From Unio delphinus (taxonomy: Eukaryota; Mollusca; Bivalvia; Unionida; Unionidae), in NCBI GenBank assembly GCA_029339505.1, contig JAQISU010000171.1:1585501-1649500 (forward strand): a DNA stretch of 64,000 bases, written 5' to 3'. Below the pieces are notes generated by a model. That model was not told where the DNA came from and made no database searches. It was given only the letters and a program-made list of their open reading frames with translations. Positions 1-64,000 of this stretch are shown here, one piece after another. A program made the position numbers and the translations under genes. The number at the start of each line of letters is the position of its first letter. Position 1 is the stretch's first letter.

Positions 1-918
1 TCACGATTAGCATTTTCTAAAAAACACTATTACCTAATGGAAAATAGCCTTATAGAATGATTATTATGTTTACACAACAAACGAAAATGTTAGTTATTAT
101 TAGAAACCTAATGCTAAATTTCAAATAGAACATGGACTATGTCAAATACAGTAAGGGAATTGCAAAATCAAGACACACACTCAAATAAACATATTTTCCT
201 CTTCTACTAATAATCATCCTAATACTAAGTCATTACACAGAAAATATTTCAGCGATGTATTAGTTGTTAACAGAATAACAGTGAATTCATATCAAGAAGA
301 ATTAAACTCAATTTTTGGACAAGATCAAGTTAAACATACAATGATTACAACAGCATGTAATGAAATAAAGAATATAAAAGATTCTAACATTGTATTAAAT
401 AAACATAACATGGAGAAAGCATGGGATTAACTATTGAGTTTTGGAATGACTTCTATTAGCTAATGCTTTTATAATGAAATTTAATTTACTAATTAATTAT
501 GTTATCACTTGCGATTTACGATTTGATTTTGCAATGATTTCTAATCAACCAGTAGATTGTAAAATAGCTGGGATTTTCCAATGGAATGTCTCAGGTTGTG
601 TAATGATAGGGAGTAACTAGTTAAGTCTGGAATGTATGTGATTAACAAGTGGAATTTGAAATGACCTGCAATTAACTAATTGATTGTGTAATGACTTTGA
701 CTAAGGATTAGGAATTTGAATTTGTGATGACATACGATTGACTACTACATAATATAGGACACTGACATCCAATTTTGAATTTTTGATATATAACTAAGAT
801 AAACATCTTTATCAGGTTCAATACACCGAAATTACTAAATATTGGAATGAGAAACATAGTTTGCCTTTCCTTTCACACTTCTGCAAACACATTATATGTT
901 ATCGGAATGTGTAGAGCC
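1..918. other. Non-coding, AT-rich, degenerate short repeats
   Basis: No gene is seen. The part at about 480-760 has irregular repeats of an 'attaact...tgtaatgac' type, which also occur at 48150-48400 and 49340-49620. A GT microsatellite follows at about 919-952. Confidence 0.5.
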
Positions 919-950
<32 letters not shown>

Positions 951-986
951 CTTTAATAAATTTTGCTTCATACCTTTGTGTTTTAG

Positions 987-1111
987 TTGTAGAAGATGTT
1001 GATAATGTTTTTAAACTGCTATCAGTGACACAAGATAACCGGCTGGGATTTCCGGATTCACAAAAGAACACATTTGACGACGATATGAATACAATGTTTA
1101 ATAATGAATGA
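987..1111 (+). CDS. Candidate terminal exon, unknown gene (copy A)
   Basis: A pyrimidine-rich tract ending TTTTAG (981-986) is followed by 125 bp open in one frame. It enters in phase 1 (two leading bases) and ends with TGA at 1109-1111. It would encode about 40 acidic residues ending in ...TMFNNE. Copy B (50098-50222) has the same length, acceptor, phase and stop, with amino-acid substitutions but no indel or nonsense change. No domain is recognised, and the upstream exons would lie outside the window. An ATTAAA about 40 bp downstream could be a poly(A) signal. The conserved frame supports an exon; a chance open frame is not excluded. Confidence 0.35.
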
Positions 1112-1953
1112 CTTGAATGAGGAATTAATTATGAATACGTTTGTGTAAATTAAATCCGAACATTGGATTAATTAACATAAGAACGCATAAACTTAATAAT
1201 GAAAAATACAAACAAATTACTCAACAAAATACAAAGACAAGGGGTGAATGATTCACAGTGAGCAGATAATGAAAGGAAGGATATAGTTTACTCAGCTAGC
1301 AAACAATATAGAAATGTATTCATGTACTAAAATGAATTAGCTCACAGTGAAATTATCTAAACAAAAAAGGACAGATATACAACTTATCTTTATAGTCTCT
1401 AAAGGTACAATGGGTTTTACAAACCCCAAAATTAGCCCACTGCTACAAGATTATATGTAAGGATATACACTCCGTTATCAGCACACGTTGTGGCCGGTGT
1501 TACGAAACACCCAAATCCACCCAAATCCACTCAAATTCACTAAAATCCACACTCGAATCCACAACCAAACGTTACGGCAGCTCCACGTCTGCAATAGTTC
1601 ATCTTCACAGCCGCTACGGATAATTCCTACGGCTGGCTTTACAGAATGCGCAACCTTCACCTCGATCACTCTGATAACTTAGAACGCTCGGGTCCCTCTA
1701 GCCACTTTGGACACTCCAGACAGCTCTACACATTCCGGTCACACCGGAATCTAGATTCTGGAGAAAATCGGAGATTATCGAAGAACACCGGACACTCTAA
1801 ACTCTAAACCCTCCAGACGCTGGACAGCTTTACACAGTTCTACACAACACCGCTCTACAAAGGCTTACACCACTCTACATAGCTCTACACAGCTATACAC
1901 AGCTCATACAGCTGAAGATGTGCAAGTCCTTATAGTAGACCGCTGACTGACAA
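1112..1953. other. Gene-free stretch, partly absent from copy B
   Basis: No gene is recognised. About 1245-1765 has no counterpart in copy B, where the flanking sequence is joined near 50345-50375. Short repeats of 'ccaaatccac' (about 1505-1555) and 'cagctctacac' (about 1720-1910) are visible. Confidence 0.5.
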
Positions 1954-3233
1954 GGGGCCGTTCATAAATAACGTCACGCACCTACGGGGGGGGGGGGGGG
2001 GGAGAAGGGGGGTCACACATTTGTGACAATGTGTGACGAGGTGGAAGGGGTGTTGAAGACATGTGACGTCACATCAAAATGCGTAACTTTAATAAACGTT
2101 CAACTTAATATTTTGATTGCTTACAATTTATTTAATGACGTTTTAAGTAGCTTCACGCATGTGGGGCATGATCTTAAATTAAAATGGACTCGTCTTCGGA
2201 ATATCAACACCCCTAAAAGCCCCAATAATAGCTTTGTCCAAACAGCAATTTTCCGTTTCCAGTCTGCTGGTGTCAACAAAGCAAGCTTGAAATGATCTTT
2301 TTCTCGCCAAACTTTTTAAATTTTAAACTTTTTTGTGCTATAAAATTAAATTTAAAAATTTTGATAGAAAAGTAAATAATTTATAGGTTTGATAGAAAAA
2401 TAATATTTTTATAAAGGTTGATATTTTTAAGATTTCAATTATAAAACATCTTACATTTAAGAAATGTAATAATTAAAGTTTATTTATATAAAGTTTATTT
2501 TACAAGAGAATAAATTAATGTTTATATGGCACCAATAATAATCTCAATTTTTTGGGGGGATGGGTGTGGTTAGGAATTAACCGCCACGAAAGATAAAAGT
2601 AAAATGTTCTATTGTCTTTTTGAGGCGTATGTGCTGGCATATCAAGAGCAGAACGACTTGCCAAGGAGAAGTGGTTCAAAACTGAAATGGAATATATACA
2701 AAAATCATGCAGATTTGCAAGTTAAAGTTGATCACTGATTGCAAGAATTAAAAACAATTCCCGCCACAAAAAAGGATCACTTCTGCCGTTTTGGGCTAAG
2801 CAAGCATCATATTCCGATAAAAAAAAAACTCCAAAAAAGTGCCTGTGGCAAACCGTGAGAATTCTGTGATCTACTACAAAGTTTCAAAGTATTTTGTTTT
2901 AGTTATAATTACTTTATTTGATAATTATTGCAGAATTTGAATACAATATTCTGAAAATCTGCAGTTTTAGCTAGACGATGAATATTTCGCAAGACATTTA
3001 TGCCTATTTCAGCTTTCCAGGTCCTCCTTTTTAATACATGTTTTCTCCTACAATATCAGAGTGCAGCGTCACACAAAATTCATACTACAATGAAGTGATT
3101 TGAAACATGTTAATTTTCAAATAGGAAATACGGTTTTTTCGGGTAAAGGGGGAGAGCAGAGCTTTGTGACGTCATATTTTAGGGGGTCTAACTTTTTGTG
3201 ATGACGTGTGACGAGGGGGAGGGAGGGGGGTCA
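1954..3233. mobile_element. Non-autonomous DNA transposon, left part (interrupted)
   Basis: The left end GGGGCCGTTCATAAATAACG faces an inverted match ending near 18285 (gacgtcatttatggatggtaccc). Subterminal G-rich tracts with 'gtgacgaggggga' occur near both ends. No transposase frame is seen. The intact counterpart in copy B is 50540-51550. The large virus-like element sits in its right part. A 15-G homopolymer lies at about 1987-2001. The superfamily is not assigned. Confidence 0.6.
3229..3233. repeat. Target site duplication, left (GGTCA)
   Basis: GGTCA immediately precedes the terminal repeat at 3234 and recurs at 18239-18243. The empty site in copy B has a single GGTCA at 51504-51508. 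Confidence 0.9.
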
Positions 3234-3510
3234 AGCAGCAGAGAGGGTGAGCCGGACAACATTTTTAGACAAGTTTTCACTGAAATCAGGCTTAAAAACA
3301 ATGAAACCAATGACATCAGGCCCCAAATGTGTGTGAGAATCTGATATCGTTTCATGGATTTGGTCCAAAAAAAAAATATGAAAAAATCAATGAAATTAAT
3401 GAAATCCTCCATCGATTTTTGGGAAAAAGGGATTACAACGTCGTTGTCACTCACCCCTTTTGCTATGGGTTAACCGAATATTTGATCCAGTCCGATACGA
3501 TATCGTGTTC
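3234..3510. repeat. Left terminal inverted repeat of the large element
   Basis: It begins AGCAGCAGAGAGGGTGA and matches the reverse complement of 17961-18238 through 'gatatcgtgttc' with a few indels in A/T runs. The inner border contains an inverted, decayed copy of the tip (tcactcaccccttttgct near 3448-3465), so each repeat could fold on itself. It also contains the last codons of the ATPase gene. Confidence 0.92.
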
Positions 3511-4141
3511 GAGGGTCATGTAAATTTATTGTTACAAATCCGTGTGGGGTAGACTGAGCATGACTAAAGAAATTTCTAAATTGATTGAAATCCATATCGG
3601 AGCACCATGTCTGCAAAATATTTCGTAGCGTATGTGTATCAACGCCGTTAAATACACACAACACATTACAATTATCGCGAATCACTTTTGGGATTTGTGT
3701 GTAGCGTTGAGTGACATAGATCACGTCCGTGTTTTTATGCCTGCCTCGGGAAAATATTCTAGCAGGATTTTTTTGTTTATCTAACATGACATCATCGTAT
3801 ACAACTAAATTGTTGATACTTCCATCTAGGTCATTCACGGATGGCGCCTCGTCAATATCGGTTATAAATTCAATAACATCCTCGCCAGCAATCTCTGAAG
3901 CGTTTTCATTAAAATCTTTTAGCACTTCATAGCATCGTTGATCATCTACGCTAGGGGCAATTAAATACAACTTATCCCACTTCATCCATCTCATTATTAA
4001 ATTGAGCAACAATTGCGTTTTACCGGATCCAGATGGCCCGATTATAATTGCGCGGATAGAGTTTGGTAGCGCTGCATGATGCTTCACTGGTTCTCTTGTT
4101 TTAGTCGCTGAAAAATCAATTATATTCATATCTCTATACAT
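3470..4141 (-). CDS. Genome-packaging ATPase (FtsK/HerA type)
   Basis: This 223-residue protein is expected to power DNA packaging into the capsid. The Walker A motif GPSGSGKT lies at residues 35-42, the Walker B strand NLVVYDD at 111-117, and a downstream YVTQRY with a likely sensor glutamine at 145. Size and motifs fit the A32/FtsK-like ATPases of Polintons and adintoviruses. It runs leftward from a divergent pair with the PLA2 gene; only 5 bp separate the two ATGs. A second ATG is at codon 5. The last 14 or so codons lie inside the left terminal repeat, and the right repeat carries the same coding end. The second element (25514-26185) encodes a full-length relative with about 23 differences in 223 residues. 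No breaks are seen. Confidence 0.93.
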   Translation of the reverse strand: MYRDMNIIDFSATKTREPVKHHAALPNSIRAIIIGPSGSGKTQLLLNLIMRWMKWDKLYLIAPSVDDQRCYEVLKDFNENASEIAGEDVIEFITDIDEAPSVNDLDGSINNLVVYDDVMLDKQKNPARIFSRGRHKNTDVIYVTQRYTQIPKVIRDNCNVLCVFNGVDTHTLRNILQTWCSDMDFNQFRNFFSHAQSTPHGFVTINLHDPRTRYRIGLDQIFG

Positions 4142-4146
4142 AAATT
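4142..4146. promoter_or_regulatory. Five-base spacer between divergent start codons
   Basis: The ATPase (leftward, first base 4141) and the zinc-ribbon/PLA2 gene (rightward, first base 4147) start 5 bp apart. The same arrangement is kept in the second element (26185/26191). Any core promoter for either gene must lie largely in the other's coding sequence. An AT-rich 'tctctatacataaatt' spans the junction. Confidence 0.6.
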
Positions 4147-4676
4147 ATGGATCTATATTGCGTGAAGTGTAAGGCGCGTACTGGCACAGATGACTTGACG
4201 ACGATTACAACTAAAAATAACCGATCAGCGCTTTCTGGTAAATGCGTACAGTGTAGTACAAAGAAATTTAGATTTGTTTCTAAACCCAAGGAACCCAAGG
4301 AACCTTTAAAAAAAAACAAGGAGGTGATATCGATGCCAAATTAGCAAAACTCCCTGGAACCCCATGGGGGAAATACCCCGGAGAAAAACACCTTCCAGGG
4401 TATAGTTATTGTGGACCGGGAACAAGACTTGATATCAGACTCAATGATCAAAATCAGCCCCGACCCGGTGAGGAACCAATAAACGCTATTGATAAGGCCT
4501 GTCACCTTCATGATGTTGCTTATAAAAGCAGCAATTTGCAACACAGGCATCTAGCAGATGTGAAATTAATTCATGCGTTGAATTCTATCACTGATAAATC
4601 CTTCAAAGAAAAATTGGCTTCCTTTTTGATAAAATCGGCAATGAAAAGCAAATTGATGTTAGGTGCTGGTAATTAA
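4147..4676 (+). pseudogene. Zinc-ribbon plus phospholipase A2 protein, frameshifted
   Basis: The first part has a C-x2-C ... C-x2-C zinc-ribbon pattern (YCVKC, then CVQC), like the small DUF5679-type domain seen in large DNA viruses. The second part, in another frame after about 4316, has a parvovirus-like PLA2 signature: calcium loop YCGPGT and catalytic CHLHDVAY. PLA2 domains in virions help membrane passage during entry; that role is inferred here from the family. The break is at a run of 9 A (4308-4316), where the second element has 10 A and an open frame. The downstream frame stays open to TAA at 4674-4676, just before the integrase ATG. The break is either a real mutation or a homopolymer error. 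The first open piece alone is 65 codons. Confidence 0.8.
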
Positions 4677-4683
4677 TAACAAC

Positions 4684-5634
4684 ATGGAATCTATTTATTA
4701 TTCCCCAAGAGGATACTGGAAGGGTAACGCTGCAATCAGTAAACTCGCTAGCGCCGCAAAAGTGAAAAAAACCACTGCGGCTCATTGGTTATCCAAACAG
4801 GCACTATGGCAAATTTATCTACCACCGCCTAAACAAATTCAATTCTCGCATTTTGATGTAACCGGACCCAATGAAGTTCATCAAGCTGATTTATTGTTTT
4901 TACCACATGACAACGGTTACAAATACGCGCTAACCGTAGTTGACGTTGCGAGTCGATACAAACAAGCAGAACCGCTAAAAACAAAATCATCACCTGAAGT
5001 GGCTTCTGCATTTGAAAGGATTTATCGAAGGAGTCCTCTGCACTGGCCAAATCTGTTACAAGTTGATCCGGGCAAGGAATTTCAGGGTGCAGTGTTATCT
5101 ACAATGAAATATCACAATGTCGCTATCAGACGAGGGCATACTGCACTGCATCGTGATCAGGCCATTGTAGAACGATTTAATCGGATTCTTGCTGAACGGT
5201 TATTTGGATATCAATACGCAAAAGAATTCATCCAAGAAAAAAGATCCCGTGAATGGGTTAAGAGATTACCAGGTGTAGTTACCGCACTGAATAACGAGAT
5301 TACTAGAACCATCAACATGAAACCTATCAACGCGATTAAAAAGAAGTCAATACCTGAAAAACCACAAAAAGATTTTAGCGTTTCCCAACCAATTCTTGGT
5401 AGTAATGTCATTGTGAGGTATTTATATGAACCAGGAGAGCTTGAGGGTGGCACAAAAAGGGCTACTGATCCTATTTGCAGTGTTACTGCACATAAGATAT
5501 CTAGTATAACACGATCAACTGGTAGACCTCCAATCTATAAATTGGATTCAACTGCCCCTCAGCGGGGATTTACACGCGAACAACTCCAAGTGATTCCTGA
5601 TGATACTCAATTACCACCGCGGGGTCTTAACTAG
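4684..5634 (+). CDS. Retroviral-type integrase (DDE, rve fold)
   Basis: This enzyme would join element ends to target DNA and create the 5-bp duplication. The catalytic triad is visible in the contexts QADLLF, QVDPGKEF and AIVERF. The last two acidic residues are 35 positions apart, as in the D,D-35-E family. The N-terminal part (GYWKGNAAISKLASAAKV) resembles a small helix-turn-helix/zinc-binding-like lead-in, and the C-terminal ~80 residues are basic. I chose the ATG at 4684 because the open frame to its left has only a GTG start at 4663 and overlaps the preceding gene. This gives 316 residues. It ends convergently, overlapping the HNH end of the leftward gene by 8 bp. No breaks are seen. 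Confidence 0.92.
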   Translation: MESIYYSPRGYWKGNAAISKLASAAKVKKTTAAHWLSKQALWQIYLPPPKQIQFSHFDVTGPNEVHQADLLFLPHDNGYKYALTVVDVASRYKQAEPLKTKSSPEVASAFERIYRRSPLHWPNLLQVDPGKEFQGAVLSTMKYHNVAIRRGHTALHRDQAIVERFNRILAERLFGYQYAKEFIQEKRSREWVKRLPGVVTALNNEITRTINMKPINAIKKKSIPEKPQKDFSVSQPILGSNVIVRYLYEPGELEGGTKRATDPICSVTAHKISSITRSTGRPPIYKLDSTAPQRGFTREQLQVIPDDTQLPPRGLN

Positions 5635-5851
5635 CGCCGTTGCGTCTATTGCACTCAAGACAAGTCAACATCACATTATTTCTGACATGACCGAGATTGT
5701 TATTTTTTCTGTCTACGGTGAATTGGCGAGGATCCTTATCCGAATACTGCCAACGCATTATACAATTGCAACTTGCGCAGTGATTATTCTGTTGTTGCTT
5801 CAGAGTAATTATTAATTCAGCATCAATATCAAATTCTCGTTGTTTTTTTTT
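5627..5851 (-). pseudogene. HNH / endonuclease VII-like C-terminal domain (piece 4)
   Basis: In the frame next to piece 3, beginning at the 9-T run (5843-5851), about 74 codons run open to TAA at 5627-5629. The residues show CASCNC, TVDRKNNNLGHVRNN and CLECNRR: a C-x2-C, a D-R-x-N-N-x2-G-H-x3-N core and a C-x2-C-N. This is the layout of zinc-bound HNH nucleases of the recombination endonuclease VII type. There is no ATG, so it is a domain of the upstream gene and not a separate protein. Its stop overlaps the integrase stop codon region by 8 bp, which fits tight viral packing. A resolvase role on branched replication intermediates is inferred. Confidence 0.7.
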
Positions 5852-6261
5852 GTCTTGTTGTTTGTAACCGGAGAGTTTTTTTTATCAATAATATCATCTA
5901 TTGTGGTGTCATTATCATCGCCAATGATTTCATCATCGCCTGACTCTGTCAGGACAATTCTTCGAAGTTGATTTATTTTTCGTACTCTGGATACTGAAAG
6001 ATAGACTAAATTCGACCATTCTATGCGATTATCTACCATCCAAACAATTGTATCCGATATAGTCAATCCCTGTGAAGAGTGTATTGTTGCTGCATAACCT
6101 AGCGTCCATGGGGATTTATTAGCACGCAATGCATCTTCAACGACATTGATATCAACCAGCACAATATCATTTAATACGAGAATCTGCTTTTCACTCTGTC
6201 CTGAAATATCAACTTCGATGTTCTGTTTTCGTGTATCCGATGGCCTATAACAGAGGGGCAC
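5812..6261 (-). CDS. SF1 helicase C-terminal motifs (piece 3)
   Basis: This 149-residue piece carries helicase motif V (GYAATIHSSQGLTI) and motif VI (NLVYLSVSRVRKINQL), which complete the superfamily 1 helicase begun in the previous piece. Its first Met is internal. An acidic, asparagine-rich linker (GDDEIIGDDNDTTIDDIIDKK) follows. The frame closes with TAA at 5812-5814 after a run of nine A (coding sense). The neighbouring frame continues from that run into an HNH domain. Confidence 0.82.
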   Translation of the reverse strand: MPLCYRPSDTRKQNIEVDISGQSEKQILVLNDIVLVDINVVEDALRANKSPWTLGYAATIHSSQGLTISDTIVWMVDNRIEWSNLVYLSVSRVRKINQLRRIVLTESGDDEIIGDDNDTTIDDIIDKKNSPVTNNKTKKNNENLILMLN

Positions 6262-7655
6262 TGGAAGTGTTGCAAATTTTGTTTATGCAATTCAAATAAC
6301 TTCATCTGAAGTGTGTCCCTGACTATTTTTCTACTTGCAATGATTAAATCATTTGGTCTCCACGCTTCCCAAAACTCATTCATGGGAGTTTCCGAAATTA
6401 TTTCACGGGTTATTTCACACTGGATTCTATCCGGTTGTAATCTAATTAGTTTCTTCAATTCTTTTAATTCATTATCAAGTGATCTATGATCGGTATCAAT
6501 TTCTTCATAATAGTCTACAAAACCCTTTAGCCATTCATGGGGAGATGCACCGACAAACGGTGGTGGTTGCCCGTGATCACCGCACATGACGACGTTTGTA
6601 TTCTTCAATAACAACCACTCAAGAAATATTTTTAAGACATCTTCGGATACTGTGTCTATTTCATCCCACATGATGAATTCAGGAATAAATTTCTCTCCCA
6701 TGCGCTCAGGAGTCCATTTATCTCCCTTCCATCGGAAAAAGCTGTGATAAGTGCAGGCATTTACCCCTCTCTGTATCATTTCTCTTGCAAGTCTGTGAGT
6801 CGGTGTTAGTACAATCATGTTTGGATTGGAAACACGAAATAACTCAATTGCCCGGGTTGTTTTTCCTGACCCACCACAGCCGTTTAAATAAACTGTTTTA
6901 TACAGGCATATTGGATCAGAAATCGGTGGTGCACTAGAAAATTCTGAACACTGATTGCTTTCTAAGTAATTATTTTCAATGGTAACATCTGCTGATGGAA
7001 TATAATCATGAATCATTTCTTTCTTAATTCTCCATGATCCCCATTTCTCGTTGCCAGTAGCCTTAAAATCAGCCATTTTGCTATTTACGTAAAATGAATC
7101 AGTAGCAACTCTAACTGCGGTGGTAGGAAATCTATTGATCATTGAAAACAGATTGATAGAAGCATAACCGAGCATAGAAGCTCTCAAATGTGTGTACTGC
7201 GGATGGTATCCATCATTGTAGGTAACAATTGTACCCAATTTGGTTCCATCGGACATAAATGCGTCCTTACGATTGACATATAGGCCCTTATTCGTTAAAT
7301 CCGTGATTACAAAATCGTATTCAGCATTGTCTATAATCAATCGTGAAGAATATTTCGTATTATCATCTTTGCCACCTTGGGTAAATTTACCGATTATTCT
7401 TCGTCCAAGATTTTTTGCTTCATTGTTTCTGATTTCAAATAACTGTTGGGACCAATCCATGATTTGTTGTTCATTAAAATCAGGAAACAGTTTTCGCTCT
7501 TCGCTAATTATTTTTTCTAGATCAGGTTGTGGTAACCAGACTGATTTCTGTGCTCGATAGGATATAATTGCTTCACTGACAATTAATGATTTTAACATCT
7601 TACAATCAAGCATATACCGTAATAACACTATTGGCATCCAGTGTTTTTCAGACAT
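6171..7655 (-). CDS. PolB palm C-terminal half fused to SF1 helicase (piece 2)
   Basis: Residues ~80-95 (KNLGRRIIGKFTQGG) are the likely polymerase motif B region. VRVATDSFYV at ~182-190 is motif C, with alanine where the first aspartate of DTDS is usual. A superfamily 1 (RecD/Pif1-like) helicase follows without a break: Walker A NGCGGSGKTT at ~258-267, LTPTHRLA at ~283, Walker B MWDEID at ~329-334, motif III GDHGQPPP at ~359-366, and TDHRS at ~388. The fusion is within one open frame, so it is not an artefact of frame repair. The piece begins with an internal Met created by the frame break, not a true start. It ends at a second break near 6262. Confidence 0.85.
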   Translation of the reverse strand: MSEKHWMPIVLLRYMLDCKMLKSLIVSEAIISYRAQKSVWLPQPDLEKIISEERKLFPDFNEQQIMDWSQQLFEIRNNEAKNLGRRIIGKFTQGGKDDNTKYSSRLIIDNAEYDFVITDLTNKGLYVNRKDAFMSDGTKLGTIVTYNDGYHPQYTHLRASMLGYASINLFSMINRFPTTAVRVATDSFYVNSKMADFKATGNEKWGSWRIKKEMIHDYIPSADVTIENNYLESNQCSEFSSAPPISDPICLYKTVYLNGCGGSGKTTRAIELFRVSNPNMIVLTPTHRLAREMIQRGVNACTYHSFFRWKGDKWTPERMGEKFIPEFIMWDEIDTVSEDVLKIFLEWLLLKNTNVVMCGDHGQPPPFVGASPHEWLKGFVDYYEEIDTDHRSLDNELKELKKLIRLQPDRIQCEITREIISETPMNEFWEAWRPNDLIIASRKIVRDTLQMKLFELHKQNLQHFQCPSVIGHRIHENRTSKLIFQDRVKSRFSY

Positions 7656-9472
7656 GTGTTTACCAATCCAAGGTAACTACACGGATGAAGTCCTGTAGCC
7701 ATTTCAAATGATACTACACAAGCGAATCCGGTTAAATCTAAATCAGGAAGTGGTCCATTAATAGCAACACGGGTCATTTCGTGTGTGGGGTGTCCAAATC
7801 GTTTGAAATATTTCTCGCATTCTCCATACCCAAGAAAACTTCCTGGATAACACGCAATCATATCAACTGAAATAACGGTATCAGCGGTGTATTTTGTGTT
7901 CCATAATCCGCCGTGGCTGTATTCAAGACAGGACAATTTGACATCTGATAAAAACTCACTTCGTGTTGGTTTCCACGCGTTTTTCTTTCTAGCAAAATGT
8001 GCTGCAATGGATGGTACTGTAAAACAGTTTGCTAATAATTGATCGTTGTCTTCTCCGTCCCCAGAAAACTCACTAGCAAGTTGTTTCATTTGATTCTGCA
8101 GCTCTTCAGTACGGTATAATTCTCCGTTAGGCCTTACAAACTGATCAAATCTACATTCTTCGTCTGAAGTACTATGAAATAGCCACACTGACACAGGATC
8201 GTTTTTACTCAAATGGTAAATAGCATCAAATAATTTCTGCTCTGAAAAAAACTCTTCGGTTTGGGATAGATATCTTACGGTTCTATCCCGTGGGGATATT
8301 GTTACTGCAGATGACCACGCGTGTGCGTTATGATCAATAATTTCAATGGGGTTTCCTTTTTTTGATTGATATTTCGGTTCTTTTAATACTTCACCGGTGA
8401 TTGTCCTTACCGATATTGGAAATCTCAATGATGTTTCTAATTTAGTTATATCCTGAATTGTTGCTCCATGCTCTTTTACCGTGAACTCCCACTCGGTTAT
8501 TTTTTTTCGTCTTAGATCAGTTAGTTTATTTCCCCGGGACGCATTTGTGAAGTGTTCTATTATTCGTTCTGCTACACAATTGAGCCCTGTCGAATATTTC
8601 ATGGGTGCTAGTTTTGAAATATCAGGTTTTTCATTGAGCGGATAGATCCCGTAAACAACTGCTGTGACAGGATAAGATCTTTCGTAGTAGGGTTTATCAA
8701 TTCCAGTCAAAATTCCCGGTTTTGAATCCTGATTCACGGTGACAGTTTTTTTGCCCCTGAGAATGGGTTCAAATTTATCCCTAATAATCCATTTGCCATC
8801 CTCACGGATAATGAATTTGATTCGGAAAAAATGACTTTTTTCCCCAATACGTGAAATGATCACTGCTGCTTCTTCATCATTCATGGTAGCGTCAACAACA
8901 CCATCAATTCGAAATGTTGACCAACAATAAGATGCTCCATCACGCTTGAATTCATTAAAACAGTCTCTGATGGGTTTATCAAGAATTTTATTCTTGGGTG
9001 TATTAGAAACTATATCAAGATTGAATTGAGCATCCTTCCATGGTGATCTCATGTTTCCGTCTCTTGGACGTTTGTTACGTTTTTTGGGTCTATCGCGATT
9101 AAATCTAGGATTAATTTTCAATAATCTCTTAAACTCCTTCATATTTCCGTCTATTGGACGTTTGTTACGTTTTTTGGGTTTATCGATATTAAATTTAGGG
9201 TTAATTTTTAATAATCTCTTAAACTCTTTCATGTTTCCGTCTCTTGGACGTTTGTTACGTTTGTTTCTGTTTACTACACGTTTTTTGGGTCTATCGCGAT
9301 TAAATCTAGGATTGATTTTCAATAATCTCTTAAATTCTTTCATGTTTCCGTCTACTACACGTTTTTTGGGTCTATCGAGATTAAATCTAGGATTGATTTT
9401 CAATAATCTCTTGAACTCTCTGTCGGTATTGAATTTAGCATTTTTCGAAGTCAATCTCTTGAACTCCTTCAT
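7628..9472 (-). CDS. PolB, N-terminal half to motif A (piece 1)
   Basis: This 614-residue open piece starts at ATG 9472 just downstream of a TATATATAG sequence. Residues 1 to ~140 are five or so copies of a lysine/arginine-rich repeat (core KEFKRLLKINPRF). The middle (~150-500) is unlike proteins I can name and shows no clear exonuclease DxE motif. Near residue 537 the sequence SVDMIACYPG fits motif A of family B polymerases (D-x2-S-L-Y-P type). The frame ends 78 residues later, where the next piece takes over after a one-base slip near 7658. Protein-primed polymerases of this type copy linear viral DNA. No separate terminal-protein gene is evident, so the basic N-terminus may do that job (inference). 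Confidence 0.75.
   Translation of the reverse strand: MKEFKRLTSKNAKFNTDREFKRLLKINPRFNLDRPKKRVVDGNMKEFKRLLKINPRFNRDRPKKRVVNRNKRNKRPRDGNMKEFKRLLKINPKFNIDKPKKRNKRPIDGNMKEFKRLLKINPRFNRDRPKKRNKRPRDGNMRSPWKDAQFNLDIVSNTPKNKILDKPIRDCFNEFKRDGASYCWSTFRIDGVVDATMNDEEAAVIISRIGEKSHFFRIKFIIREDGKWIIRDKFEPILRGKKTVTVNQDSKPGILTGIDKPYYERSYPVTAVVYGIYPLNEKPDISKLAPMKYSTGLNCVAERIIEHFTNASRGNKLTDLRRKKITEWEFTVKEHGATIQDITKLETSLRFPISVRTITGEVLKEPKYQSKKGNPIEIIDHNAHAWSSAVTISPRDRTVRYLSQTEEFFSEQKLFDAIYHLSKNDPVSVWLFHSTSDEECRFDQFVRPNGELYRTEELQNQMKQLASEFSGDGEDNDQLLANCFTVPSIAAHFARKKNAWKPTRSEFLSDVKLSCLEYSHGGLWNTKYTADTVISVDMIACYPGSFLGYGECEKYFKRFGHPTHEMTRVAINGPLPDLDLTGFACVVSFEMATGLHPCSYLGLVNTCLKNTGCQ
9051..9472 (-). repeat. In-frame tandem repeats at the polymerase N-terminus
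   Basis: About five imperfect units (each roughly 80-95 bp, multiples of three) encode KEFKRLLKINPRF followed by RDRPKKR and variable NKRPRDGN spacers. The units differ in spacer length (VVDGN, VVNRNKRNKRP and others), which suggests expansion by slippage while staying in frame. The repeat is strongly basic. Confidence 0.9.
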
Positions 9473-9569
9473 GCTATATATAAAACAGGTGTCTAAATGA
9501 AAGATTTATGTATAATCAATCACTGCAAAATGGGTCAGTCATTGAATTAGACAAATAGTGTAGTATATA
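9473..9569. promoter_or_regulatory. Divergent intergenic region, replication gene / HNH gene
   Basis: These 97 bp separate the leftward polymerase gene from the rightward HNH gene. TATATA-like sequences stand directly before both ATGs: 'tatatatagc' before 9472 on the minus strand and 'gtagtatata' before 9570 on the plus strand. A bidirectional promoter is likely, but no established motif is claimed. Confidence 0.45.
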
Positions 9570-10058
9570 ATGACCCAAGAATTCAGACTACACCCAGTGA
9601 TTAAAAATTACGAAGCATCCAGTGATGGTGTTGTAAGAAACTGTAGACTGAAGAACCCAATTGGGTGGGATAATGGTATGGGGTATTTGGTGTTTAATGT
9701 TGGAAGGAAGACATTTCGCAATCATCGTTTCGTATTTGAATGTTTTCATGGATTGATCAAAGATGGTTTTGTTTTTGATCACATTGATTCTAATCCAAGG
9801 AACAATTCTTTATCCAATCTGCAAGCAATCACACAGAGTGAGAATTCCAAACGAGGAAGGACTGGCACTTGTTCAAAAGCGAGACCAGTGAAATCTTTGA
9901 ATACAACAACTAACGAAGAGAAAATATTTCAATCATTATATGAAGCCGGTAAGTATTTCAATATTTGTAGAACTTCAGTACGATTAGTTGCATCGGGAAT
10001 AACCAAAACGGCTATTTCAAAAAAGACGGGGCAAAAAGTTAAATTTAGTTATGTCTAA
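9570..10058 (+). CDS. HNH homing-type endonuclease
   Basis: This 162-residue protein has an N-terminal NUMOD4-like stretch (VIKNYEASSDGVVRN), then an HNH_3-type nuclease core: HRFVFECFHG, DHIDSNPRNNSLSNLQ. A C-terminal NUMOD1-like DNA-binding segment follows (PVKSLNTTTNEEKIFQSL, with a helix-turn-helix YEAGKYFNICRTSVRLV). This architecture is common in phage and giant-virus free-standing homing endonucleases that cut one strand or both at a specific site. The start ATG at 9570 directly follows TATATA. The stop overlaps the next ATG (TAATG). It probably acts as a selfish gene within the element or in competition between elements (inference). Intact. Confidence 0.88.
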   Translation: MTQEFRLHPVIKNYEASSDGVVRNCRLKNPIGWDNGMGYLVFNVGRKTFRNHRFVFECFHGLIKDGFVFDHIDSNPRNNSLSNLQAITQSENSKRGRTGTCSKARPVKSLNTTTNEEKIFQSLYEAGKYFNICRTSVRLVASGITKTAISKKTGQKVKFSYV

Positions 10059-10450
10059 TGCGTCATAATTTCCAATTAGAGATATGTCATTCTTATAGAA
10101 TAATGAATTCTGAAAACATGAATAGCATCATAGTTGAAATAGCAAAATTGAAAAATCAGGATATCAAACTATCAGATGGATTAAATCCTGATCAAATTGT
10201 GTCTGATTTTCAGGATATTGAATACGGAGTAAACAACAATAAATATATGCTACCCAAGAAATATGCACTCATCAAAAGAATTCAGAATTCTATTAAAGAC
10301 TCTCTTTCATTTTCCAGTGACATCAGTGTGTTCGTCCCGTTGTATACTATCGTAGAAGGAATACGAAAAGAATTAGGTAACGAATACGAATTGAAAAAAG
10401 AAGTCAACTCTAAAATTAGAAACCTACGAGCATTAATTCAGGAAAATTGA
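10058..10450 (+). CDS. Unknown protein, 130 residues
   Basis: The frame overlaps the HNH gene stop by one base (TAATG) and ends with a TGA that completes an AAAATTGA sequence at 10443-10450. A later ATG at 10103 would give 115 residues starting MNSENMNS and may be the real start. The predicted protein is mixed charged and mainly helical, with no membrane segment, cysteine cluster or nucleotide-binding motif. Tight linkage suggests co-transcription with the HNH gene. I do not recognise it. Confidence 0.55.
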   Translation: MRHNFQLEICHSYRIMNSENMNSIIVEIAKLKNQDIKLSDGLNPDQIVSDFQDIEYGVNNNKYMLPKKYALIKRIQNSIKDSLSFSSDISVFVPLYTIVEGIRKELGNEYELKKEVNSKIRNLRALIQEN

Positions 10451-10566
10451 TTACCCGACCATTGATTGCCCGACCATTTTATCATCGACCTTCATTTTTT
10501 TTAGCCGACCCTCAACGGGAATGTCAAAAATCGATGGACGATATGTCAGATTGATCAAAATAGAAT

Positions 10567-10617
10567 GGAGCAACTCACAGTATTATTTATTTTATATACA
10601 ATTATGTGACTTGCTCC
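10567..10617. promoter_or_regulatory. Hairpin/operator-like inverted repeat, copy 1
   Basis: Arms GGAGCAACTCACA (10567-10579) and TGTGACTTGCTCC (10605-10617) pair at 12 of 13 positions around a 25-nt AT-rich loop. The loop is identical in copy 2 while the arms differ in a compensating way. Confidence 0.7.
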
Positions 10618-10694
10618 ATCATTGATAGAAGCTGTTATAGGATGAAATAACACTTCCATGACCGTATCAAAAATCATCCGACATGTCAAAAAGT

Positions 10695-10745
10695 GGAGAA
10701 ACTGTCAGTATTATTTATTTTATATACAATTATGACACTTTTTCC
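10695..10745. promoter_or_regulatory. Hairpin/operator-like inverted repeat, copy 2
   Basis: Arms GGAGAAACTGTCA (10695-10707) and TGACACTTTTTCC (10733-10745) pair at 11 of 13 positions, plus one G:T. Relative to copy 1, three arm positions changed on both sides so that pairing is kept. Confidence 0.7.
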
Positions 10746-10810
10746 ATCAGTGATAGAAGGTGTCTCACGATGAAATAACACTTTTATGACTGTGTTAAAA
10801 ATCATCCGAC

Positions 10811-12074
10811 ATGTCAAGTGTTTTGCAATTGAAAAATAGTTTGCGATTTCAAATAATGGTCAATGAAGCATTAACAACCCGATTGGCTCGTGAACGACTG
10901 GATGCAATTAAGAGATTTGTACCAATTCGTGACTCTGTAAGAAATAAACTGCAACAACGACAGAGTTTACAAACTGATTTTGCTCTGGGGTTTGAAGAGT
11001 TGTTTAAACCAGTAACCACAGCAACAAAAGGGGTAGAGCGTGCTTTACTGGGAGATGGTCCCGAGACGGGAAAATCTGTTATTGGTGAACTCGAAAAAAT
11101 AGCAGCGAAAACTGAACAAACTGAAAAAACTGATCCGAAAAAAACGACTGTTTCTCTGTTGAATAAATTTACTGATCATGCTAAAATATTAATAAAAAAA
11201 CCTATTTTATTGAAATCAAAGGATTATCAAGCCTTTGGTAATTTTGCTGCTCAAAGTTATAATTCAAAAAAAGATTTTTTAAAGGACGAGTATAAAAATG
11301 ATAGAATATCAAGTAATGATTGGTTCGATTATATGTATAAACTAAATAAGGGGATTGGTCGTTTGAATAAGGATGAGATAGGATACAAGGAATTTCAAAG
11401 GGGAATTAGTTATTATAAAAGAGGACAAATAGAAGAGCGACAACGAGAATTAGAAGAACGACGTCAAACACCAACACGTAGACAAACAAGAAGACAAAAA
11501 AAACAACAACTACCACCTGATGATGATGATGATTTAGAAGAACGACGTCAAACACCAACACGTAGACAAACAAGAAGACAAAAAAAAACAACAACTACCA
11601 CCTGATGATGATGATGATTTAGAAGAACGACGTCAAACACCAACACGTAGACAAACAAGAAGACAAAAAAAACAACAACTACCACCTGATGATGATGATG
11701 ATTTAGAAGAACGACGTCAAACACCAACACGGAGACAAAAAAAACAAGAAGAACCTAATGATGATTATTTACAAGAAGAACCTAATGATGATTATTTACA
11801 AGAAACGAATTTAGAAAAACTAGATGAAGCAACTGGTTATAGCGGAAGTGGACTGCAAAATCCAAGGATTGGAAACACTTGTCCTGATAGTGTTATCAAT
11901 GATATATCACGATTAGATGTTCTTGTAGGAGGATTCCGAGCTGGAAATAACTCTCCAGAAATAATTAATGAAGCAGCTGATATCTGTAGACGGTTATTTG
12001 CCGGCGGTATCATGGATATCAAAACATATCGAGATTTCATTGACGAGTTAGCAAATGGGTATCATAGTGATTAA
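10811..12074 (+). pseudogene. Repeat-rich virion-associated candidate, frameshifted
   Basis: The first open part (10811-11605, 264 residues) is basic and helical, with a possible processing motif LLGDG near residue 80. Its C-terminal half is a tandem repeat: EERRQTPTRRQTRRQKK alternating with acidic DDDDD. The frame breaks at 11580-11588, a run of 9 A where the neighbouring repeat units have 8 A, and would resume to TAA at 12072-12074. The distal part has more acidic repeats (EEPNDDYLQ), then YSGSGLQNP and a compact helical end with conserved-looking C and R residues. The highly charged repeats could bind DNA inside the virion (inference). I do not recognise the family. Position between replication genes and capsid genes fits a structural protein. 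Confidence 0.65.
11435..11760 (+). repeat. Tandem coding repeats, ~93-94 bp units
   Basis: Units read gaagaacgacgtcaaacacc... and encode alternating Arg/Thr-rich and Asp-rich blocks. Three full units and a partial one are visible. The middle unit has one extra A, which causes the frameshift noted for the host gene. Confidence 0.85.
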
Positions 12075-12079
12075 ATAAC

Positions 12080-12098
12080 AATTGAAAACACTATTGTT
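12080..12098 (+). promoter_or_regulatory. AATTGAAAA motif with hairpin after a stop codon
   Basis: AATTGAAAA (12080-12088) follows the stop codon at 12072-12074 and lies inside a small inverted repeat AACAAT...ATTGTT (12077-12098). The same nine bases follow two other gene ends (14083 and 16079), each with a palindrome, so this is probably a shared 3'-end or promoter signal. Confidence 0.45.
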
Positions 12099-12230
12099 TT
12101 TATAATACTGATCGTACACTACAATCATGATAAACCAACCCTCGTCTATGTAGTTAATTCACGGTTTCCAGTTTATAAAGCATACTATGGAGATGGCCTC
12201 GGCAATACCATTTTAGGATTCTTTTCAAGA

Positions 12231-12608
12231 ATGGCCCCAAAAGTGATGCCGTTAGCTAAACAATTATCAATGAAAGCCATTGATGTTATTCGTGATAAGG
12301 GTATTAGTACTGTTGGAGATCTTGCCGGGAAAGCGTTTTCAACTGCGAAGGATAAAATAACATCATTAGTAAAATCACGAAAAAAGAAACCGTTACCGTC
12401 TACAGAAGAAATGCCTGCAAGTGTTAGTAAAATTATAAATAACGCAGTAGATGAAAAACTAGCGTCGATGGTAAATCAAGGGGACCAAAGCAATATTGCA
12501 AATATGATAGCGGGAAGTGGCTTTAAAAACCCACGTCGAAGAAATCCTATGGATTTTCACGCTAGCGTTTTTCACGATGAAAATCACGATTTAGACTCTG
12601 ATAAATAG
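12231..12608 (+). CDS. Minor capsid protein candidate (start uncertain)
   Basis: The open frame from ATG 12231 gives 125 residues. It is basic in the middle (KSRKKKP) and ends in an acidic tail, with IAGSGFKNPRRRN near residue 92, which resembles an adenain type II cleavage site. The same frame is open leftward to the stop at 12072, and the residues just before the ATG (YYGDGLGNTILGFFSR) look conserved. They resemble the glycine-rich N-terminus of Polinton minor capsid (penton/pVI-position) proteins as I know them. No in-frame ATG exists there; ATGs at 12127 and 12187 are in another frame. The true N-terminus may therefore be lost or reached by a frame change. It sits directly before the major capsid gene, as expected. 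Confidence 0.6.
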   Translation: MAPKVMPLAKQLSMKAIDVIRDKGISTVGDLAGKAFSTAKDKITSLVKSRKKKPLPSTEEMPASVSKIINNAVDEKLASMVNQGDQSNIANMIAGSGFKNPRRRNPMDFHASVFHDENHDLDSDK

Positions 12609-12614
12609 AATAAA

Positions 12615-14084
12615 ATGTTCAAAAGGTCATCTGATCCAGCATTTGATATGGATGCCCCAGTGCGTAAAGATGATTCTGTACGCGATTTTCAATTTTATTC
12701 TTATCACGCAATACAACCCGATCTCCGATCACGAATTGAACTTCAAGTTCATGATACCAGTAAATACTTTTTGCCTTGTGAAGCGTTTATTGAAGTAGAA
12801 GGAGAACTTGTAACAAATGATGATGCACATAATGATCCACCATATGACATTAGCCAAACTACCCGAGTTGGTTTTGTCAATAACGGTATTATGGCGTTAT
12901 TTGAAAGCGCTAGATATCTCATTGATGGAAAAGAAATTGAATCCATTGACCGTGAAGTTGATGTGGCCACAACAATCATAGGGTTAGCGAGATATTCTGA
13001 TGATTATACAAGATCAGCGGGTCCATCTATGATGTTTGCAAAGGATACCTCTGATAACGCTGATCACCTTCAATTCATTAAAGTGTTAACACCGCAAGTC
13101 ACTTCAGTTGCTAATCAAGGGGAAGCAGCTAATCCAGAACGTCGAACTAGACCCGGAGCTGAGTTTGATATTCTCGGAGGCGTTAATGGTAATCTCAATT
13201 TAGGATTTGCAACACGCGTAGCAATGTTGCATGGGCAGCGTAGACGATTTTCATGTGCAATTCCACTGCATCACATATTTGGATTCTGTAGAAACGTCCG
13301 AAAAGTTATTTATGGAGCCAAACACACAATAGCGCTTGTACGAAAGGGTTCTGATGATGATGCAATCTGGCGTAATGCTGGGGTTGCTCCCGGTAAAGTC
13401 ATTTTAACAAAACTATCATTGTGGATGCCAGTGTTAACTCCATCAATCACCGAAGAACAACGACTACTATCATTTATGGACCAAGGAGGAAAGTCGTTGT
13501 TAAGTTGGTTATCAGTGACCACGGATATTAAACAAGACAGTGTTGATGGTACATTCACATGGCACCTGGCATCAAAACAAGGTGTTTCAGCTCCACGTCA
13601 TATATTCGTAGCGTTACAGAATAATGCGCGAGTTGGTAATCAAGAACGAAGTCATATGATATTTGATCAGTTAGGTGTTAATGAAGTCTCGCTGAGAATA
13701 AACGGACAGCAGGAACCATCCGAGGATATACAACTTGATTACGGTCAGAATCATATTGCACGCGTGTATCATAACCTGTTGTCATTTATGGCACGTGATC
13801 TAAATGTGGATACCGGTTTGCAAATATCACAATATGATTTTAAAAATCTGTATCCGATTTATTACTTTTCATTGGAACATCTTGATTTGATGAGACAATC
13901 TGTCGTTGATATACACTTTAGAGCCGGTGTAACCCGTCCGACTGGTCCACCAGTTGGTGGGGTACCTCCTATCCTTATCCCGAATTATAGAGCGGTTGCT
14001 GTCATTCTCAGTGATAAATCAATGTTACTTGAAGGTGTTGGAGGAAGAATGAGAGTGGTAGATGCCCCAGTAGAAAACATGTAA
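12615..14084 (+). CDS. Major capsid protein, double jelly roll
   Basis: This 489-residue protein has the size and pattern of Polinton/adintovirus major capsid proteins: early FQFYSYHAIQPDLRSRIEL, IPLHHIFGFCRNVRKVIYG near residue 215-235, TKLSLWMPVLTPS near 265-280, SLRINGQQEPSEDIQLDY near 355, and YPIYYFSLEHLD near 415. These alternating beta-strand segments fit two jelly-roll domains that trimerise into hexon-like capsomers. It starts 6 bp after the preceding stop and ends with TAA at 14082-14084, followed by a perfect hairpin. No break is seen, so the capsid gene has stayed intact while several others carry indels. Proline-rich TRPTGPPVGGVPP near 440 is a likely surface loop. Confidence 0.88.
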   Translation: MFKRSSDPAFDMDAPVRKDDSVRDFQFYSYHAIQPDLRSRIELQVHDTSKYFLPCEAFIEVEGELVTNDDAHNDPPYDISQTTRVGFVNNGIMALFESARYLIDGKEIESIDREVDVATTIIGLARYSDDYTRSAGPSMMFAKDTSDNADHLQFIKVLTPQVTSVANQGEAANPERRTRPGAEFDILGGVNGNLNLGFATRVAMLHGQRRRFSCAIPLHHIFGFCRNVRKVIYGAKHTIALVRKGSDDDAIWRNAGVAPGKVILTKLSLWMPVLTPSITEEQRLLSFMDQGGKSLLSWLSVTTDIKQDSVDGTFTWHLASKQGVSAPRHIFVALQNNARVGNQERSHMIFDQLGVNEVSLRINGQQEPSEDIQLDYGQNHIARVYHNLLSFMARDLNVDTGLQISQYDFKNLYPIYYFSLEHLDLMRQSVVDIHFRAGVTRPTGPPVGGVPPILIPNYRAVAVILSDKSMLLEGVGGRMRVVDAPVENM

Positions 14085-14104
14085 TTGAAAATCCGAAGGA
14101 TTTT
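14083..14104 (+). terminator. AATTGAAAA plus perfect hairpin after the capsid gene
   Basis: AATTGAAAA (14083-14091) runs into a perfect 7-bp stem with 3-nt loop, AAAATCC-GAA-GGATTTT (14088-14104), one base after the capsid stop codon. It could define the mRNA 3' end, as hairpins do in some giant viruses and virophages, or act as a promoter element for the next gene at 14132. Confidence 0.45.
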
Positions 14105-14131
14105 TCCATTAGAATCAATCTATTATGTATA

Positions 14132-14554
14132 ATGTCATATAGTGTTATTAGTGTTGCGTTAACTCCTGGTCAAATCAAAAAATTGCAATCAGAATCGGCT
14201 AAAAAATGTGGAACCACAATCACGTTGAAACCTGATCAAATGACTGGTGGTGCAAATAAATTATCGCTGACAACTCGTCAAATAAAACATTTCAATGATG
14301 CACTTGCAGCCAAAAAAGGTGTTCAGATTACTCTTTCTGCGGCTGCTATTAAAAATATGATAAAATCAGGTGGTATATTTCCATTTTTAGCTGCAATACC
14401 AGCATTGATTGCAGCAGCAGCCCCAGCAGTGGCTAAAGCGGCTGCGTTAGGAGCCGTTGGTACTGCAGCAGGAATGGCACTTAAGAAGGCAAATGGGAAG
14501 GGATATAAAAAAAAGGGACGATCCGTTCACGGATTGGGTCTAAGACTACCATGA
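14132..14554 (+). CDS. Hydrophobic minor virion protein candidate, truncated by a stop
   Basis: This 140-residue protein begins with two copies of a ~35-residue repeat (LTPGQIKKL...ITLKPDQMTGG and LTTRQIKHF...ITLSAAAIKNM). A long alanine-rich hydrophobic stretch follows (GIFPFLAAIPALIAAAAP...), then a lysine/glycine tail ending VHGLGLRLP. The pattern suggests a membrane-active internal capsid protein, similar in logic to adenovirus pVI or pX; this is inference. The TGA at 14552-14554 sits exactly where sibling repeats have GGA. The same frame continues with two more GLRLPGT units to a TAA at 14669-14671, 12 bp before the protease ATG. The end is therefore probably shortened by a single substitution. 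Confidence 0.65.
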   Translation: MSYSVISVALTPGQIKKLQSESAKKCGTTITLKPDQMTGGANKLSLTTRQIKHFNDALAAKKGVQITLSAAAIKNMIKSGGIFPFLAAIPALIAAAAPAVAKAAALGAVGTAAGMALKKANGKGYKKKGRSVHGLGLRLP

Positions 14555-14671
14555 ACCCCGTATTCGTGGTACAGCGGAAAAGGTCTAAGACTACCAGGAA
14601 CCCGGTATTCATGGTACAGCGGGAGATCCGTTCACGGATCAGGCCTGAGACTACCAGGAACGGTTTATTAA
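14553..14671 (+). pseudogene. Lost C-terminal tail of the preceding gene (GLRLPGT repeats)
   Basis: In the frame of the 14132 gene, beyond its TGA, the DNA reads two units of YSWYSG plus GLRLPGT and stops with TAA at 14669-14671. Compared with these units the TGA is a GGA-to-TGA change. A reading in the alternative frame from ATG 14551 only extends the protease N-terminus artificially. Confidence 0.6.
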
Positions 14672-14682
14672 TTGAGGAACCT

Positions 14683-15114
14683 ATGGTTCCCATGTCCAAT
14701 TTTGATTTAATGGATGCGGCAAAAAAACTAGTGATTAAAAATTTCAGAGGTGTTTTTATGAAAGATCAATTACCACATCAACCAAACAAAACTGAAACAG
14801 GTATTATTAATCTCGATAACAGCACCGGACCTGGAACTCACTGGGTTGCATACGCTATTGATCCACGTGGGATTGTCTATTTTGATTCATATGGATTAGC
14901 CCCACCAAAAGAGTTTATGCGTTACATAAAACAATTTCCAATGAAGACTTGGTATTCTACGCTACCAACACAACAAATCAATGACCCACCAATATGCGGC
15001 AGTGAAGTATTAAATGTCCTTGACGCTATTTCAGCATCTAGAAAACCACCTCATATTGTCGTAAATGACTACACCAGCAATCGCTTTTTAGAGAGAGAAA
15101 GAGTTTTACAATAA
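14683..15114 (+). CDS. Adenain-type capsid maturation protease
   Basis: Adenovirus protease-like cysteine peptidases cleave minor virion proteins during maturation. The catalytic histidine is in GTHWVAY (residue ~53 from this start), the aspartate in YFDSYG (~68), the oxyanion glutamine in TQQIND (~97-98), and the cysteine in PICGSE (~105). Order and spacing match the family. I chose the ATG at 14683 (another at 14692) because the open frame can reach ATG 14551 only by reading the GLRLPGT repeat region of the upstream gene out of frame. This gives 143 residues, short for adenain (about 200) but with the core complete. The stop is 1 bp from the next gene. Candidate substrates carry x-x-G-x-G motifs in three neighbouring genes. 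Confidence 0.88.
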   Translation: MVPMSNFDLMDAAKKLVIKNFRGVFMKDQLPHQPNKTETGIINLDNSTGPGTHWVAYAIDPRGIVYFDSYGLAPPKEFMRYIKQFPMKTWYSTLPTQQINDPPICGSEVLNVLDAISASRKPPHIVVNDYTSNRFLERERVLQ

Positions 15115-15115
15115 C

Positions 15116-16063
15116 ATGATTGATATTTGGGGGAGATCTTTGAAACCCAAACCCGATGGCACTGCACCACCTGATTCTATCAAGGATGTAAAAAAAATAA
15201 TTAAAGATGAAATAGCTGAGACGTTGAACTTAACAAGTGTTGACCCCGGGGAAATAGTTGTATTTCAGGACAAACAGGGTAAATTGAAATCTAGTAATAT
15301 TTCTCTGGATGATATTTTAGTTAAACAACAAAACGCAATCGAGAACACCGTTGCGTTATTTTCCGATCAGGGTAAATTGAAATCTAGTAATATTTCTCTG
15401 GATGATATTTTAGTTAAACAACAAAACGCAATCGAGAACACCGTTGCGTTATTTTCCGATCAGGGTAAATTGAAACCAGGTGTACTTTTTTCGACGATTA
15501 CAGATCGATTAAAAATTCTCAACGATGAGTTAAACAATTCTGTGGTTGTACTAACAACACTTGAATGTAGAATTGAAGAAAACGGGAAACAGTTTACCGC
15601 ATTTCGTAGAAATATCATTGATAAATTTATTGGAACCCCGTTAGATAAAATTGAAATAAAACTCCCTGATATTAAAAAATCCATCGATGAGACGAAAACT
15701 TTCATCGAAGCCGTCAAAGGTGATTTTTCGAGGATGATAACAGTTATTGAAAAAACAAAAATTCCTCATGAGAAAACCAACAACGTGGTATATACAATCC
15801 AACACGGATCATTTGCGTGGACACCTACAAACAACAAATTAGATATCACTGCAACCGTCAAGGGTATTTATCGATTAACACTAGTAACACCATTGACTCA
15901 ATTTAATATATCATCGTCGAGTTCATCCGGGGTCAACAATACGATTTCAACGATCATCGACAAGGATACAAGTGAAAAGTTCACTATAACAACTACTGAT
16001 AAAAATTTGACTAAAACTTCGGTATCATGGTATGTGGAATTCGTAGCGGATTTAAGTAAATAA
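15116..16063 (+). CDS. Fibre- or spike-like virion candidate
   Basis: This 315-residue protein begins MIDIWGRSLKPKPDG one base after the protease stop. Residues ~20-120 are helical and contain an exactly duplicated 31-residue segment (KSSNISLDDILVKQQ...). The middle (~125-225) looks like a coiled coil. The last ~90 residues are rich in T, S and I (VVYTIQHGSFAWTPTNN ... SVSWYVEFVADLSK), suggesting a beta-sandwich head. A stalk with a C-terminal globular head would fit a vertex fibre (inference); no family is recognised with certainty. No breaks. It is followed by two AATTGAAA motifs and a palindrome. Confidence 0.6.
   Translation: MIDIWGRSLKPKPDGTAPPDSIKDVKKIIKDEIAETLNLTSVDPGEIVVFQDKQGKLKSSNISLDDILVKQQNAIENTVALFSDQGKLKSSNISLDDILVKQQNAIENTVALFSDQGKLKPGVLFSTITDRLKILNDELNNSVVVLTTLECRIEENGKQFTAFRRNIIDKFIGTPLDKIEIKLPDIKKSIDETKTFIEAVKGDFSRMITVIEKTKIPHEKTNNVVYTIQHGSFAWTPTNNKLDITATVKGIYRLTLVTPLTQFNISSSSSSGVNNTISTIIDKDTSEKFTITTTDKNLTKTSVSWYVEFVADLSK
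15275..15475 (+). repeat. Exact 93-bp tandem duplication within the fibre-like gene
   Basis: Bases 15275-15367 are repeated without a difference at 15368-15460, and the first 15 bases appear a third time at 15461-15475. The length is a multiple of three, so the frame is kept. The lack of divergence points to a very recent slippage or unequal exchange. Confidence 0.95.
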
Positions 16064-16111
16064 ATTGAAAGGATTTCACAATTGAAAACGCTAGCGTTGT
16101 TAAAATAAAAA
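16062..16111 (+). promoter_or_regulatory. Two AATTGAAA motifs and a 12-bp palindrome
   Basis: AAATTGAAAGG (16062-16072) begins within the stop codon, ACAATTGAAAAC lies at 16078-16089, and AACGCTAGCGTT (16087-16098) is a perfect palindrome. The next ATG follows at 16112. This matches the arrangement after the major capsid gene. Confidence 0.45.
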
Positions 16112-16759
16112 ATGATTTCATCATCGCAATATCGCTATGATCAGGTCAGAGAATATCAAACTAGACTCAAAACCCTGTCTGATGAGTATGCAATGAAAAT
16201 TAAAAAGTATCGCAGGAGAATTACCGCAATTGATGTTACTGTGTATTCAGTGAGTGGTGTAATCACCGGAGCCGGTATTATACTGTCTTCAGTGACAATG
16301 ATGGCTCCGATAGCTGTTCCAATTTGCATTTCTGCGGCAACAACAATCGCTGGAATTATTTCAATAATCACAAAAAAAATATCCTCATGCAGCCAACGGA
16401 AACTACAAGACTACATAATTCAATTTCATGTTGTGTCCACTGCATACTCGCAATTATCCTCATTGATATCGTCATCGCTCGATGATACAATTATATCAGA
16501 GAGTGAGTTTTCAGCGATGGTAGATATATATGATTCTGCGATGTCAAAATTAGAAATACAAAAACATGAGTATAATAACAATGACAACACAGATGGAATT
16601 ACTTCAACAAATAGTGGAGAACACAAACCCAGTACAAACAAGCATGATCTCAATAACCTCAACGAATCCAGAATTCAGTGTGAATTTCCCCTCTCCGGTC
16701 CCAGTGAAGGAGATAGCGCTAGCAAAATTACGAGTATACCACAGTTGGCCAAATATTAG
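16112..16759 (+). CDS. Membrane protein of the element, unknown
   Basis: This 215-residue protein has a basic helical N-terminus (YQTRLKTLSDEYAMKIKKYRRR), then two adjacent hydrophobic segments at ~40-65 and ~68-90 (VTVYSVSGVITGAGIILSSV and PIAVPICISAATTIAGIISI). A helical, serine-rich region follows with the pattern SLDDTIISESEFSAMVDIY. The arrangement resembles a family of two-helix membrane proteins I associate with invertebrate Polinton-like elements, but I cannot name it. The C-terminal ~65 residues are encoded by DNA that also starts the next gene in another frame. An internal virion membrane or host-membrane role is possible. Confidence 0.6.
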   Translation: MISSSQYRYDQVREYQTRLKTLSDEYAMKIKKYRRRITAIDVTVYSVSGVITGAGIILSSVTMMAPIAVPICISAATTIAGIISIITKKISSCSQRKLQDYIIQFHVVSTAYSQLSSLISSSLDDTIISESEFSAMVDIYDSAMSKLEIQKHEYNNNDNTDGITSTNSGEHKPSTNKHDLNNLNESRIQCEFPLSGPSEGDSASKITSIPQLAKY

Positions 16760-17933
16760 GTCAAAATCATTTGGTGGTCAACAACCCAATAATTCCTTGG
16801 TATTTGCAAATAAGAATAAACCAGACGGTACCCCAGACTGGAATGTTGTTTCCATACCAACCGGATCATACCAAATCGAACAAATCAATAATGAATTCGC
16901 GCGTAGAATAAAATCGATTACTGGAGTAGAGTCAAAAATAGCTATAACAGTTCATGAACCAACACTATCATCTGCCATTGAAATAAGCACAGAGGGTTAT
17001 GTCGTAGATATCTATCAAAGTTCTATTAGAACCGTACTAGGATGGCCTGAAATCCCACCCCGGGAAAAACCCGTTGATTTACCAGAACCAAAAAAATCTG
17101 ATTATGTCACAGACAGGATAAAATCTGATAATCCAGTAAAGAGTTATAGAGATTATGACAAATTGAATTTTTTTCTTAAAACGATAGATACCGTCACTAA
17201 TAAAAGATACCACACACTTCTACAGAGTAAAACCACTGAAAATTTCAGAGCGTTCAATAACGATATTTCGTTGTTGTTAATATCCCTTAAATCCGGTACT
17301 CTCACCCGAGACGAATTTATCAGCGTTGTAGAAACATGTAACAAAATCATCAATGACATGGAAACATTTCATTCACAAATTATTCAGGGTATATTAGATG
17401 ACGATATCTCCCTATCGAAAACAATATTTGCAACGAAGTATAATATACGCGTAGAAGATATCCCCACATTCAAACTACCAGGATATAATATCTTAGAACT
17501 ACAAAAATCTCTCAGTGACACCATCGATGTTGGTTTTAAAATAATTCATGATGCATGGAAAAAAGCAACATCACCGGAAATAAAAATCCTGACCCATAAT
17601 AATGACCCAGATGGTGGTGGCAGGCATATTGCTCCGTTCAATGTGAATATTTCAACGGTGATTGCGCTCAATTTAGTATGTGATGTGATCGAAGGAAGCT
17701 ATCAAATTAATCTAGAACGATCAAATCAAGCTCAGCAAGGATATATTTTGTATTCATTTGCACCAATAGCTCCTCCAGGGTTTTTAATAATTGAGTCCCC
17801 GGTGAATCCAGTCTATATGCGATGTCATAATAATTCATTAACCAGAATTAATTTAAAACTCACTGACCAGTCTAATAATCTGATTGATTTACAAGAGGAG
17901 GTTTTACAAATTAGTCTATTTGTGAAATCGTAG
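16566..17933 (+). CDS. Vertex (penton/receptor-binding) protein candidate
   Basis: This 455-residue protein starts inside the preceding gene, overlapping it by 194 bp in a different frame. The N-terminal domain has beta-rich segments (SIPTGSYQIEQINNEF, EISTEGYVVDIYQSS). The middle (~190-330) is helical. The C-terminal ~110 residues are beta-rich (LVCDVIEGSYQINL, PPGFLIIESPVNPVYMR, INLKLTDQSNNLIDLQEE). The repeated 'GSYQI' lead-ins and the C-terminal layout fit a jelly-roll type vertex protein of Polinton-like viruses; this is inference from pattern and position. It is the last gene before the right terminal repeat. No break is seen. Confidence 0.55.
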   Translation: MSIITMTTQMELLQQIVENTNPVQTSMISITSTNPEFSVNFPSPVPVKEIALAKLRVYHSWPNIRSKSFGGQQPNNSLVFANKNKPDGTPDWNVVSIPTGSYQIEQINNEFARRIKSITGVESKIAITVHEPTLSSAIEISTEGYVVDIYQSSIRTVLGWPEIPPREKPVDLPEPKKSDYVTDRIKSDNPVKSYRDYDKLNFFLKTIDTVTNKRYHTLLQSKTTENFRAFNNDISLLLISLKSGTLTRDEFISVVETCNKIINDMETFHSQIIQGILDDDISLSKTIFATKYNIRVEDIPTFKLPGYNILELQKSLSDTIDVGFKIIHDAWKKATSPEIKILTHNNDPDGGGRHIAPFNVNISTVIALNLVCDVIEGSYQINLERSNQAQQGYILYSFAPIAPPGFLIIESPVNPVYMRCHNNSLTRINLKLTDQSNNLIDLQEEVLQISLFVKS

Positions 17934-17960
17934 TGATTTTCGTTCCCCAGACAAGGTCTG

Positions 17961-18238
17961 GAACACGATATCGTATCGGACTGGATCAAATATTCGGTTA
18001 ACCCATAGCAAAAAGGGTGAGTGACAACGACGTTGTAATCCCTTTTTCCCAAAAAAATCGATGGAGGATTTCATTAATTTCATTGATTTTTTCATATTTT
18101 TTTTGGGACCTAATCCATGAAACGATATCAGATTCACACACACATTTGGGGCCTGATGTCATTGGTTTCATTGTTTTTAAGCCTGATTTCAGTGAAAACT
18201 TGTCTAAAAATGTTGTCCGGCTCACCCTCTCTGCTGCT
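17961..18238. repeat. Right terminal inverted repeat of the large element
   Basis: This is the reverse complement of 3234-3510 with a few indels in A/T runs and scattered substitutions. On the plus strand its inner edge reads the last codons of the packaging ATPase (TRYRIGLDQIFG then stop), although no ATPase gene precedes it here. Confidence 0.92.
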
Positions 18239-18243
18239 GGTCA
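18239..18243. repeat. Target site duplication, right (GGTCA)
   Basis: This matches 3229-3233 exactly and directly follows the terminal CTGCTGCT of the element. Confidence 0.9.
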
Positions 18244-18285
18244 AAATCCGCCAAAATCGTGTGACGTCATTTATGGATGGTACCC
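18244..18285. mobile_element. Non-autonomous DNA transposon, right remnant
   Basis: This short remnant of the interrupted transposon ends gacgtcatttatggatggta-ccc, the inverted partner of the end at 1954. Copy B shows it joined to the left part without the 15-kb insertion. Confidence 0.6.
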
Positions 18286-19162
18286 AAGCCAATCCGTAAT
18301 GTAACGAGCTTTACATACGGTGAAATATTTATACTGTTCCTATCGAAAGCACTTTGCACGTGCGGCATAGGAGGGACTGAATTCACTATTTTGAAATACG
18401 ATACAATATACATGAATCACCTGCAGGTATCGTTGTACGCCAATAACGAAACTCAAGTACATGCATTTAATAAATGAAAGGGTTTATACAGTTCCGTGAC
18501 AATCAGCATGACAAATCTATTCGGTATTTGCTGAAAGTAGTAATCAACGATGACGGCAAAAGTCCACATAGTTGAGATCAGTTTTTTTTTAAAACATGTT
18601 AAGGAATTTTCGTTATCTTCTATTGAAATAGCCAATGGTGATATTTTGATTTTCTGTGGACCTCATAAGCGAGTAACATTTCTCCAAGCTGCTTCACTCT
18701 GGAAAATCGTCAGAATATATATTCATAAATTCATGTCTTATTTCAGCAACAATAATAAATCAAAATGGTTATCAAATAAATAAATCTAACTCCGTTATTA
18801 AACAATGGATTTTCACTTTCATGTATTTACTGATCTACATTTTTGTTTCATGTAAGACACGGGAAATTTATTTAATCGGACCAGGAAGAAAATAACTGAA
18901 CACAAATGAGTATATTTCAAATTAGTTTCTACAAATAAGTGATGTACTGCTTTCCGGAAATTGAAATCGATAATAATATATCCTGATATCGTGGGTATTT
19001 AATAAATGAATGGGATATTTTCCTCCAAAATCTGACATATTTCAGGTGGACGCAATCAACAATGATATCATGTTTTGCTAATGCCAATTCATATTTTTTT
19101 TTACAACCAAATTGATTACATGAAAGCCGTTAATTCATACATGTGTCACAGCTCAGGCAACA
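18286..19162. other. 5' flank of the MAM gene (copy A)
   Basis: No gene is seen. Open frames that exist in copy B (51542-52207) are interrupted here, which argues against coding. This stretch should contain the promoter and 5' untranslated region of the MAM gene, but no core promoter motif is clear. Confidence 0.4.
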
Positions 19163-19241
19163 ATGAAGGTCAAGAATGCTGATGTTTTATCAAAGTTAGT
19201 CGTCATCGTTTACATCCATATGGCAGTAATCGTCACACAAG
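19163..19241 (+). CDS. MAM-domain gene exon 1, signal peptide (copy A)
   Basis: The ATG at 19163 opens 26 codons with a charged start (MKVKNAD) and a hydrophobic core (LVVIVYIHMAVIV), typical of a signal peptide. It ends CAA-G before the splice donor GTATGT (phase 1). Copy B (52448-52526) has the same length, phase and donor. In copy A the next exon of the gene is missing, so this exon could splice only to exon 3 at 26997, in frame because all junctions are phase 1. Confidence 0.7.
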
Positions 19242-22200
19242 GTATGTTGAGTAGAAAACACTTGCAACAGTCACGCAGAGTAAGTAACACGTGCTTGAAA
19301 CGGTCACTCAAAGTAACTAACAAGTACTAGAAACATTCACTAAGAGTAACAAGTACTTGCAACACTCACTCTGTTTAAGAAACACTTACTTGCAGCATTC
19401 ACTGATTAGCGATCTTCAGATTATTGACTTTGTCACATTCTAAGGAGTCAAGTGATGTTATTTTAATGCAGAATTTACTGTATTAAGTTAGTAGTGATGT
19501 TAGATTGATTTTAGTTAATTTTTGATTGTTTTAAGCCAATGATTTTATTTAGACTATTTCCGTAATACTTACATTATCTCGTGCGTTCGTCGCGTGTTTT
19601 CTTCCGTGAATCAGTCAATAAGATTTGATAAAAGCGACATTTTTAAACCTATATCAGAGTTTTAGTTTGGCTTTCTATTAAGTTTGTATTTGAACCCATC
19701 GGAATTAAACTTTGTTGTAGGTAGACATCAAAACCATCCAAATAAGGCCTTTACCTGACATTTGATTGTCTGGACTTGGTGTCACCAATGGACTGTATAT
19801 ACGTACTATTATTAGTATAACTACCTCCTTCGTAGATGGGTATTAGCAACGTTCATATTGGTTGTTTTCACAGACGTCACGATTAAGTACGCAAATACCC
19901 ACAATTCAACGCACGCGCACCTTCTCCCACCATTTTGAGTCGCTAACGAACCGTTGTCAACATTAGTCATCATGTATATTCAAGAATAATAATCGGATTC
20001 AACTATCAATAAGGATATTTACTTCTTCGACACAATACATAGGTTGTACTTGAAATTATGTGCACTATAGCACAAAAATAAAAATAAAGCTGGAAGTTCT
20101 CTTGCTTATATCGAAAGACAGAATAGTAAAGTAGAACCGTAATTGTGTATATTATTGATATCTAAGAAATGTACTTTTTGTTGTTGTTTACAAACAGACA
20201 ATATTGACGTTTTTAAAAAGTCATTCGTATCATATCCCTAAGCTTCTCTTGAAAGAGTATTTCCAGATCGAGATTTTCTGGATACAATATCAGTCACGAA
20301 TTAAAATTTCATAGCATGTATTTTATGCTAGAACTTTTATGTACAAATATTTTTCGCGACAACATGTGTTTGTGCCATAGAATATTTGAGAAACCATTTT
20401 AATTAGTATATTCAAATATTGTATTTGTGGAGGGGATGGTGGATGTGGACGTATACTAGATGAAAGCGATAACCGGTCAAAGAAGTTTCATCTTTATTGT
20501 ATTCAAACGAAACACGTGTCTGACGGAACATGACGTTGTTTCGAATGTCAAAACAATGTTTTCCTCATATGCTTTTACAAATATGAAATTGTATATAAAC
20601 AATTGGCTTTTAAACTTTAACGATAATCAAATGCTTGATTTAAGCCCGTGAAAATCGAAAATCATTACATGTTTCTACTTGGTTGCATATCCATTTGTTT
20701 ATGCGTTTGTTTATTGATCGATCTATTTGTTTGGGAAAGAATAACAAATATGGTTGAAATATAAATATTTTACTTGAAGAAAACACGTAAAAAGAGTCAC
20801 GCGATTCGATCTCGCTAGGCTGACATGCACTACAGAATGTGATGTATTTTTATATTCTTACTCACAACATGAAACGTGCCTGTTATGTGGGATAGGGACT
20901 CAAAATGGCGGATATGGAAGTACTCAGGTTTTGTGACGTCACATGAAAACAACGGATACGTATAAATGGAATTCTCTCTCAATATTGGTAGCAAGCTTGA
21001 CGACAGTGCATATTTTGTCTTTAAATTAACGAAATAGTATATATATATAATAACCAAATTGCGAAGGTTCATTGGCAAAACACGTGTAAAATAGCATTAA
21101 CCTTTAAATTTTCTGCTGGATATCAAGCCATATTAGTTCATTTAATTATATTTTCATTTTTGGCTTCTTTTCTCGGTGCGCCATATAAGAAACTTATCTC
21201 CTAATTGGAAAACATCAACAGACTCAGGAAAGATATCGTCCTTCGAATCGTATATTTTGATGATTAAAAACGCACATAACATAATATTTTACATTTTACA
21301 TCATTTCAATGCCGTTTTCATTTTATTCGCTATATAATATTTTCAGAAGAATACGAATGCTGTTCTAGCGCTGTTATTAAAAATTAATAATCTATCGTAG
21401 AATAACCAAATACTGTATAGCAAGCCTTATTTTGAAAACTATTTTCCGTGGAGAACGAACGGTTGATGTAAATATTCCAATATCTGTACACTTGTAAAGG
21501 CCTGGTACAATTAGTATATCCCGAACGTCCTGAAAAATATCAATCAGTTTTTCGGTTTTACTTTAACAATATTTTAATTTGCTCTGCAAAATATAGGATC
21601 AATTCGTTGCCTGAATGTGTGAAAATTATATAAATCAATCTGGTTTACACCATTCATTTACTTCTTTGAGTCCGTTTTTGGTTGCGCACATTACTACAAA
21701 CATGGTGGTGAATTGGAAAGATAGGGTTATCCATCTCGTCCTATTAATGGCCTCCCTAGTATCAAGCCAATTTTAGTGGTATTTCTACAAATATATTTAT
21801 TTTCAATTCCGTGAAAGACTCCAAATTAGATTAACAGAAAAACACAATCCTTGCCAAACAGCTAAATGCCCATTTATTTTTAATAATTCCACGTGAAAGT
21901 TGACATTTGACATGAGATGAATACGACGCCTATAAAATCAAATTGCTATTGTTTACTCGCAAGAATATGTGACACTTATGTTTATCACGCTGTGCTTTGC
22001 GTATTTGCAAACTCTTCCGTGTGCTGTCTTGATAGAATGTCAAATATAAGAAAACCAATATATTTTGTTTTCACAATTCAAGGAATATTTTGTTTACGGA
22101 ATAAATATGGCCTAGCTTAAAGGCAGCAGCACAGAGGCGGAACAGAAAAATGACGACCAAATATGGGTGAAAAGTACGCAAAAAATTAAAATATCCAAAC

Positions 22201-22879
22201 TTCCATATTATTGACTAATCGTTGTAAGAAAAACTTGTTTTTTCCTCGTTGTGCAATTTTCTGGCTCCGTTGTTGTTTTCTCATGAATCAGACAAATGTT
22301 AATCTTAAAAAAGTATTTTTTTTAAATTATAAAATCAGTATCTTTGTTGTGGCGAATGAAATTACCTAAAAAGCAAAGGTATATGCGACCATGTTGAGTT
22401 ACACCCCCCTTAGCAATATTTCTTTAATACTTTAATATCAATTAGCTTTGGCTGCTTAAATATCATGCATGTTGTTATGCTTTAATATTAATTTAGCTTA
22501 AATACTTTAATATCATGTTGTTGTTTTCTATTCATAAGAGTAATATAATGTTTGGGGTAGGTGTGATAGTATACCAAATTCTACTGCAAGAAAGGAGGTT
22601 AGCGAATTTAGGTTTGGAAATAGGGGTAATTTACTGCGTTTATAAAGGTGTAAAGTGTTTTGAAGGTGGGTTGATCTAGTGTGCTAATAATGATCATCTG
22701 ATAAATTTTGTCCAAAAAGAAATACAAACCATTTTCTGTTTGTAAATCCAGGATAAAAGAAGAAATACAAACCATTTTCTGTTTGCAAATCCAGGATATA
22801 CCGAAGTGGTTATCATATCGAAATAATTTATTTTGAGGGGGGGGGGGCACCAGACAGATTCCCCTCCCCTTATTTTGAA
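19242..22879. other. Intron 1 of the MAM gene (copy A), first part
   Basis: No coding exon is recognised. Imperfect ~40-bp tandem repeats with 'cttgcaacagtcac' or 'agaaacattcact' occupy about 19255-19400. A duplicated ~54-bp unit containing 'caaaccattttctgtttg' lies near 22725-22800. Short TA runs occur at about 21040. Confidence 0.5.
20329..21421. other. 1.1-kb segment present only in copy A
   Basis: Copy B joins 'ttttatgc' directly to 'aagcc' near 53620, whereas copy A has about 1,093 bp between the same words. No terminal repeats, long open frame or clear target duplication are seen. A deletion in copy B is as likely as an insertion in copy A. Confidence 0.6.
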
Positions 22880-25222
22880 AAAAAAACTAGAAACAGTGTG
22901 TTTATGTGTGAGTGTATTCCCCCTGATGTGTTGTTGGATGTGTTTTTTAGAATGTTTTCTTTACTTTTAAACCTAACCTTAATTTTTTTCCCATCGGGAT
23001 TATATATAAATAGTAGGTATTTGGTCCCTAGTGTTTTCTATGAGACGGTTTCCTCGAGGTGGTTATTTTTAAATCACATCTTGGGTTTCCTTTTTCTTTT
23101 TTTCCATAAATTAACCATGCCTAGGGGTTTCCTACATCCTGTGTATGCTATTTGTGATGTGATATATGTATGTTTCTATATGTATAGCTATATATACAAT
23201 GTACTTGTTAGGATAGCCATTCTATATCATATTTCCCAGTTGTCTATTAGTTCATCGACCCAGAAAACCGGTATTCACTCGTGCTTTTTATAAAATACTT
23301 CCGTTTAAATAGTTTTATGTTGCTTTTGAATTTTGCACAATTATGGTGTATTCTGTTTTAAATTTAACATGGGTTACACAACGGTTCTTAATGTATTAAA
23401 GATTGTGTTTCCGTTAAATGACTTGTATATTTCCTTATTTATTCATCAGGTCTACTTTGGTCGAGTCGGGATCGGTACATTATTTTTCTTTTATTTGTAC
23501 TTCATCCGTCATTATTTCGTCCTCTTTTATTTATTTATTTAATCCTTATTCCTTGCTCGAAAATTTGTTATTTATACTCCCTCTAAACGGGCTGTATGTA
23601 TAGTTCATGTGAAGCTCTACAGAGTAAACCTATTTATCTTATTTAGGTCACAAGTGACTTTAATATGGTAGCATGCTTTATGGATGCCATGTTTTCTTGA
23701 CTTAATTGCTATCTATCTAATGCGTGAGCTGTGTTGTTGTGTATATTTCCTCTGAGTTTCTTTCCCAGCTCTTTCACGGGCCTGCCCACTTCGCGTGGCG
23801 CTATGTGATTTAGCCCCGTGTTCTCCTTAATAGTACTTCTCCTCCTGAGGTCCCTCTATCCCCAAATCCCTAATTATACCCCTATTTGTATTACTGGCCC
23901 GCACGCTATCATATTCCTGACTAAAAAGTTTCTTATTTCATATAGTTCAGCTTTGGTAAATTTCCCATCTAGATATAGTAGTTCTTTATCGTTATATGAC
24001 TGTTTTTTCTTAATTTGTGTGATTATGTCTTCTCTTTCTTGTTTATTTATTCTACATTGAGTTATAGTACGTTTCTTTTGAAAAAGGACAGTTTTTACAC
24101 AGTGGACATTTAGGCGACACTACGATCATATTCCTTCTCACCGCATTTTCTCCTGTCAACCAAGCATCATGCATGTATTTGAACAGGATACTTTTCATTT
24201 TTAATGACCCTGATCTGACCCAGTTTCCCCAGGCTCTATCCGAGTTAATATTTATAGGGTTTCTGTCTATTTTACTTTTCTTCTTCTTAATCGTATGTGC
24301 AGTTTACCATCTGTATGTAGATTTTGTGTCAATTTCCCATATATCCTTAGCATCCTTATATTTATATAGTAATTCCTTTATTGATCTTAATTTTCTTGGC
24401 ACCCTTTTACAGTTTTATGAGTTTGTTATTTCTATATATGTCATTTCTCTGCTTCATTGAGAAACCAAAATAATAAATATACAGCCCTTGCCAAGCTATT
24501 TTAGGCTCTACTTTAATTTCTTTAAATCTATTGAGAATGTTGGTGCTTTTAATTAGGGTTGGATTGAGAAGGCCTAGGCCTCCCCTTTTTCCTTCCCTAT
24601 ATAGAGTTTCTTTGTTTATGTAGTGCATTTTAAATCCCCATAAGTATTTAATAATTTCGTTATCTATTTCTTTAGTGTTGCATTTTTTATGTCTAGTGAT
24701 TTTAATTTATAGTTTAGATGCACATACATATCCTTTTTTTAACCTGTGCCCGTTTCAATAGATATATTTGCGTAAGCTCACAGATTTGTATGTTTTTTAT
24801 GATATTCTCTCTGATTTCTTTGAGGTTTTGTTTTTCATCATTTTTCCCAAAATTTACACCTAACGTTTTTACTTGGTCTTTAATTAAATTAAGAGGTAGC
24901 CCTCGTTGCTTGCCTCTCCAGTTTCCTATTAGAAGTATTTCTGTTTTATTGGTGTTTATTTTCGATCCCGACACTTTCCAAAATCTTCCGAATTCCTTTA
25001 TTAGTTCATTATAGAAATTTATATCTTGTATAAAGTTAGTTCAATCGTCCGCATTCTGCATCATTTTCACTTCTTTTTTAATGTTTGGAACTTTAATCCC
25101 TATGATCCCATCCTTGCCTCACCGATCTTTTTATATCAAATTTATCTGTTCTGGCCCCGTTAACCTGTACACACGAGTTAATATCCTTGTACAGGATTTT
25201 GGTCCGATTCTGGAAATACATT
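22880..25222 (-). mobile_element. Degenerate L1/Tx1-like LINE, copy A (3' part)
   Basis: Minus-strand remnants of LINE ORF2 include the reverse transcriptase neighbourhood of the ADD box (FGRFWKVSGSKINTNKTEIL), YREGKRGGLGLLNP, YLDGKFTKAELYEIRN and a C-terminal cysteine motif region (HDAWLTGENAVRR ... CPLC). Frames are broken by stops. The second virus-like element interrupts it at 25223. Copy B carries the fuller fragment. Confidence 0.65.
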
Positions 25223-25485
25223 AGCAGCAGAGAGGGTGAACCCTACAACGTTTTTAGACAAAATTTTGATTGAATCCTTAAAACGAACCTTCCTAGGATC
25301 TCATTTTAACCAAAAAAAATGTCTCAGGGGCAAACCCTACAACGTTTTCAGACAAAAAATTGATTGAAATCTTAACGAGCCTTCCTACGAAATCTCATTT
25401 TAACTAAAAAAATGAAAACGGAGACTTTTACGATTTTTTAATCAATTTTGGTCGCAACTTGTTGTCATCCACCCTCTCTGCTGCT
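25223..25485. repeat. End region of element 2 with inverted tip copies
   Basis: AGCAGCAGAGAGGGTG at 25223 is matched by a perfect inverted copy ending CTCTCTGCTGCT at 25485. Two ~90-bp tandem copies with 'aaccctacaacgttttt' lie between (about 25238-25322 and 25331-25412). The 263-bp segment could fold into a hairpin or be mistaken for a small MITE. The word 'atgggttaac' follows, as at the inner edge of the large element's repeats. Confidence 0.75.
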
Positions 25486-25513
25486 ATGGGTTAACAAAAA
25501 ATAATAAATGATT

Positions 25514-26185
25514 TTAACCGAATATTTGATCCAGTCCGATACGATATCGTGTCCGAGGATCATGCAAATTTATTGTTGCGAATCCGTACGGGGTTGACTG
25601 AGCATTACTAAAGAAATTTCTAAATTGATTAAAGTCCATATCAAAACACCATGTCTGCCATATATTTCTAAGAGTATGAGTATCAACTCCGTTGAATACA
25701 GCAAGAATATTGCAGTTATCTCTGATGACTTTTGGAACCTGAGTGTAGCGTTGAGTGACATATATCACGTCAGTGTTTTTATGCCTGCCTCTGGAAAAGA
25801 TCCTAGCAGGATTTTTTTGTTTATCTAACATTATATCGTCGTATACGACTAAATTGTTAATATCTCCATCAATATCATCAATGCTCGGTGCTTCATCGAT
25901 ATCGGTTATAAACTCAATAATATCCTCTCCGGATTTTTCTAACGCGCTGTCGTTAAAATCTTTTAGCACTTCATAACATCGTTGATCATCTACGCTAGGG
26001 GCAATTAAATACAACTTATCCCACTTCATCCATCTCATTATTAAATTGAGTAACAATTGCGTTTTACCGGATCCAGATGGCCCGATTATAATCATCCGGA
26101 TAGAGTTTGGTAGCGCTGCATGATGCTTAACTGGTTCTCTTGTTTTAGTCGCTGAAAAATCAATTGTATCCATATTTCTATACAT
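25514..26185 (-). CDS. Packaging ATPase of the truncated element
   Basis: This intact 223-residue ATPase has Walker A GPSGSGKT and Walker B NLVVYDD at the same positions as in the large element. About 23 residues differ, many of them conservative (V/I, N/D), which suggests selection on the protein since the two lineages split. The divergent neighbour starts 5 bp away (26191). It ends at the element's terminal-repeat side. The rest of its element is deleted, so it is an orphan gene today. Confidence 0.93.
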   Translation of the reverse strand: MYRNMDTIDFSATKTREPVKHHAALPNSIRMIIIGPSGSGKTQLLLNLIMRWMKWDKLYLIAPSVDDQRCYEVLKDFNDSALEKSGEDIIEFITDIDEAPSIDDIDGDINNLVVYDDIMLDKQKNPARIFSRGRHKNTDVIYVTQRYTQVPKVIRDNCNILAVFNGVDTHTLRNIWQTWCFDMDFNQFRNFFSNAQSTPYGFATINLHDPRTRYRIGLDQIFG

Positions 26186-26190
26186 AAATT

Positions 26191-26639
26191 ATGGATCTAT
26201 ATTGTATGAAGTGTAAAACGCGTACTAGCACAAATGATGTGACGACGGTTACAACTAAAAATAACAGATCAGCACTTACTGGTAGATGTGCAACATGTGG
26301 TATTAAAAAGTTCAGATTTGTTTCTACAAAATCAAAGATTTTACAATTCGGAGATGTTTTAAAAAAAAAACGAGGAGGTGATATCGCAGCCAAATTGGCA
26401 AAGCTCCCTGGAACCCCATGGGCAAAGTACCCCGGAGAAAAGCACCTTCCAGGATATAGCTACTGTGGACCGGGAACCAGACTTGATATCAGACTCAATA
26501 ATCAAAATCAACCCAACCCCGGTGAAGAACCAATAAACGCCATTGATAAGGCCTGTCACCTTCATGATGTTGCTTATAAAAGCAACAATCTGCAACACAG
26601 GCATCTCGCAGATGTGAAATTAATTCATGCGTTAAATGC

Positions 26640-26652
<13 letters not shown>
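26191..26652 (+). pseudogene. Zinc-ribbon/PLA2 gene, 3'-truncated
   Basis: The frame is open through the zinc ribbon (YCMKC ... CATCG), a basic linker with 10 A at 26361-26370, and the PLA2 core (YCGPGT, CHLHDVAY). It then stops matching the element at about 26640 and reads into the GATA repeat, ending at the first stop. This copy shows that the zinc ribbon and PLA2 belong to one protein. The C-terminal ~35 residues seen in the large element are missing. Confidence 0.85.
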
Positions 26653-26726
<74 letters not shown>

Positions 26727-26727
26727 C
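26641..26727. repeat. GATA microsatellite at the deletion junction
   Basis: About 21 perfect GATA units join element 2 to host sequence equivalent to 59725 onward. Copy B has a shorter, interrupted GATA run at 59677-59724 after GACA and GA tracts. The deletion junction therefore lies at or in this microsatellite. Confidence 0.95.
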
Positions 26728-26996
26728 TTTGTGCGTGCGTGTGTCATAGCTGATCTATCACAACCTTATGTGTACATAAGTGAATGGACAACTTGTAATT
26801 CATATTAGAATATAGATTCTTAAACGTGCAAGAAACGAATAACAAATACGGTTGTTTCACTCAGTGTATTCCTATGTGATGAGTACAAATAATATATCTT
26901 GGTGTGCCTAAAAAAAATCATGTTTCTCTGTTAGAAACAAAGGCGACATATGCAATTGTTTCAAATAAGTCACGAAAATATATATTTGTTTTCTAG

Positions 26997-27320
26997 CGAG
27001 CAGAATATCAGGAAACGCGAGTCAGTCACAGGTCCTACAGAGCCCTCTTCTTCCCTGGAATGACAGTGTTTTGAACTTGTGGTATCACATTTGCGGCAAA
27101 GACACCGGCAAGCTGACGGTTTCCATAGAAACAAAGGATACTACGACAGCAACCAAATTCAGTACAACACAATCAGGCATTATGACAATTCTTTGGAGTC
27201 AGGAGGGAAAAACTTTACAGACTCGAGAGTCTGCCAGGGTCCTTCTCGTGAGGACGACAAAAAGACAAAATGGAGCGATCGCTGTCGATGACATTCAACA
27301 TTCCAAGTGTTGTTGCAAAG
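26997..27320 (+). CDS. MAM-domain gene exon 3 (copy A)
   Basis: The acceptor TTTGTTTTCTAG ends at 26996. The 324-bp exon is phase 1 at both ends and the donor is GTTAGC. It encodes the C-terminal half of a MAM domain: SPLL, NLWYHICGKDTGKLTV, and the hallmark GAIAVDDI before CCCKG. In copy A the codon before LNLWYH is GTT (Val) where copy B has TGT (Cys). That position is the conserved MAM cysteine, so this copy has probably lost a disulphide. The length is identical to copy B. Confidence 0.75.
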
Positions 27321-28101
27321 GTTAGCTTAATTGTGCTAATAGCGTTCCATTTCATTGATTCAGTCATTGATTTATTCTGAAATTATTTAATAAATTTAAA
27401 ATTGTAATTATCCAACAATCACCTGTAAGGTAAATTGAAATTACTATTCGTGTCATTCAAATATATCAAGTAGTATGTATATATGTATGGTACCATATAT
27501 CATTCGAAAAGTTTTAAATAATTCATCTATATTCTTTGGACGATTCATTATTTCCATGGGTCGCGAAAACCCGTTCAACTCACTGCAATAGACAGCTATT
27601 AATCGTGTTCTTAAGAAGTGGCTAGTGTTTATGTTGCTGTCGAAGAAACGGTGAATAAATTAGATAAGAATGTCAAATCCGTGCAAAAAAAACCGTTGAA
27701 ACAGAACAAATCTCTGTCTTGGAGACTGTATCACTCCAGCTGTTTATTATTTGTTTATATAACAAGCAATATATACAAATTATATTGTTCACCGAAACCC
27801 GTAAAAAGTGCTGTTACAAAACTAAGTGAACAAACACACGTGCAATTAAAACGTCAGACACTTTCTTAATTAAGCTTACTTTGAGACATAACCATAACAA
27901 TTACATTTAGTACATGTTTTCAGCTTTGCATAATTGGCTATGTATATTAAGAAATACCTGTAACATCTTAACATCAGGTGGGACAAGATCCAACAAAAGG
28001 ATGTGACAAGTGTTTATGAATATGGTGATTATTTAGAATGCAAAAAAAATATATTTGAATATTTAACATATATATATATATATGTTCTAACGTTTTTACA
28101 G
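27321..28101. other. Intron 3 of the MAM gene (copy A)
   Basis: No exon is needed here, since exon 3 and exon 4 are phase-compatible. An open stretch around 27618-27869 is shared with copy B but has no splice sites that fit, and copy B carries a TA tract inside the same intron. Confidence 0.5.
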
Positions 28102-28421
28102 GTGACTGTAGGGGGTTCTGGTATTGGATCCAAAGGGCACCTGATTATTGTACTCGCACATTTGGAATTTTATTCCCCAAGACAACTAACCCACAGAGTG
28201 GCTGTACAAACAAAACAACTGGACCGCAGAGTGATGGTACAAACAAGAATACTAAAAAGCAGAATGGCAGTACAAAGAAACAATCTATTACAAAGACAAC
28301 TGGCCAAAAGAGTGAACCTAAAAACCAAAAGAATACAGCGCAAAGTGGCCATACAGAGAAGACAACTGGCCCGCAGAGTGGCCTTACAATCAGTACTGGT
28401 AGAGATAACGAAACTTTATAA
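28102..28421 (+). CDS. MAM-domain gene exon 4, Ser/Thr/Lys-rich tail (copy A)
   Basis: The acceptor is TTTTTACAG, ending at 28101. Read in the phase set by exon 3 (first codon completed by GT), the exon encodes [16 protein letters not shown], then a low-complexity linker with repeated TTGPQSG and many K, N and S, and stops with TAA at 28419-28421. Copy B differs by exactly one codon in length near the start, which supports this frame. A competing open frame rich in Arg/Gln/Val is the out-of-phase reading. An ATTAAA about 40 bp downstream may be the poly(A) signal. Confidence 0.65.
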
Positions 28422-28949
28422 AATGTTATACCGCTTCTACCACCTTCCCCCCCTTTGACAAATTAAACAACATATCACTTTTATATTTCTCATTGGATGT
28501 AAATGTACATATTTAAACAGTAGCATTATTGTCACCTAAATTATAGATCGTTAAAATGCTCATTATCGTAAGGCAAGGTAAGCAGTGGGTCTCGGTATAT
28601 TATTCTTTCATAAAACTCGACCTATCATTTCTAGATTTATTTGTTTATTATCTAAATATTTTGCACTTTCCATTGTCTATTTTTTTAAATACCGAATTCT
28701 ACATTTTCTATTTTCTGCTTGTTTTGATGATCTTGAATTGCATAGATAGAATTGATGAATTTGAAAAATGCGATAAGATATATGGTTTGACAAAGGTGCT
28801 AGCGTTGTATTTGAGGCAATCGGAGGAAATGGTAATCGCGGTGATATAGCGTAAGATAAAAACTCACTGACAATTGGATAATACAACGGTAACACAATCT
28901 CGCGCTCCGAAGCAAACACCACCCTCCTCCACCACCCCACGCCCCCCAT
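28422..28949. other. 3' flank of the MAM gene, gene-free
   Basis: Likely 3' untranslated and intergenic sequence with no recognisable gene, followed by a pyrimidine-rich tract (about 28915-28948) leading into microsatellites. Confidence 0.45.
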
Positions 28950-29190
<241 letters not shown>

Positions 29191-29342
29191 TCTTAGATCC
29201 GATTTAGAAGCAAATATTTTCTTGAGTGTATTTCATTATGTACTTTCAGAAATCCCTACTCATTCTGTCCGCATGAATTATGCAAAATGGCATTTTCTTA
29301 TTATTTTCTCTTTTCTTTGTCATGTAGGAAAAGGACAAAACC

Positions 29343-29515
29343 ATCATATACCTATTACAACAATACAATCATATACCTATTACAACAATACAATCATATA
29401 CCTATTACAACAATACAATCATATACATATTACAACAATACAATCATTTACCTATTACAACAATACAATCATATACCTATTACAACAATACAATCATATA
29501 CCTATTACAAAAAAG
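29343..29515. repeat. 25-bp minisatellite, ~7 copies (copy A)
   Basis: The unit contains cctattacaacaatacaatc. About seven near-identical copies occur here, against roughly 32 in copy B (62408-63205). Confidence 0.95.
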
Positions 29516-29649
29516 AATAAACAATAAACTACTGTGTATTTAATATACCGACGGATTGAAACAATGCCCTTCTGCCATTAGTATTGCTTGGTATAACTGT
29601 TTAATGCTAAATTAATTCAATCTATCTCTTTAACTACATACTATTTTAA

Positions 29650-29840
29650 TCACATATTGCATTCGATACGTACCCTTTTAATCTCACATCCCTGATATGG
29701 CATTCGATACGTACCATTTTAATCTCACATTGTTGAGATGGCATTCGATACTACCCTTTAATCTCACATTGCTGACAAGGCATTCGATACGTACCCTTTT
29801 GATCACACATTGCTGATATGTCATTCGATACGTATATTCA
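29650..29840. repeat. ~41-bp tandem repeat, ~4-5 copies (copy A)
   Basis: Units begin cattcgatacgtaccctttt and continue 'aatctcacat...'. The same array is at about 63345-63530 in copy B. Confidence 0.9.
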
Positions 29841-32689
29841 CTCTGTGATTCCGTATCTCATACTTATATTTTTCGTTTCGCACACCTAGTCTGGAACTAC
29901 TTTTTCAACTTATATATTAAACTATACTCAACCTTATTTTGCTCTAACCTTTAAGGTATTAAAAACTATTAACACATATTTGTAAGTCTAATACATGCCG
30001 TCATATTTGGTGAAATCGCCGTTTAAACTGCGAGGGGTCATTGGGGAGTACTGTTAACAGCTACGAGGAGTTCGTATTTTTTTTATCTTCGGGGAATCTA
30101 TCGCCTAAACATTAGAGTTCGGGGTAATAGCAGCAGTATCTTTGATATAATGTTTTACGATGACTTCTAAGATGAGTTTGGTGTGGGAAGCCACACAAAC
30201 ACGAGATAAAGTTTGCAGAGGATTGACAATTTATATAACTATATTTTGAAGATCTTAAAATATAACAAATCCTTATCTGTGTATTAAAAATGCATGTTCG
30301 TCCTACCTCTGTCAATGTAATACACATTTTTTTCTAGAATTGCATCACGTAGAGATTTAGAAATATATATTTAAAGGCAATATTTTAAATCATTCTAAGA
30401 ATTATTCCAAGATTATTTAAAAATTCAGAGTCAGAGGGTCTCAATTAAAACTAGATACATGTTCACAGAATGCACATTAAATTACTATGATTTTAAACAA
30501 TATTTGGTTCGCTTTCATTAATAAATCAGATGGCATGTGTTTAATGACGTAATGAAAATAACCTTTTAACATGTTATTAACATGTTAATCATGGTAACTA
30601 GATAAAGAAATTAGTTCGACGTGTCCAAATAAAACTTCAGTTTGCTAAATAAATTAGTCACAGTTACTATAACAATAATTTAAACTAACAAGTCAGAAAT
30701 TCGACTGCACCTGCTAGTACTTACTCTTCTCTCTTCTGTCGTAAAATGGCATCTCTTTATAAATTCCACTTGATAATCTGTTGAGAAATAAATTCAAACA
30801 TTAGCTATTGATAGGATAAACCTTTGGTTACCTGCAAGTTTGAATGTTTGACAAACAAGAAAATTTCAGTAAAGCCCCTTAAAAGTGTTCGATCTATTTC
30901 AGATGGATGCTATAAAACATAAGCTAAAATTTTAGTAGCATTTACAAATTGGTTGAAGAAAATGGCTTGTATCGTGTACTATGATATTTAGAAACATCAC
31001 ATTAGATTTTCACAAACAAGTGAGACTCAGACTTAGATTCATTCAATAGAATAATAATCAATAGCAAGAACAAGTATAGAAAGATTCGAAAATATTATTT
31101 ACGCAGTGCTGGCTTTCGTTGTTCGACGTTATTTGCATATTTCGTAACTAGTATCAGTGTGACGTTATGGAAATTGTTTACCACTACAATATCTTCGGTT
31201 CGATGAAAAACGTATAAAAAATAATTTAACCTTTATATATTAACTCTGGTTTATTGCCATAACTTATGGTTAATTATACATAACCGTTAAGACACCCATT
31301 GCACGGTAGATCGCTGACATGTTGACCAGATTTCGTTTTCGTTACAGAAAGAAAAATTGTGATGACACTTATCAGTTTGATTAATAAAGGCGTTTATTAA
31401 TATAATATTATATAAACGGGGCACTTTAAACGTAATATATCAAAATTTGCCTTCCACATAAAGCAACCATTACCCTTTTGTTGTGATCATAAATATAAAC
31501 TCATACACTTAAGCACACGAGAGCGGTTAATATTATACCTTGATTTATGTCTTTCCTCTACTTGGTTGAAGCTATAATTTTTCGGTAAGATTAAGAACAT
31601 ACAAAAATAACGTATCCTGTTTTATATTTTAAATCTGGTTCATAGCCGTAATGCCTAGTGAATGTTATATATATAGGTTAAGACATCCATTACATACAAC
31701 AGCACTGACGTGTTGACTTGACTCCGTTTCCGTTAGAGCAAAATAAATTGGGATGACACTTATCAGTTTGATTAACATAGGCATTTATTATTGTACTATT
31801 TTTAACATCGAGCACCTAAAAATAAATTTATAATGTTTTGCTACTCCATGAAAAGTGGCCGCTACTCTTCTGTTGTGATTTTAAATATAAACTCATACAC
31901 ATAAGCACACGAAAGTGGTAAATAGTGTACCTTGATTTATGTATTTTCTCTACTTGGTTGGAACTAGGAACAAATACCACATCAACCACAAGGGATTTGA
32001 AGGAGTCCACTTTGATTTGGGATGAGGCATTAACAAACAAAATCAGGCCAGCTGAAAGCAATTTTAAATAGTCCTACACGATTGCCTCCGGACGTCAAAT
32101 AACGACTAAAGGACACATTCCAGAACCCACAGGTGAAGAGAAAGTTACATATATTGGACACGTTCGTAGTTAAATAATCAAAGAACACTGCAGCATCAAC
32201 AATAATATACATACACGAAAAGTGCTATGTCAGTTTCAAATACGTGCATTTTCGAATATTTAAAACTTTATTGGACTGTTTGTTTGTGTTCTTCTTACAG
32301 TTAATAATCTTTCTTTATTCTCTCTATCACTGCTACCTGGATGAAAATTTCGGTTAAAAAAATTCTTTTTTTTTCAATGATTTACATCATTCCAATATTT
32401 AAATGATATGAATCATTATTAAAATAAAAATTAGGAATACATTTTAAGCACCATATTTGGTGTCATGTGCGCGAGAAGGGGTACCTATAAGTATGAACAA
32501 TTACCATATCCGTACCACAGAGTCAATGCCTTAAATTATGAAATGGTCTTGTGTGATGCAACTATTACATTATCAATACAGAGTATCGTACTATATAGTA
32601 ACATGACAGTATTTACACATAGCATTATGCTAAACGGTAGCGTAATACTGTTCATACATGATATTTTACCTTACATTGACATGACATTA
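29841..32689. other. Gene-free stretch; includes diverged ~370-bp direct repeats
   Basis: No gene is recognised. About 31205-31570 and 31597-31962 are tandem diverged copies of one sequence (shared words include gatgacacttatcagtttgat and aaatataaactcatacac). Copy A/B similarity ends near 30299 only because the window ends. Confidence 0.5.
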
Positions 32690-35600
32690 CGTTAAGGGTG
32701 TACGGGGTGTCCTGGGATTGGTAACATCTCTGGCTGGCTAAGTAGTCGTACTCCTTCGGTATTAGCCCTCCCACCTTTAGACCACACTTGGCACTCAGCT
32801 CTCGCCTGTGGCTCCAAGAAGCTGTAGAATGAGCAGCGGACATATCCCGAAAAACGGCCTTGACTGGCCGAGCTAACAACGCTGAAGGTAGCAGAACCAC
32901 GGTTAGTTAGGATTTGTCTACCTAGCATGTGCAGACTGTATTCGGCAGTCATCGTGGAGGGACCAACAGCTGGTCATCGGTCAGAAGGCGATTTTCAGCA
33001 TAACGCCATGGATCTCTAAGAGCACGACGAGACACGTCCTGGTCATCCACTGCACTCAACTCTGAATCCTGCCGTCTTGACCATGTCATGCTACTGTACC
33101 AAGATGGTCTTGGGCAAGATAGTGAGGTGAACGAACTGCGCAACTCTTCCTCACTTTAAATAAAGTCACCGCTCAAGTCATTCTTGACATACCTCCATCC
33201 CATTTCATGACCCACTAAAGTCCTGTGGAGACAGGCAAGCGACAAAGCGGCAGTTATGGGTATACTGGCAGCCGTAGCCGCATAAATGCACACATGGGGC
33301 TCAGCGCACTAGAGTAGTCCATCACTAACATGGATCAGCAGAGGACCCCTGAGAGACTGAGCAGACCTCTTCAAAAGAAATGTACAGCTCACTCTATGGC
33401 ACAAGGAAGGGGCTTGAAAATGTGCGCTAAACATTGCCAGCTCCATACGTTCCTTGCCAACATACCGCGGCTGGTGGAGACGCCAATTAAGCAGTTAAAA
33501 TACCAAAAAGAAAAAAGAAAATGAGGATTGTTCCGCTCACACTTGGCGCAAGGAAAGTGCGCACGTTACTGGACAGAGACGATGCGGAGAGACCCCAGAC
33601 TAGAACCGTCCTTATAGGAAAGGAATGCGCTAGATACAACGTGGACATTGCTGATTTGAGCGAGATCAGTCTTTCAGGAGAAGGCGAACTCTGTGAAAGG
33701 GGCTCCGGAACACTTTGTATTGGAGCGGACGAGGCATTGAATAGCGCCGTAAAGCTGATGTCGGCTTTGTAGTGAAGACATCACTGATTGGCAAACTTCC
33801 TCGACCTCCCATGGGAGTAAACGACAGACTCATGACCACGAAATTCCCAAAAGTGTATGGAAGAAAGCACCTTACAATCATCAGTTGCTATGCTCCAACC
33901 ATGACCAACCCAGATGAAGCGATGGTCACGTTCTATGAATATCTTCACTCTATCATTAAGGACGTCCCAATAGCAAAAAGCTCGTCATTCTTGGCGATTT
34001 CGATACAAGAGTAGGCTGTGATCACATTGCTTGAGATGTCGGGCTAGGAAAACACGGAGTGGGTCATTTTAATATCAATGGTCTCATTTTTCTCCAGACA
34101 GGCGCATAGCATGAACTGCTAATCACCAATAGTCTTCCACCTCCGTACCTGTAACCGGACGACATGAATGCACCCACGCTCTAAGCACTGACACGTCATC
34201 GACTACGTCATTGTAAAGAAGAAGGACATACAGGATGTGCGCGTGACCATGTCCTTGTGCGGCGCTGAGGGATGAACAGACAACCGCATCATCGTCACCA
34301 AGCTCAAAATCCACATTCATCCCAAAAGACACGCACAGGGAAAGAAGGCTCCTAAACGACTAAACACCATCAAGCTGAAATGCACCAGTACCAAACAATC
34401 TTTCGTGGGTGCCCTGGAAGAACGTCTGAATCTACACCTCTCGACAATCAGAATGTGTAGACCGACTGGGTGGGATTCAGAGAGTTGATCTACAGCACAG
34501 CTTCGGAAATCCTAGGACCATCAACCAGAAAGCATCAATACTGGTTTGATCATAACTGCGAAGAGATCAAGCTAAACCTACCTAAACAACCCCAAGTCCA
34601 CCTATAAGAAACATGCGAACAAAAATATATGCAGAACTATACAGCAGAAGCTCCGCCAGATGCGAGACACATGGATGAGCAACAAAGGTCATGAGAACTA
34701 GTGCTACACAGACCAGCATGATAGGAAGAACTTACACAATGCCCTGAAAGAAGTATATGGACCTACATCCTCTGACAGCGTCTTCAATCACCATTCATCC
34801 ATCAATCATGAAGCCATATGTCGTGTCCCGAAAAGACACAGAAAGCGATAATTCTGCTCTCCAGTGGTAAAGCACCTGGTTCAGACTCCATGGATACTGA
34901 AGTCTACAACGAAGGGGGCACAGCCCTGATTAAAATGCTCCACCAATTATTTCTACCGATGTGTCAGCAAGAAAAAATCCCCCAGGAATGCAAAGATGCT
35001 TACATAATCCACCTGTATAAGCGCAAATGGTACCACCGGGCTTGCGAAATTCGCCGGGTTATATCTTAGCTCTCAATTCTATTAAAGATACTCGCCAGAA
35101 TCCTACTGAACCGCTTCACTACACACGTTGACCAGGGACTTCTGTCAGAAAGCCAGTGTGGATTCCGAAAATAACGTGGGACCATCAAACTGGCAGCTAC
35201 AAGAGAAATGTCATGAGCAAAACACCGACCTTTTTCCATCTACGTCGACCTGACAAAGGCTTTTCATACTGTCAGCAGAGAAGGCTTCTGGAAGATAATG
35301 GCCAGGTAAGGATTATAAGAAAATATATACCCATGGTGCAGCATTTCCACGATGGCATGCAAGCACGAGACCAGGACAATGGAGAAACATCTGTGCCATT
35401 ATAAATAACCAATTACGTGAAGAAGGGTTGTGTTCTTTCACATACACTGTTCATCCTATTGTTCTCCGCCATGCAGACTAATGTTTTCAGAGAAGAATAG
35501 TATGAAGTCCTCATCATGTACCGTACAGATGCAAAACTATTCAATCCCAGAATGCTTCAAGCAATAACCAAGGTCATGACAGACATCATCAGGGATTCTA

Positions 35601-36060
35601 TAGTTGCTGGTGACTGCGATCTCAATGCTGGCTCAGAAGCCGACCTGCAATGCAGCGTTGACAAGTTCTCCAAGTCCTGCAACAAGCTTTGGTTTCACCA
35701 TCAGTACCAAGAAGACTAAAGTCATGCATCAGCCGGCCATCGGAAAGCTTTATGTTGAGCCTAACATCACCGACAATGTCCAAACACTCAAAGTAGTGAA
35801 CAGCTTCACATCCCTTGGCAGTACAATGTCACAGAGTGTCACTATTGACGAAGAGGTGAACTTTCGCATTGCCAGAACAACCCAACTTTTGGCAGAATGT
35901 ATGCCAACGTCTGGAATAGAAGAAGCATCAGCATCGAGACCAAGCTAAAGGTCTATAGGGCAGGTGTGCTCTCCGAGCATGCGAAACGTGGAAGCTGAAC
36001 CACTTTCACACGACAAGTCTCACTCTTCATGGATTCTTGAGACTGGAAATAAATCTGCTT
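32690..36060 (+). mobile_element. Degenerate RTE-like LINE
   Basis: Plus-strand fragments in several frames recall an endonuclease domain (RKVRTLLDRDDAERPQTR, YNVDIADLSE, GVNDRLMTTKFPKVYGRKH, IISCYAPTMTNPDEA) and a reverse transcriptase (LSSGKAPGSDSMDTEVY, a decayed LTKAF-like stretch near 35250, GSTMSQSVTIDEEVNFRIA). Many stops and frameshifts are present, so it is inactive. The boundaries are approximate and no target duplication was identified. Confidence 0.75.
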
Positions 36061-36299
36061 TGGTGGCCTTGTTAACTGTTCTAGTTAGTATATATACAAA
36101 AATTGTCACCTGATTTTGACACAAGAAAACTCGGTGAAACTTTACTTGTTTGAAATCATTGTCCAGCATATACCGAGTTTCTTTTTTTTCATACATTATT
36201 ACTGAGATAATTCATTCGTTTATAAAATGTCATTTTACTCGTGTAGGCCCTGCAATTTGAACATAATTGTACATTGGATTTGTTAATAACTGACGTTAT

Positions 36300-37666
36300 T
36301 AATATCTCTTTCTCATCGGGGAAATTCCCATTATTTTTCAAAACTACCATCGTAAAGCCGCTGATGAAGAAACTACCTCCCAGTTTCTAATCTCCCATCG
36401 ATATAAAAAATCTTGGAAAAATGTGTTCTAACCCAACTTGTATGTCATTTGAATTCAAACAGTCTTTTTAGCAATGTACAGTCTGCATATCGCCCTTGCA
36501 ACAGTACTGAAACTACTCTTCTGAAAGTATTTAATGACATTCTCTCTGCTTTGGATAATGGAAAGATTAGAGTCCTCACACTCCTTGACTTGTCTTCAGC
36601 ATTTGGCACACTAGACCATGATGTATTACTTTACCGTCTCCAGCATGTATTTTCTCATTCACAATACAGCCTTACACTAAGTTACAGTGGTTCAAGTCCT
36701 ACTTAGTCAACAGGATACAAATTGTACCTGCAAATGGAATACATTCCAGCCCAGTTGATCTATGCTGTGGTGTTCTACAGCGGTCTGTTCTTAAACCTGT
36801 TCTCTTCATTCTGTACACGCAACCGCTCTCAAGTGTGATACATTATCACCCAGTGTCTCATCAATTGTACGCTGATGACACCCAAATATACAAGTCTAGC
36901 CACCCAACTGAAGTTGATGTTACTATCAATAGAGTAGAGAGGTGTATTTCGGATGTGAAATCATGAATGACATGTAACAAGCTGCAGATGAATGATGATA
37001 AAACTAAGGCTATTCTGATCACAACACAAATACTTTCTCATTCATATCCTTGACGTCAGACAATAAATATCAGCAACACGAACATTAAATTCTCACAGTC
37101 AGTGCGTTTCATAGGTGTTACTCTAGACAGTACTCTCGCATTGCACCAACATGTCATGAAAATATGCAAGGCTGCATATCTTGAACTGAGACGTATCAGT
37201 TCCATTCACAAATATTGTTCAGTTGATGACACTAAAACACTTGTATGTTCATTAGTACATTCAAGACTGGACTATTGTAACTCAATTCTGTCTGGTTCGT
37301 CACAATATCTACTCCAGAAACTTCCAAAAGTTCAAAATACAGCTCTTCGGATCATTTTTAGAGTACATCGATCAGAGCACACCTCACCACTGCTCTGTAC
37401 CTACACTGGTTATCCATTCGATACAGAATCAAACAAAAAATATGTTCTCTGTGCTATGTTTCAATGACAGACTTCAGTTTCGACTGAAGGAACAAACTTA
37501 AAGACCTAATACTGTTTGTATCTGATATGTTTTCAGCATATGGTTTTTGTTATTTGTTTATCTGTAGTGTAGTCATATCGTTATAGATGTTGTAATGCGC
37601 TTAAAGCTTCTAAAGATTAGGCGCTATACAAAGTCCTCATTTCTATTACTATTATTATTATTATTA

Positions 37667-37734
<68 letters not shown>

Positions 37735-37735
37735 T
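36300..37735 (+). mobile_element. L2/CR1-like LINE, 3' part with ATT tail
   Basis: Reverse transcriptase pieces include QSAYRPCNSTETTLLKVFND, LTLLDLSSAFGTLDHDVLL and, distally, RFIGVTLDSTLALHQHV and SRLDYCNSILSG. These are typical of the CR1/L2 group. The 3' end has the family-like 'gcgcttaaagc...gcgctatacaaag' followed by an (ATT)n tail. Frames are broken. Confidence 0.8.
37645..37733. repeat. (ATT)n microsatellite, LINE tail
   Basis: A nearly perfect trinucleotide run forms the 3' end of the LINE at 36300-37735. Confidence 0.95.
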
Positions 37736-39911
<2,176 letters not shown>

Positions 39912-40119
39912 GACAAAGCGTTGCTCGAAGCAAAGAAGGAATACCGGAAACGCCAGTCTTCAGCTTCCATCATACGAGACTTCGCAACACGGAATAAATA
40001 TTGGGGACTACTTACACGTAGTTTATAGTCCCAGTCAGAGCATTACAGAAAGCCATAGTATTCCTTTTGCACATAACATAACAAGCACTAATGATAATGA
40101 ATATGATTACGTTTCCTAG
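39912..40119 (+). CDS. Candidate terminal exon: cytoplasmic tail, unknown receptor
   Basis: The TA run ends in a splice-acceptor-like TCTTTCAG (to 39911). The next 208 bp are open in one frame (phase 2 entry) to TAG at 40117-40119. They encode a basic start (TKRCSKQRRNTG) then tyrosine-containing motifs (PSYETS, GDYLHVVYS, NEYDYVS). The composition fits the intracellular tail of a membrane receptor. AATAAA occurs at about 40215. The upstream exons cannot be placed. No homology is claimed. Confidence 0.4.
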
Positions 40120-40235
40120 GCAACGAATACTCGTCTTTTTCGTAAACGAAGTACAAGTTCCCGAATCTTTGACAGCGAAGCTGTTTTGTGCTACAGACTA
40201 ATACACTATGACGAGAATAAACATCGTTCTTACAG

Positions 40236-41575
40236 TACATATAATCTGAATAAGCATCATTTATGTAGTAATAAAATCTGAATAAGCATCATTTATGTAG
40301 TATTCTAATCTGAATAAGCATCATTTATGGAGTATTATAATCTGAATAAGCATCATTTATGTAGTATTGTAATCTGAATAAGCATCATTTATGTAGTATT
40401 AAAATCTGAATAAGCATCATTTATGGAGTATTATAATCTGAATAAGCATCATTTATGTAGTATTATAATCTGAATAAGCATCATTTATGTAGTATTATAA
40501 TCTGAATAAGCATCATTTATGGAGTATTATAATCTGAATAAGCATCATTTATGGAGTATTATAATCTGAATAAGCATCATTTATGGAGTATTATAATCTG
40601 AATAAGCATCATTTATGGAGTATTATAATCTGAATAAGCATCATTTATGGAGTATTATAATCTGAATAAGCATCATTTATGGAGTATTATAATCTGAATA
40701 AGCATCATTTATACAGTATTATAATCTGAATAAGCATCATTTATGGAGTATTATAATCTGAATAAGCATCATTTATGTAGTATTATAATCTGAATAAGCA
40801 TCATTTATACAGTATTATAATCTGAATAAGCATCATTTATACAGTATTATAAACTGAATAAGCATCATTTATACAGTATTATAATCTGAATAAGCATCAT
40901 TTATGGAGTATTATAATCTGAATAAGCATCATTTATACAGTATTATAATCTGAATAAGCATCATTTATGGAGTATTATAATCTGAATAAACATCATTTAT
41001 GTAGTATTAAAATCTGAATAAGCATCATTTATACAGTATTATAAACTGAATAAGCATCATTTATACAGTATTATAATCTGAATAAGCATCATTTATACAG
41101 TATTATAATCTGAATAAGCATCATTTATACAGTATTATAATCTGAATAAGCATCATTTATACAGTATTATAATCTGAATAAGCATCATTTATACAGTATT
41201 ATAATCTGAATAAGCATCATTTATACAGTATTATAATCTGAATAAGCGTCATTTATGTAGTATTATAATCTGAATAAGCATCAATTATACAGTATTATAA
41301 TCTGAATAAGCATCATTTATACAGTATTATAATCTGAATAAGCATCATTTATACAGTATTATAATCTGAATAAGCATCATTTATGGAGTATTATAATCTG
41401 AATAAGCATCATTTATACATTATTATAATCTGAATAAGCATCATTTATGGAGTATTATAATCTGAATAAACATCATTTATGGAGTATTATAATCTAAATA
41501 AGCATCATTTATGGAGTATTATAATCTGAATAAGCATCATTTATGGAGTATTATAATCTGAATAAGCATCATTTA
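40236..41575. repeat. 32-bp minisatellite, ~42 copies
   Basis: The unit contains GAATAAGCATCATTTAT followed by a variable GTAG, GGAG or ACAG and then TATTATAATCT. Variants form runs: GGAG dominates the early part and the end, ACAG the middle. Units are contiguous with no spacers. The array ends abruptly at 'atttaatggcagcg'. Confidence 0.97.
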
Positions 41576-41578
41576 ATG

Positions 41579-43053
41579 GCAGCGTGCCATTAAAACAGAA
41601 ATATGAAAAAAGTCTAATACATACATAATACTTCTTCAACCTTTGTTTTAACAGCGACCAGATAAAACTTAACAGGAGTATGCACATTTTTCCATATCCC
41701 TGTTAATAATCCGAGTCGAATCATCTATCGCTACCAGAATACATATACTCTTGATGAATTAAAATACAAGCATGATAAAATAACGTAAACGTATAATACA
41801 TTATTGCACGTGTTTTATAAAACCGAATATTAGTTAAAAACAGAGTTGATTTCAAAATATACAACTCACCCAACTCTTTGGCTCGAACTACATGAAATGG
41901 CAATCCCGCCCTGACAGCTAAATACATTTAGAGGTTCTCTCTAGTATCTGTCTCAGTCAATATTTCTACATTATATATATATATATTGTCTTTCGCATTG
42001 ATATGTAACACGCACGTGCAGCGCAAGCAGTGAAGGCGTCAAGCGATACAAAGTAATAAAATATTTTTAAAAATATTAATGCGCGCGAAACACGACACCT
42101 TAATAATGATAGAACGTATGGTGGTCTAAACTGGCCATACCAGGTATTTCGTAACATAGAATAATCATCATTTATGTAGTATTTATGATGAGAGTAAACA
42201 TCGTTAATAAGTAGATATGATCTAAAAAAGCATCGGTTTGTAGTATTTATGATGCGATAAACATCGTTTATGTAGTAGTTATCATGGGGATAAACATCAT
42301 TTATGTCGTATTTGTGATGAGAATATACATCGTTTATGTAGTATTTATGCTGACAATATACATCGTTTATGTAGTATTTATTATGGGGATAAACATCGTT
42401 TATGTAGTATTTATAATGACAATATGCATCGTTTATGTAGTATTTATGATATGACTAAACATCTTTTATATATTACATATGATCTGATTTGGCATCGTGT
42501 ATATAGTACTTACGATGGGTATAAATACCGTTAATATTGTACCTATGATGAGAGGATAAGAATGAAACATCGTTTATATCGAATAAAGGATCAGGACAAA
42601 CGTTTATATAGTAGATACTGTTCATACATTTTGATAAAAGATGAGCAGAACATATTTCATACAACGATTCAATCCAGCTCTGACACATACTATGGGAGCA
42701 GGACCACTAATCATTGTACAGTTAGAGGGCAAGTTTACTTGTCGGGCAACAAACAATAGAAACATTATCAGATGCACCCGGTCAATTAAATGTTTCAAAA
42801 CGTTTAATGAATGTGCCATAGATGACAGCAAAATATTTAATTTCATTTTAAAATTCCGTATTTAATTCCCACTGACAATATAGAATATCGACTCGTAGTA
42901 TATGTGTATGATATTAGGTGCAGACTGCTGAGTCACCTGTTTAGCAGGACGAATCGAAATAAGATGCTTTGAAACACCTGTTTACCTACACTGAAAGCAT
43001 CTTCGCTTACTCTGATGAAGTGAAACATTTATGGTATGTATGTCAATCTAATA
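41579..43053. other. Gene-free stretch with diverged minisatellite relatives
   Basis: No gene is recognised. About 42150-42540 contains roughly 11 diverged ~33-bp units (aaacatcgtttatgtagtattt...) that are clearly related to the 32-bp array but far less homogeneous. They probably represent the older state. Confidence 0.6.
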
Positions 43054-43109
43054 ACGAAATGTTTTAAATTCACATAAAGGTTAATTTCTATGGGAAATGA
43101 AATAGTGGT
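43054..43109. repeat. 56-bp direct repeat flanking a LINE, left
   Basis: Starts acgaaatgttttaaatt and ends aatagtggt. It matches 45636-45691 over the same length with several substitutions. Confidence 0.8.
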
Positions 43110-45635
43110 ACGTATGCCAATGAACGACTACTCAATTCGGCAGGCTCAACAAACTGAACATCATGTACACCTGGTTCGAACATAAGCCTTCGAGGAAATG
43201 GACTTGGACATCACCCGGTGATCGAACGCGGCAGATGATCGACTATATCATGATTGACCGAAGATGGAGGAGCTGCATCAACAACGCACGCAGTTACCCA
43301 AGTGCAATAGTGCCAAACGTGATGAATGATCACAATCTTGTGATGGCAAACTTCAGAATAAGATTGAATGTTCAAAAAAGGGCACATGCGAAGAAGGTGG
43401 ACATTGAAAGGCTGCTTATTCCTGAAGCCAAAGAACGATATGAGATAGTGATCAAGAATCGCTTTGAAGCACTCGGCAACATGATCGAAAAGGAAAGCCT
43501 GGATGAAGCACTCGAAATTGTTAACCATACGATAAAGGAGGCAGCTGAAATGGAGATTGGTTTCAAGAGGTACAAGAAAGACCCATGGATCAGTGACGAG
43601 ATACTCAACCTGGCTGACGAGCGACGGGCAATAAAAGCGAAGATAAATAAGATTCAGAAAAATCCGAAAGTTAAAGATTGGAAACGTCAATACACACAGC
43701 TGAAGAATGTCATAAACAATAAGGTTGAGGAATGCCGTGAAGAATGGTTTAACAAACAGTGCCGTGAAACGGAAGAAGCAAACCGCAAGAATGGCATGCG
43801 ATCTCTCTTTCAAAAGGTCAAAATGCTCAAGAAAGGTGTGAAACTGAAGGATAGGCGTGGAAACATTACAGACAAGGATGGTAACCTACTCACCAAAAAT
43901 TCAGACATTCTCCAAAGATGGCACGAGTATGGTAAGAGCCTCTACAACGCAAAGATAGAAACAGACGAGAGCGTACTCGAACAACTTTGGCCAAACTGTA
44001 AGAGGGATGACCTTGAAATGAATCTCCTTGAAAGTGAAGTGAGGAAGGCTATTGCAAGGATCAAGCCGCGTAAAGCTCATGGAATTGATGGCATCGAAGG
44101 AGAACTGATAAAGGGAGGTGGACAAACGGTAATACGAATTATGCACAAGATCTGCAACAAGATTTGGGATGCTGGAGAATTCCTAACACTTTGGACGAAG
44201 TCTATTGTGGTCACCATCGCGAAGAAAGGGAACACTACCAAATGTGAGAATTACCGAACGATTAGCCTCATTTGCCACGCAAGTAAGATCATATTGGAAA
44301 TAATCAGGAGCCGAATGAAGAATACAATTGAAGCGCAAATGTCGGAAGAGCAAGCCGTTTGCAGACCATGAAGAGGCACAATTGAACAAATTTTCTCACT
44401 GCGATTGATAGCAGAGAAGTAACTCGCGTTGCAGGACAAGGAATTGTACTTAATTTTCATAGACCTCAAGAAAGCCTTTGATCGTGTATGGCACCAAGGC
44501 TTGTGGAGGGCACTACACCACTATGGCATACATACAAAGCTGATCAATCTCATTGAAAATTTGTACAAGAGAACGCAAAGCGCTATCAGAATTGGAAACT
44601 ATGTGACGGAATGGTTTCGGCAATTGATTGGAGTGCGACAAGGCTGCATTTTATCTCCAGATCTATTTAACATCTCCATGGAACATATTATGAGAGAGAC
44701 ACTCGATGGCCTAGAAGACGTTGGGACACGCATAAGTGGCAGAACAATTAACAACCTACGTTTTGCCGACGACATTGGTCTTCTGGTCAAACTGCTCGGA
44801 CAAGCTCAACTCCTTCTGGACAAAGTCGATGAGATCAGCGCAAGCTATGGACAAGAAATTATTGAGACCAAGACAGAATGGATGCTAGTGAGTACCAAAG
44901 ACCTGGGAATAGTAAAAAGGAGAATTGAGAAGGGACTATTGCTTAGAGGAAAGAAACTACAGCATGTGGACAGTTTTAAATACCTTGGGACTACCTTGAC
45001 TGAAGATGGCAGAAGCGCAAAGGACAACGAAATACGTACAGCCACAGCCTTGAAAGTGATGAGCGAGTTGGACAACATCTGGAAAAACAAGTATGTCAAG
45101 AGTGAGACGAAAATGAGGCTGTACCGAGCTCTTATAGTCCCAGTTGCTCTGTACGGGTGCGAAGCTTGGACACTAAGAAGCGCTGAGGAGAGGAAACTAC
45201 TTGTGTTCGAGATGACGGCGGTTAGAAAGATTCTAGGAGTTCACAATATGGACAGGATGAGACATCAAAAGGCTCTTAATTAGACAGAGACAATCGTGCA
45301 AAAAGTGCACGAGAGACAACACCAATGGCTAGGACACGTGATAAGGATGGATAAGAACAGGATAGCGAATATTGTACTGCACGGTAGAGTAGAAGGAACG
45401 GCGAAAGTAGAGCGTCCGAGAACGACATGGATGAAATCTGCACTGGCTAGAGAGAAGAATGGCGTTTGTTGTCAACACATGCAAGAGCCCACGTCGATGA
45501 TGTGCAATAGAAATTGTGCAGAGATATGGCGGAGAAGAAGAAGAAGAAGAAGATGAAGAAGAAGAAGAAGAAGAAGAAGAAGAAGAAGAAGAAGAAGAAG
45601 AAGAAGAAGAAGAAGAAGATGATGCCAATTTCATG
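43110..45635 (+). mobile_element. RTE-like LINE, 5'-truncated, GAA tail
   Basis: The first open piece (43163-44371) has the end of an endonuclease domain (WTWTSPGDRTRQMIDYIM, MNDHNLVMA), then RT lead-in motifs (KPRKAHGIDGIEGELIK, CENYRTISLICHASK). After a stop (TGA at ~44369) the RT continues at 44429-45283: LIFIDLKKAFDRVW, GVRQGCILSPDLFNI and the catalytic LRFADDIGLL. The 3' part has HQWLGHVIRMDKNR and ends in (GAA)n. Only a few stops break it, so it is younger than the LINE at 32.7-36.1 kb. It lies between 56-bp direct repeats. Confidence 0.9.
45534..45619. repeat. (GAA)n tract, LINE 3' tail
   Basis: A GAA/AAG trinucleotide run follows the LINE coding end, as is common at RTE-type 3' ends. 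Confidence 0.95.
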
Positions 45636-45691
45636 ACGAAATGGTTTAAATTTATATTAAGGTTAATTTTTATGGGAAATGAATTAGTGGT
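45636..45691. repeat. 56-bp direct repeat flanking a LINE, right
   Basis: Partner of 43054-43109; about eight of 56 positions differ. Confidence 0.8.
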
Positions 45692-46282
45692 CCGAGCCGT
45701 ATACACATGGCATCACTGCACTATATTTTTAACAGTCCTAATAATTAAAGGTGACATCAGGTGAATAACACATCACCTAGCAATTCCCTCAAGTGAATGG
45801 TACGTGTAGTATCTGTATCTGTACAGCTACCACTACATTGTATTTATTTGTTGTCAATGAAGACCTTTTGTTACAATACTTATCATCCGATGTATTGTGG
45901 CATTATGGATCCAGAGGACTACCATAAACAAATTTATGGTGTGGAACTTGGTCGTTTATAGAAATGTTGTAAAACCAAACTTTTATTGCTAAAAGCACAA
46001 CTACAGTGTAATCGAACTGATGTGGGCTGATACTTGATTATTATACATTTCTGTCATCAGTATAGGAGGGAACCTGACTTGGCTGCGACATTTGTCTTTT
46101 ATAAAGTAAAGAAAAGACACATAATTGCTCATATAAATATATTGGTTGCAAATAAGGATTCTGTGATTCTCTGTGGAAGAAAATTACAAAACCAACAAAA
46201 GCATAAGAAATTTTACTGAATCTTTTAGAGTTATGCCGCTAGTAGGCTTTACGGACTTATGCCTGTCGAAAATCCACATCAC
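45692..46282. other. Gene-free stretch
   Basis: Nothing recognisable as a gene or element. Confidence 0.4.
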
Positions 46283-46435
46283 ACAATTTGTTTTGCTGTA
46301 AATCAGCATCACTCACTTTAGACTGCCGTAAATCCGCATCAAACACTTTTTTCTGCCGTAAATTAGCATCACACATTTTTGCCTGCCGTAAATCAGCATC
46401 ACACACTTTTGGCTGCAAAGAACCAATGTCATCTC
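46283..46435. repeat. 30-bp tandem repeat, ~5 copies
   Basis: Units contain ctgccgtaaatcagcatcac. The minus strand is open across it and would read a ten-residue repeat (DADLRQ type), but the frame is short and there is no other sign of a gene. Confidence 0.85.
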
Positions 46436-46914
46436 TAGAAAATTTAATACTGAAGAAATTCACTCACCAAAATATACATTTATTTAACTCATTTGAAAAA
46501 AGTATATTATTTTATAACAATTAACTCACCAAGTAGCCTATTATCTTGAAAATGTGCATATTTGGTGAATTTTTAAATAATTTGTCAGCGATTTCTCTTT
46601 GTCTACCCTTTTTAAATCTGAATTTTAGTTGCGGATATTGTTTCAGAAACTTAGACTACGGCGTTAATGAAAACAATATAAAAAAAACAATGGAGATAAA
46701 TTACATTTTGCCAGTTATAGGCTTTTTAACCTGCTAAGTTGTCTTCGTAAGATCTATACTGCTCTTCTAAAAAATATAATTTTATTTTTCTTACAATAAA
46801 TCAATTTAGTATCTGATTTTAGATTTTGAATTTTGAAACTGAATCTCTGGTTTACTTTTGGAGGTCATAAAGATTAGATATAAACATATATGTAAGAGAC
46901 AAATAAATCATTAA
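46436..46914. other. Gene-free stretch
   Basis: AT-rich; no gene or element is recognised. Confidence 0.4.
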
Positions 46915-47036
46915 TATTATATTATATTATACTGTATTATATTATATTATATTATATTATATTATATTATATTATATTATATTATATTATATTATATTAT
47001 ATTATATTATATTATATTATATTATATTATATTACT
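46915..47036. repeat. (ATATT)n pentanucleotide microsatellite
   Basis: A nearly perfect 5-bp repeat of about 24 units with one interruption (actgt). Confidence 0.95.
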
Positions 47037-47329
47037 TTTCAACTTGATTTCAATGTCTTCTTTTGCAAGTTTAGAGAACAAATGCTTTTTTTTTACTAGA
47101 AAACACATTTAACACATTTATATGTTTATATCGCTACTCTTTGTTTTATTGAGATATATTTAACTTGTGCTTACATAACCTGTGGAGAAGGTAATAAAGG
47201 AGAAGAGGGCCTGAAGTTCAGAACCTTTGTAATTTCTATATTACCAATTAATTTTTTTTCAGTGTATAGGATTAACTAACGTATTGTATAATGACTTTTT
47301 TATCTAAAGGAATGTGTAATCGCTCGGAT

Positions 47330-48140
47330 TCACTAAAGAGCTATTTAGTGACTATTATTTGCTAATGAATTATTTAATGACTAATATTGGCTAATTAATT
47401 GGTTAACGACTATTATTGGCTACTGGATTAGTTATTGCCTATTATGAGCTAATGAATTGCTTAATGACTATTATTGGCTAATAGATTAGTTAATGACTAT
47501 TATTGGCGAATGTATTAGTTAATGGCTATTATTGGTTACTGTATTCATTAGTACTATTATTGGCTAATGGATTGGTTAAGGTCTAATATTGACTAACGGA
47601 TTGGTTAATGACTATTATTGGCTAATAGATTGGTAAATGACTATTATTGGCTAATGGATTGATTAATTACTATTTTTTTGTTAATGGATTGGTTAATGAA
47701 TATTATAGCCTGCAGGACTGGTTAAGGACTATTATTGACTTTTTGATTGGTTAATGACTATATATGGGTAATGGATTGGTTAATGACTATTATTGGCTAA
47801 TGGATTGGTTAATGACTTTTATTGGCTAATGAATTGTTTAATGACTAGTATTAGCTACTGGATTGGTTAATGACTATTATTGGCTAATGTATTGGTTAAT
47901 TACTAGATTTTGCTAATGGATTGGTTAATGAATATTATAGGCTACAGGACTGGTTAATAACTGTTATTGACTAATGGATTGGTTAATGACTATTATTGGC
48001 TAACGGATTGGTTAATGCGTATTATTGGCTAATAGATTGGTTAATGACTATTATTGGCTAACGGAATGGGTAATGCGTGTTATTGGCTAATGGATTGCTT
48101 AATGACTAATACTGGCTAATTTATTAGTAAATGACTCAGA
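47330..48140. repeat. 29-bp degenerate minisatellite, ~28 copies
   Basis: Units resemble ggctaatggattggttaatg followed by actattatt. Divergence is high and unit phase is kept. Related words continue more loosely to about 48400. Confidence 0.9.
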
Positions 48141-48898
48141 AAAACTTTCAGGTTTAGTAATGACTGGCGACTAGCTTATGGATTGTATAGTGACTGCGAT
48201 TTACTAATAAATAATTGAATGACGTGGGATTAACTATTATATTTTGTAATGACTTGGTGTTTGTAATTGATTGTGTCATGACGGGGATTAACAATTGCAT
48301 TTTGCAATGCGTTGCGATGAGGTCATTGGTTGTGCAGAAGTTTACGATTAACAAAATAATCGCAAAGTGATTGGGATTAACTAATTGATTATTCAATGAC
48401 TAGGATGGATAATAGAAAGATTGAAGAGCACCATACTTTATGAAATTCAACGACAAATTTTGTTCCGTAGAATAAAATGTCGAAAAGGAAGAACTTACGG
48501 TATTGCAAATTAAATCCCAAAACGAATCCTAATAATTTAAAGTCCTGAACAAAATTCAGTGAAAGTGCAAAATAAATCCAAATATTAATGCGATGATGGT
48601 CCTGATATAGGTTGTAGAGTGTAAACATGTAAACAGTCTTTTATTGAAGCACAGTAATATAATTCCAGGACTTCATTTACTAAACAACAGCAGTGAATGT
48701 CTCTGTCTAAAAATATTATCAGAGCACGTTTGATTCTCTAGAGACACTATTCACTTGAATTCAATACTTCGAAGTAAATAAATCCACCCCAACCGGACAC
48801 AACATATAATTAATACAATATAAAAATGTTAGATCTTAAAGCACGGCTACAATATCCTCTAAGTTACAACATCATATTGTTATCTACTTCATCTCATA
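48141..48898. other. Gene-free stretch before copy B
   Basis: No gene is seen. The junction with copy B at 48899 shows no obvious repeat or target duplication. Confidence 0.4.
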
Positions 48899-49763
48899 TC
48901 ACGATTAGCATTTTCTAAAAAAAAGCACTATTACCTAATGGAAAAAAAAATAGGCTTCTAGAATGATCCTTATGTTTACACAACAAACAAAAATGTTAGT
49001 TATTATTAGAAACCTAATGCTAAATTTCAGATAGAACATGGACTATGTCAAATACAGTAAGGAATCGCAAACCAAGACACACACTCAAATAAACATATTT
49101 TCTTCTTCTATTAATAATCATCCTAATAATAAGCCATTACACAGAAAATATTTCAGCGATGAATTAGTTCTTAACAAAATAAAAGTTAATTCAGATCAAG
49201 TAGAATTGAAATCAATTTTTGGACAAGGTCAAGTTCAACATACAATGTTACATTACAACAGCATGTATATAAAAGATTCTAAGTTTGCACTAAATACACA
49301 TAAAAGCTTGGGATTAACTATTGAGTTTTGGAATGACTTCTATTAACTAATGGTTTAATAATGACATTTAATTTACTAATTAATTATGTTATGACTTGCG
49401 ATTTACGATTTGATTTTGCAATGATTTCAATCAGTAGATTGTAAAATAGATGGGATTTTCAAATGGAATGTCTCACGTTGTGTAATGATAGAGAGTAACT
49501 AGTTTAGTCTGTAATGTATGTGATTAGCTATTGGAATTTGTAATGACCTGCAATTAACTAATTGATTGTGTAATGACCTTGACTAAGGATTAAGAATTTG
49601 AATTTGTAATGACATACGATTGACTACTATATAATATAGGACACTGACATCCAATTTTGAATGTTTGATATATAACTAAGATAAACATCTTTATCAGGTT
49701 CAATACACCGAAATTACTAAATATTGGAATGAGAAACATAGTTTGCCTTTCCTTTCACACCTC

Positions 49764-50067
<304 letters not shown>

Positions 50068-50097
50068 TAAATTTTGCTTCATACCTTTGTGTTTTAG

Positions 50098-50222
50098 TTG
50101 TAGAAGCTGTTGATGCTGTCTTTAAACTGCTATCAATGAAACAAGATAACCGGATGGGATTTTCGGATTCACAAAAGAACATATTTGACGATGATATAAA
50201 TACAATGTTTAATAATGAATGA
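50098..50222 (+). CDS. Candidate terminal exon, unknown gene (copy B)
   Basis: Same structure as 987-1111: acceptor TTTTAG at 50092-50097, 125 bp, phase 1, TGA at 50220-50222. About seven of 40 residues differ between copies, none by frameshift or stop. This is a fairly high protein divergence for the region, so either constraint is weak or the frame is fortuitous. Confidence 0.35.
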
Positions 50223-50539
50223 CTTGAATGAGGAATTAATTATGAATACGTGTGTGTAAATTAAATCCAAACATTGGATTATTTAACATAAGAACGCATA
50301 AACTTAATAATGAAAAATACAAACAAATTACTCTACAAAATACAAAGAGAAAACCGGAGAACATCGAAGAACACCGGACACTCTATACTCTAAACCCTCC
50401 AGACGCTGGACAGCTTTACACAGCTCTACATAACACAGCTCTACAAAGGATTACACCACTCTACATAGCTCTATACAGCTATGCACAGCTCATACAGCTG
50501 AAGATGTGCACGTCCTTATAGTAGACCGCTGACTAACAA
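50223..50539. other. Gene-free stretch (copy B)
   Basis: Short repeats of 'cagctctaca' (about 50415-50490); no gene is recognised. Confidence 0.4.
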
Positions 50540-51550
50540 GGGGCCGTTCATAAATGACGTCACGCACCTACCGGGGGGAGGGGGTCACACATTTGTGACA
50601 ATGTGTGACGAGGGGGAAGGGGGTTGTTTAAGAAATGTGATGTCACATCAAAATGAGTAACTTTAATAAAAGTTCCACTTAATATTTTGATTGCTTACAA
50701 TTTATTTAATGACGTTTTAAGTAGCTTCACGCGTGTGGGGCATGAGCTCAAATTAAAATGAATTCGTCTTCGGAATATCAACACCCCTAAAAGATCCAAT
50801 AGTAGCTTTGTCCAAATAGCATTTTTACGTTTCCAGTCCGCTGGTGTCAACAAAGCAAGCTTGAAATGATCTTTTCCTCGCCAAACTTTTAAAATTTTAA
50901 TCTTTTTTGTGCTATAAAATTAAATGTAAAAATTTTGATAGAAAAGTAAATAATTTTTAGGTTTGATAGAAAAATAATATCTTTATTTATAAAGATTGAT
51001 ATTTTTCAGATTTCTATTTTAAAAGATCTTACATTTAAGAAATGTAATAATTGAGGTTTATTTATATAAAGTTTATTTTACAAACAGAATAAATTAAAGT
51101 TTATATTACACCAATAATAATCTCAATATTTTGGGGTTTAGGAATTAACCGTTACGAAGGATAAAAGTAAAATGTTCTAGTGTCTTTTTGAGGCGTATGT
51201 GCTGGCATATCATGCAAAGAGCAGAACGATTTTCCAAGCAGGTTTAGCCAGACGAATATTTTCAAAAGACATTTATGCCAATTTCAGCTTTCCAGGGCCT
51301 CCTTTTTAATACATGTTTTCTCTTACAATATCAGAGTGCAGCGCCACACAAAATTCATACTACATTCAAGTGATTTGAAACATATTAATTTTCAAATAGG
51401 AAAAACGGCTTTTTCGGGGTAAAAGGGGAGCAGAGATTTGTGATGTCATATTTGAGGGGAGGGTCCGACTTTTTGTGACGACGTGTGACGAGATTGAGGG
51501 AGGGGTCAAAATCGGCCAAAATCGTGTGACGTCATTTATGGATGGTCCCC
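50540..51550. mobile_element. Non-autonomous DNA transposon, uninterrupted (copy B)
   Basis: The ends are GGGGCCGTTCATAAATGACG and its imperfect inverse ...tcatttatggatggtcccc. It is about 1 kb with no transposase frame. G-rich subterminal repeats (gtgacgaggggga type) occur near both ends. It holds the empty target site of the large virus-like element at 51504-51508. Confidence 0.6.
51504..51508. other. Empty target site of the 15-kb element
   Basis: GGTCA occurs once here, flanked by sequence that continues into 3228 on the left and 18244 on the right of copy A. Confidence 0.9.
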
Positions 51551-52447
51551 AAGCCAATCCGTAATGTAACGAGCTTTACATACGGTGAAATATTTATACT
51601 GTTCCCATCGAAAGAACATTGCACGTGCGGCATAGGATGGACTGAATTCACTTTTTTGAAATACGATACAATATACATTAATCACCTGCAGGTATCGTTG
51701 TACGCCAAAAAGGAAACTCGAGTACATGTATTTAATAAATGAAAGGGTTTATACAGTTCCGTGACAATCAGCATGACTAATCCATTCGGTATTTGATGAA
51801 ATTAATAATCAACGATGACAGCAAGAGTCCACATAGTTGAGATCATTTTTGTTTCAAAACATATTCAGGAATTTTCGTTATCTTCTAATGAAATAGCCAA
51901 TGGTAATATTTTGATTTTCTGTGGAACTCATAAGCCAGAAACATTTATTCAAGTTATTAAACGCTTTCATCTGCTTAACTCTGGAAAATCGTCAGAATAT
52001 ATATTCGTAAATTCATGTCTTATTTCAGCAACAATAATAAATCAAATTGGTTATCAAATAAATAAATCTAACTCGGTTATTAAACAATGGGTTTTCACTT
52101 TCATGTATTTACTGATCTACATTTTTGTTTCATGTAAGACACGGGAAATTTACTTCATACGTCCAGGAAGAAAACAATTGAACACAATTGTGTATATTCG
52201 AAACTAGTTTCTAAAAATAAGTGATGTTCTGCTTTCCGGAAATTGAAATCGATAATAACATATCCTGATATCGTGGGTATTTAATCAATGAATGGGGTTT
52301 TTTTTCTTCTCCAAAATCTGACATATTTCAAGTGGACGCAATCAACAATGATATCATGTTTTGCTAATGCCAATGCATATTTAAAAACAAAACGCATTGA
52401 TTACATGAAAGCCTTCAATTTATACTTGTTTCCCAGCTCAGGCAACA
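51551..52447. other. 5' flank of the MAM gene (copy B)
   Basis: Open frames here (for example 51815-52207) are not kept in copy A and are probably non-coding. The promoter of the MAM gene is expected in this stretch. Confidence 0.4.
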
Positions 52448-52526
52448 ATGAAGGTCAAGAATGCTGATGTTTTATCAACGTTAGTCGTCATCGTTTACAT
52501 CCATGTGGGAGTAATCATCACACAAG
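52448..52526 (+). CDS. MAM-domain gene exon 1, signal peptide (copy B)
   Basis: The ATG at 52448 starts 26 codons with a basic beginning (MKVKNAD) and hydrophobic core (LVVIVYIHVGVII). The exon ends CAA-G at the donor GTATGT (phase 1). Joining to exon 2 at 58627 keeps the frame and puts the likely signal cleavage near ITQ-ED. The protein would be secreted or extracellular. The gap to exon 2 (about 6.1 kb) holds only repeats and a LINE. Confidence 0.75.
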
Positions 52527-55099
52527 GTATGTTGAGTAGAAAACACTTGCAACAGTCACGCAGAGTAAGTAACACGTGCTTGAAACGGTCACTCAAAGTA
52601 ACTAACACGTACTAGAAACAGTCACTAAGAGTAAAAAGTACTTGCAACACTCACTCTGTTTAAGAAACACTTACTTGCAGCATTCACTGATTAGCGATCT
52701 TCAGATTTTTGACTTTGTCACATTCTAAGGAGTCAAGTGATGTTATTTTAATGCAGATTTTGCTGTGTTAAGTTAGTAGCGATGTTAGAGTGATTTTAGT
52801 TAATTTTTTATTGTTTTAAGCCAGTAGTTTTATTCAGACTATTTCCGTAATACTTACATTATCTCGTGCGTTCGTCGCGTGTTTTTTTTTCCGTGAATCA
52901 GTCAATAAGATCGATGTCATAGATTTGATAAAAGCGACATTTTTAAACCTAAATCAGAGTTTTAGTTTGGCTTTCTATTAGGTTTGTATTTGAACCCATC
53001 GGAATTAAACTTTTTTGTAGGTAGACATCAAAACCATCCGAATAAGGCCTTTACCTGACATTCGATTGGCTGGACTTGGTGTCACCAATGGATTGTATTA
53101 TATACGTACTATTATTAGTATAACTACCTCCTTCGTAGATGGGGTATTGGCAACGTTCATATGGGTTGTTTTCACAGGCAAATACCCACAATTCAATGCG
53201 CGCGCACCTTCTGGCACCATTTTCAGTCGCTAACAGACCGTTGTCAACATTAGTCATCAAGTATATGTAAGAATAATAATCTGATTTAACTATCGATAAT
53301 GATATTTACTTCTTCGACTCAATACATAGATTATACTTGAAATTATGTGCACTATACCACAAAAATAACAATAAAGCTGGAAGTTCTCTTGCTTATATCA
53401 AAAGACAGAATAGTAAAGTAGAACCGTAATCGTGTATATTATTGATATCTAAGAAATGCACTTTTTGTTGTTGTTTACAAACAGACAATATTGACGTTTT
53501 TAAAACGTCATTCGTATCATATCCCTAAGCTTGTCATCTTGAAAGAGTATTTAAAGATCATGATTTTCTGGATACAATATCAGTCACGAATTAAAATTTC
53601 ATAGCATGTATTTTATGCAAGCCTTGTTTTTAAAACTATTTTCCGTGGAGAACCAACAGTTGGTGTAAATATTCTAATATCTGTACGCTTGTAAAGGCAT
53701 GGTACAATTATTATATCCCGAACGGCTGAAAAATATAAATCTGCTTTGATTGTAGATTTTTACTCAGTTTTTAGGTTTTACTTTAACAATATTTTAATTT
53801 CCTATGCAAGATATAGGATCAATTCGTTGCCTGAATGTGTGAAAATTATATAAAACAATCTGGTTTACCCCATTCATTTACTTCTTTGAGTCCGTTTTTG
53901 GTTGCACACATTACTACAAACTTGGCGGTAAATTGGAAAGCTAGGGTTATCCATCTCATCCTATTATTGGCCTCCCTAGTTTCAAGTCAATTTTACTGGT
54001 ATTTCTACAAATATATTTATTTTCAATTCCATGAAAGACTCCAAATTAGATTAACAGAAAAAACAATCCTTGCCGAACAGCTAAATGTCCATTTGTTTTT
54101 AATACTTCCACGTGAAAGTTGATATATTGACATGAGATGAATACGACGCCTATAAAATCGAATTGCTATTGTTTACTGGCAAGAGTATGTGACACTTATG
54201 TTTATCATGCTGTGCTTTGCGTATTTGCAAACTCTTCTGTGTGCTGTCTTGATAGCATGTCAAATAATTTAAGAATACCAATATATTTTGTTTTTCACAA
54301 TTCAAGGAATATTTTGTTTACGGAATAAATATGGCCTAGCTTAAAGGCAGCAGCACAGAAGCGGAACAAAAAATGACGGCCAAATATGGGTGAAAAGTAC
54401 GCAAAAAATTAAAATATCCAAGCTTAAATATTGACGACTAATCGTTGTAAGATTTTTCTTCCCCGTTGTGCAATTTCCTGGCTCCATTGTTATTTTCTCA
54501 TGAATCAGACAAATGTTGATCTTAAAAGTATTTTTTTTTTAAATATAAAAATCAGTATCTTTGTTGTGGCGAATGAAATTACCTAAAAAGCAAAGGTTTA
54601 TGCGACCATGTTGAGTTACCACCCCCCACCCCCTTAGCAATATTTCTTTAATACTTTAATATCAATTTAGCTTTACTGCTTTACTATCATGTCTGTTGCA
54701 ATGCTTTAATATCAATTTAGATTTAATACTTTAATATCATGTTGTTGTTTTCTATTCATAAGAGTAATATAATGTTTGGGGTAGGTGTGGCAGTATACCA
54801 AATTCTACTACAAGAAAGGTGGTTAGCGAACTTAGGTTTGGAAATAGGGGTAATTTACTAAGTTTATAAAGGTGTAAAGTGTTTTGAAGGTGGGTTAGGC
54901 TAGTGTGCTAATAATGAACATGTGATAAATTGTGTCCAAACAGAAATACAAACCATTTTCTGTTTGTAAACCCAGGATAAAAAAAAAATACAAACCATTT
55001 TCTGTTTGTAAATCCAGGATATACCAAAGTGGTTATCATATCGAAATAATTTTTTTTTTTGGGGGGAGGGAGGGCACCAGACAGATTCCCCTCCCCTTA
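52527..55099. other. Intron 1 of the MAM gene (copy B), first part
   Basis: ~40-bp tandem repeats near 52540-52685; no exon is recognised. A weak second signal-peptide-like stretch near 53925-54000 has no matching donor. Confidence 0.45.
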
Positions 55100-57660
55100 T
55101 TTGAAAAAAACTAGAAACAGTGTGTTTATGTGTGAGTGTATTCCCCCTGATGTGTTGTTGGATGTGTTTTTTAGAATGTTTTCTTAACTTTTAAACCTAA
55201 ACTTAATTTTTTCCCATCGGGATATATCAATAGTAGATATTTGGTCCCTGGTGTTTTCTATGAGACGGTTTCCTCAAGGTGGTTATTTTTAAATCACATC
55301 TTGGGTTTCCTTTTTCTCTTTTTCCATAAATTAACCCTGGCTAGGGGTTTCCTACATCCTGTGTATGCTATTTGTGATGTGCTATATGTATCGTGCAATA
55401 TGTATACTTATATATACAATGTATTTGTTAGGATAGCCATTCTATATCATATTTCCCTGTTGTCTATTAGTTCATCGAACCAGAAAACCGGTCTTCACTT
55501 GTTCGGCTTTTTATAAAATACTTCCGTTTAAATAGTTTTATGTTGCTTTTGAATTTTGCACAATTATGGTGAATTCTATTTTAAATTTAACATGGGTTAC
55601 ACACCGGTTCTTAATGTATTAAAGATTGTGTTTCCGTTCCATGACTTGTATATTTCCTTATTTATTCATCAGGTCTACTTTGGTCGAGTCGGGATCGGTA
55701 CATTATTTTTCTTTTTTTTGTACTTCACCTGTCTCGATCATTATTTCGTCCTCTTTTTATTTATTTTTTTAATCCTTATTCCATGCTCGAAAATTTGTTA
55801 TTTATACTCCTTCTAAACGGGCTGTATGTATAGTTCATGTGAAGCTCTACAGAGTAAACCTATTTATCTTATTTAGGTCACAAGTGACTTTAATATGGTA
55901 GCATGCTTTATGGATGCCATGTTTTCTTGACTTAATGGCTATCTATCTAATGCGTGAGCTGTGTTGCTGTGTATATTTCCTCTGAGTTTCTTTCCCAGCT
56001 CTTTCACGGGCCTGCCCACTTCGCGTGGCGCTATGTGATTTAGCCCGGTGTTCTTAATAGTACTTCTCCTCCTGAGGTCCCTGTATCCCCAAATCCCTAA
56101 TTATACCCATATTTTTATTACTGGCCCGCACGCTATCATATTCCTGACTAAAAAGTTTATTATTTCATATAGTTCAGCTTTGGTAAATTTCCCATCTAGA
56201 TATAGTAGTTCTTTATCGTTATATGATTGCTTTTTCTTAATTTGTGTGATTATGTTTTCTCTTTCTTGTTTATTTATTCTACATTGAGTTATAGTACGTT
56301 TCTTTTGAAAAAGAACAGTTTTTACACAGTGGACATTTAGGCGACACTACGATCATATTCCTTCTCACTGCATTTTCTCCTGTCAACCACGCATCATGCA
56401 TGTATTTGAACAGGATACTTTTCATTTTTAATGACCCTGATCTGACCCAGTTTCCCCAGGCTCTATCCGAGTTAATATTTATAGGGTTTTTGTCTATTTT
56501 ATTTTTCTTCTTCTTAATCGTATGTGCAGTTTACCATCTGTATGTAGATTTTGTGTCAATTTCTCATATATCCTTAGCATCCCTATATTTATATAGTAAT
56601 TCCTTTATTGATCTTAATTTTCTTGGCACCTCTAACAGTTTTATGAGTTTGTTATTTCAATATATGTCATTTCTCTGCTTCATGGAGAAACCAAAATAAT
56701 AAATATACAGCCCTTGCCAAGTTATTTTAGGCTCTGCTTTAATTTCTTTAAATCTATTGAGAATGTTCGTGCTTTTAATTAGGGTCGGATTGGGAAGGCC
56801 TAGGCCTCCCCTTTTTCCTTCCCTATATAGAGTTTCTTTGTTTATGTAGTGCATTTTAAATCCCCATAAGTATTTAATAATTTCGTTATCTATTTTTTTA
56901 GTGTTGCATTTTTTATGTCTAGTGATTTTAATTTATAGTTTAGGTGCACATACATATCCATTTTTTAACCTGTGCCCGTTTCAATAGACATATTTGCGTA
57001 AGCTCACAGATTTGTATGTTTTTTATGATATTCTCCCTGATTTCTTTGAGGTTTTGTTTTTCATCATTTTTCCCAAAATTTACACCTAACGATTTTACTT
57101 GGTCTTTAATTAAATGAAGAGATAGCCCTTGTTGCTTGCCTCTCCAGTTTCCTATTAGAAGTATTTCTGTTTTGTCGGTGTTTATTTTCGATCCCGACAC
57201 TTTCCAAAATCTTCCGAATTCCTTTATTAGTTCATTATAGAAATTTATATCTTGTATAAAGTTAGTACAATCATCCGCATTCTGCATCATTTTCACTTCT
57301 TTTTTTAATGTTTGGAACTTTAATCCCTATGATCCCATCCTTGCCTCACCGATCTTTTTATATCAAATTTATCAGTTCTGGCCCCGTTAACCTGTACACA
57401 CGAGTTAATATCCTTGTACAGGATTTTGGTCCGATTATGGAAATACATTCCACAGCCAAATTTTTCTAGTGTCTATAGATAGTTTTGTTCAAGTCTATCA
57501 AAGGCTTTTCCTGGTCTATTAGTACCATAGCACTAGTATTCCCAGTAATATTTATATATTATGGTTCTAATGTTTAGTATGTTGTTTTGTATATCCCTCC
57601 CTTTCGGGCCACTAGTTTGATTTATATTTATAATTTTATTAAGACACTTTTTTACCCTTT
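55100..57660 (-). mobile_element. Degenerate L1/Tx1-like LINE, copy B
   Basis: Same LINE as at 22880-25222 but extending further upstream on the minus strand, with a PGKAFDRLEQNYL-like RT motif near 57505 and QNADDCTNF near 57265. GLGLPNP lies at about 56800. Coding is broken. It contains the empty site of the second virus-like element. Confidence 0.7.
57445..57449. other. Empty target site of the second element
   Basis: The word ACATT occurs once here within 'ggaaatacattccacag'. In copy A the sequence is the same up to ACATT and then switches to AGCAGCAGAGAGGG. Confidence 0.8.
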
Positions 57661-58626
57661 CCACTAGTATTTTACTTATAATTTTATAATCAATAATAAG
57701 GAGTGAGACTCACGAGAAGCTACTGGCAAGCTTTCTCACATTCCCACATTGGCCGAATCTAAGACTCGAACCTACAGAAACAGAGGTAAGATGGAAGTGA
57801 TCCGCGATATATAAAGGTACTTATTATAATGGAGCCACGGAATTTATGTTATGAACTGGACCAGAGGCATATCAAAATAGATTTAATAATATTGCAATGT
57901 GCTATATACATATTTTCACATATGTCGATTATGCTGCTTCTTGTAAACCAGATTTCTACCTTTGCAATATCTAACGTTACGTAATTCATGGTGTGCGAAA
58001 GCATCTGTATAAAGCATCTGTATAAAGCATCCAGTGTCTTATGAGTTTGTTTTATTCTTCTCAAGGATTGGACGAGTTACTTACCTTTAGCTTTCCATTC
58101 ACGATCTTTTTACAAGGGATGAGTAACGCACATGCCATGAAAGCAAAGGGCCATAACTCTAAAACATATCTTTCTGTAAAATTGCAAGAAGACAACTTTT
58201 GTAGTGGACAAGTAACTAAAATATAGATGAGGAATCAACAATGCACTAAAAGATAAATTCTCATCTGATTCTTTTTTAGATGTTCAGTCGCCTACGCACC
58301 GGAACGTAGATTCTCAGTGACAGGCTATAGGAATTTTTTTAATCACCAACTCTACTCAGACTAAACGTCTGAAAATAAAGTATTAATTAATTTAATTAAT
58401 CTAGCGATATGTGCAATATGCTATTTACAGGTAAAACTTTTATTTTAGATTAAACGAGCAATCAATCAACGTTTTCGTTTCGAATGCAAACGCTTGCTAT
58501 AAAGTGTTAAACTTTCAAAGTTTCGAAACCAGTATGTGATCTTCAAGGAATATTTCAACACTAGATACAGAATATATATTATTTGTTAAATTAATATAAT
58601 ATCTTGCATGCCTTTAACATTGACAG
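57661..58626. other. Intron 1 of the MAM gene (copy B), last part
   Basis: Contains a SINE fragment at 57706-57800; otherwise no gene is recognised. The acceptor for exon 2 is 'ctttaacattgacag'. Confidence 0.5.
57706..57800 (-). mobile_element. SINE fragment
   Basis: Shares 'cacgagaagctactggcaag' and the following sequence with the SINE at 59001-59231. On the minus strand it contains GGTTCGAGTCT, a good RNA polymerase III B-box match. Confidence 0.6.
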
Positions 58627-58800
58627 AAGACCCACAGTCAGCGTTATTTGTCAACTGTAGTTTCCAGGATGGTATGTGTGACTGGGAATCTATTTACGCT
58701 GGCTGGAAGATTGGACAAGTATCGATAACAACCAGTGGCACCGGATCGGCTCATGGCCATGCCTTAAGAAACGGTTGGAACGATAATCTGCTCATTTGTT
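58627..58800 (+). CDS. MAM-domain gene exon 2 (copy B only)
   Basis: The acceptor ends TTGACAG at 58626. The 174-bp exon is phase 1 at both ends and the donor is GTAAAT. It encodes the N-terminal half of a MAM domain: VNCSFQDGMCDW, AGWKIGQVS, then SGTGSAHGHALRNG, matching the family's C-x-F-E ... C-x-W and GP-x2-DH region. Together with exon 3 it completes the domain. Copy A lacks this exon because of the deletion next to element 2. MAM domains mediate adhesion and protein-protein contacts outside the cell. Confidence 0.75.
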
Positions 58801-58916
58801 GTAAATATTATTATCAGAAGCCAATGATTTCGCTAGATTTTTTTAATCAAACATATTATCAGGTTTTATTGTCCTGCAAATTCGGGTTCATCATCACCGA
58901 TTTGACTATTATCATT

Positions 58917-58985
58917 AGTAGTAGACGTAAACGTAGACGTAGTAGTAGTAGTAGTAGACGTAGTAGTAGTAGTAGTAGTAGTAGC
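58917..58985. repeat. (AGT)n / acgtag microsatellite
   Basis: Interrupted trinucleotide repeat in intron 2 of the MAM gene. Confidence 0.9.
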
Positions 58986-59000
58986 AAAAGTTTGTTTTAG

Positions 59001-59231
59001 GGTTTAACGCCATTTTTCAGCACAAAAAAGGCTATACATGGCGGCCAGTATTAACGGTGAAGGAAGAACCTGGAAAACCGCTGAAATAACCATAGACCCA
59101 CGAGAAGCTACTGGCAAGCTTTCTCATATATCCATATTGGCCGAATCATAGACTCGACCCGTACAGACAGAGGTGAGATGTCAGTGACAAGTAACGGACA
59201 GCGCTTTAGACCACTCGACCACTTGGGGCCC
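59001..59231 (-). mobile_element. tRNA-derived SINE
   Basis: On the minus strand it starts GGGCCCCAAGTGGTCGAGTGG. It contains TGGTCGAGTGG (59211-59221), a full match to the polymerase III A-box consensus, and a B-box-like GGGTCGAGTCT about 50 bp downstream. It ends ...ggcgttaaacc. A (AGT)n tract borders it on the plus strand right side. The resemblance to molluscan SINEs is from memory and uncertain. Confidence 0.7.
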
Positions 59232-59280
<49 letters not shown>

Positions 59281-59304
59281 ATAGTAGTAATTGTAGTAAT
59301 AGTA

Positions 59305-59357
<53 letters not shown>

Positions 59358-59452
59358 TGTAGTAGTAGTAGTAGCAGCATTGGTAGCAGTAGTAGTAGTG
59401 ATAGTAGTAGTAGCAGTAGTAGCAGCAGCAGTATTAGCAGTAGCAGTTATTT
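59232..59452. repeat. (AGT)n / (AAT)n / (AGT)n microsatellite
   Basis: Long compound trinucleotide repeat in intron 2 of the MAM gene. Confidence 0.95.
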
Positions 59453-59549
59453 TTAGAGGCAGATGGAGTGGATATTGTTATTAATAATCTGAAATGCCTG
59501 TATTGAACACAAATCACACTGCAAATACACTGAATACTCCATTGCAGAA

Positions 59550-59724
<175 letters not shown>

Positions 59725-59992
59725 TTTGTGTGTGTGTGCGTCATAGCCGATCGATCACAACCTTATGTGCATATAAGTGAATGGACAACTTGTAATTCAT
59801 ATTAGAATATAGATTCTTAAACGTGTAAGAAACGAATAACAAATACAGCTGTTTCACTCAGTGTATTCCTATGTGATGAGTACAAATAATATATCTTGGT
59901 GTGCCGAAAAAAATCATTTTTCTCTGTTAGAAACAAAGGCGACATATGCAATTGTTTCAAATAAGTCACGAAAATATATATTTGTTTTCTAG

Positions 59993-60316
59993 CGAGCAGA
60001 ATATCAGCAAACGCGAGTCAGTCACAGGTCCTACAGAGCCCTCTTCTTTCCTGGAATGACAGTTGTTTGAACTTGTGGTATCACATTTGCGGCAAAGACA
60101 CCGGCAAGCTGACGGTTTCCATAGAAACAAAGGATACTACGACAGCAACCAAATTCAGTACAACACAATCAGGCATTATGACAATTCTTTGGAGTCAGGA
60201 GGGAAAAACTTTACAGACTCAAGAGTCTGCCAGGGTCCTTCTCGTGAGGACGACAAAAAGACAAAATGGAGCGATCGCTGTCGATGACATCCAACTTCCC
60301 AAGTGTTGTTGCAAAG
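59993..60316 (+). CDS. MAM-domain gene exon 3 (copy B)
   Basis: The acceptor is TTTGTTTTCTAG, ending at 59992. The 324-bp exon is phase 1-1 with donor GTTACC. It encodes SPLLSWNDSCLNLWYHICG, GKLTVSIETK, and the MAM signature GAIAVDDIQL before KCCCKG. The conserved cysteine (SCLNLW) is present, unlike in copy A. With exons 1, 2 and 4 the coding length is 900 bp including the stop, giving a secreted protein of 299 residues. Confidence 0.78.
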
Positions 60317-61129
<813 letters not shown>

Positions 61130-61452
61130 GTGACTGTTGTCGGAGGTTCTGGTATTGGATCCAAAGAGCATCTGATTATTGTACTCGCACATTTGGAATT
61201 ATATTCCCCAAGACAACTGGTCCACAGAGTGGCTGTACAAACAAAACAACTGGACCGCAGAGTGACGGTACAAACAAGAATACTAAAAAGCAGAATGGCA
61301 GTACAAAGAAACAATCTGGTACAAAAACAACTGGCCAAAAGAGTGAACCTAAAAACCAAAAGAATACAGCGCAGAGTGGCCATACAGAGAAGACAACTGG
61401 CCCGCAGAGTGGCCTTACAACCAGTACTGGTAGAGATAACGAAACTTTATAA
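61130..61452 (+). CDS. MAM-domain gene exon 4, Ser/Thr/Lys-rich tail (copy B)
   Basis: The acceptor is CGTTTTTCCAG. In the phase fixed by exon 3 the exon encodes [17 protein letters not shown], then a Thr/Ser/Lys/Asn-rich linker with three TTGPQSG-type repeats, and TAA at 61450-61452. The 3-bp length difference from copy A falls near the start and preserves this frame. The linker looks like a glycosylated, mucin-like extracellular tail. The function of the cysteine-containing lead-in is unknown. ATTAAA follows about 40 bp after the stop. Confidence 0.68.
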
Positions 61453-61973
61453 AATCTGATACCGCTCCTACCCCCCCCCCCCCCATTGACAAATTAAACA
61501 ACATATCACTTATATATTTCTCATCGGATGTAACTGTACATATTTAAACAGTAGCATTATTGTCACCTAAATTATAGATGGTTAAACTGCCATTATCGTA
61601 AGGCAAGGTAAGCAGTGGGTCTCGGTATATTTATCTTACATAAAAATCAACCTATCATTTCTAGATTTATATGTTTATTATCTGTGCATTTTCCATTGTC
61701 CATTTTTTTTTTTATACTGAATCCAACATTTCCTATTTTCTGCTTGTTTTCATGATCTTGACTTGGATAGATAGAATTGATGAATTTGAAAACTGCGATA
61801 AGATATATGGTTTGACAAAGGTGCTAGCGTTGTTTTTGAGGCAATCGGAGGAAATGGTAATCGCGATGATACAGCGTAAGATAAAAACTCACTGACAATT
61901 GCATATTACAACGGTAACACAATCTTGCATTCCGAAGCAAACACCACCCTCCTCCACCACCCCACGCCCCCCA
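61453..61973. other. 3' flank of the MAM gene (copy B)
   Basis: Likely 3' untranslated and intergenic sequence with a 15-C run near 61471-61484; no other gene. Confidence 0.45.
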
Positions 61974-62262
<289 letters not shown>

Positions 62263-62407
62263 TAGATCCGATTTAGAAGCAAATATTTTCTTGATTGTAT
62301 TTCATTATGTACATTCAGAAATCCCTACTCATTCTGTCCACATGAATTATGCAAAATGGCATTTTCTTATTATTTTCTCTTTTCTTTGTCATGTAGGTAA
62401 AGGACAA

Positions 62408-63205
62408 TACCATCATATACCTATTACAACAATACAATCAAATACCTATTACAACAATACAATTATATACCTATTACAACAATACAATCAAATACATATT
62501 ACAACAATACAATTATATACCTATTACAACAATGCAATCATATACCTATTACAACAATACAATCATATACCTATTACATCAATGCAATCATATACCTATT
62601 ACAACAATACAGTCATATACCTATTACAACAATACAATCATATACCTATTACAACAATACAATCATATACCTATTACAACAATACAATCATATACCTATT
62701 ATAATAATACAATCATATACCTATTACAACAATACAATCATATACCTATTACAACAATAAAATCATATACCTATTACAACAATACAATCATATACCTATT
62801 ACAACAATACAATCATATCCCTATTACAATAATACAATTATATACCTATTACAACAATACAATTATATACCTATTACAACAATACAAATACCTATTACAA
62901 CAATACAATCAAATACCTATTACAACAATACAATCATATACCTATTACAACAATACAATTATATAACTATTACAACAAAACAATCATATACCTATTACAA
63001 CAATACAATCATATACCTATTACAACAATACCATCATATACCTATTACAACAATACAATCATATACCTATTACAACAATACAATTATATACCTATTACAA
63101 CAATACAATCATATACCTATTACAACAATACAATCATATACCTATTACAACAATACCATCATATACCTATTACAACAATACAGTCATATACCTATCATAA
63201 TAAAG
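62408..63205. repeat. 25-bp minisatellite, ~32 copies (copy B)
   Basis: Same unit as 29343-29515 (cctattacaacaatacaatc core), with scattered point variants (ataatacaat, aatgcaatc). About four to five times as many copies as in copy A. Confidence 0.95.
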
Positions 63206-63344
63206 AGTAAACAATAGACTTCTGTGTATTTAATATACCGACGAATTTAAACTATGCCCTTCTGCCATTAGTATTGCTTGGTATAACTGTTTAACGCTAA
63301 ATTAATTCAATCTATCTCTTTAACTACATACTATTTTAATCTCA

Positions 63345-63530
63345 TATTGCATTCGATAGTACCCTTTTAATCTCACATCCCTGATATGGCATTCGATACG
63401 TACCATTTTAATCTCACATTGTTGATATGGCATTCGATACTACCCTTTAATCTCATATTGCTGACAAGGCATTCGATACGTACCCTTTTAATCTCACATT
63501 GCTGATATGTCATTCGATACGTATGTTCAC
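63345..63530. repeat. ~41-bp tandem repeat (copy B)
   Basis: Counterpart of 29650-29840: four to five units of cattcgatacgtaccctttt type. Confidence 0.9.
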
Positions 63531-64000
63531 TCTGTAATTCCGTATCTCATACTTATATTTTTCGTTTCGCACACCTAGTCAGGAACTACTTTTACATCTT
63601 ATATATTAAACGATAATGCACTAATAACTTATTTAGCTCTAACTTTTAAGTTATTAAAAACTCAACACATATTTATAAGTCTAATACATGCCGTCATATT
63701 GGGTGAAATCGCCGTTTATTCTGCGGGGGGTCATTGGGAAGTACTGTTAACAGCTACGAGGAGTTCATTTTTTTTATCTTCGGAGAATATACTGCCTTGA
63801 AATTAGAGTTCAGGGTGAGAGCAGCAATATCTTCGATATAATGTTTTACGACGAGTTCTAATACGTGTTGGATGAACGAATTCACAACAACACGAGATAA
63901 AGTTTACAGAGGATTGGCAATTTATACAACTATTTTTTGACGATCATACAATATTACAAATCGTTATCTGTGTATTACAAATGCATATTCAATATTACAA
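63531..64000. other. Gene-free end of the window
   Basis: Matches about 29830-30299 of copy A; nothing further is recognised. Confidence 0.45.

What the first reader, a model, noticed from the sequence alone, without database searches (positions are those of the whole stretch)
5627..9472. PolB, SF1 helicase and HNH nuclease fused in one replication gene
Polymerase motif C and helicase Walker A are in the same uninterrupted frame (6171-7655), so the polymerase-helicase fusion is certain at sequence level. Helicase motifs V and VI and an HNH/endonuclease VII-like domain follow on the same strand with single-base frame changes and no intergenic space. The animal Polintons I know carry a stand-alone PolB. 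A three-activity replication protein would be a distinct lineage trait.
Basis: partly seen in the sequence, partly recalled or inferred. Interest (0 to 1): 0.86.

Follow-up and report, generated by a model that had tools for sequence, protein, structure and literature searches.

The report
Polinton polymerase-helicase-nuclease fusion gene
A virus-like transposon in what looks like an animal genome carries a broken copy of one large replication gene joining a DNA polymerase, a helicase and a DNA-cutting domain; unbroken relatives show the fusion is real, but the design was already known from related elements of single-celled organisms and giant-virus passengers.

Summary
Window 3234-18238 is a Polinton with terminal repeats; on its minus strand, 9472-5627, lies one replication gene broken into four overlapping pieces. 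Searched apart, all four match the same unbroken protein records in the same order in 34 of 37 long homologues. Of 193 listed homologues, 68 reach 90 residues past helicase motif VI, and 66 of these carry the HNH domain. So the fusion is real in this lineage, not an accident of decay. Its architecture: vOTU-like protease, protein-primed PolB palm with no recognisable exonuclease site and with the first Asp of motif C lost, Pif1/RecD-like SF1 helicase, endonuclease VII/HNH domain. That is the published 'Tlr1-like helicase' (pPolB-S1H, some with C-terminal HNH) of polinton-like viruses and transpovirons (PMC11071308). It is a new member of a known kind. What I did not meet in print is its spread: freshwater mussel, sea slugs, a coral and Glomeromycotina fungi. 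The nuclease is nearly always present and co-varies with the helicase (r 0.81), which argues against a passing homing-nuclease invasion. The host was not identified, a tree with Tlr1 was not possible, and no activity was tested.

The parts
3234..18238 (.). Polinton-like element bounded by terminal inverted repeats (3234-3513 and 17958-18238, 97% identical), with a 5-bp direct repeat GGTCA just outside both ends
5627..9472 (-). Broken pPolB-S1H-HNH replication gene, four overlapping frames, first ATG at 9472
8987..9464 (-). Five tandem repeat copies coding a basic N-terminal motif (MKEFKRL..INPRFNRDRPKK type); by eye the motif occurs once in the four nearest relatives
8315..8581 (-). vOTU-like protease domain, between its candidate catalytic Cys (NCVAERI, 8581-8561) and His (DHNAHAW, 8335-8315)
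7838..7864 (-). Polymerase palm motif A (DMIACYPGS)
6171..7676 (-). Unbroken frame with palm B-like stretch (7184-7149), motif C RVATDSFY (7112-7089), S1H motif I (6881-6855), II (6674-6651), III (6584-6558)
5812..6282 (-). S1H motifs V (6087-6061) and VI (6003-5983)
5627..5881 (-). C-terminal HNH/endonuclease VII-like domain with two CxxC pairs and D-R in place of D-H
3470..4144 (-). Packaging ATPase (A32/FtsK type)
   Evidence: Pfam Pox_A32 E 6.7e-13
4284..4676 (+). Parvovirus-type phospholipase A2 gene
   Evidence: PF08398 E 1.9e-12
4663..5634 (+). Retrovirus-type integrase
   Evidence: PF00665 E 3.6e-7, 30.8 bits against a cut-off of 32.6
12609..14084 (+). [quoted passage not shown]
   Evidence: PF21738 E 3.9e-18; mussel homologues
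14509..15114 (+). Adenain-like protease, weak match
   Evidence: PF00770 E 0.0031, below cut-off

Best explanation
This is a decayed copy of the single replicase of a Polinton lineage found in animals: a Tlr1-like pPolB-S1H protein with a C-terminal endonuclease VII/HNH domain. Shown from sequence: one-record fusion in intact relatives, vOTU Cys/His, palm motifs, no conserved exonuclease carboxylate set, S1H motifs, HNH/EndoVII domain. Inferred, by analogy with pPolBs and Tlr1-like helicases: the N-terminal part serves as or holds a terminal protein and primes at the element's ends; the vOTU cuts it from the rest; the palm copies the DNA while the fused Pif1/RecD-like helicase unwinds, in place of the exonuclease-bearing design of canonical Polinton PolB. 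Most speculative: the HNH domain resolves or trims branched replication or recombination intermediates. The new copy is then packaged or integrated by other products of the element. The copy in the window, broken into four frames, cannot be read as the full protein.
Confidence: 0.85

Rival explanations
1. Independent fusion: a Polinton PolB of animals or fungi lost its exonuclease and gained an S1H and HNH on its own, converging on the Tlr1-like design.
For: Named hosts here are animals and fungi, whereas the Tlr1-like helicases named in the passages I read are from protist elements and transpovirons. An independent fusion with reversed order exists in Oxyrrhis (PMC12721341). No Tlr1 or transpoviron name appears among the rows listed, but most of those rows have no name and each list was cut at 120.
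Against: The same domain order, the same exonuclease loss, the same motif-C Asp loss and the same occasional C-terminal HNH agree with the published family.
Confidence: 0.2
2. The HNH is a selfish homing endonuclease that invaded the gene's end and has no part in replication.
For: PMC11071308 calls the C-terminal GIY-YIG and HNH domains of this family homing endonucleases and suggests intein invasions. A stand-alone HNH_3 gene with a weak NUMOD1 match sits next door at 9564-10058.
Against: Present in 66 of 68 records that reach far enough, at the same place, in named sea-slug, coral and fungal records among others, and co-varying with S1H. Its best PHROG match is endonuclease VII, while the neighbouring gene matches other HNH families best.
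Confidence: 0.25
3. Chance neighbours: separate decayed genes that happen to lie on one strand.
For: Three frame changes in the window; the coral relative annotated as two genes.
Against: The same order in single unbroken records, 34 of 37; 45 of 193 with all three signatures in one frame.
Confidence: 0.02

Closest known systems
Tlr1-like helicases / pPolB-S1H fusion proteins of polinton-like viruses, Tlr1 and transpovirons (PMC11071308)
   Same: vOTU upstream of palm, palm lacking exonuclease, first Asp of motif C changed, C-terminal S1H, in some PLVs a C-terminal HNH or GIY-YIG
   Different: Named hosts here include molluscs, a coral and Glomeromycotina; the HNH is nearly always present; terminal-protein fold not identified
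Canonical animal Polinton/Maverick/adintovirus pPolB
   Same: Same element layout (rve integrase, ATPase, DJR capsid protein, terminal repeats) and an OTU-like domain ahead of the palm
   Different: Those PolBs carry an exonuclease domain and no fused helicase (PMC11071308 and recall); here no exonuclease residue set and a fused S1H
Oxyrrhis marina OmPLV Helicase SF1-pPolB (PMC12721341)
   Same: SF1 helicase fused to pPolB
   Different: There the helicase is N-terminal and the exonuclease complete; here the order is reversed and no exonuclease site is seen
Phage endonuclease VII-like HNH proteins and HNH restriction enzyme PacI
   Same: CxxC pairs and D-R...N signature (endonuclease VII family E 2e-9; PacI only E 0.023)
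   Different: Stand-alone enzymes; here a terminal domain of a replicase

Membership tests
Tlr1-like pPolB-S1H fusion | Palm with motifs A, B, C and motif C lacking the first Asp | tested here: met
   Window DMIACYPGS and RVATDSFY; A, V or T at that position in 129 of 129 records where the pattern was found, of 193
Tlr1-like pPolB-S1H fusion | No 3'-5' exonuclease domain | tested here: met
   By residue conservation only: D332 and E395 (P0151 numbering) are the only columns at least 85% acidic between vOTU His and palm A, too few for four exonuclease carboxylates. The phi29 match starts at phi29 residue 55, so a remnant of the fold is possible
Tlr1-like pPolB-S1H fusion | vOTU domain with catalytic Cys and His before the palm | tested here: met
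Tlr1-like pPolB-S1H fusion | C-terminal superfamily 1 helicase in the same protein | tested here: met
Tlr1-like pPolB-S1H fusion | Terminal-protein domain between the N-terminus and vOTU | tested here: inconclusive
Tlr1-like pPolB-S1H fusion | Groups with Tlr1/transpoviron sequences in palm or S1H trees | not tested
   No named reference sequences were obtained
Polinton/Maverick element | Terminal inverted repeats and short target-site duplication | tested here: met
   About 281-bp repeats at 97%; 5-bp GGTCA on both sides, where 6 bp is the usual length as recalled
Polinton/Maverick element | rve integrase, packaging ATPase and DJR major capsid protein | tested here: met
   ATPase and capsid protein above Pfam cut-offs; integrase E 3.6e-7, slightly below its cut-off
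Polinton/Maverick element | Adenain/Ulp1-type cysteine protease | tested here: inconclusive
   PF00770 E 0.0031, below cut-off
Canonical animal Polinton pPolB | Exonuclease domain and no fused helicase | tested here: not met
HNH endonuclease | Catalytic D-H and N with zinc-binding CxxC pairs | tested here: inconclusive
   CxxC pairs, D and N conserved, but D-R not D-H; PHROG endonuclease VII E 2e-9; Pfam HNH below cut-off

The most novel reading that the evidence does not exclude
A widespread lineage of animal and fungal Polintons has abandoned the canonical exonuclease-bearing polymerase and replicates with one protein that carries out priming-protein release, copying, unwinding and, by a built-in endonuclease VII-type domain, branch resolution: a whole replisome and resolvase in one chain, inherited as a unit across molluscs, a coral and mycorrhizal fungi.
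Probability: 0.35. Interest if true: 0.65.

Novelty: new member of a known kind. Interest (0 to 1): 0.42.

Why it matters
It extends the pPolB-S1H replicase, described for protist polinton-like viruses and transpovirons, to molluscs, a coral and Glomeromycotina fungi, so the split between animal Polintons with a stand-alone PolB and protist elements with a helicase fusion would not follow host kingdoms. The nearly always present, co-varying endonuclease VII-type domain suggests a replication role rather than a passing homing element, and that can be tested with one purified protein.

Tried and rejected
Chance juxtaposition of separate genes: rejected. Sporadic homing invasion of the HNH within this lineage: disfavoured; not excluded for its first arrival. 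A second, canonical PolB elsewhere in the element: no other frame of at least 80 aa looked like one to me, and no Pfam PolB was found among the element frames scanned; not every frame was scanned.

Full report
What is there. The window holds a Polinton between terminal inverted repeats 3234-3513 and 17958-18238 (97% identical), with the same five bases, GGTCA, just outside both ends. [quoted passage not shown] On the minus strand, from 9472 down to 5627, lie four overlapping open frames of 625, 501, 156 and 84 residues.

The fusion is real. I searched each piece apart. A search with the 501-residue piece, which holds both polymerase motif C and helicase Walker A, gave 123 relatives, of which 120 were listed. 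A search with one intact relative, P0007, gave 164, of which 120 were listed. Together these lists hold 193 distinct records; 44 of them have 1000 residues or more, and 37 of those 44 went into my alignment A2. In 34 of the 37, all four window pieces match one protein record in the right order; the other three (P0163, P0167, P0185) lack a match to the last piece. The closest, P0162 (1168 residues, metagenomic), matches the pieces at 69, 68, 82 and 96% identity. A shorter metagenomic record, P0004, has helicase and HNH in one frame, at 80% identity over 48% of the query. Of the 193 records, 45 have motif C, Walker A and an HNH signature in one frame, among them P0144 of the sea slug Elysia crispata and the fungal P0158 and P0016; 149 of the 193 are shorter than 1000 residues. 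The records are protein predictions; whether some eukaryotic ones are spliced models was not checked, and the only related DNA locus that I could fetch, L001, is itself broken.

The nuclease belongs. Of the 193 records, 68 reach at least 90 residues beyond helicase motif VI, and 66 of those 68 carry the HNH domain; the two misses, P0044 and P0077, have unrelated-looking tails. The HNH profile was built from 12 sequences, most of them members of the set. Restricted to records listed by the search whose query lacked the HNH, it is 26 of 28. By name, the HNH is found in 10 of 16 fungal and 4 of 8 animal records that I checked; several of the misses are fragments that stop before it. Among the 34 of 37 rows with all regions filled, HNH distances follow S1H distances with r 0.81, vOTU with 0.78 and palm with 0.66; palm against S1H is 0.86; none of 5000 permutations was as high. 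This does not fit a homing nuclease that comes and goes within the lineage, though shared clade structure alone raises such correlations.

Who has it. Named records are from Sinanodonta woodiana (freshwater mussel), Elysia crispata and E. marginata (sea slugs), Desmophyllum pertusum (coral), several Glomeromycotina fungi, and MAGs of clam symbionts that probably contain host DNA; most records are unnamed. In a quick tree of 99 sequences, without bootstrap, the window piece groups with Sinanodonta and metagenomic records (SH-aLRT 97 for 5 rows, 100 for 9), though its letter make-up was flagged as unusual. Elysia copies lie in another clade. My 12 labelled fungal rows fall with three more, also named as fungi, in one 15-row clade. 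Sinanodonta's replicase P0001 and capsid protein P0205 are on contigs of the same length, 164,761,221, taken as the same chromosome. Potamilus, another freshwater mussel, has a related capsid protein (47% over 44%). The coral relative is annotated as two genes with consecutive numbers, P0191 and P0093, which speaks against the one-gene reading there or reflects a split model. The host of the window itself was not identified.

How it most likely works. By analogy with protein-primed PolBs and Tlr1-like helicases (PMC11071308, passages and section 10 read), the protein primes from a terminal protein, frees it by its vOTU, and copies with a palm helped by the fused helicase, which that paper suggests compensates for the missing exonuclease. 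The HNH domain's branch-resolving role is my inference.

What is known. PMC11071308 describes this architecture, TP-vOTU-palm-S1H, with C-terminal GIY-YIG or HNH in different PLVs, and predicts polymerase activity despite the motif-C change. PMC12721341 (passages read) describes a reversed SF1-pPolB fusion in a dinoflagellate and restates the Tlr1 case. [quoted passage not shown] PMC3671162, PMC4061559, PMC4642659, PMC10328495 and PMC11071296 were seen in passages. I met no report of this fusion in molluscs, corals or Glomeromycotina in the searches; most of the papers that those searches listed I saw only as title and start of abstract, and the library lacks Krupovic 2016 and Starrett 2021. 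So the kind is known; the host range and the nearly constant nuclease are the additions.

Noticed in passing
8987-9464: Five tandem copies, 81-111 nt apart, code a basic N-terminal motif, most units beginning with Met; by eye relatives P0162, P0160, P0163 and P0171 have one copy.
   Followed up: partly
9564-10058 (+): Stand-alone HNH_3 gene with a weak NUMOD1 match, homing-endonuclease type, directly upstream of the replicase gene on the other strand.
   Followed up: no
4284-4676 (+): Parvovirus-type phospholipase A2 gene in the Polinton.
   Followed up: no
25514-26652: Second, partial copy of the Polinton: ATPase 90% and phospholipase 91% identical at protein level; no replicase piece matched elsewhere in the window at E 1e-3.
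   Followed up: partly
22757-29527 and 55175-62704: Similar frames recur about 33 kb apart, suggesting a duplicated host segment.
   Followed up: no
11447-11753, 14530-14679, 10566-10817, 15275-15460: Several short tandem repeats within the element, one a perfect 93-nt duplication.
   Followed up: no
L001 (archaeal MAG contig JAADDH010000070.1): A broken relative of the replicase sits in a contig binned as Candidatus Diapherotrites, probably eukaryote DNA.
   Followed up: partly
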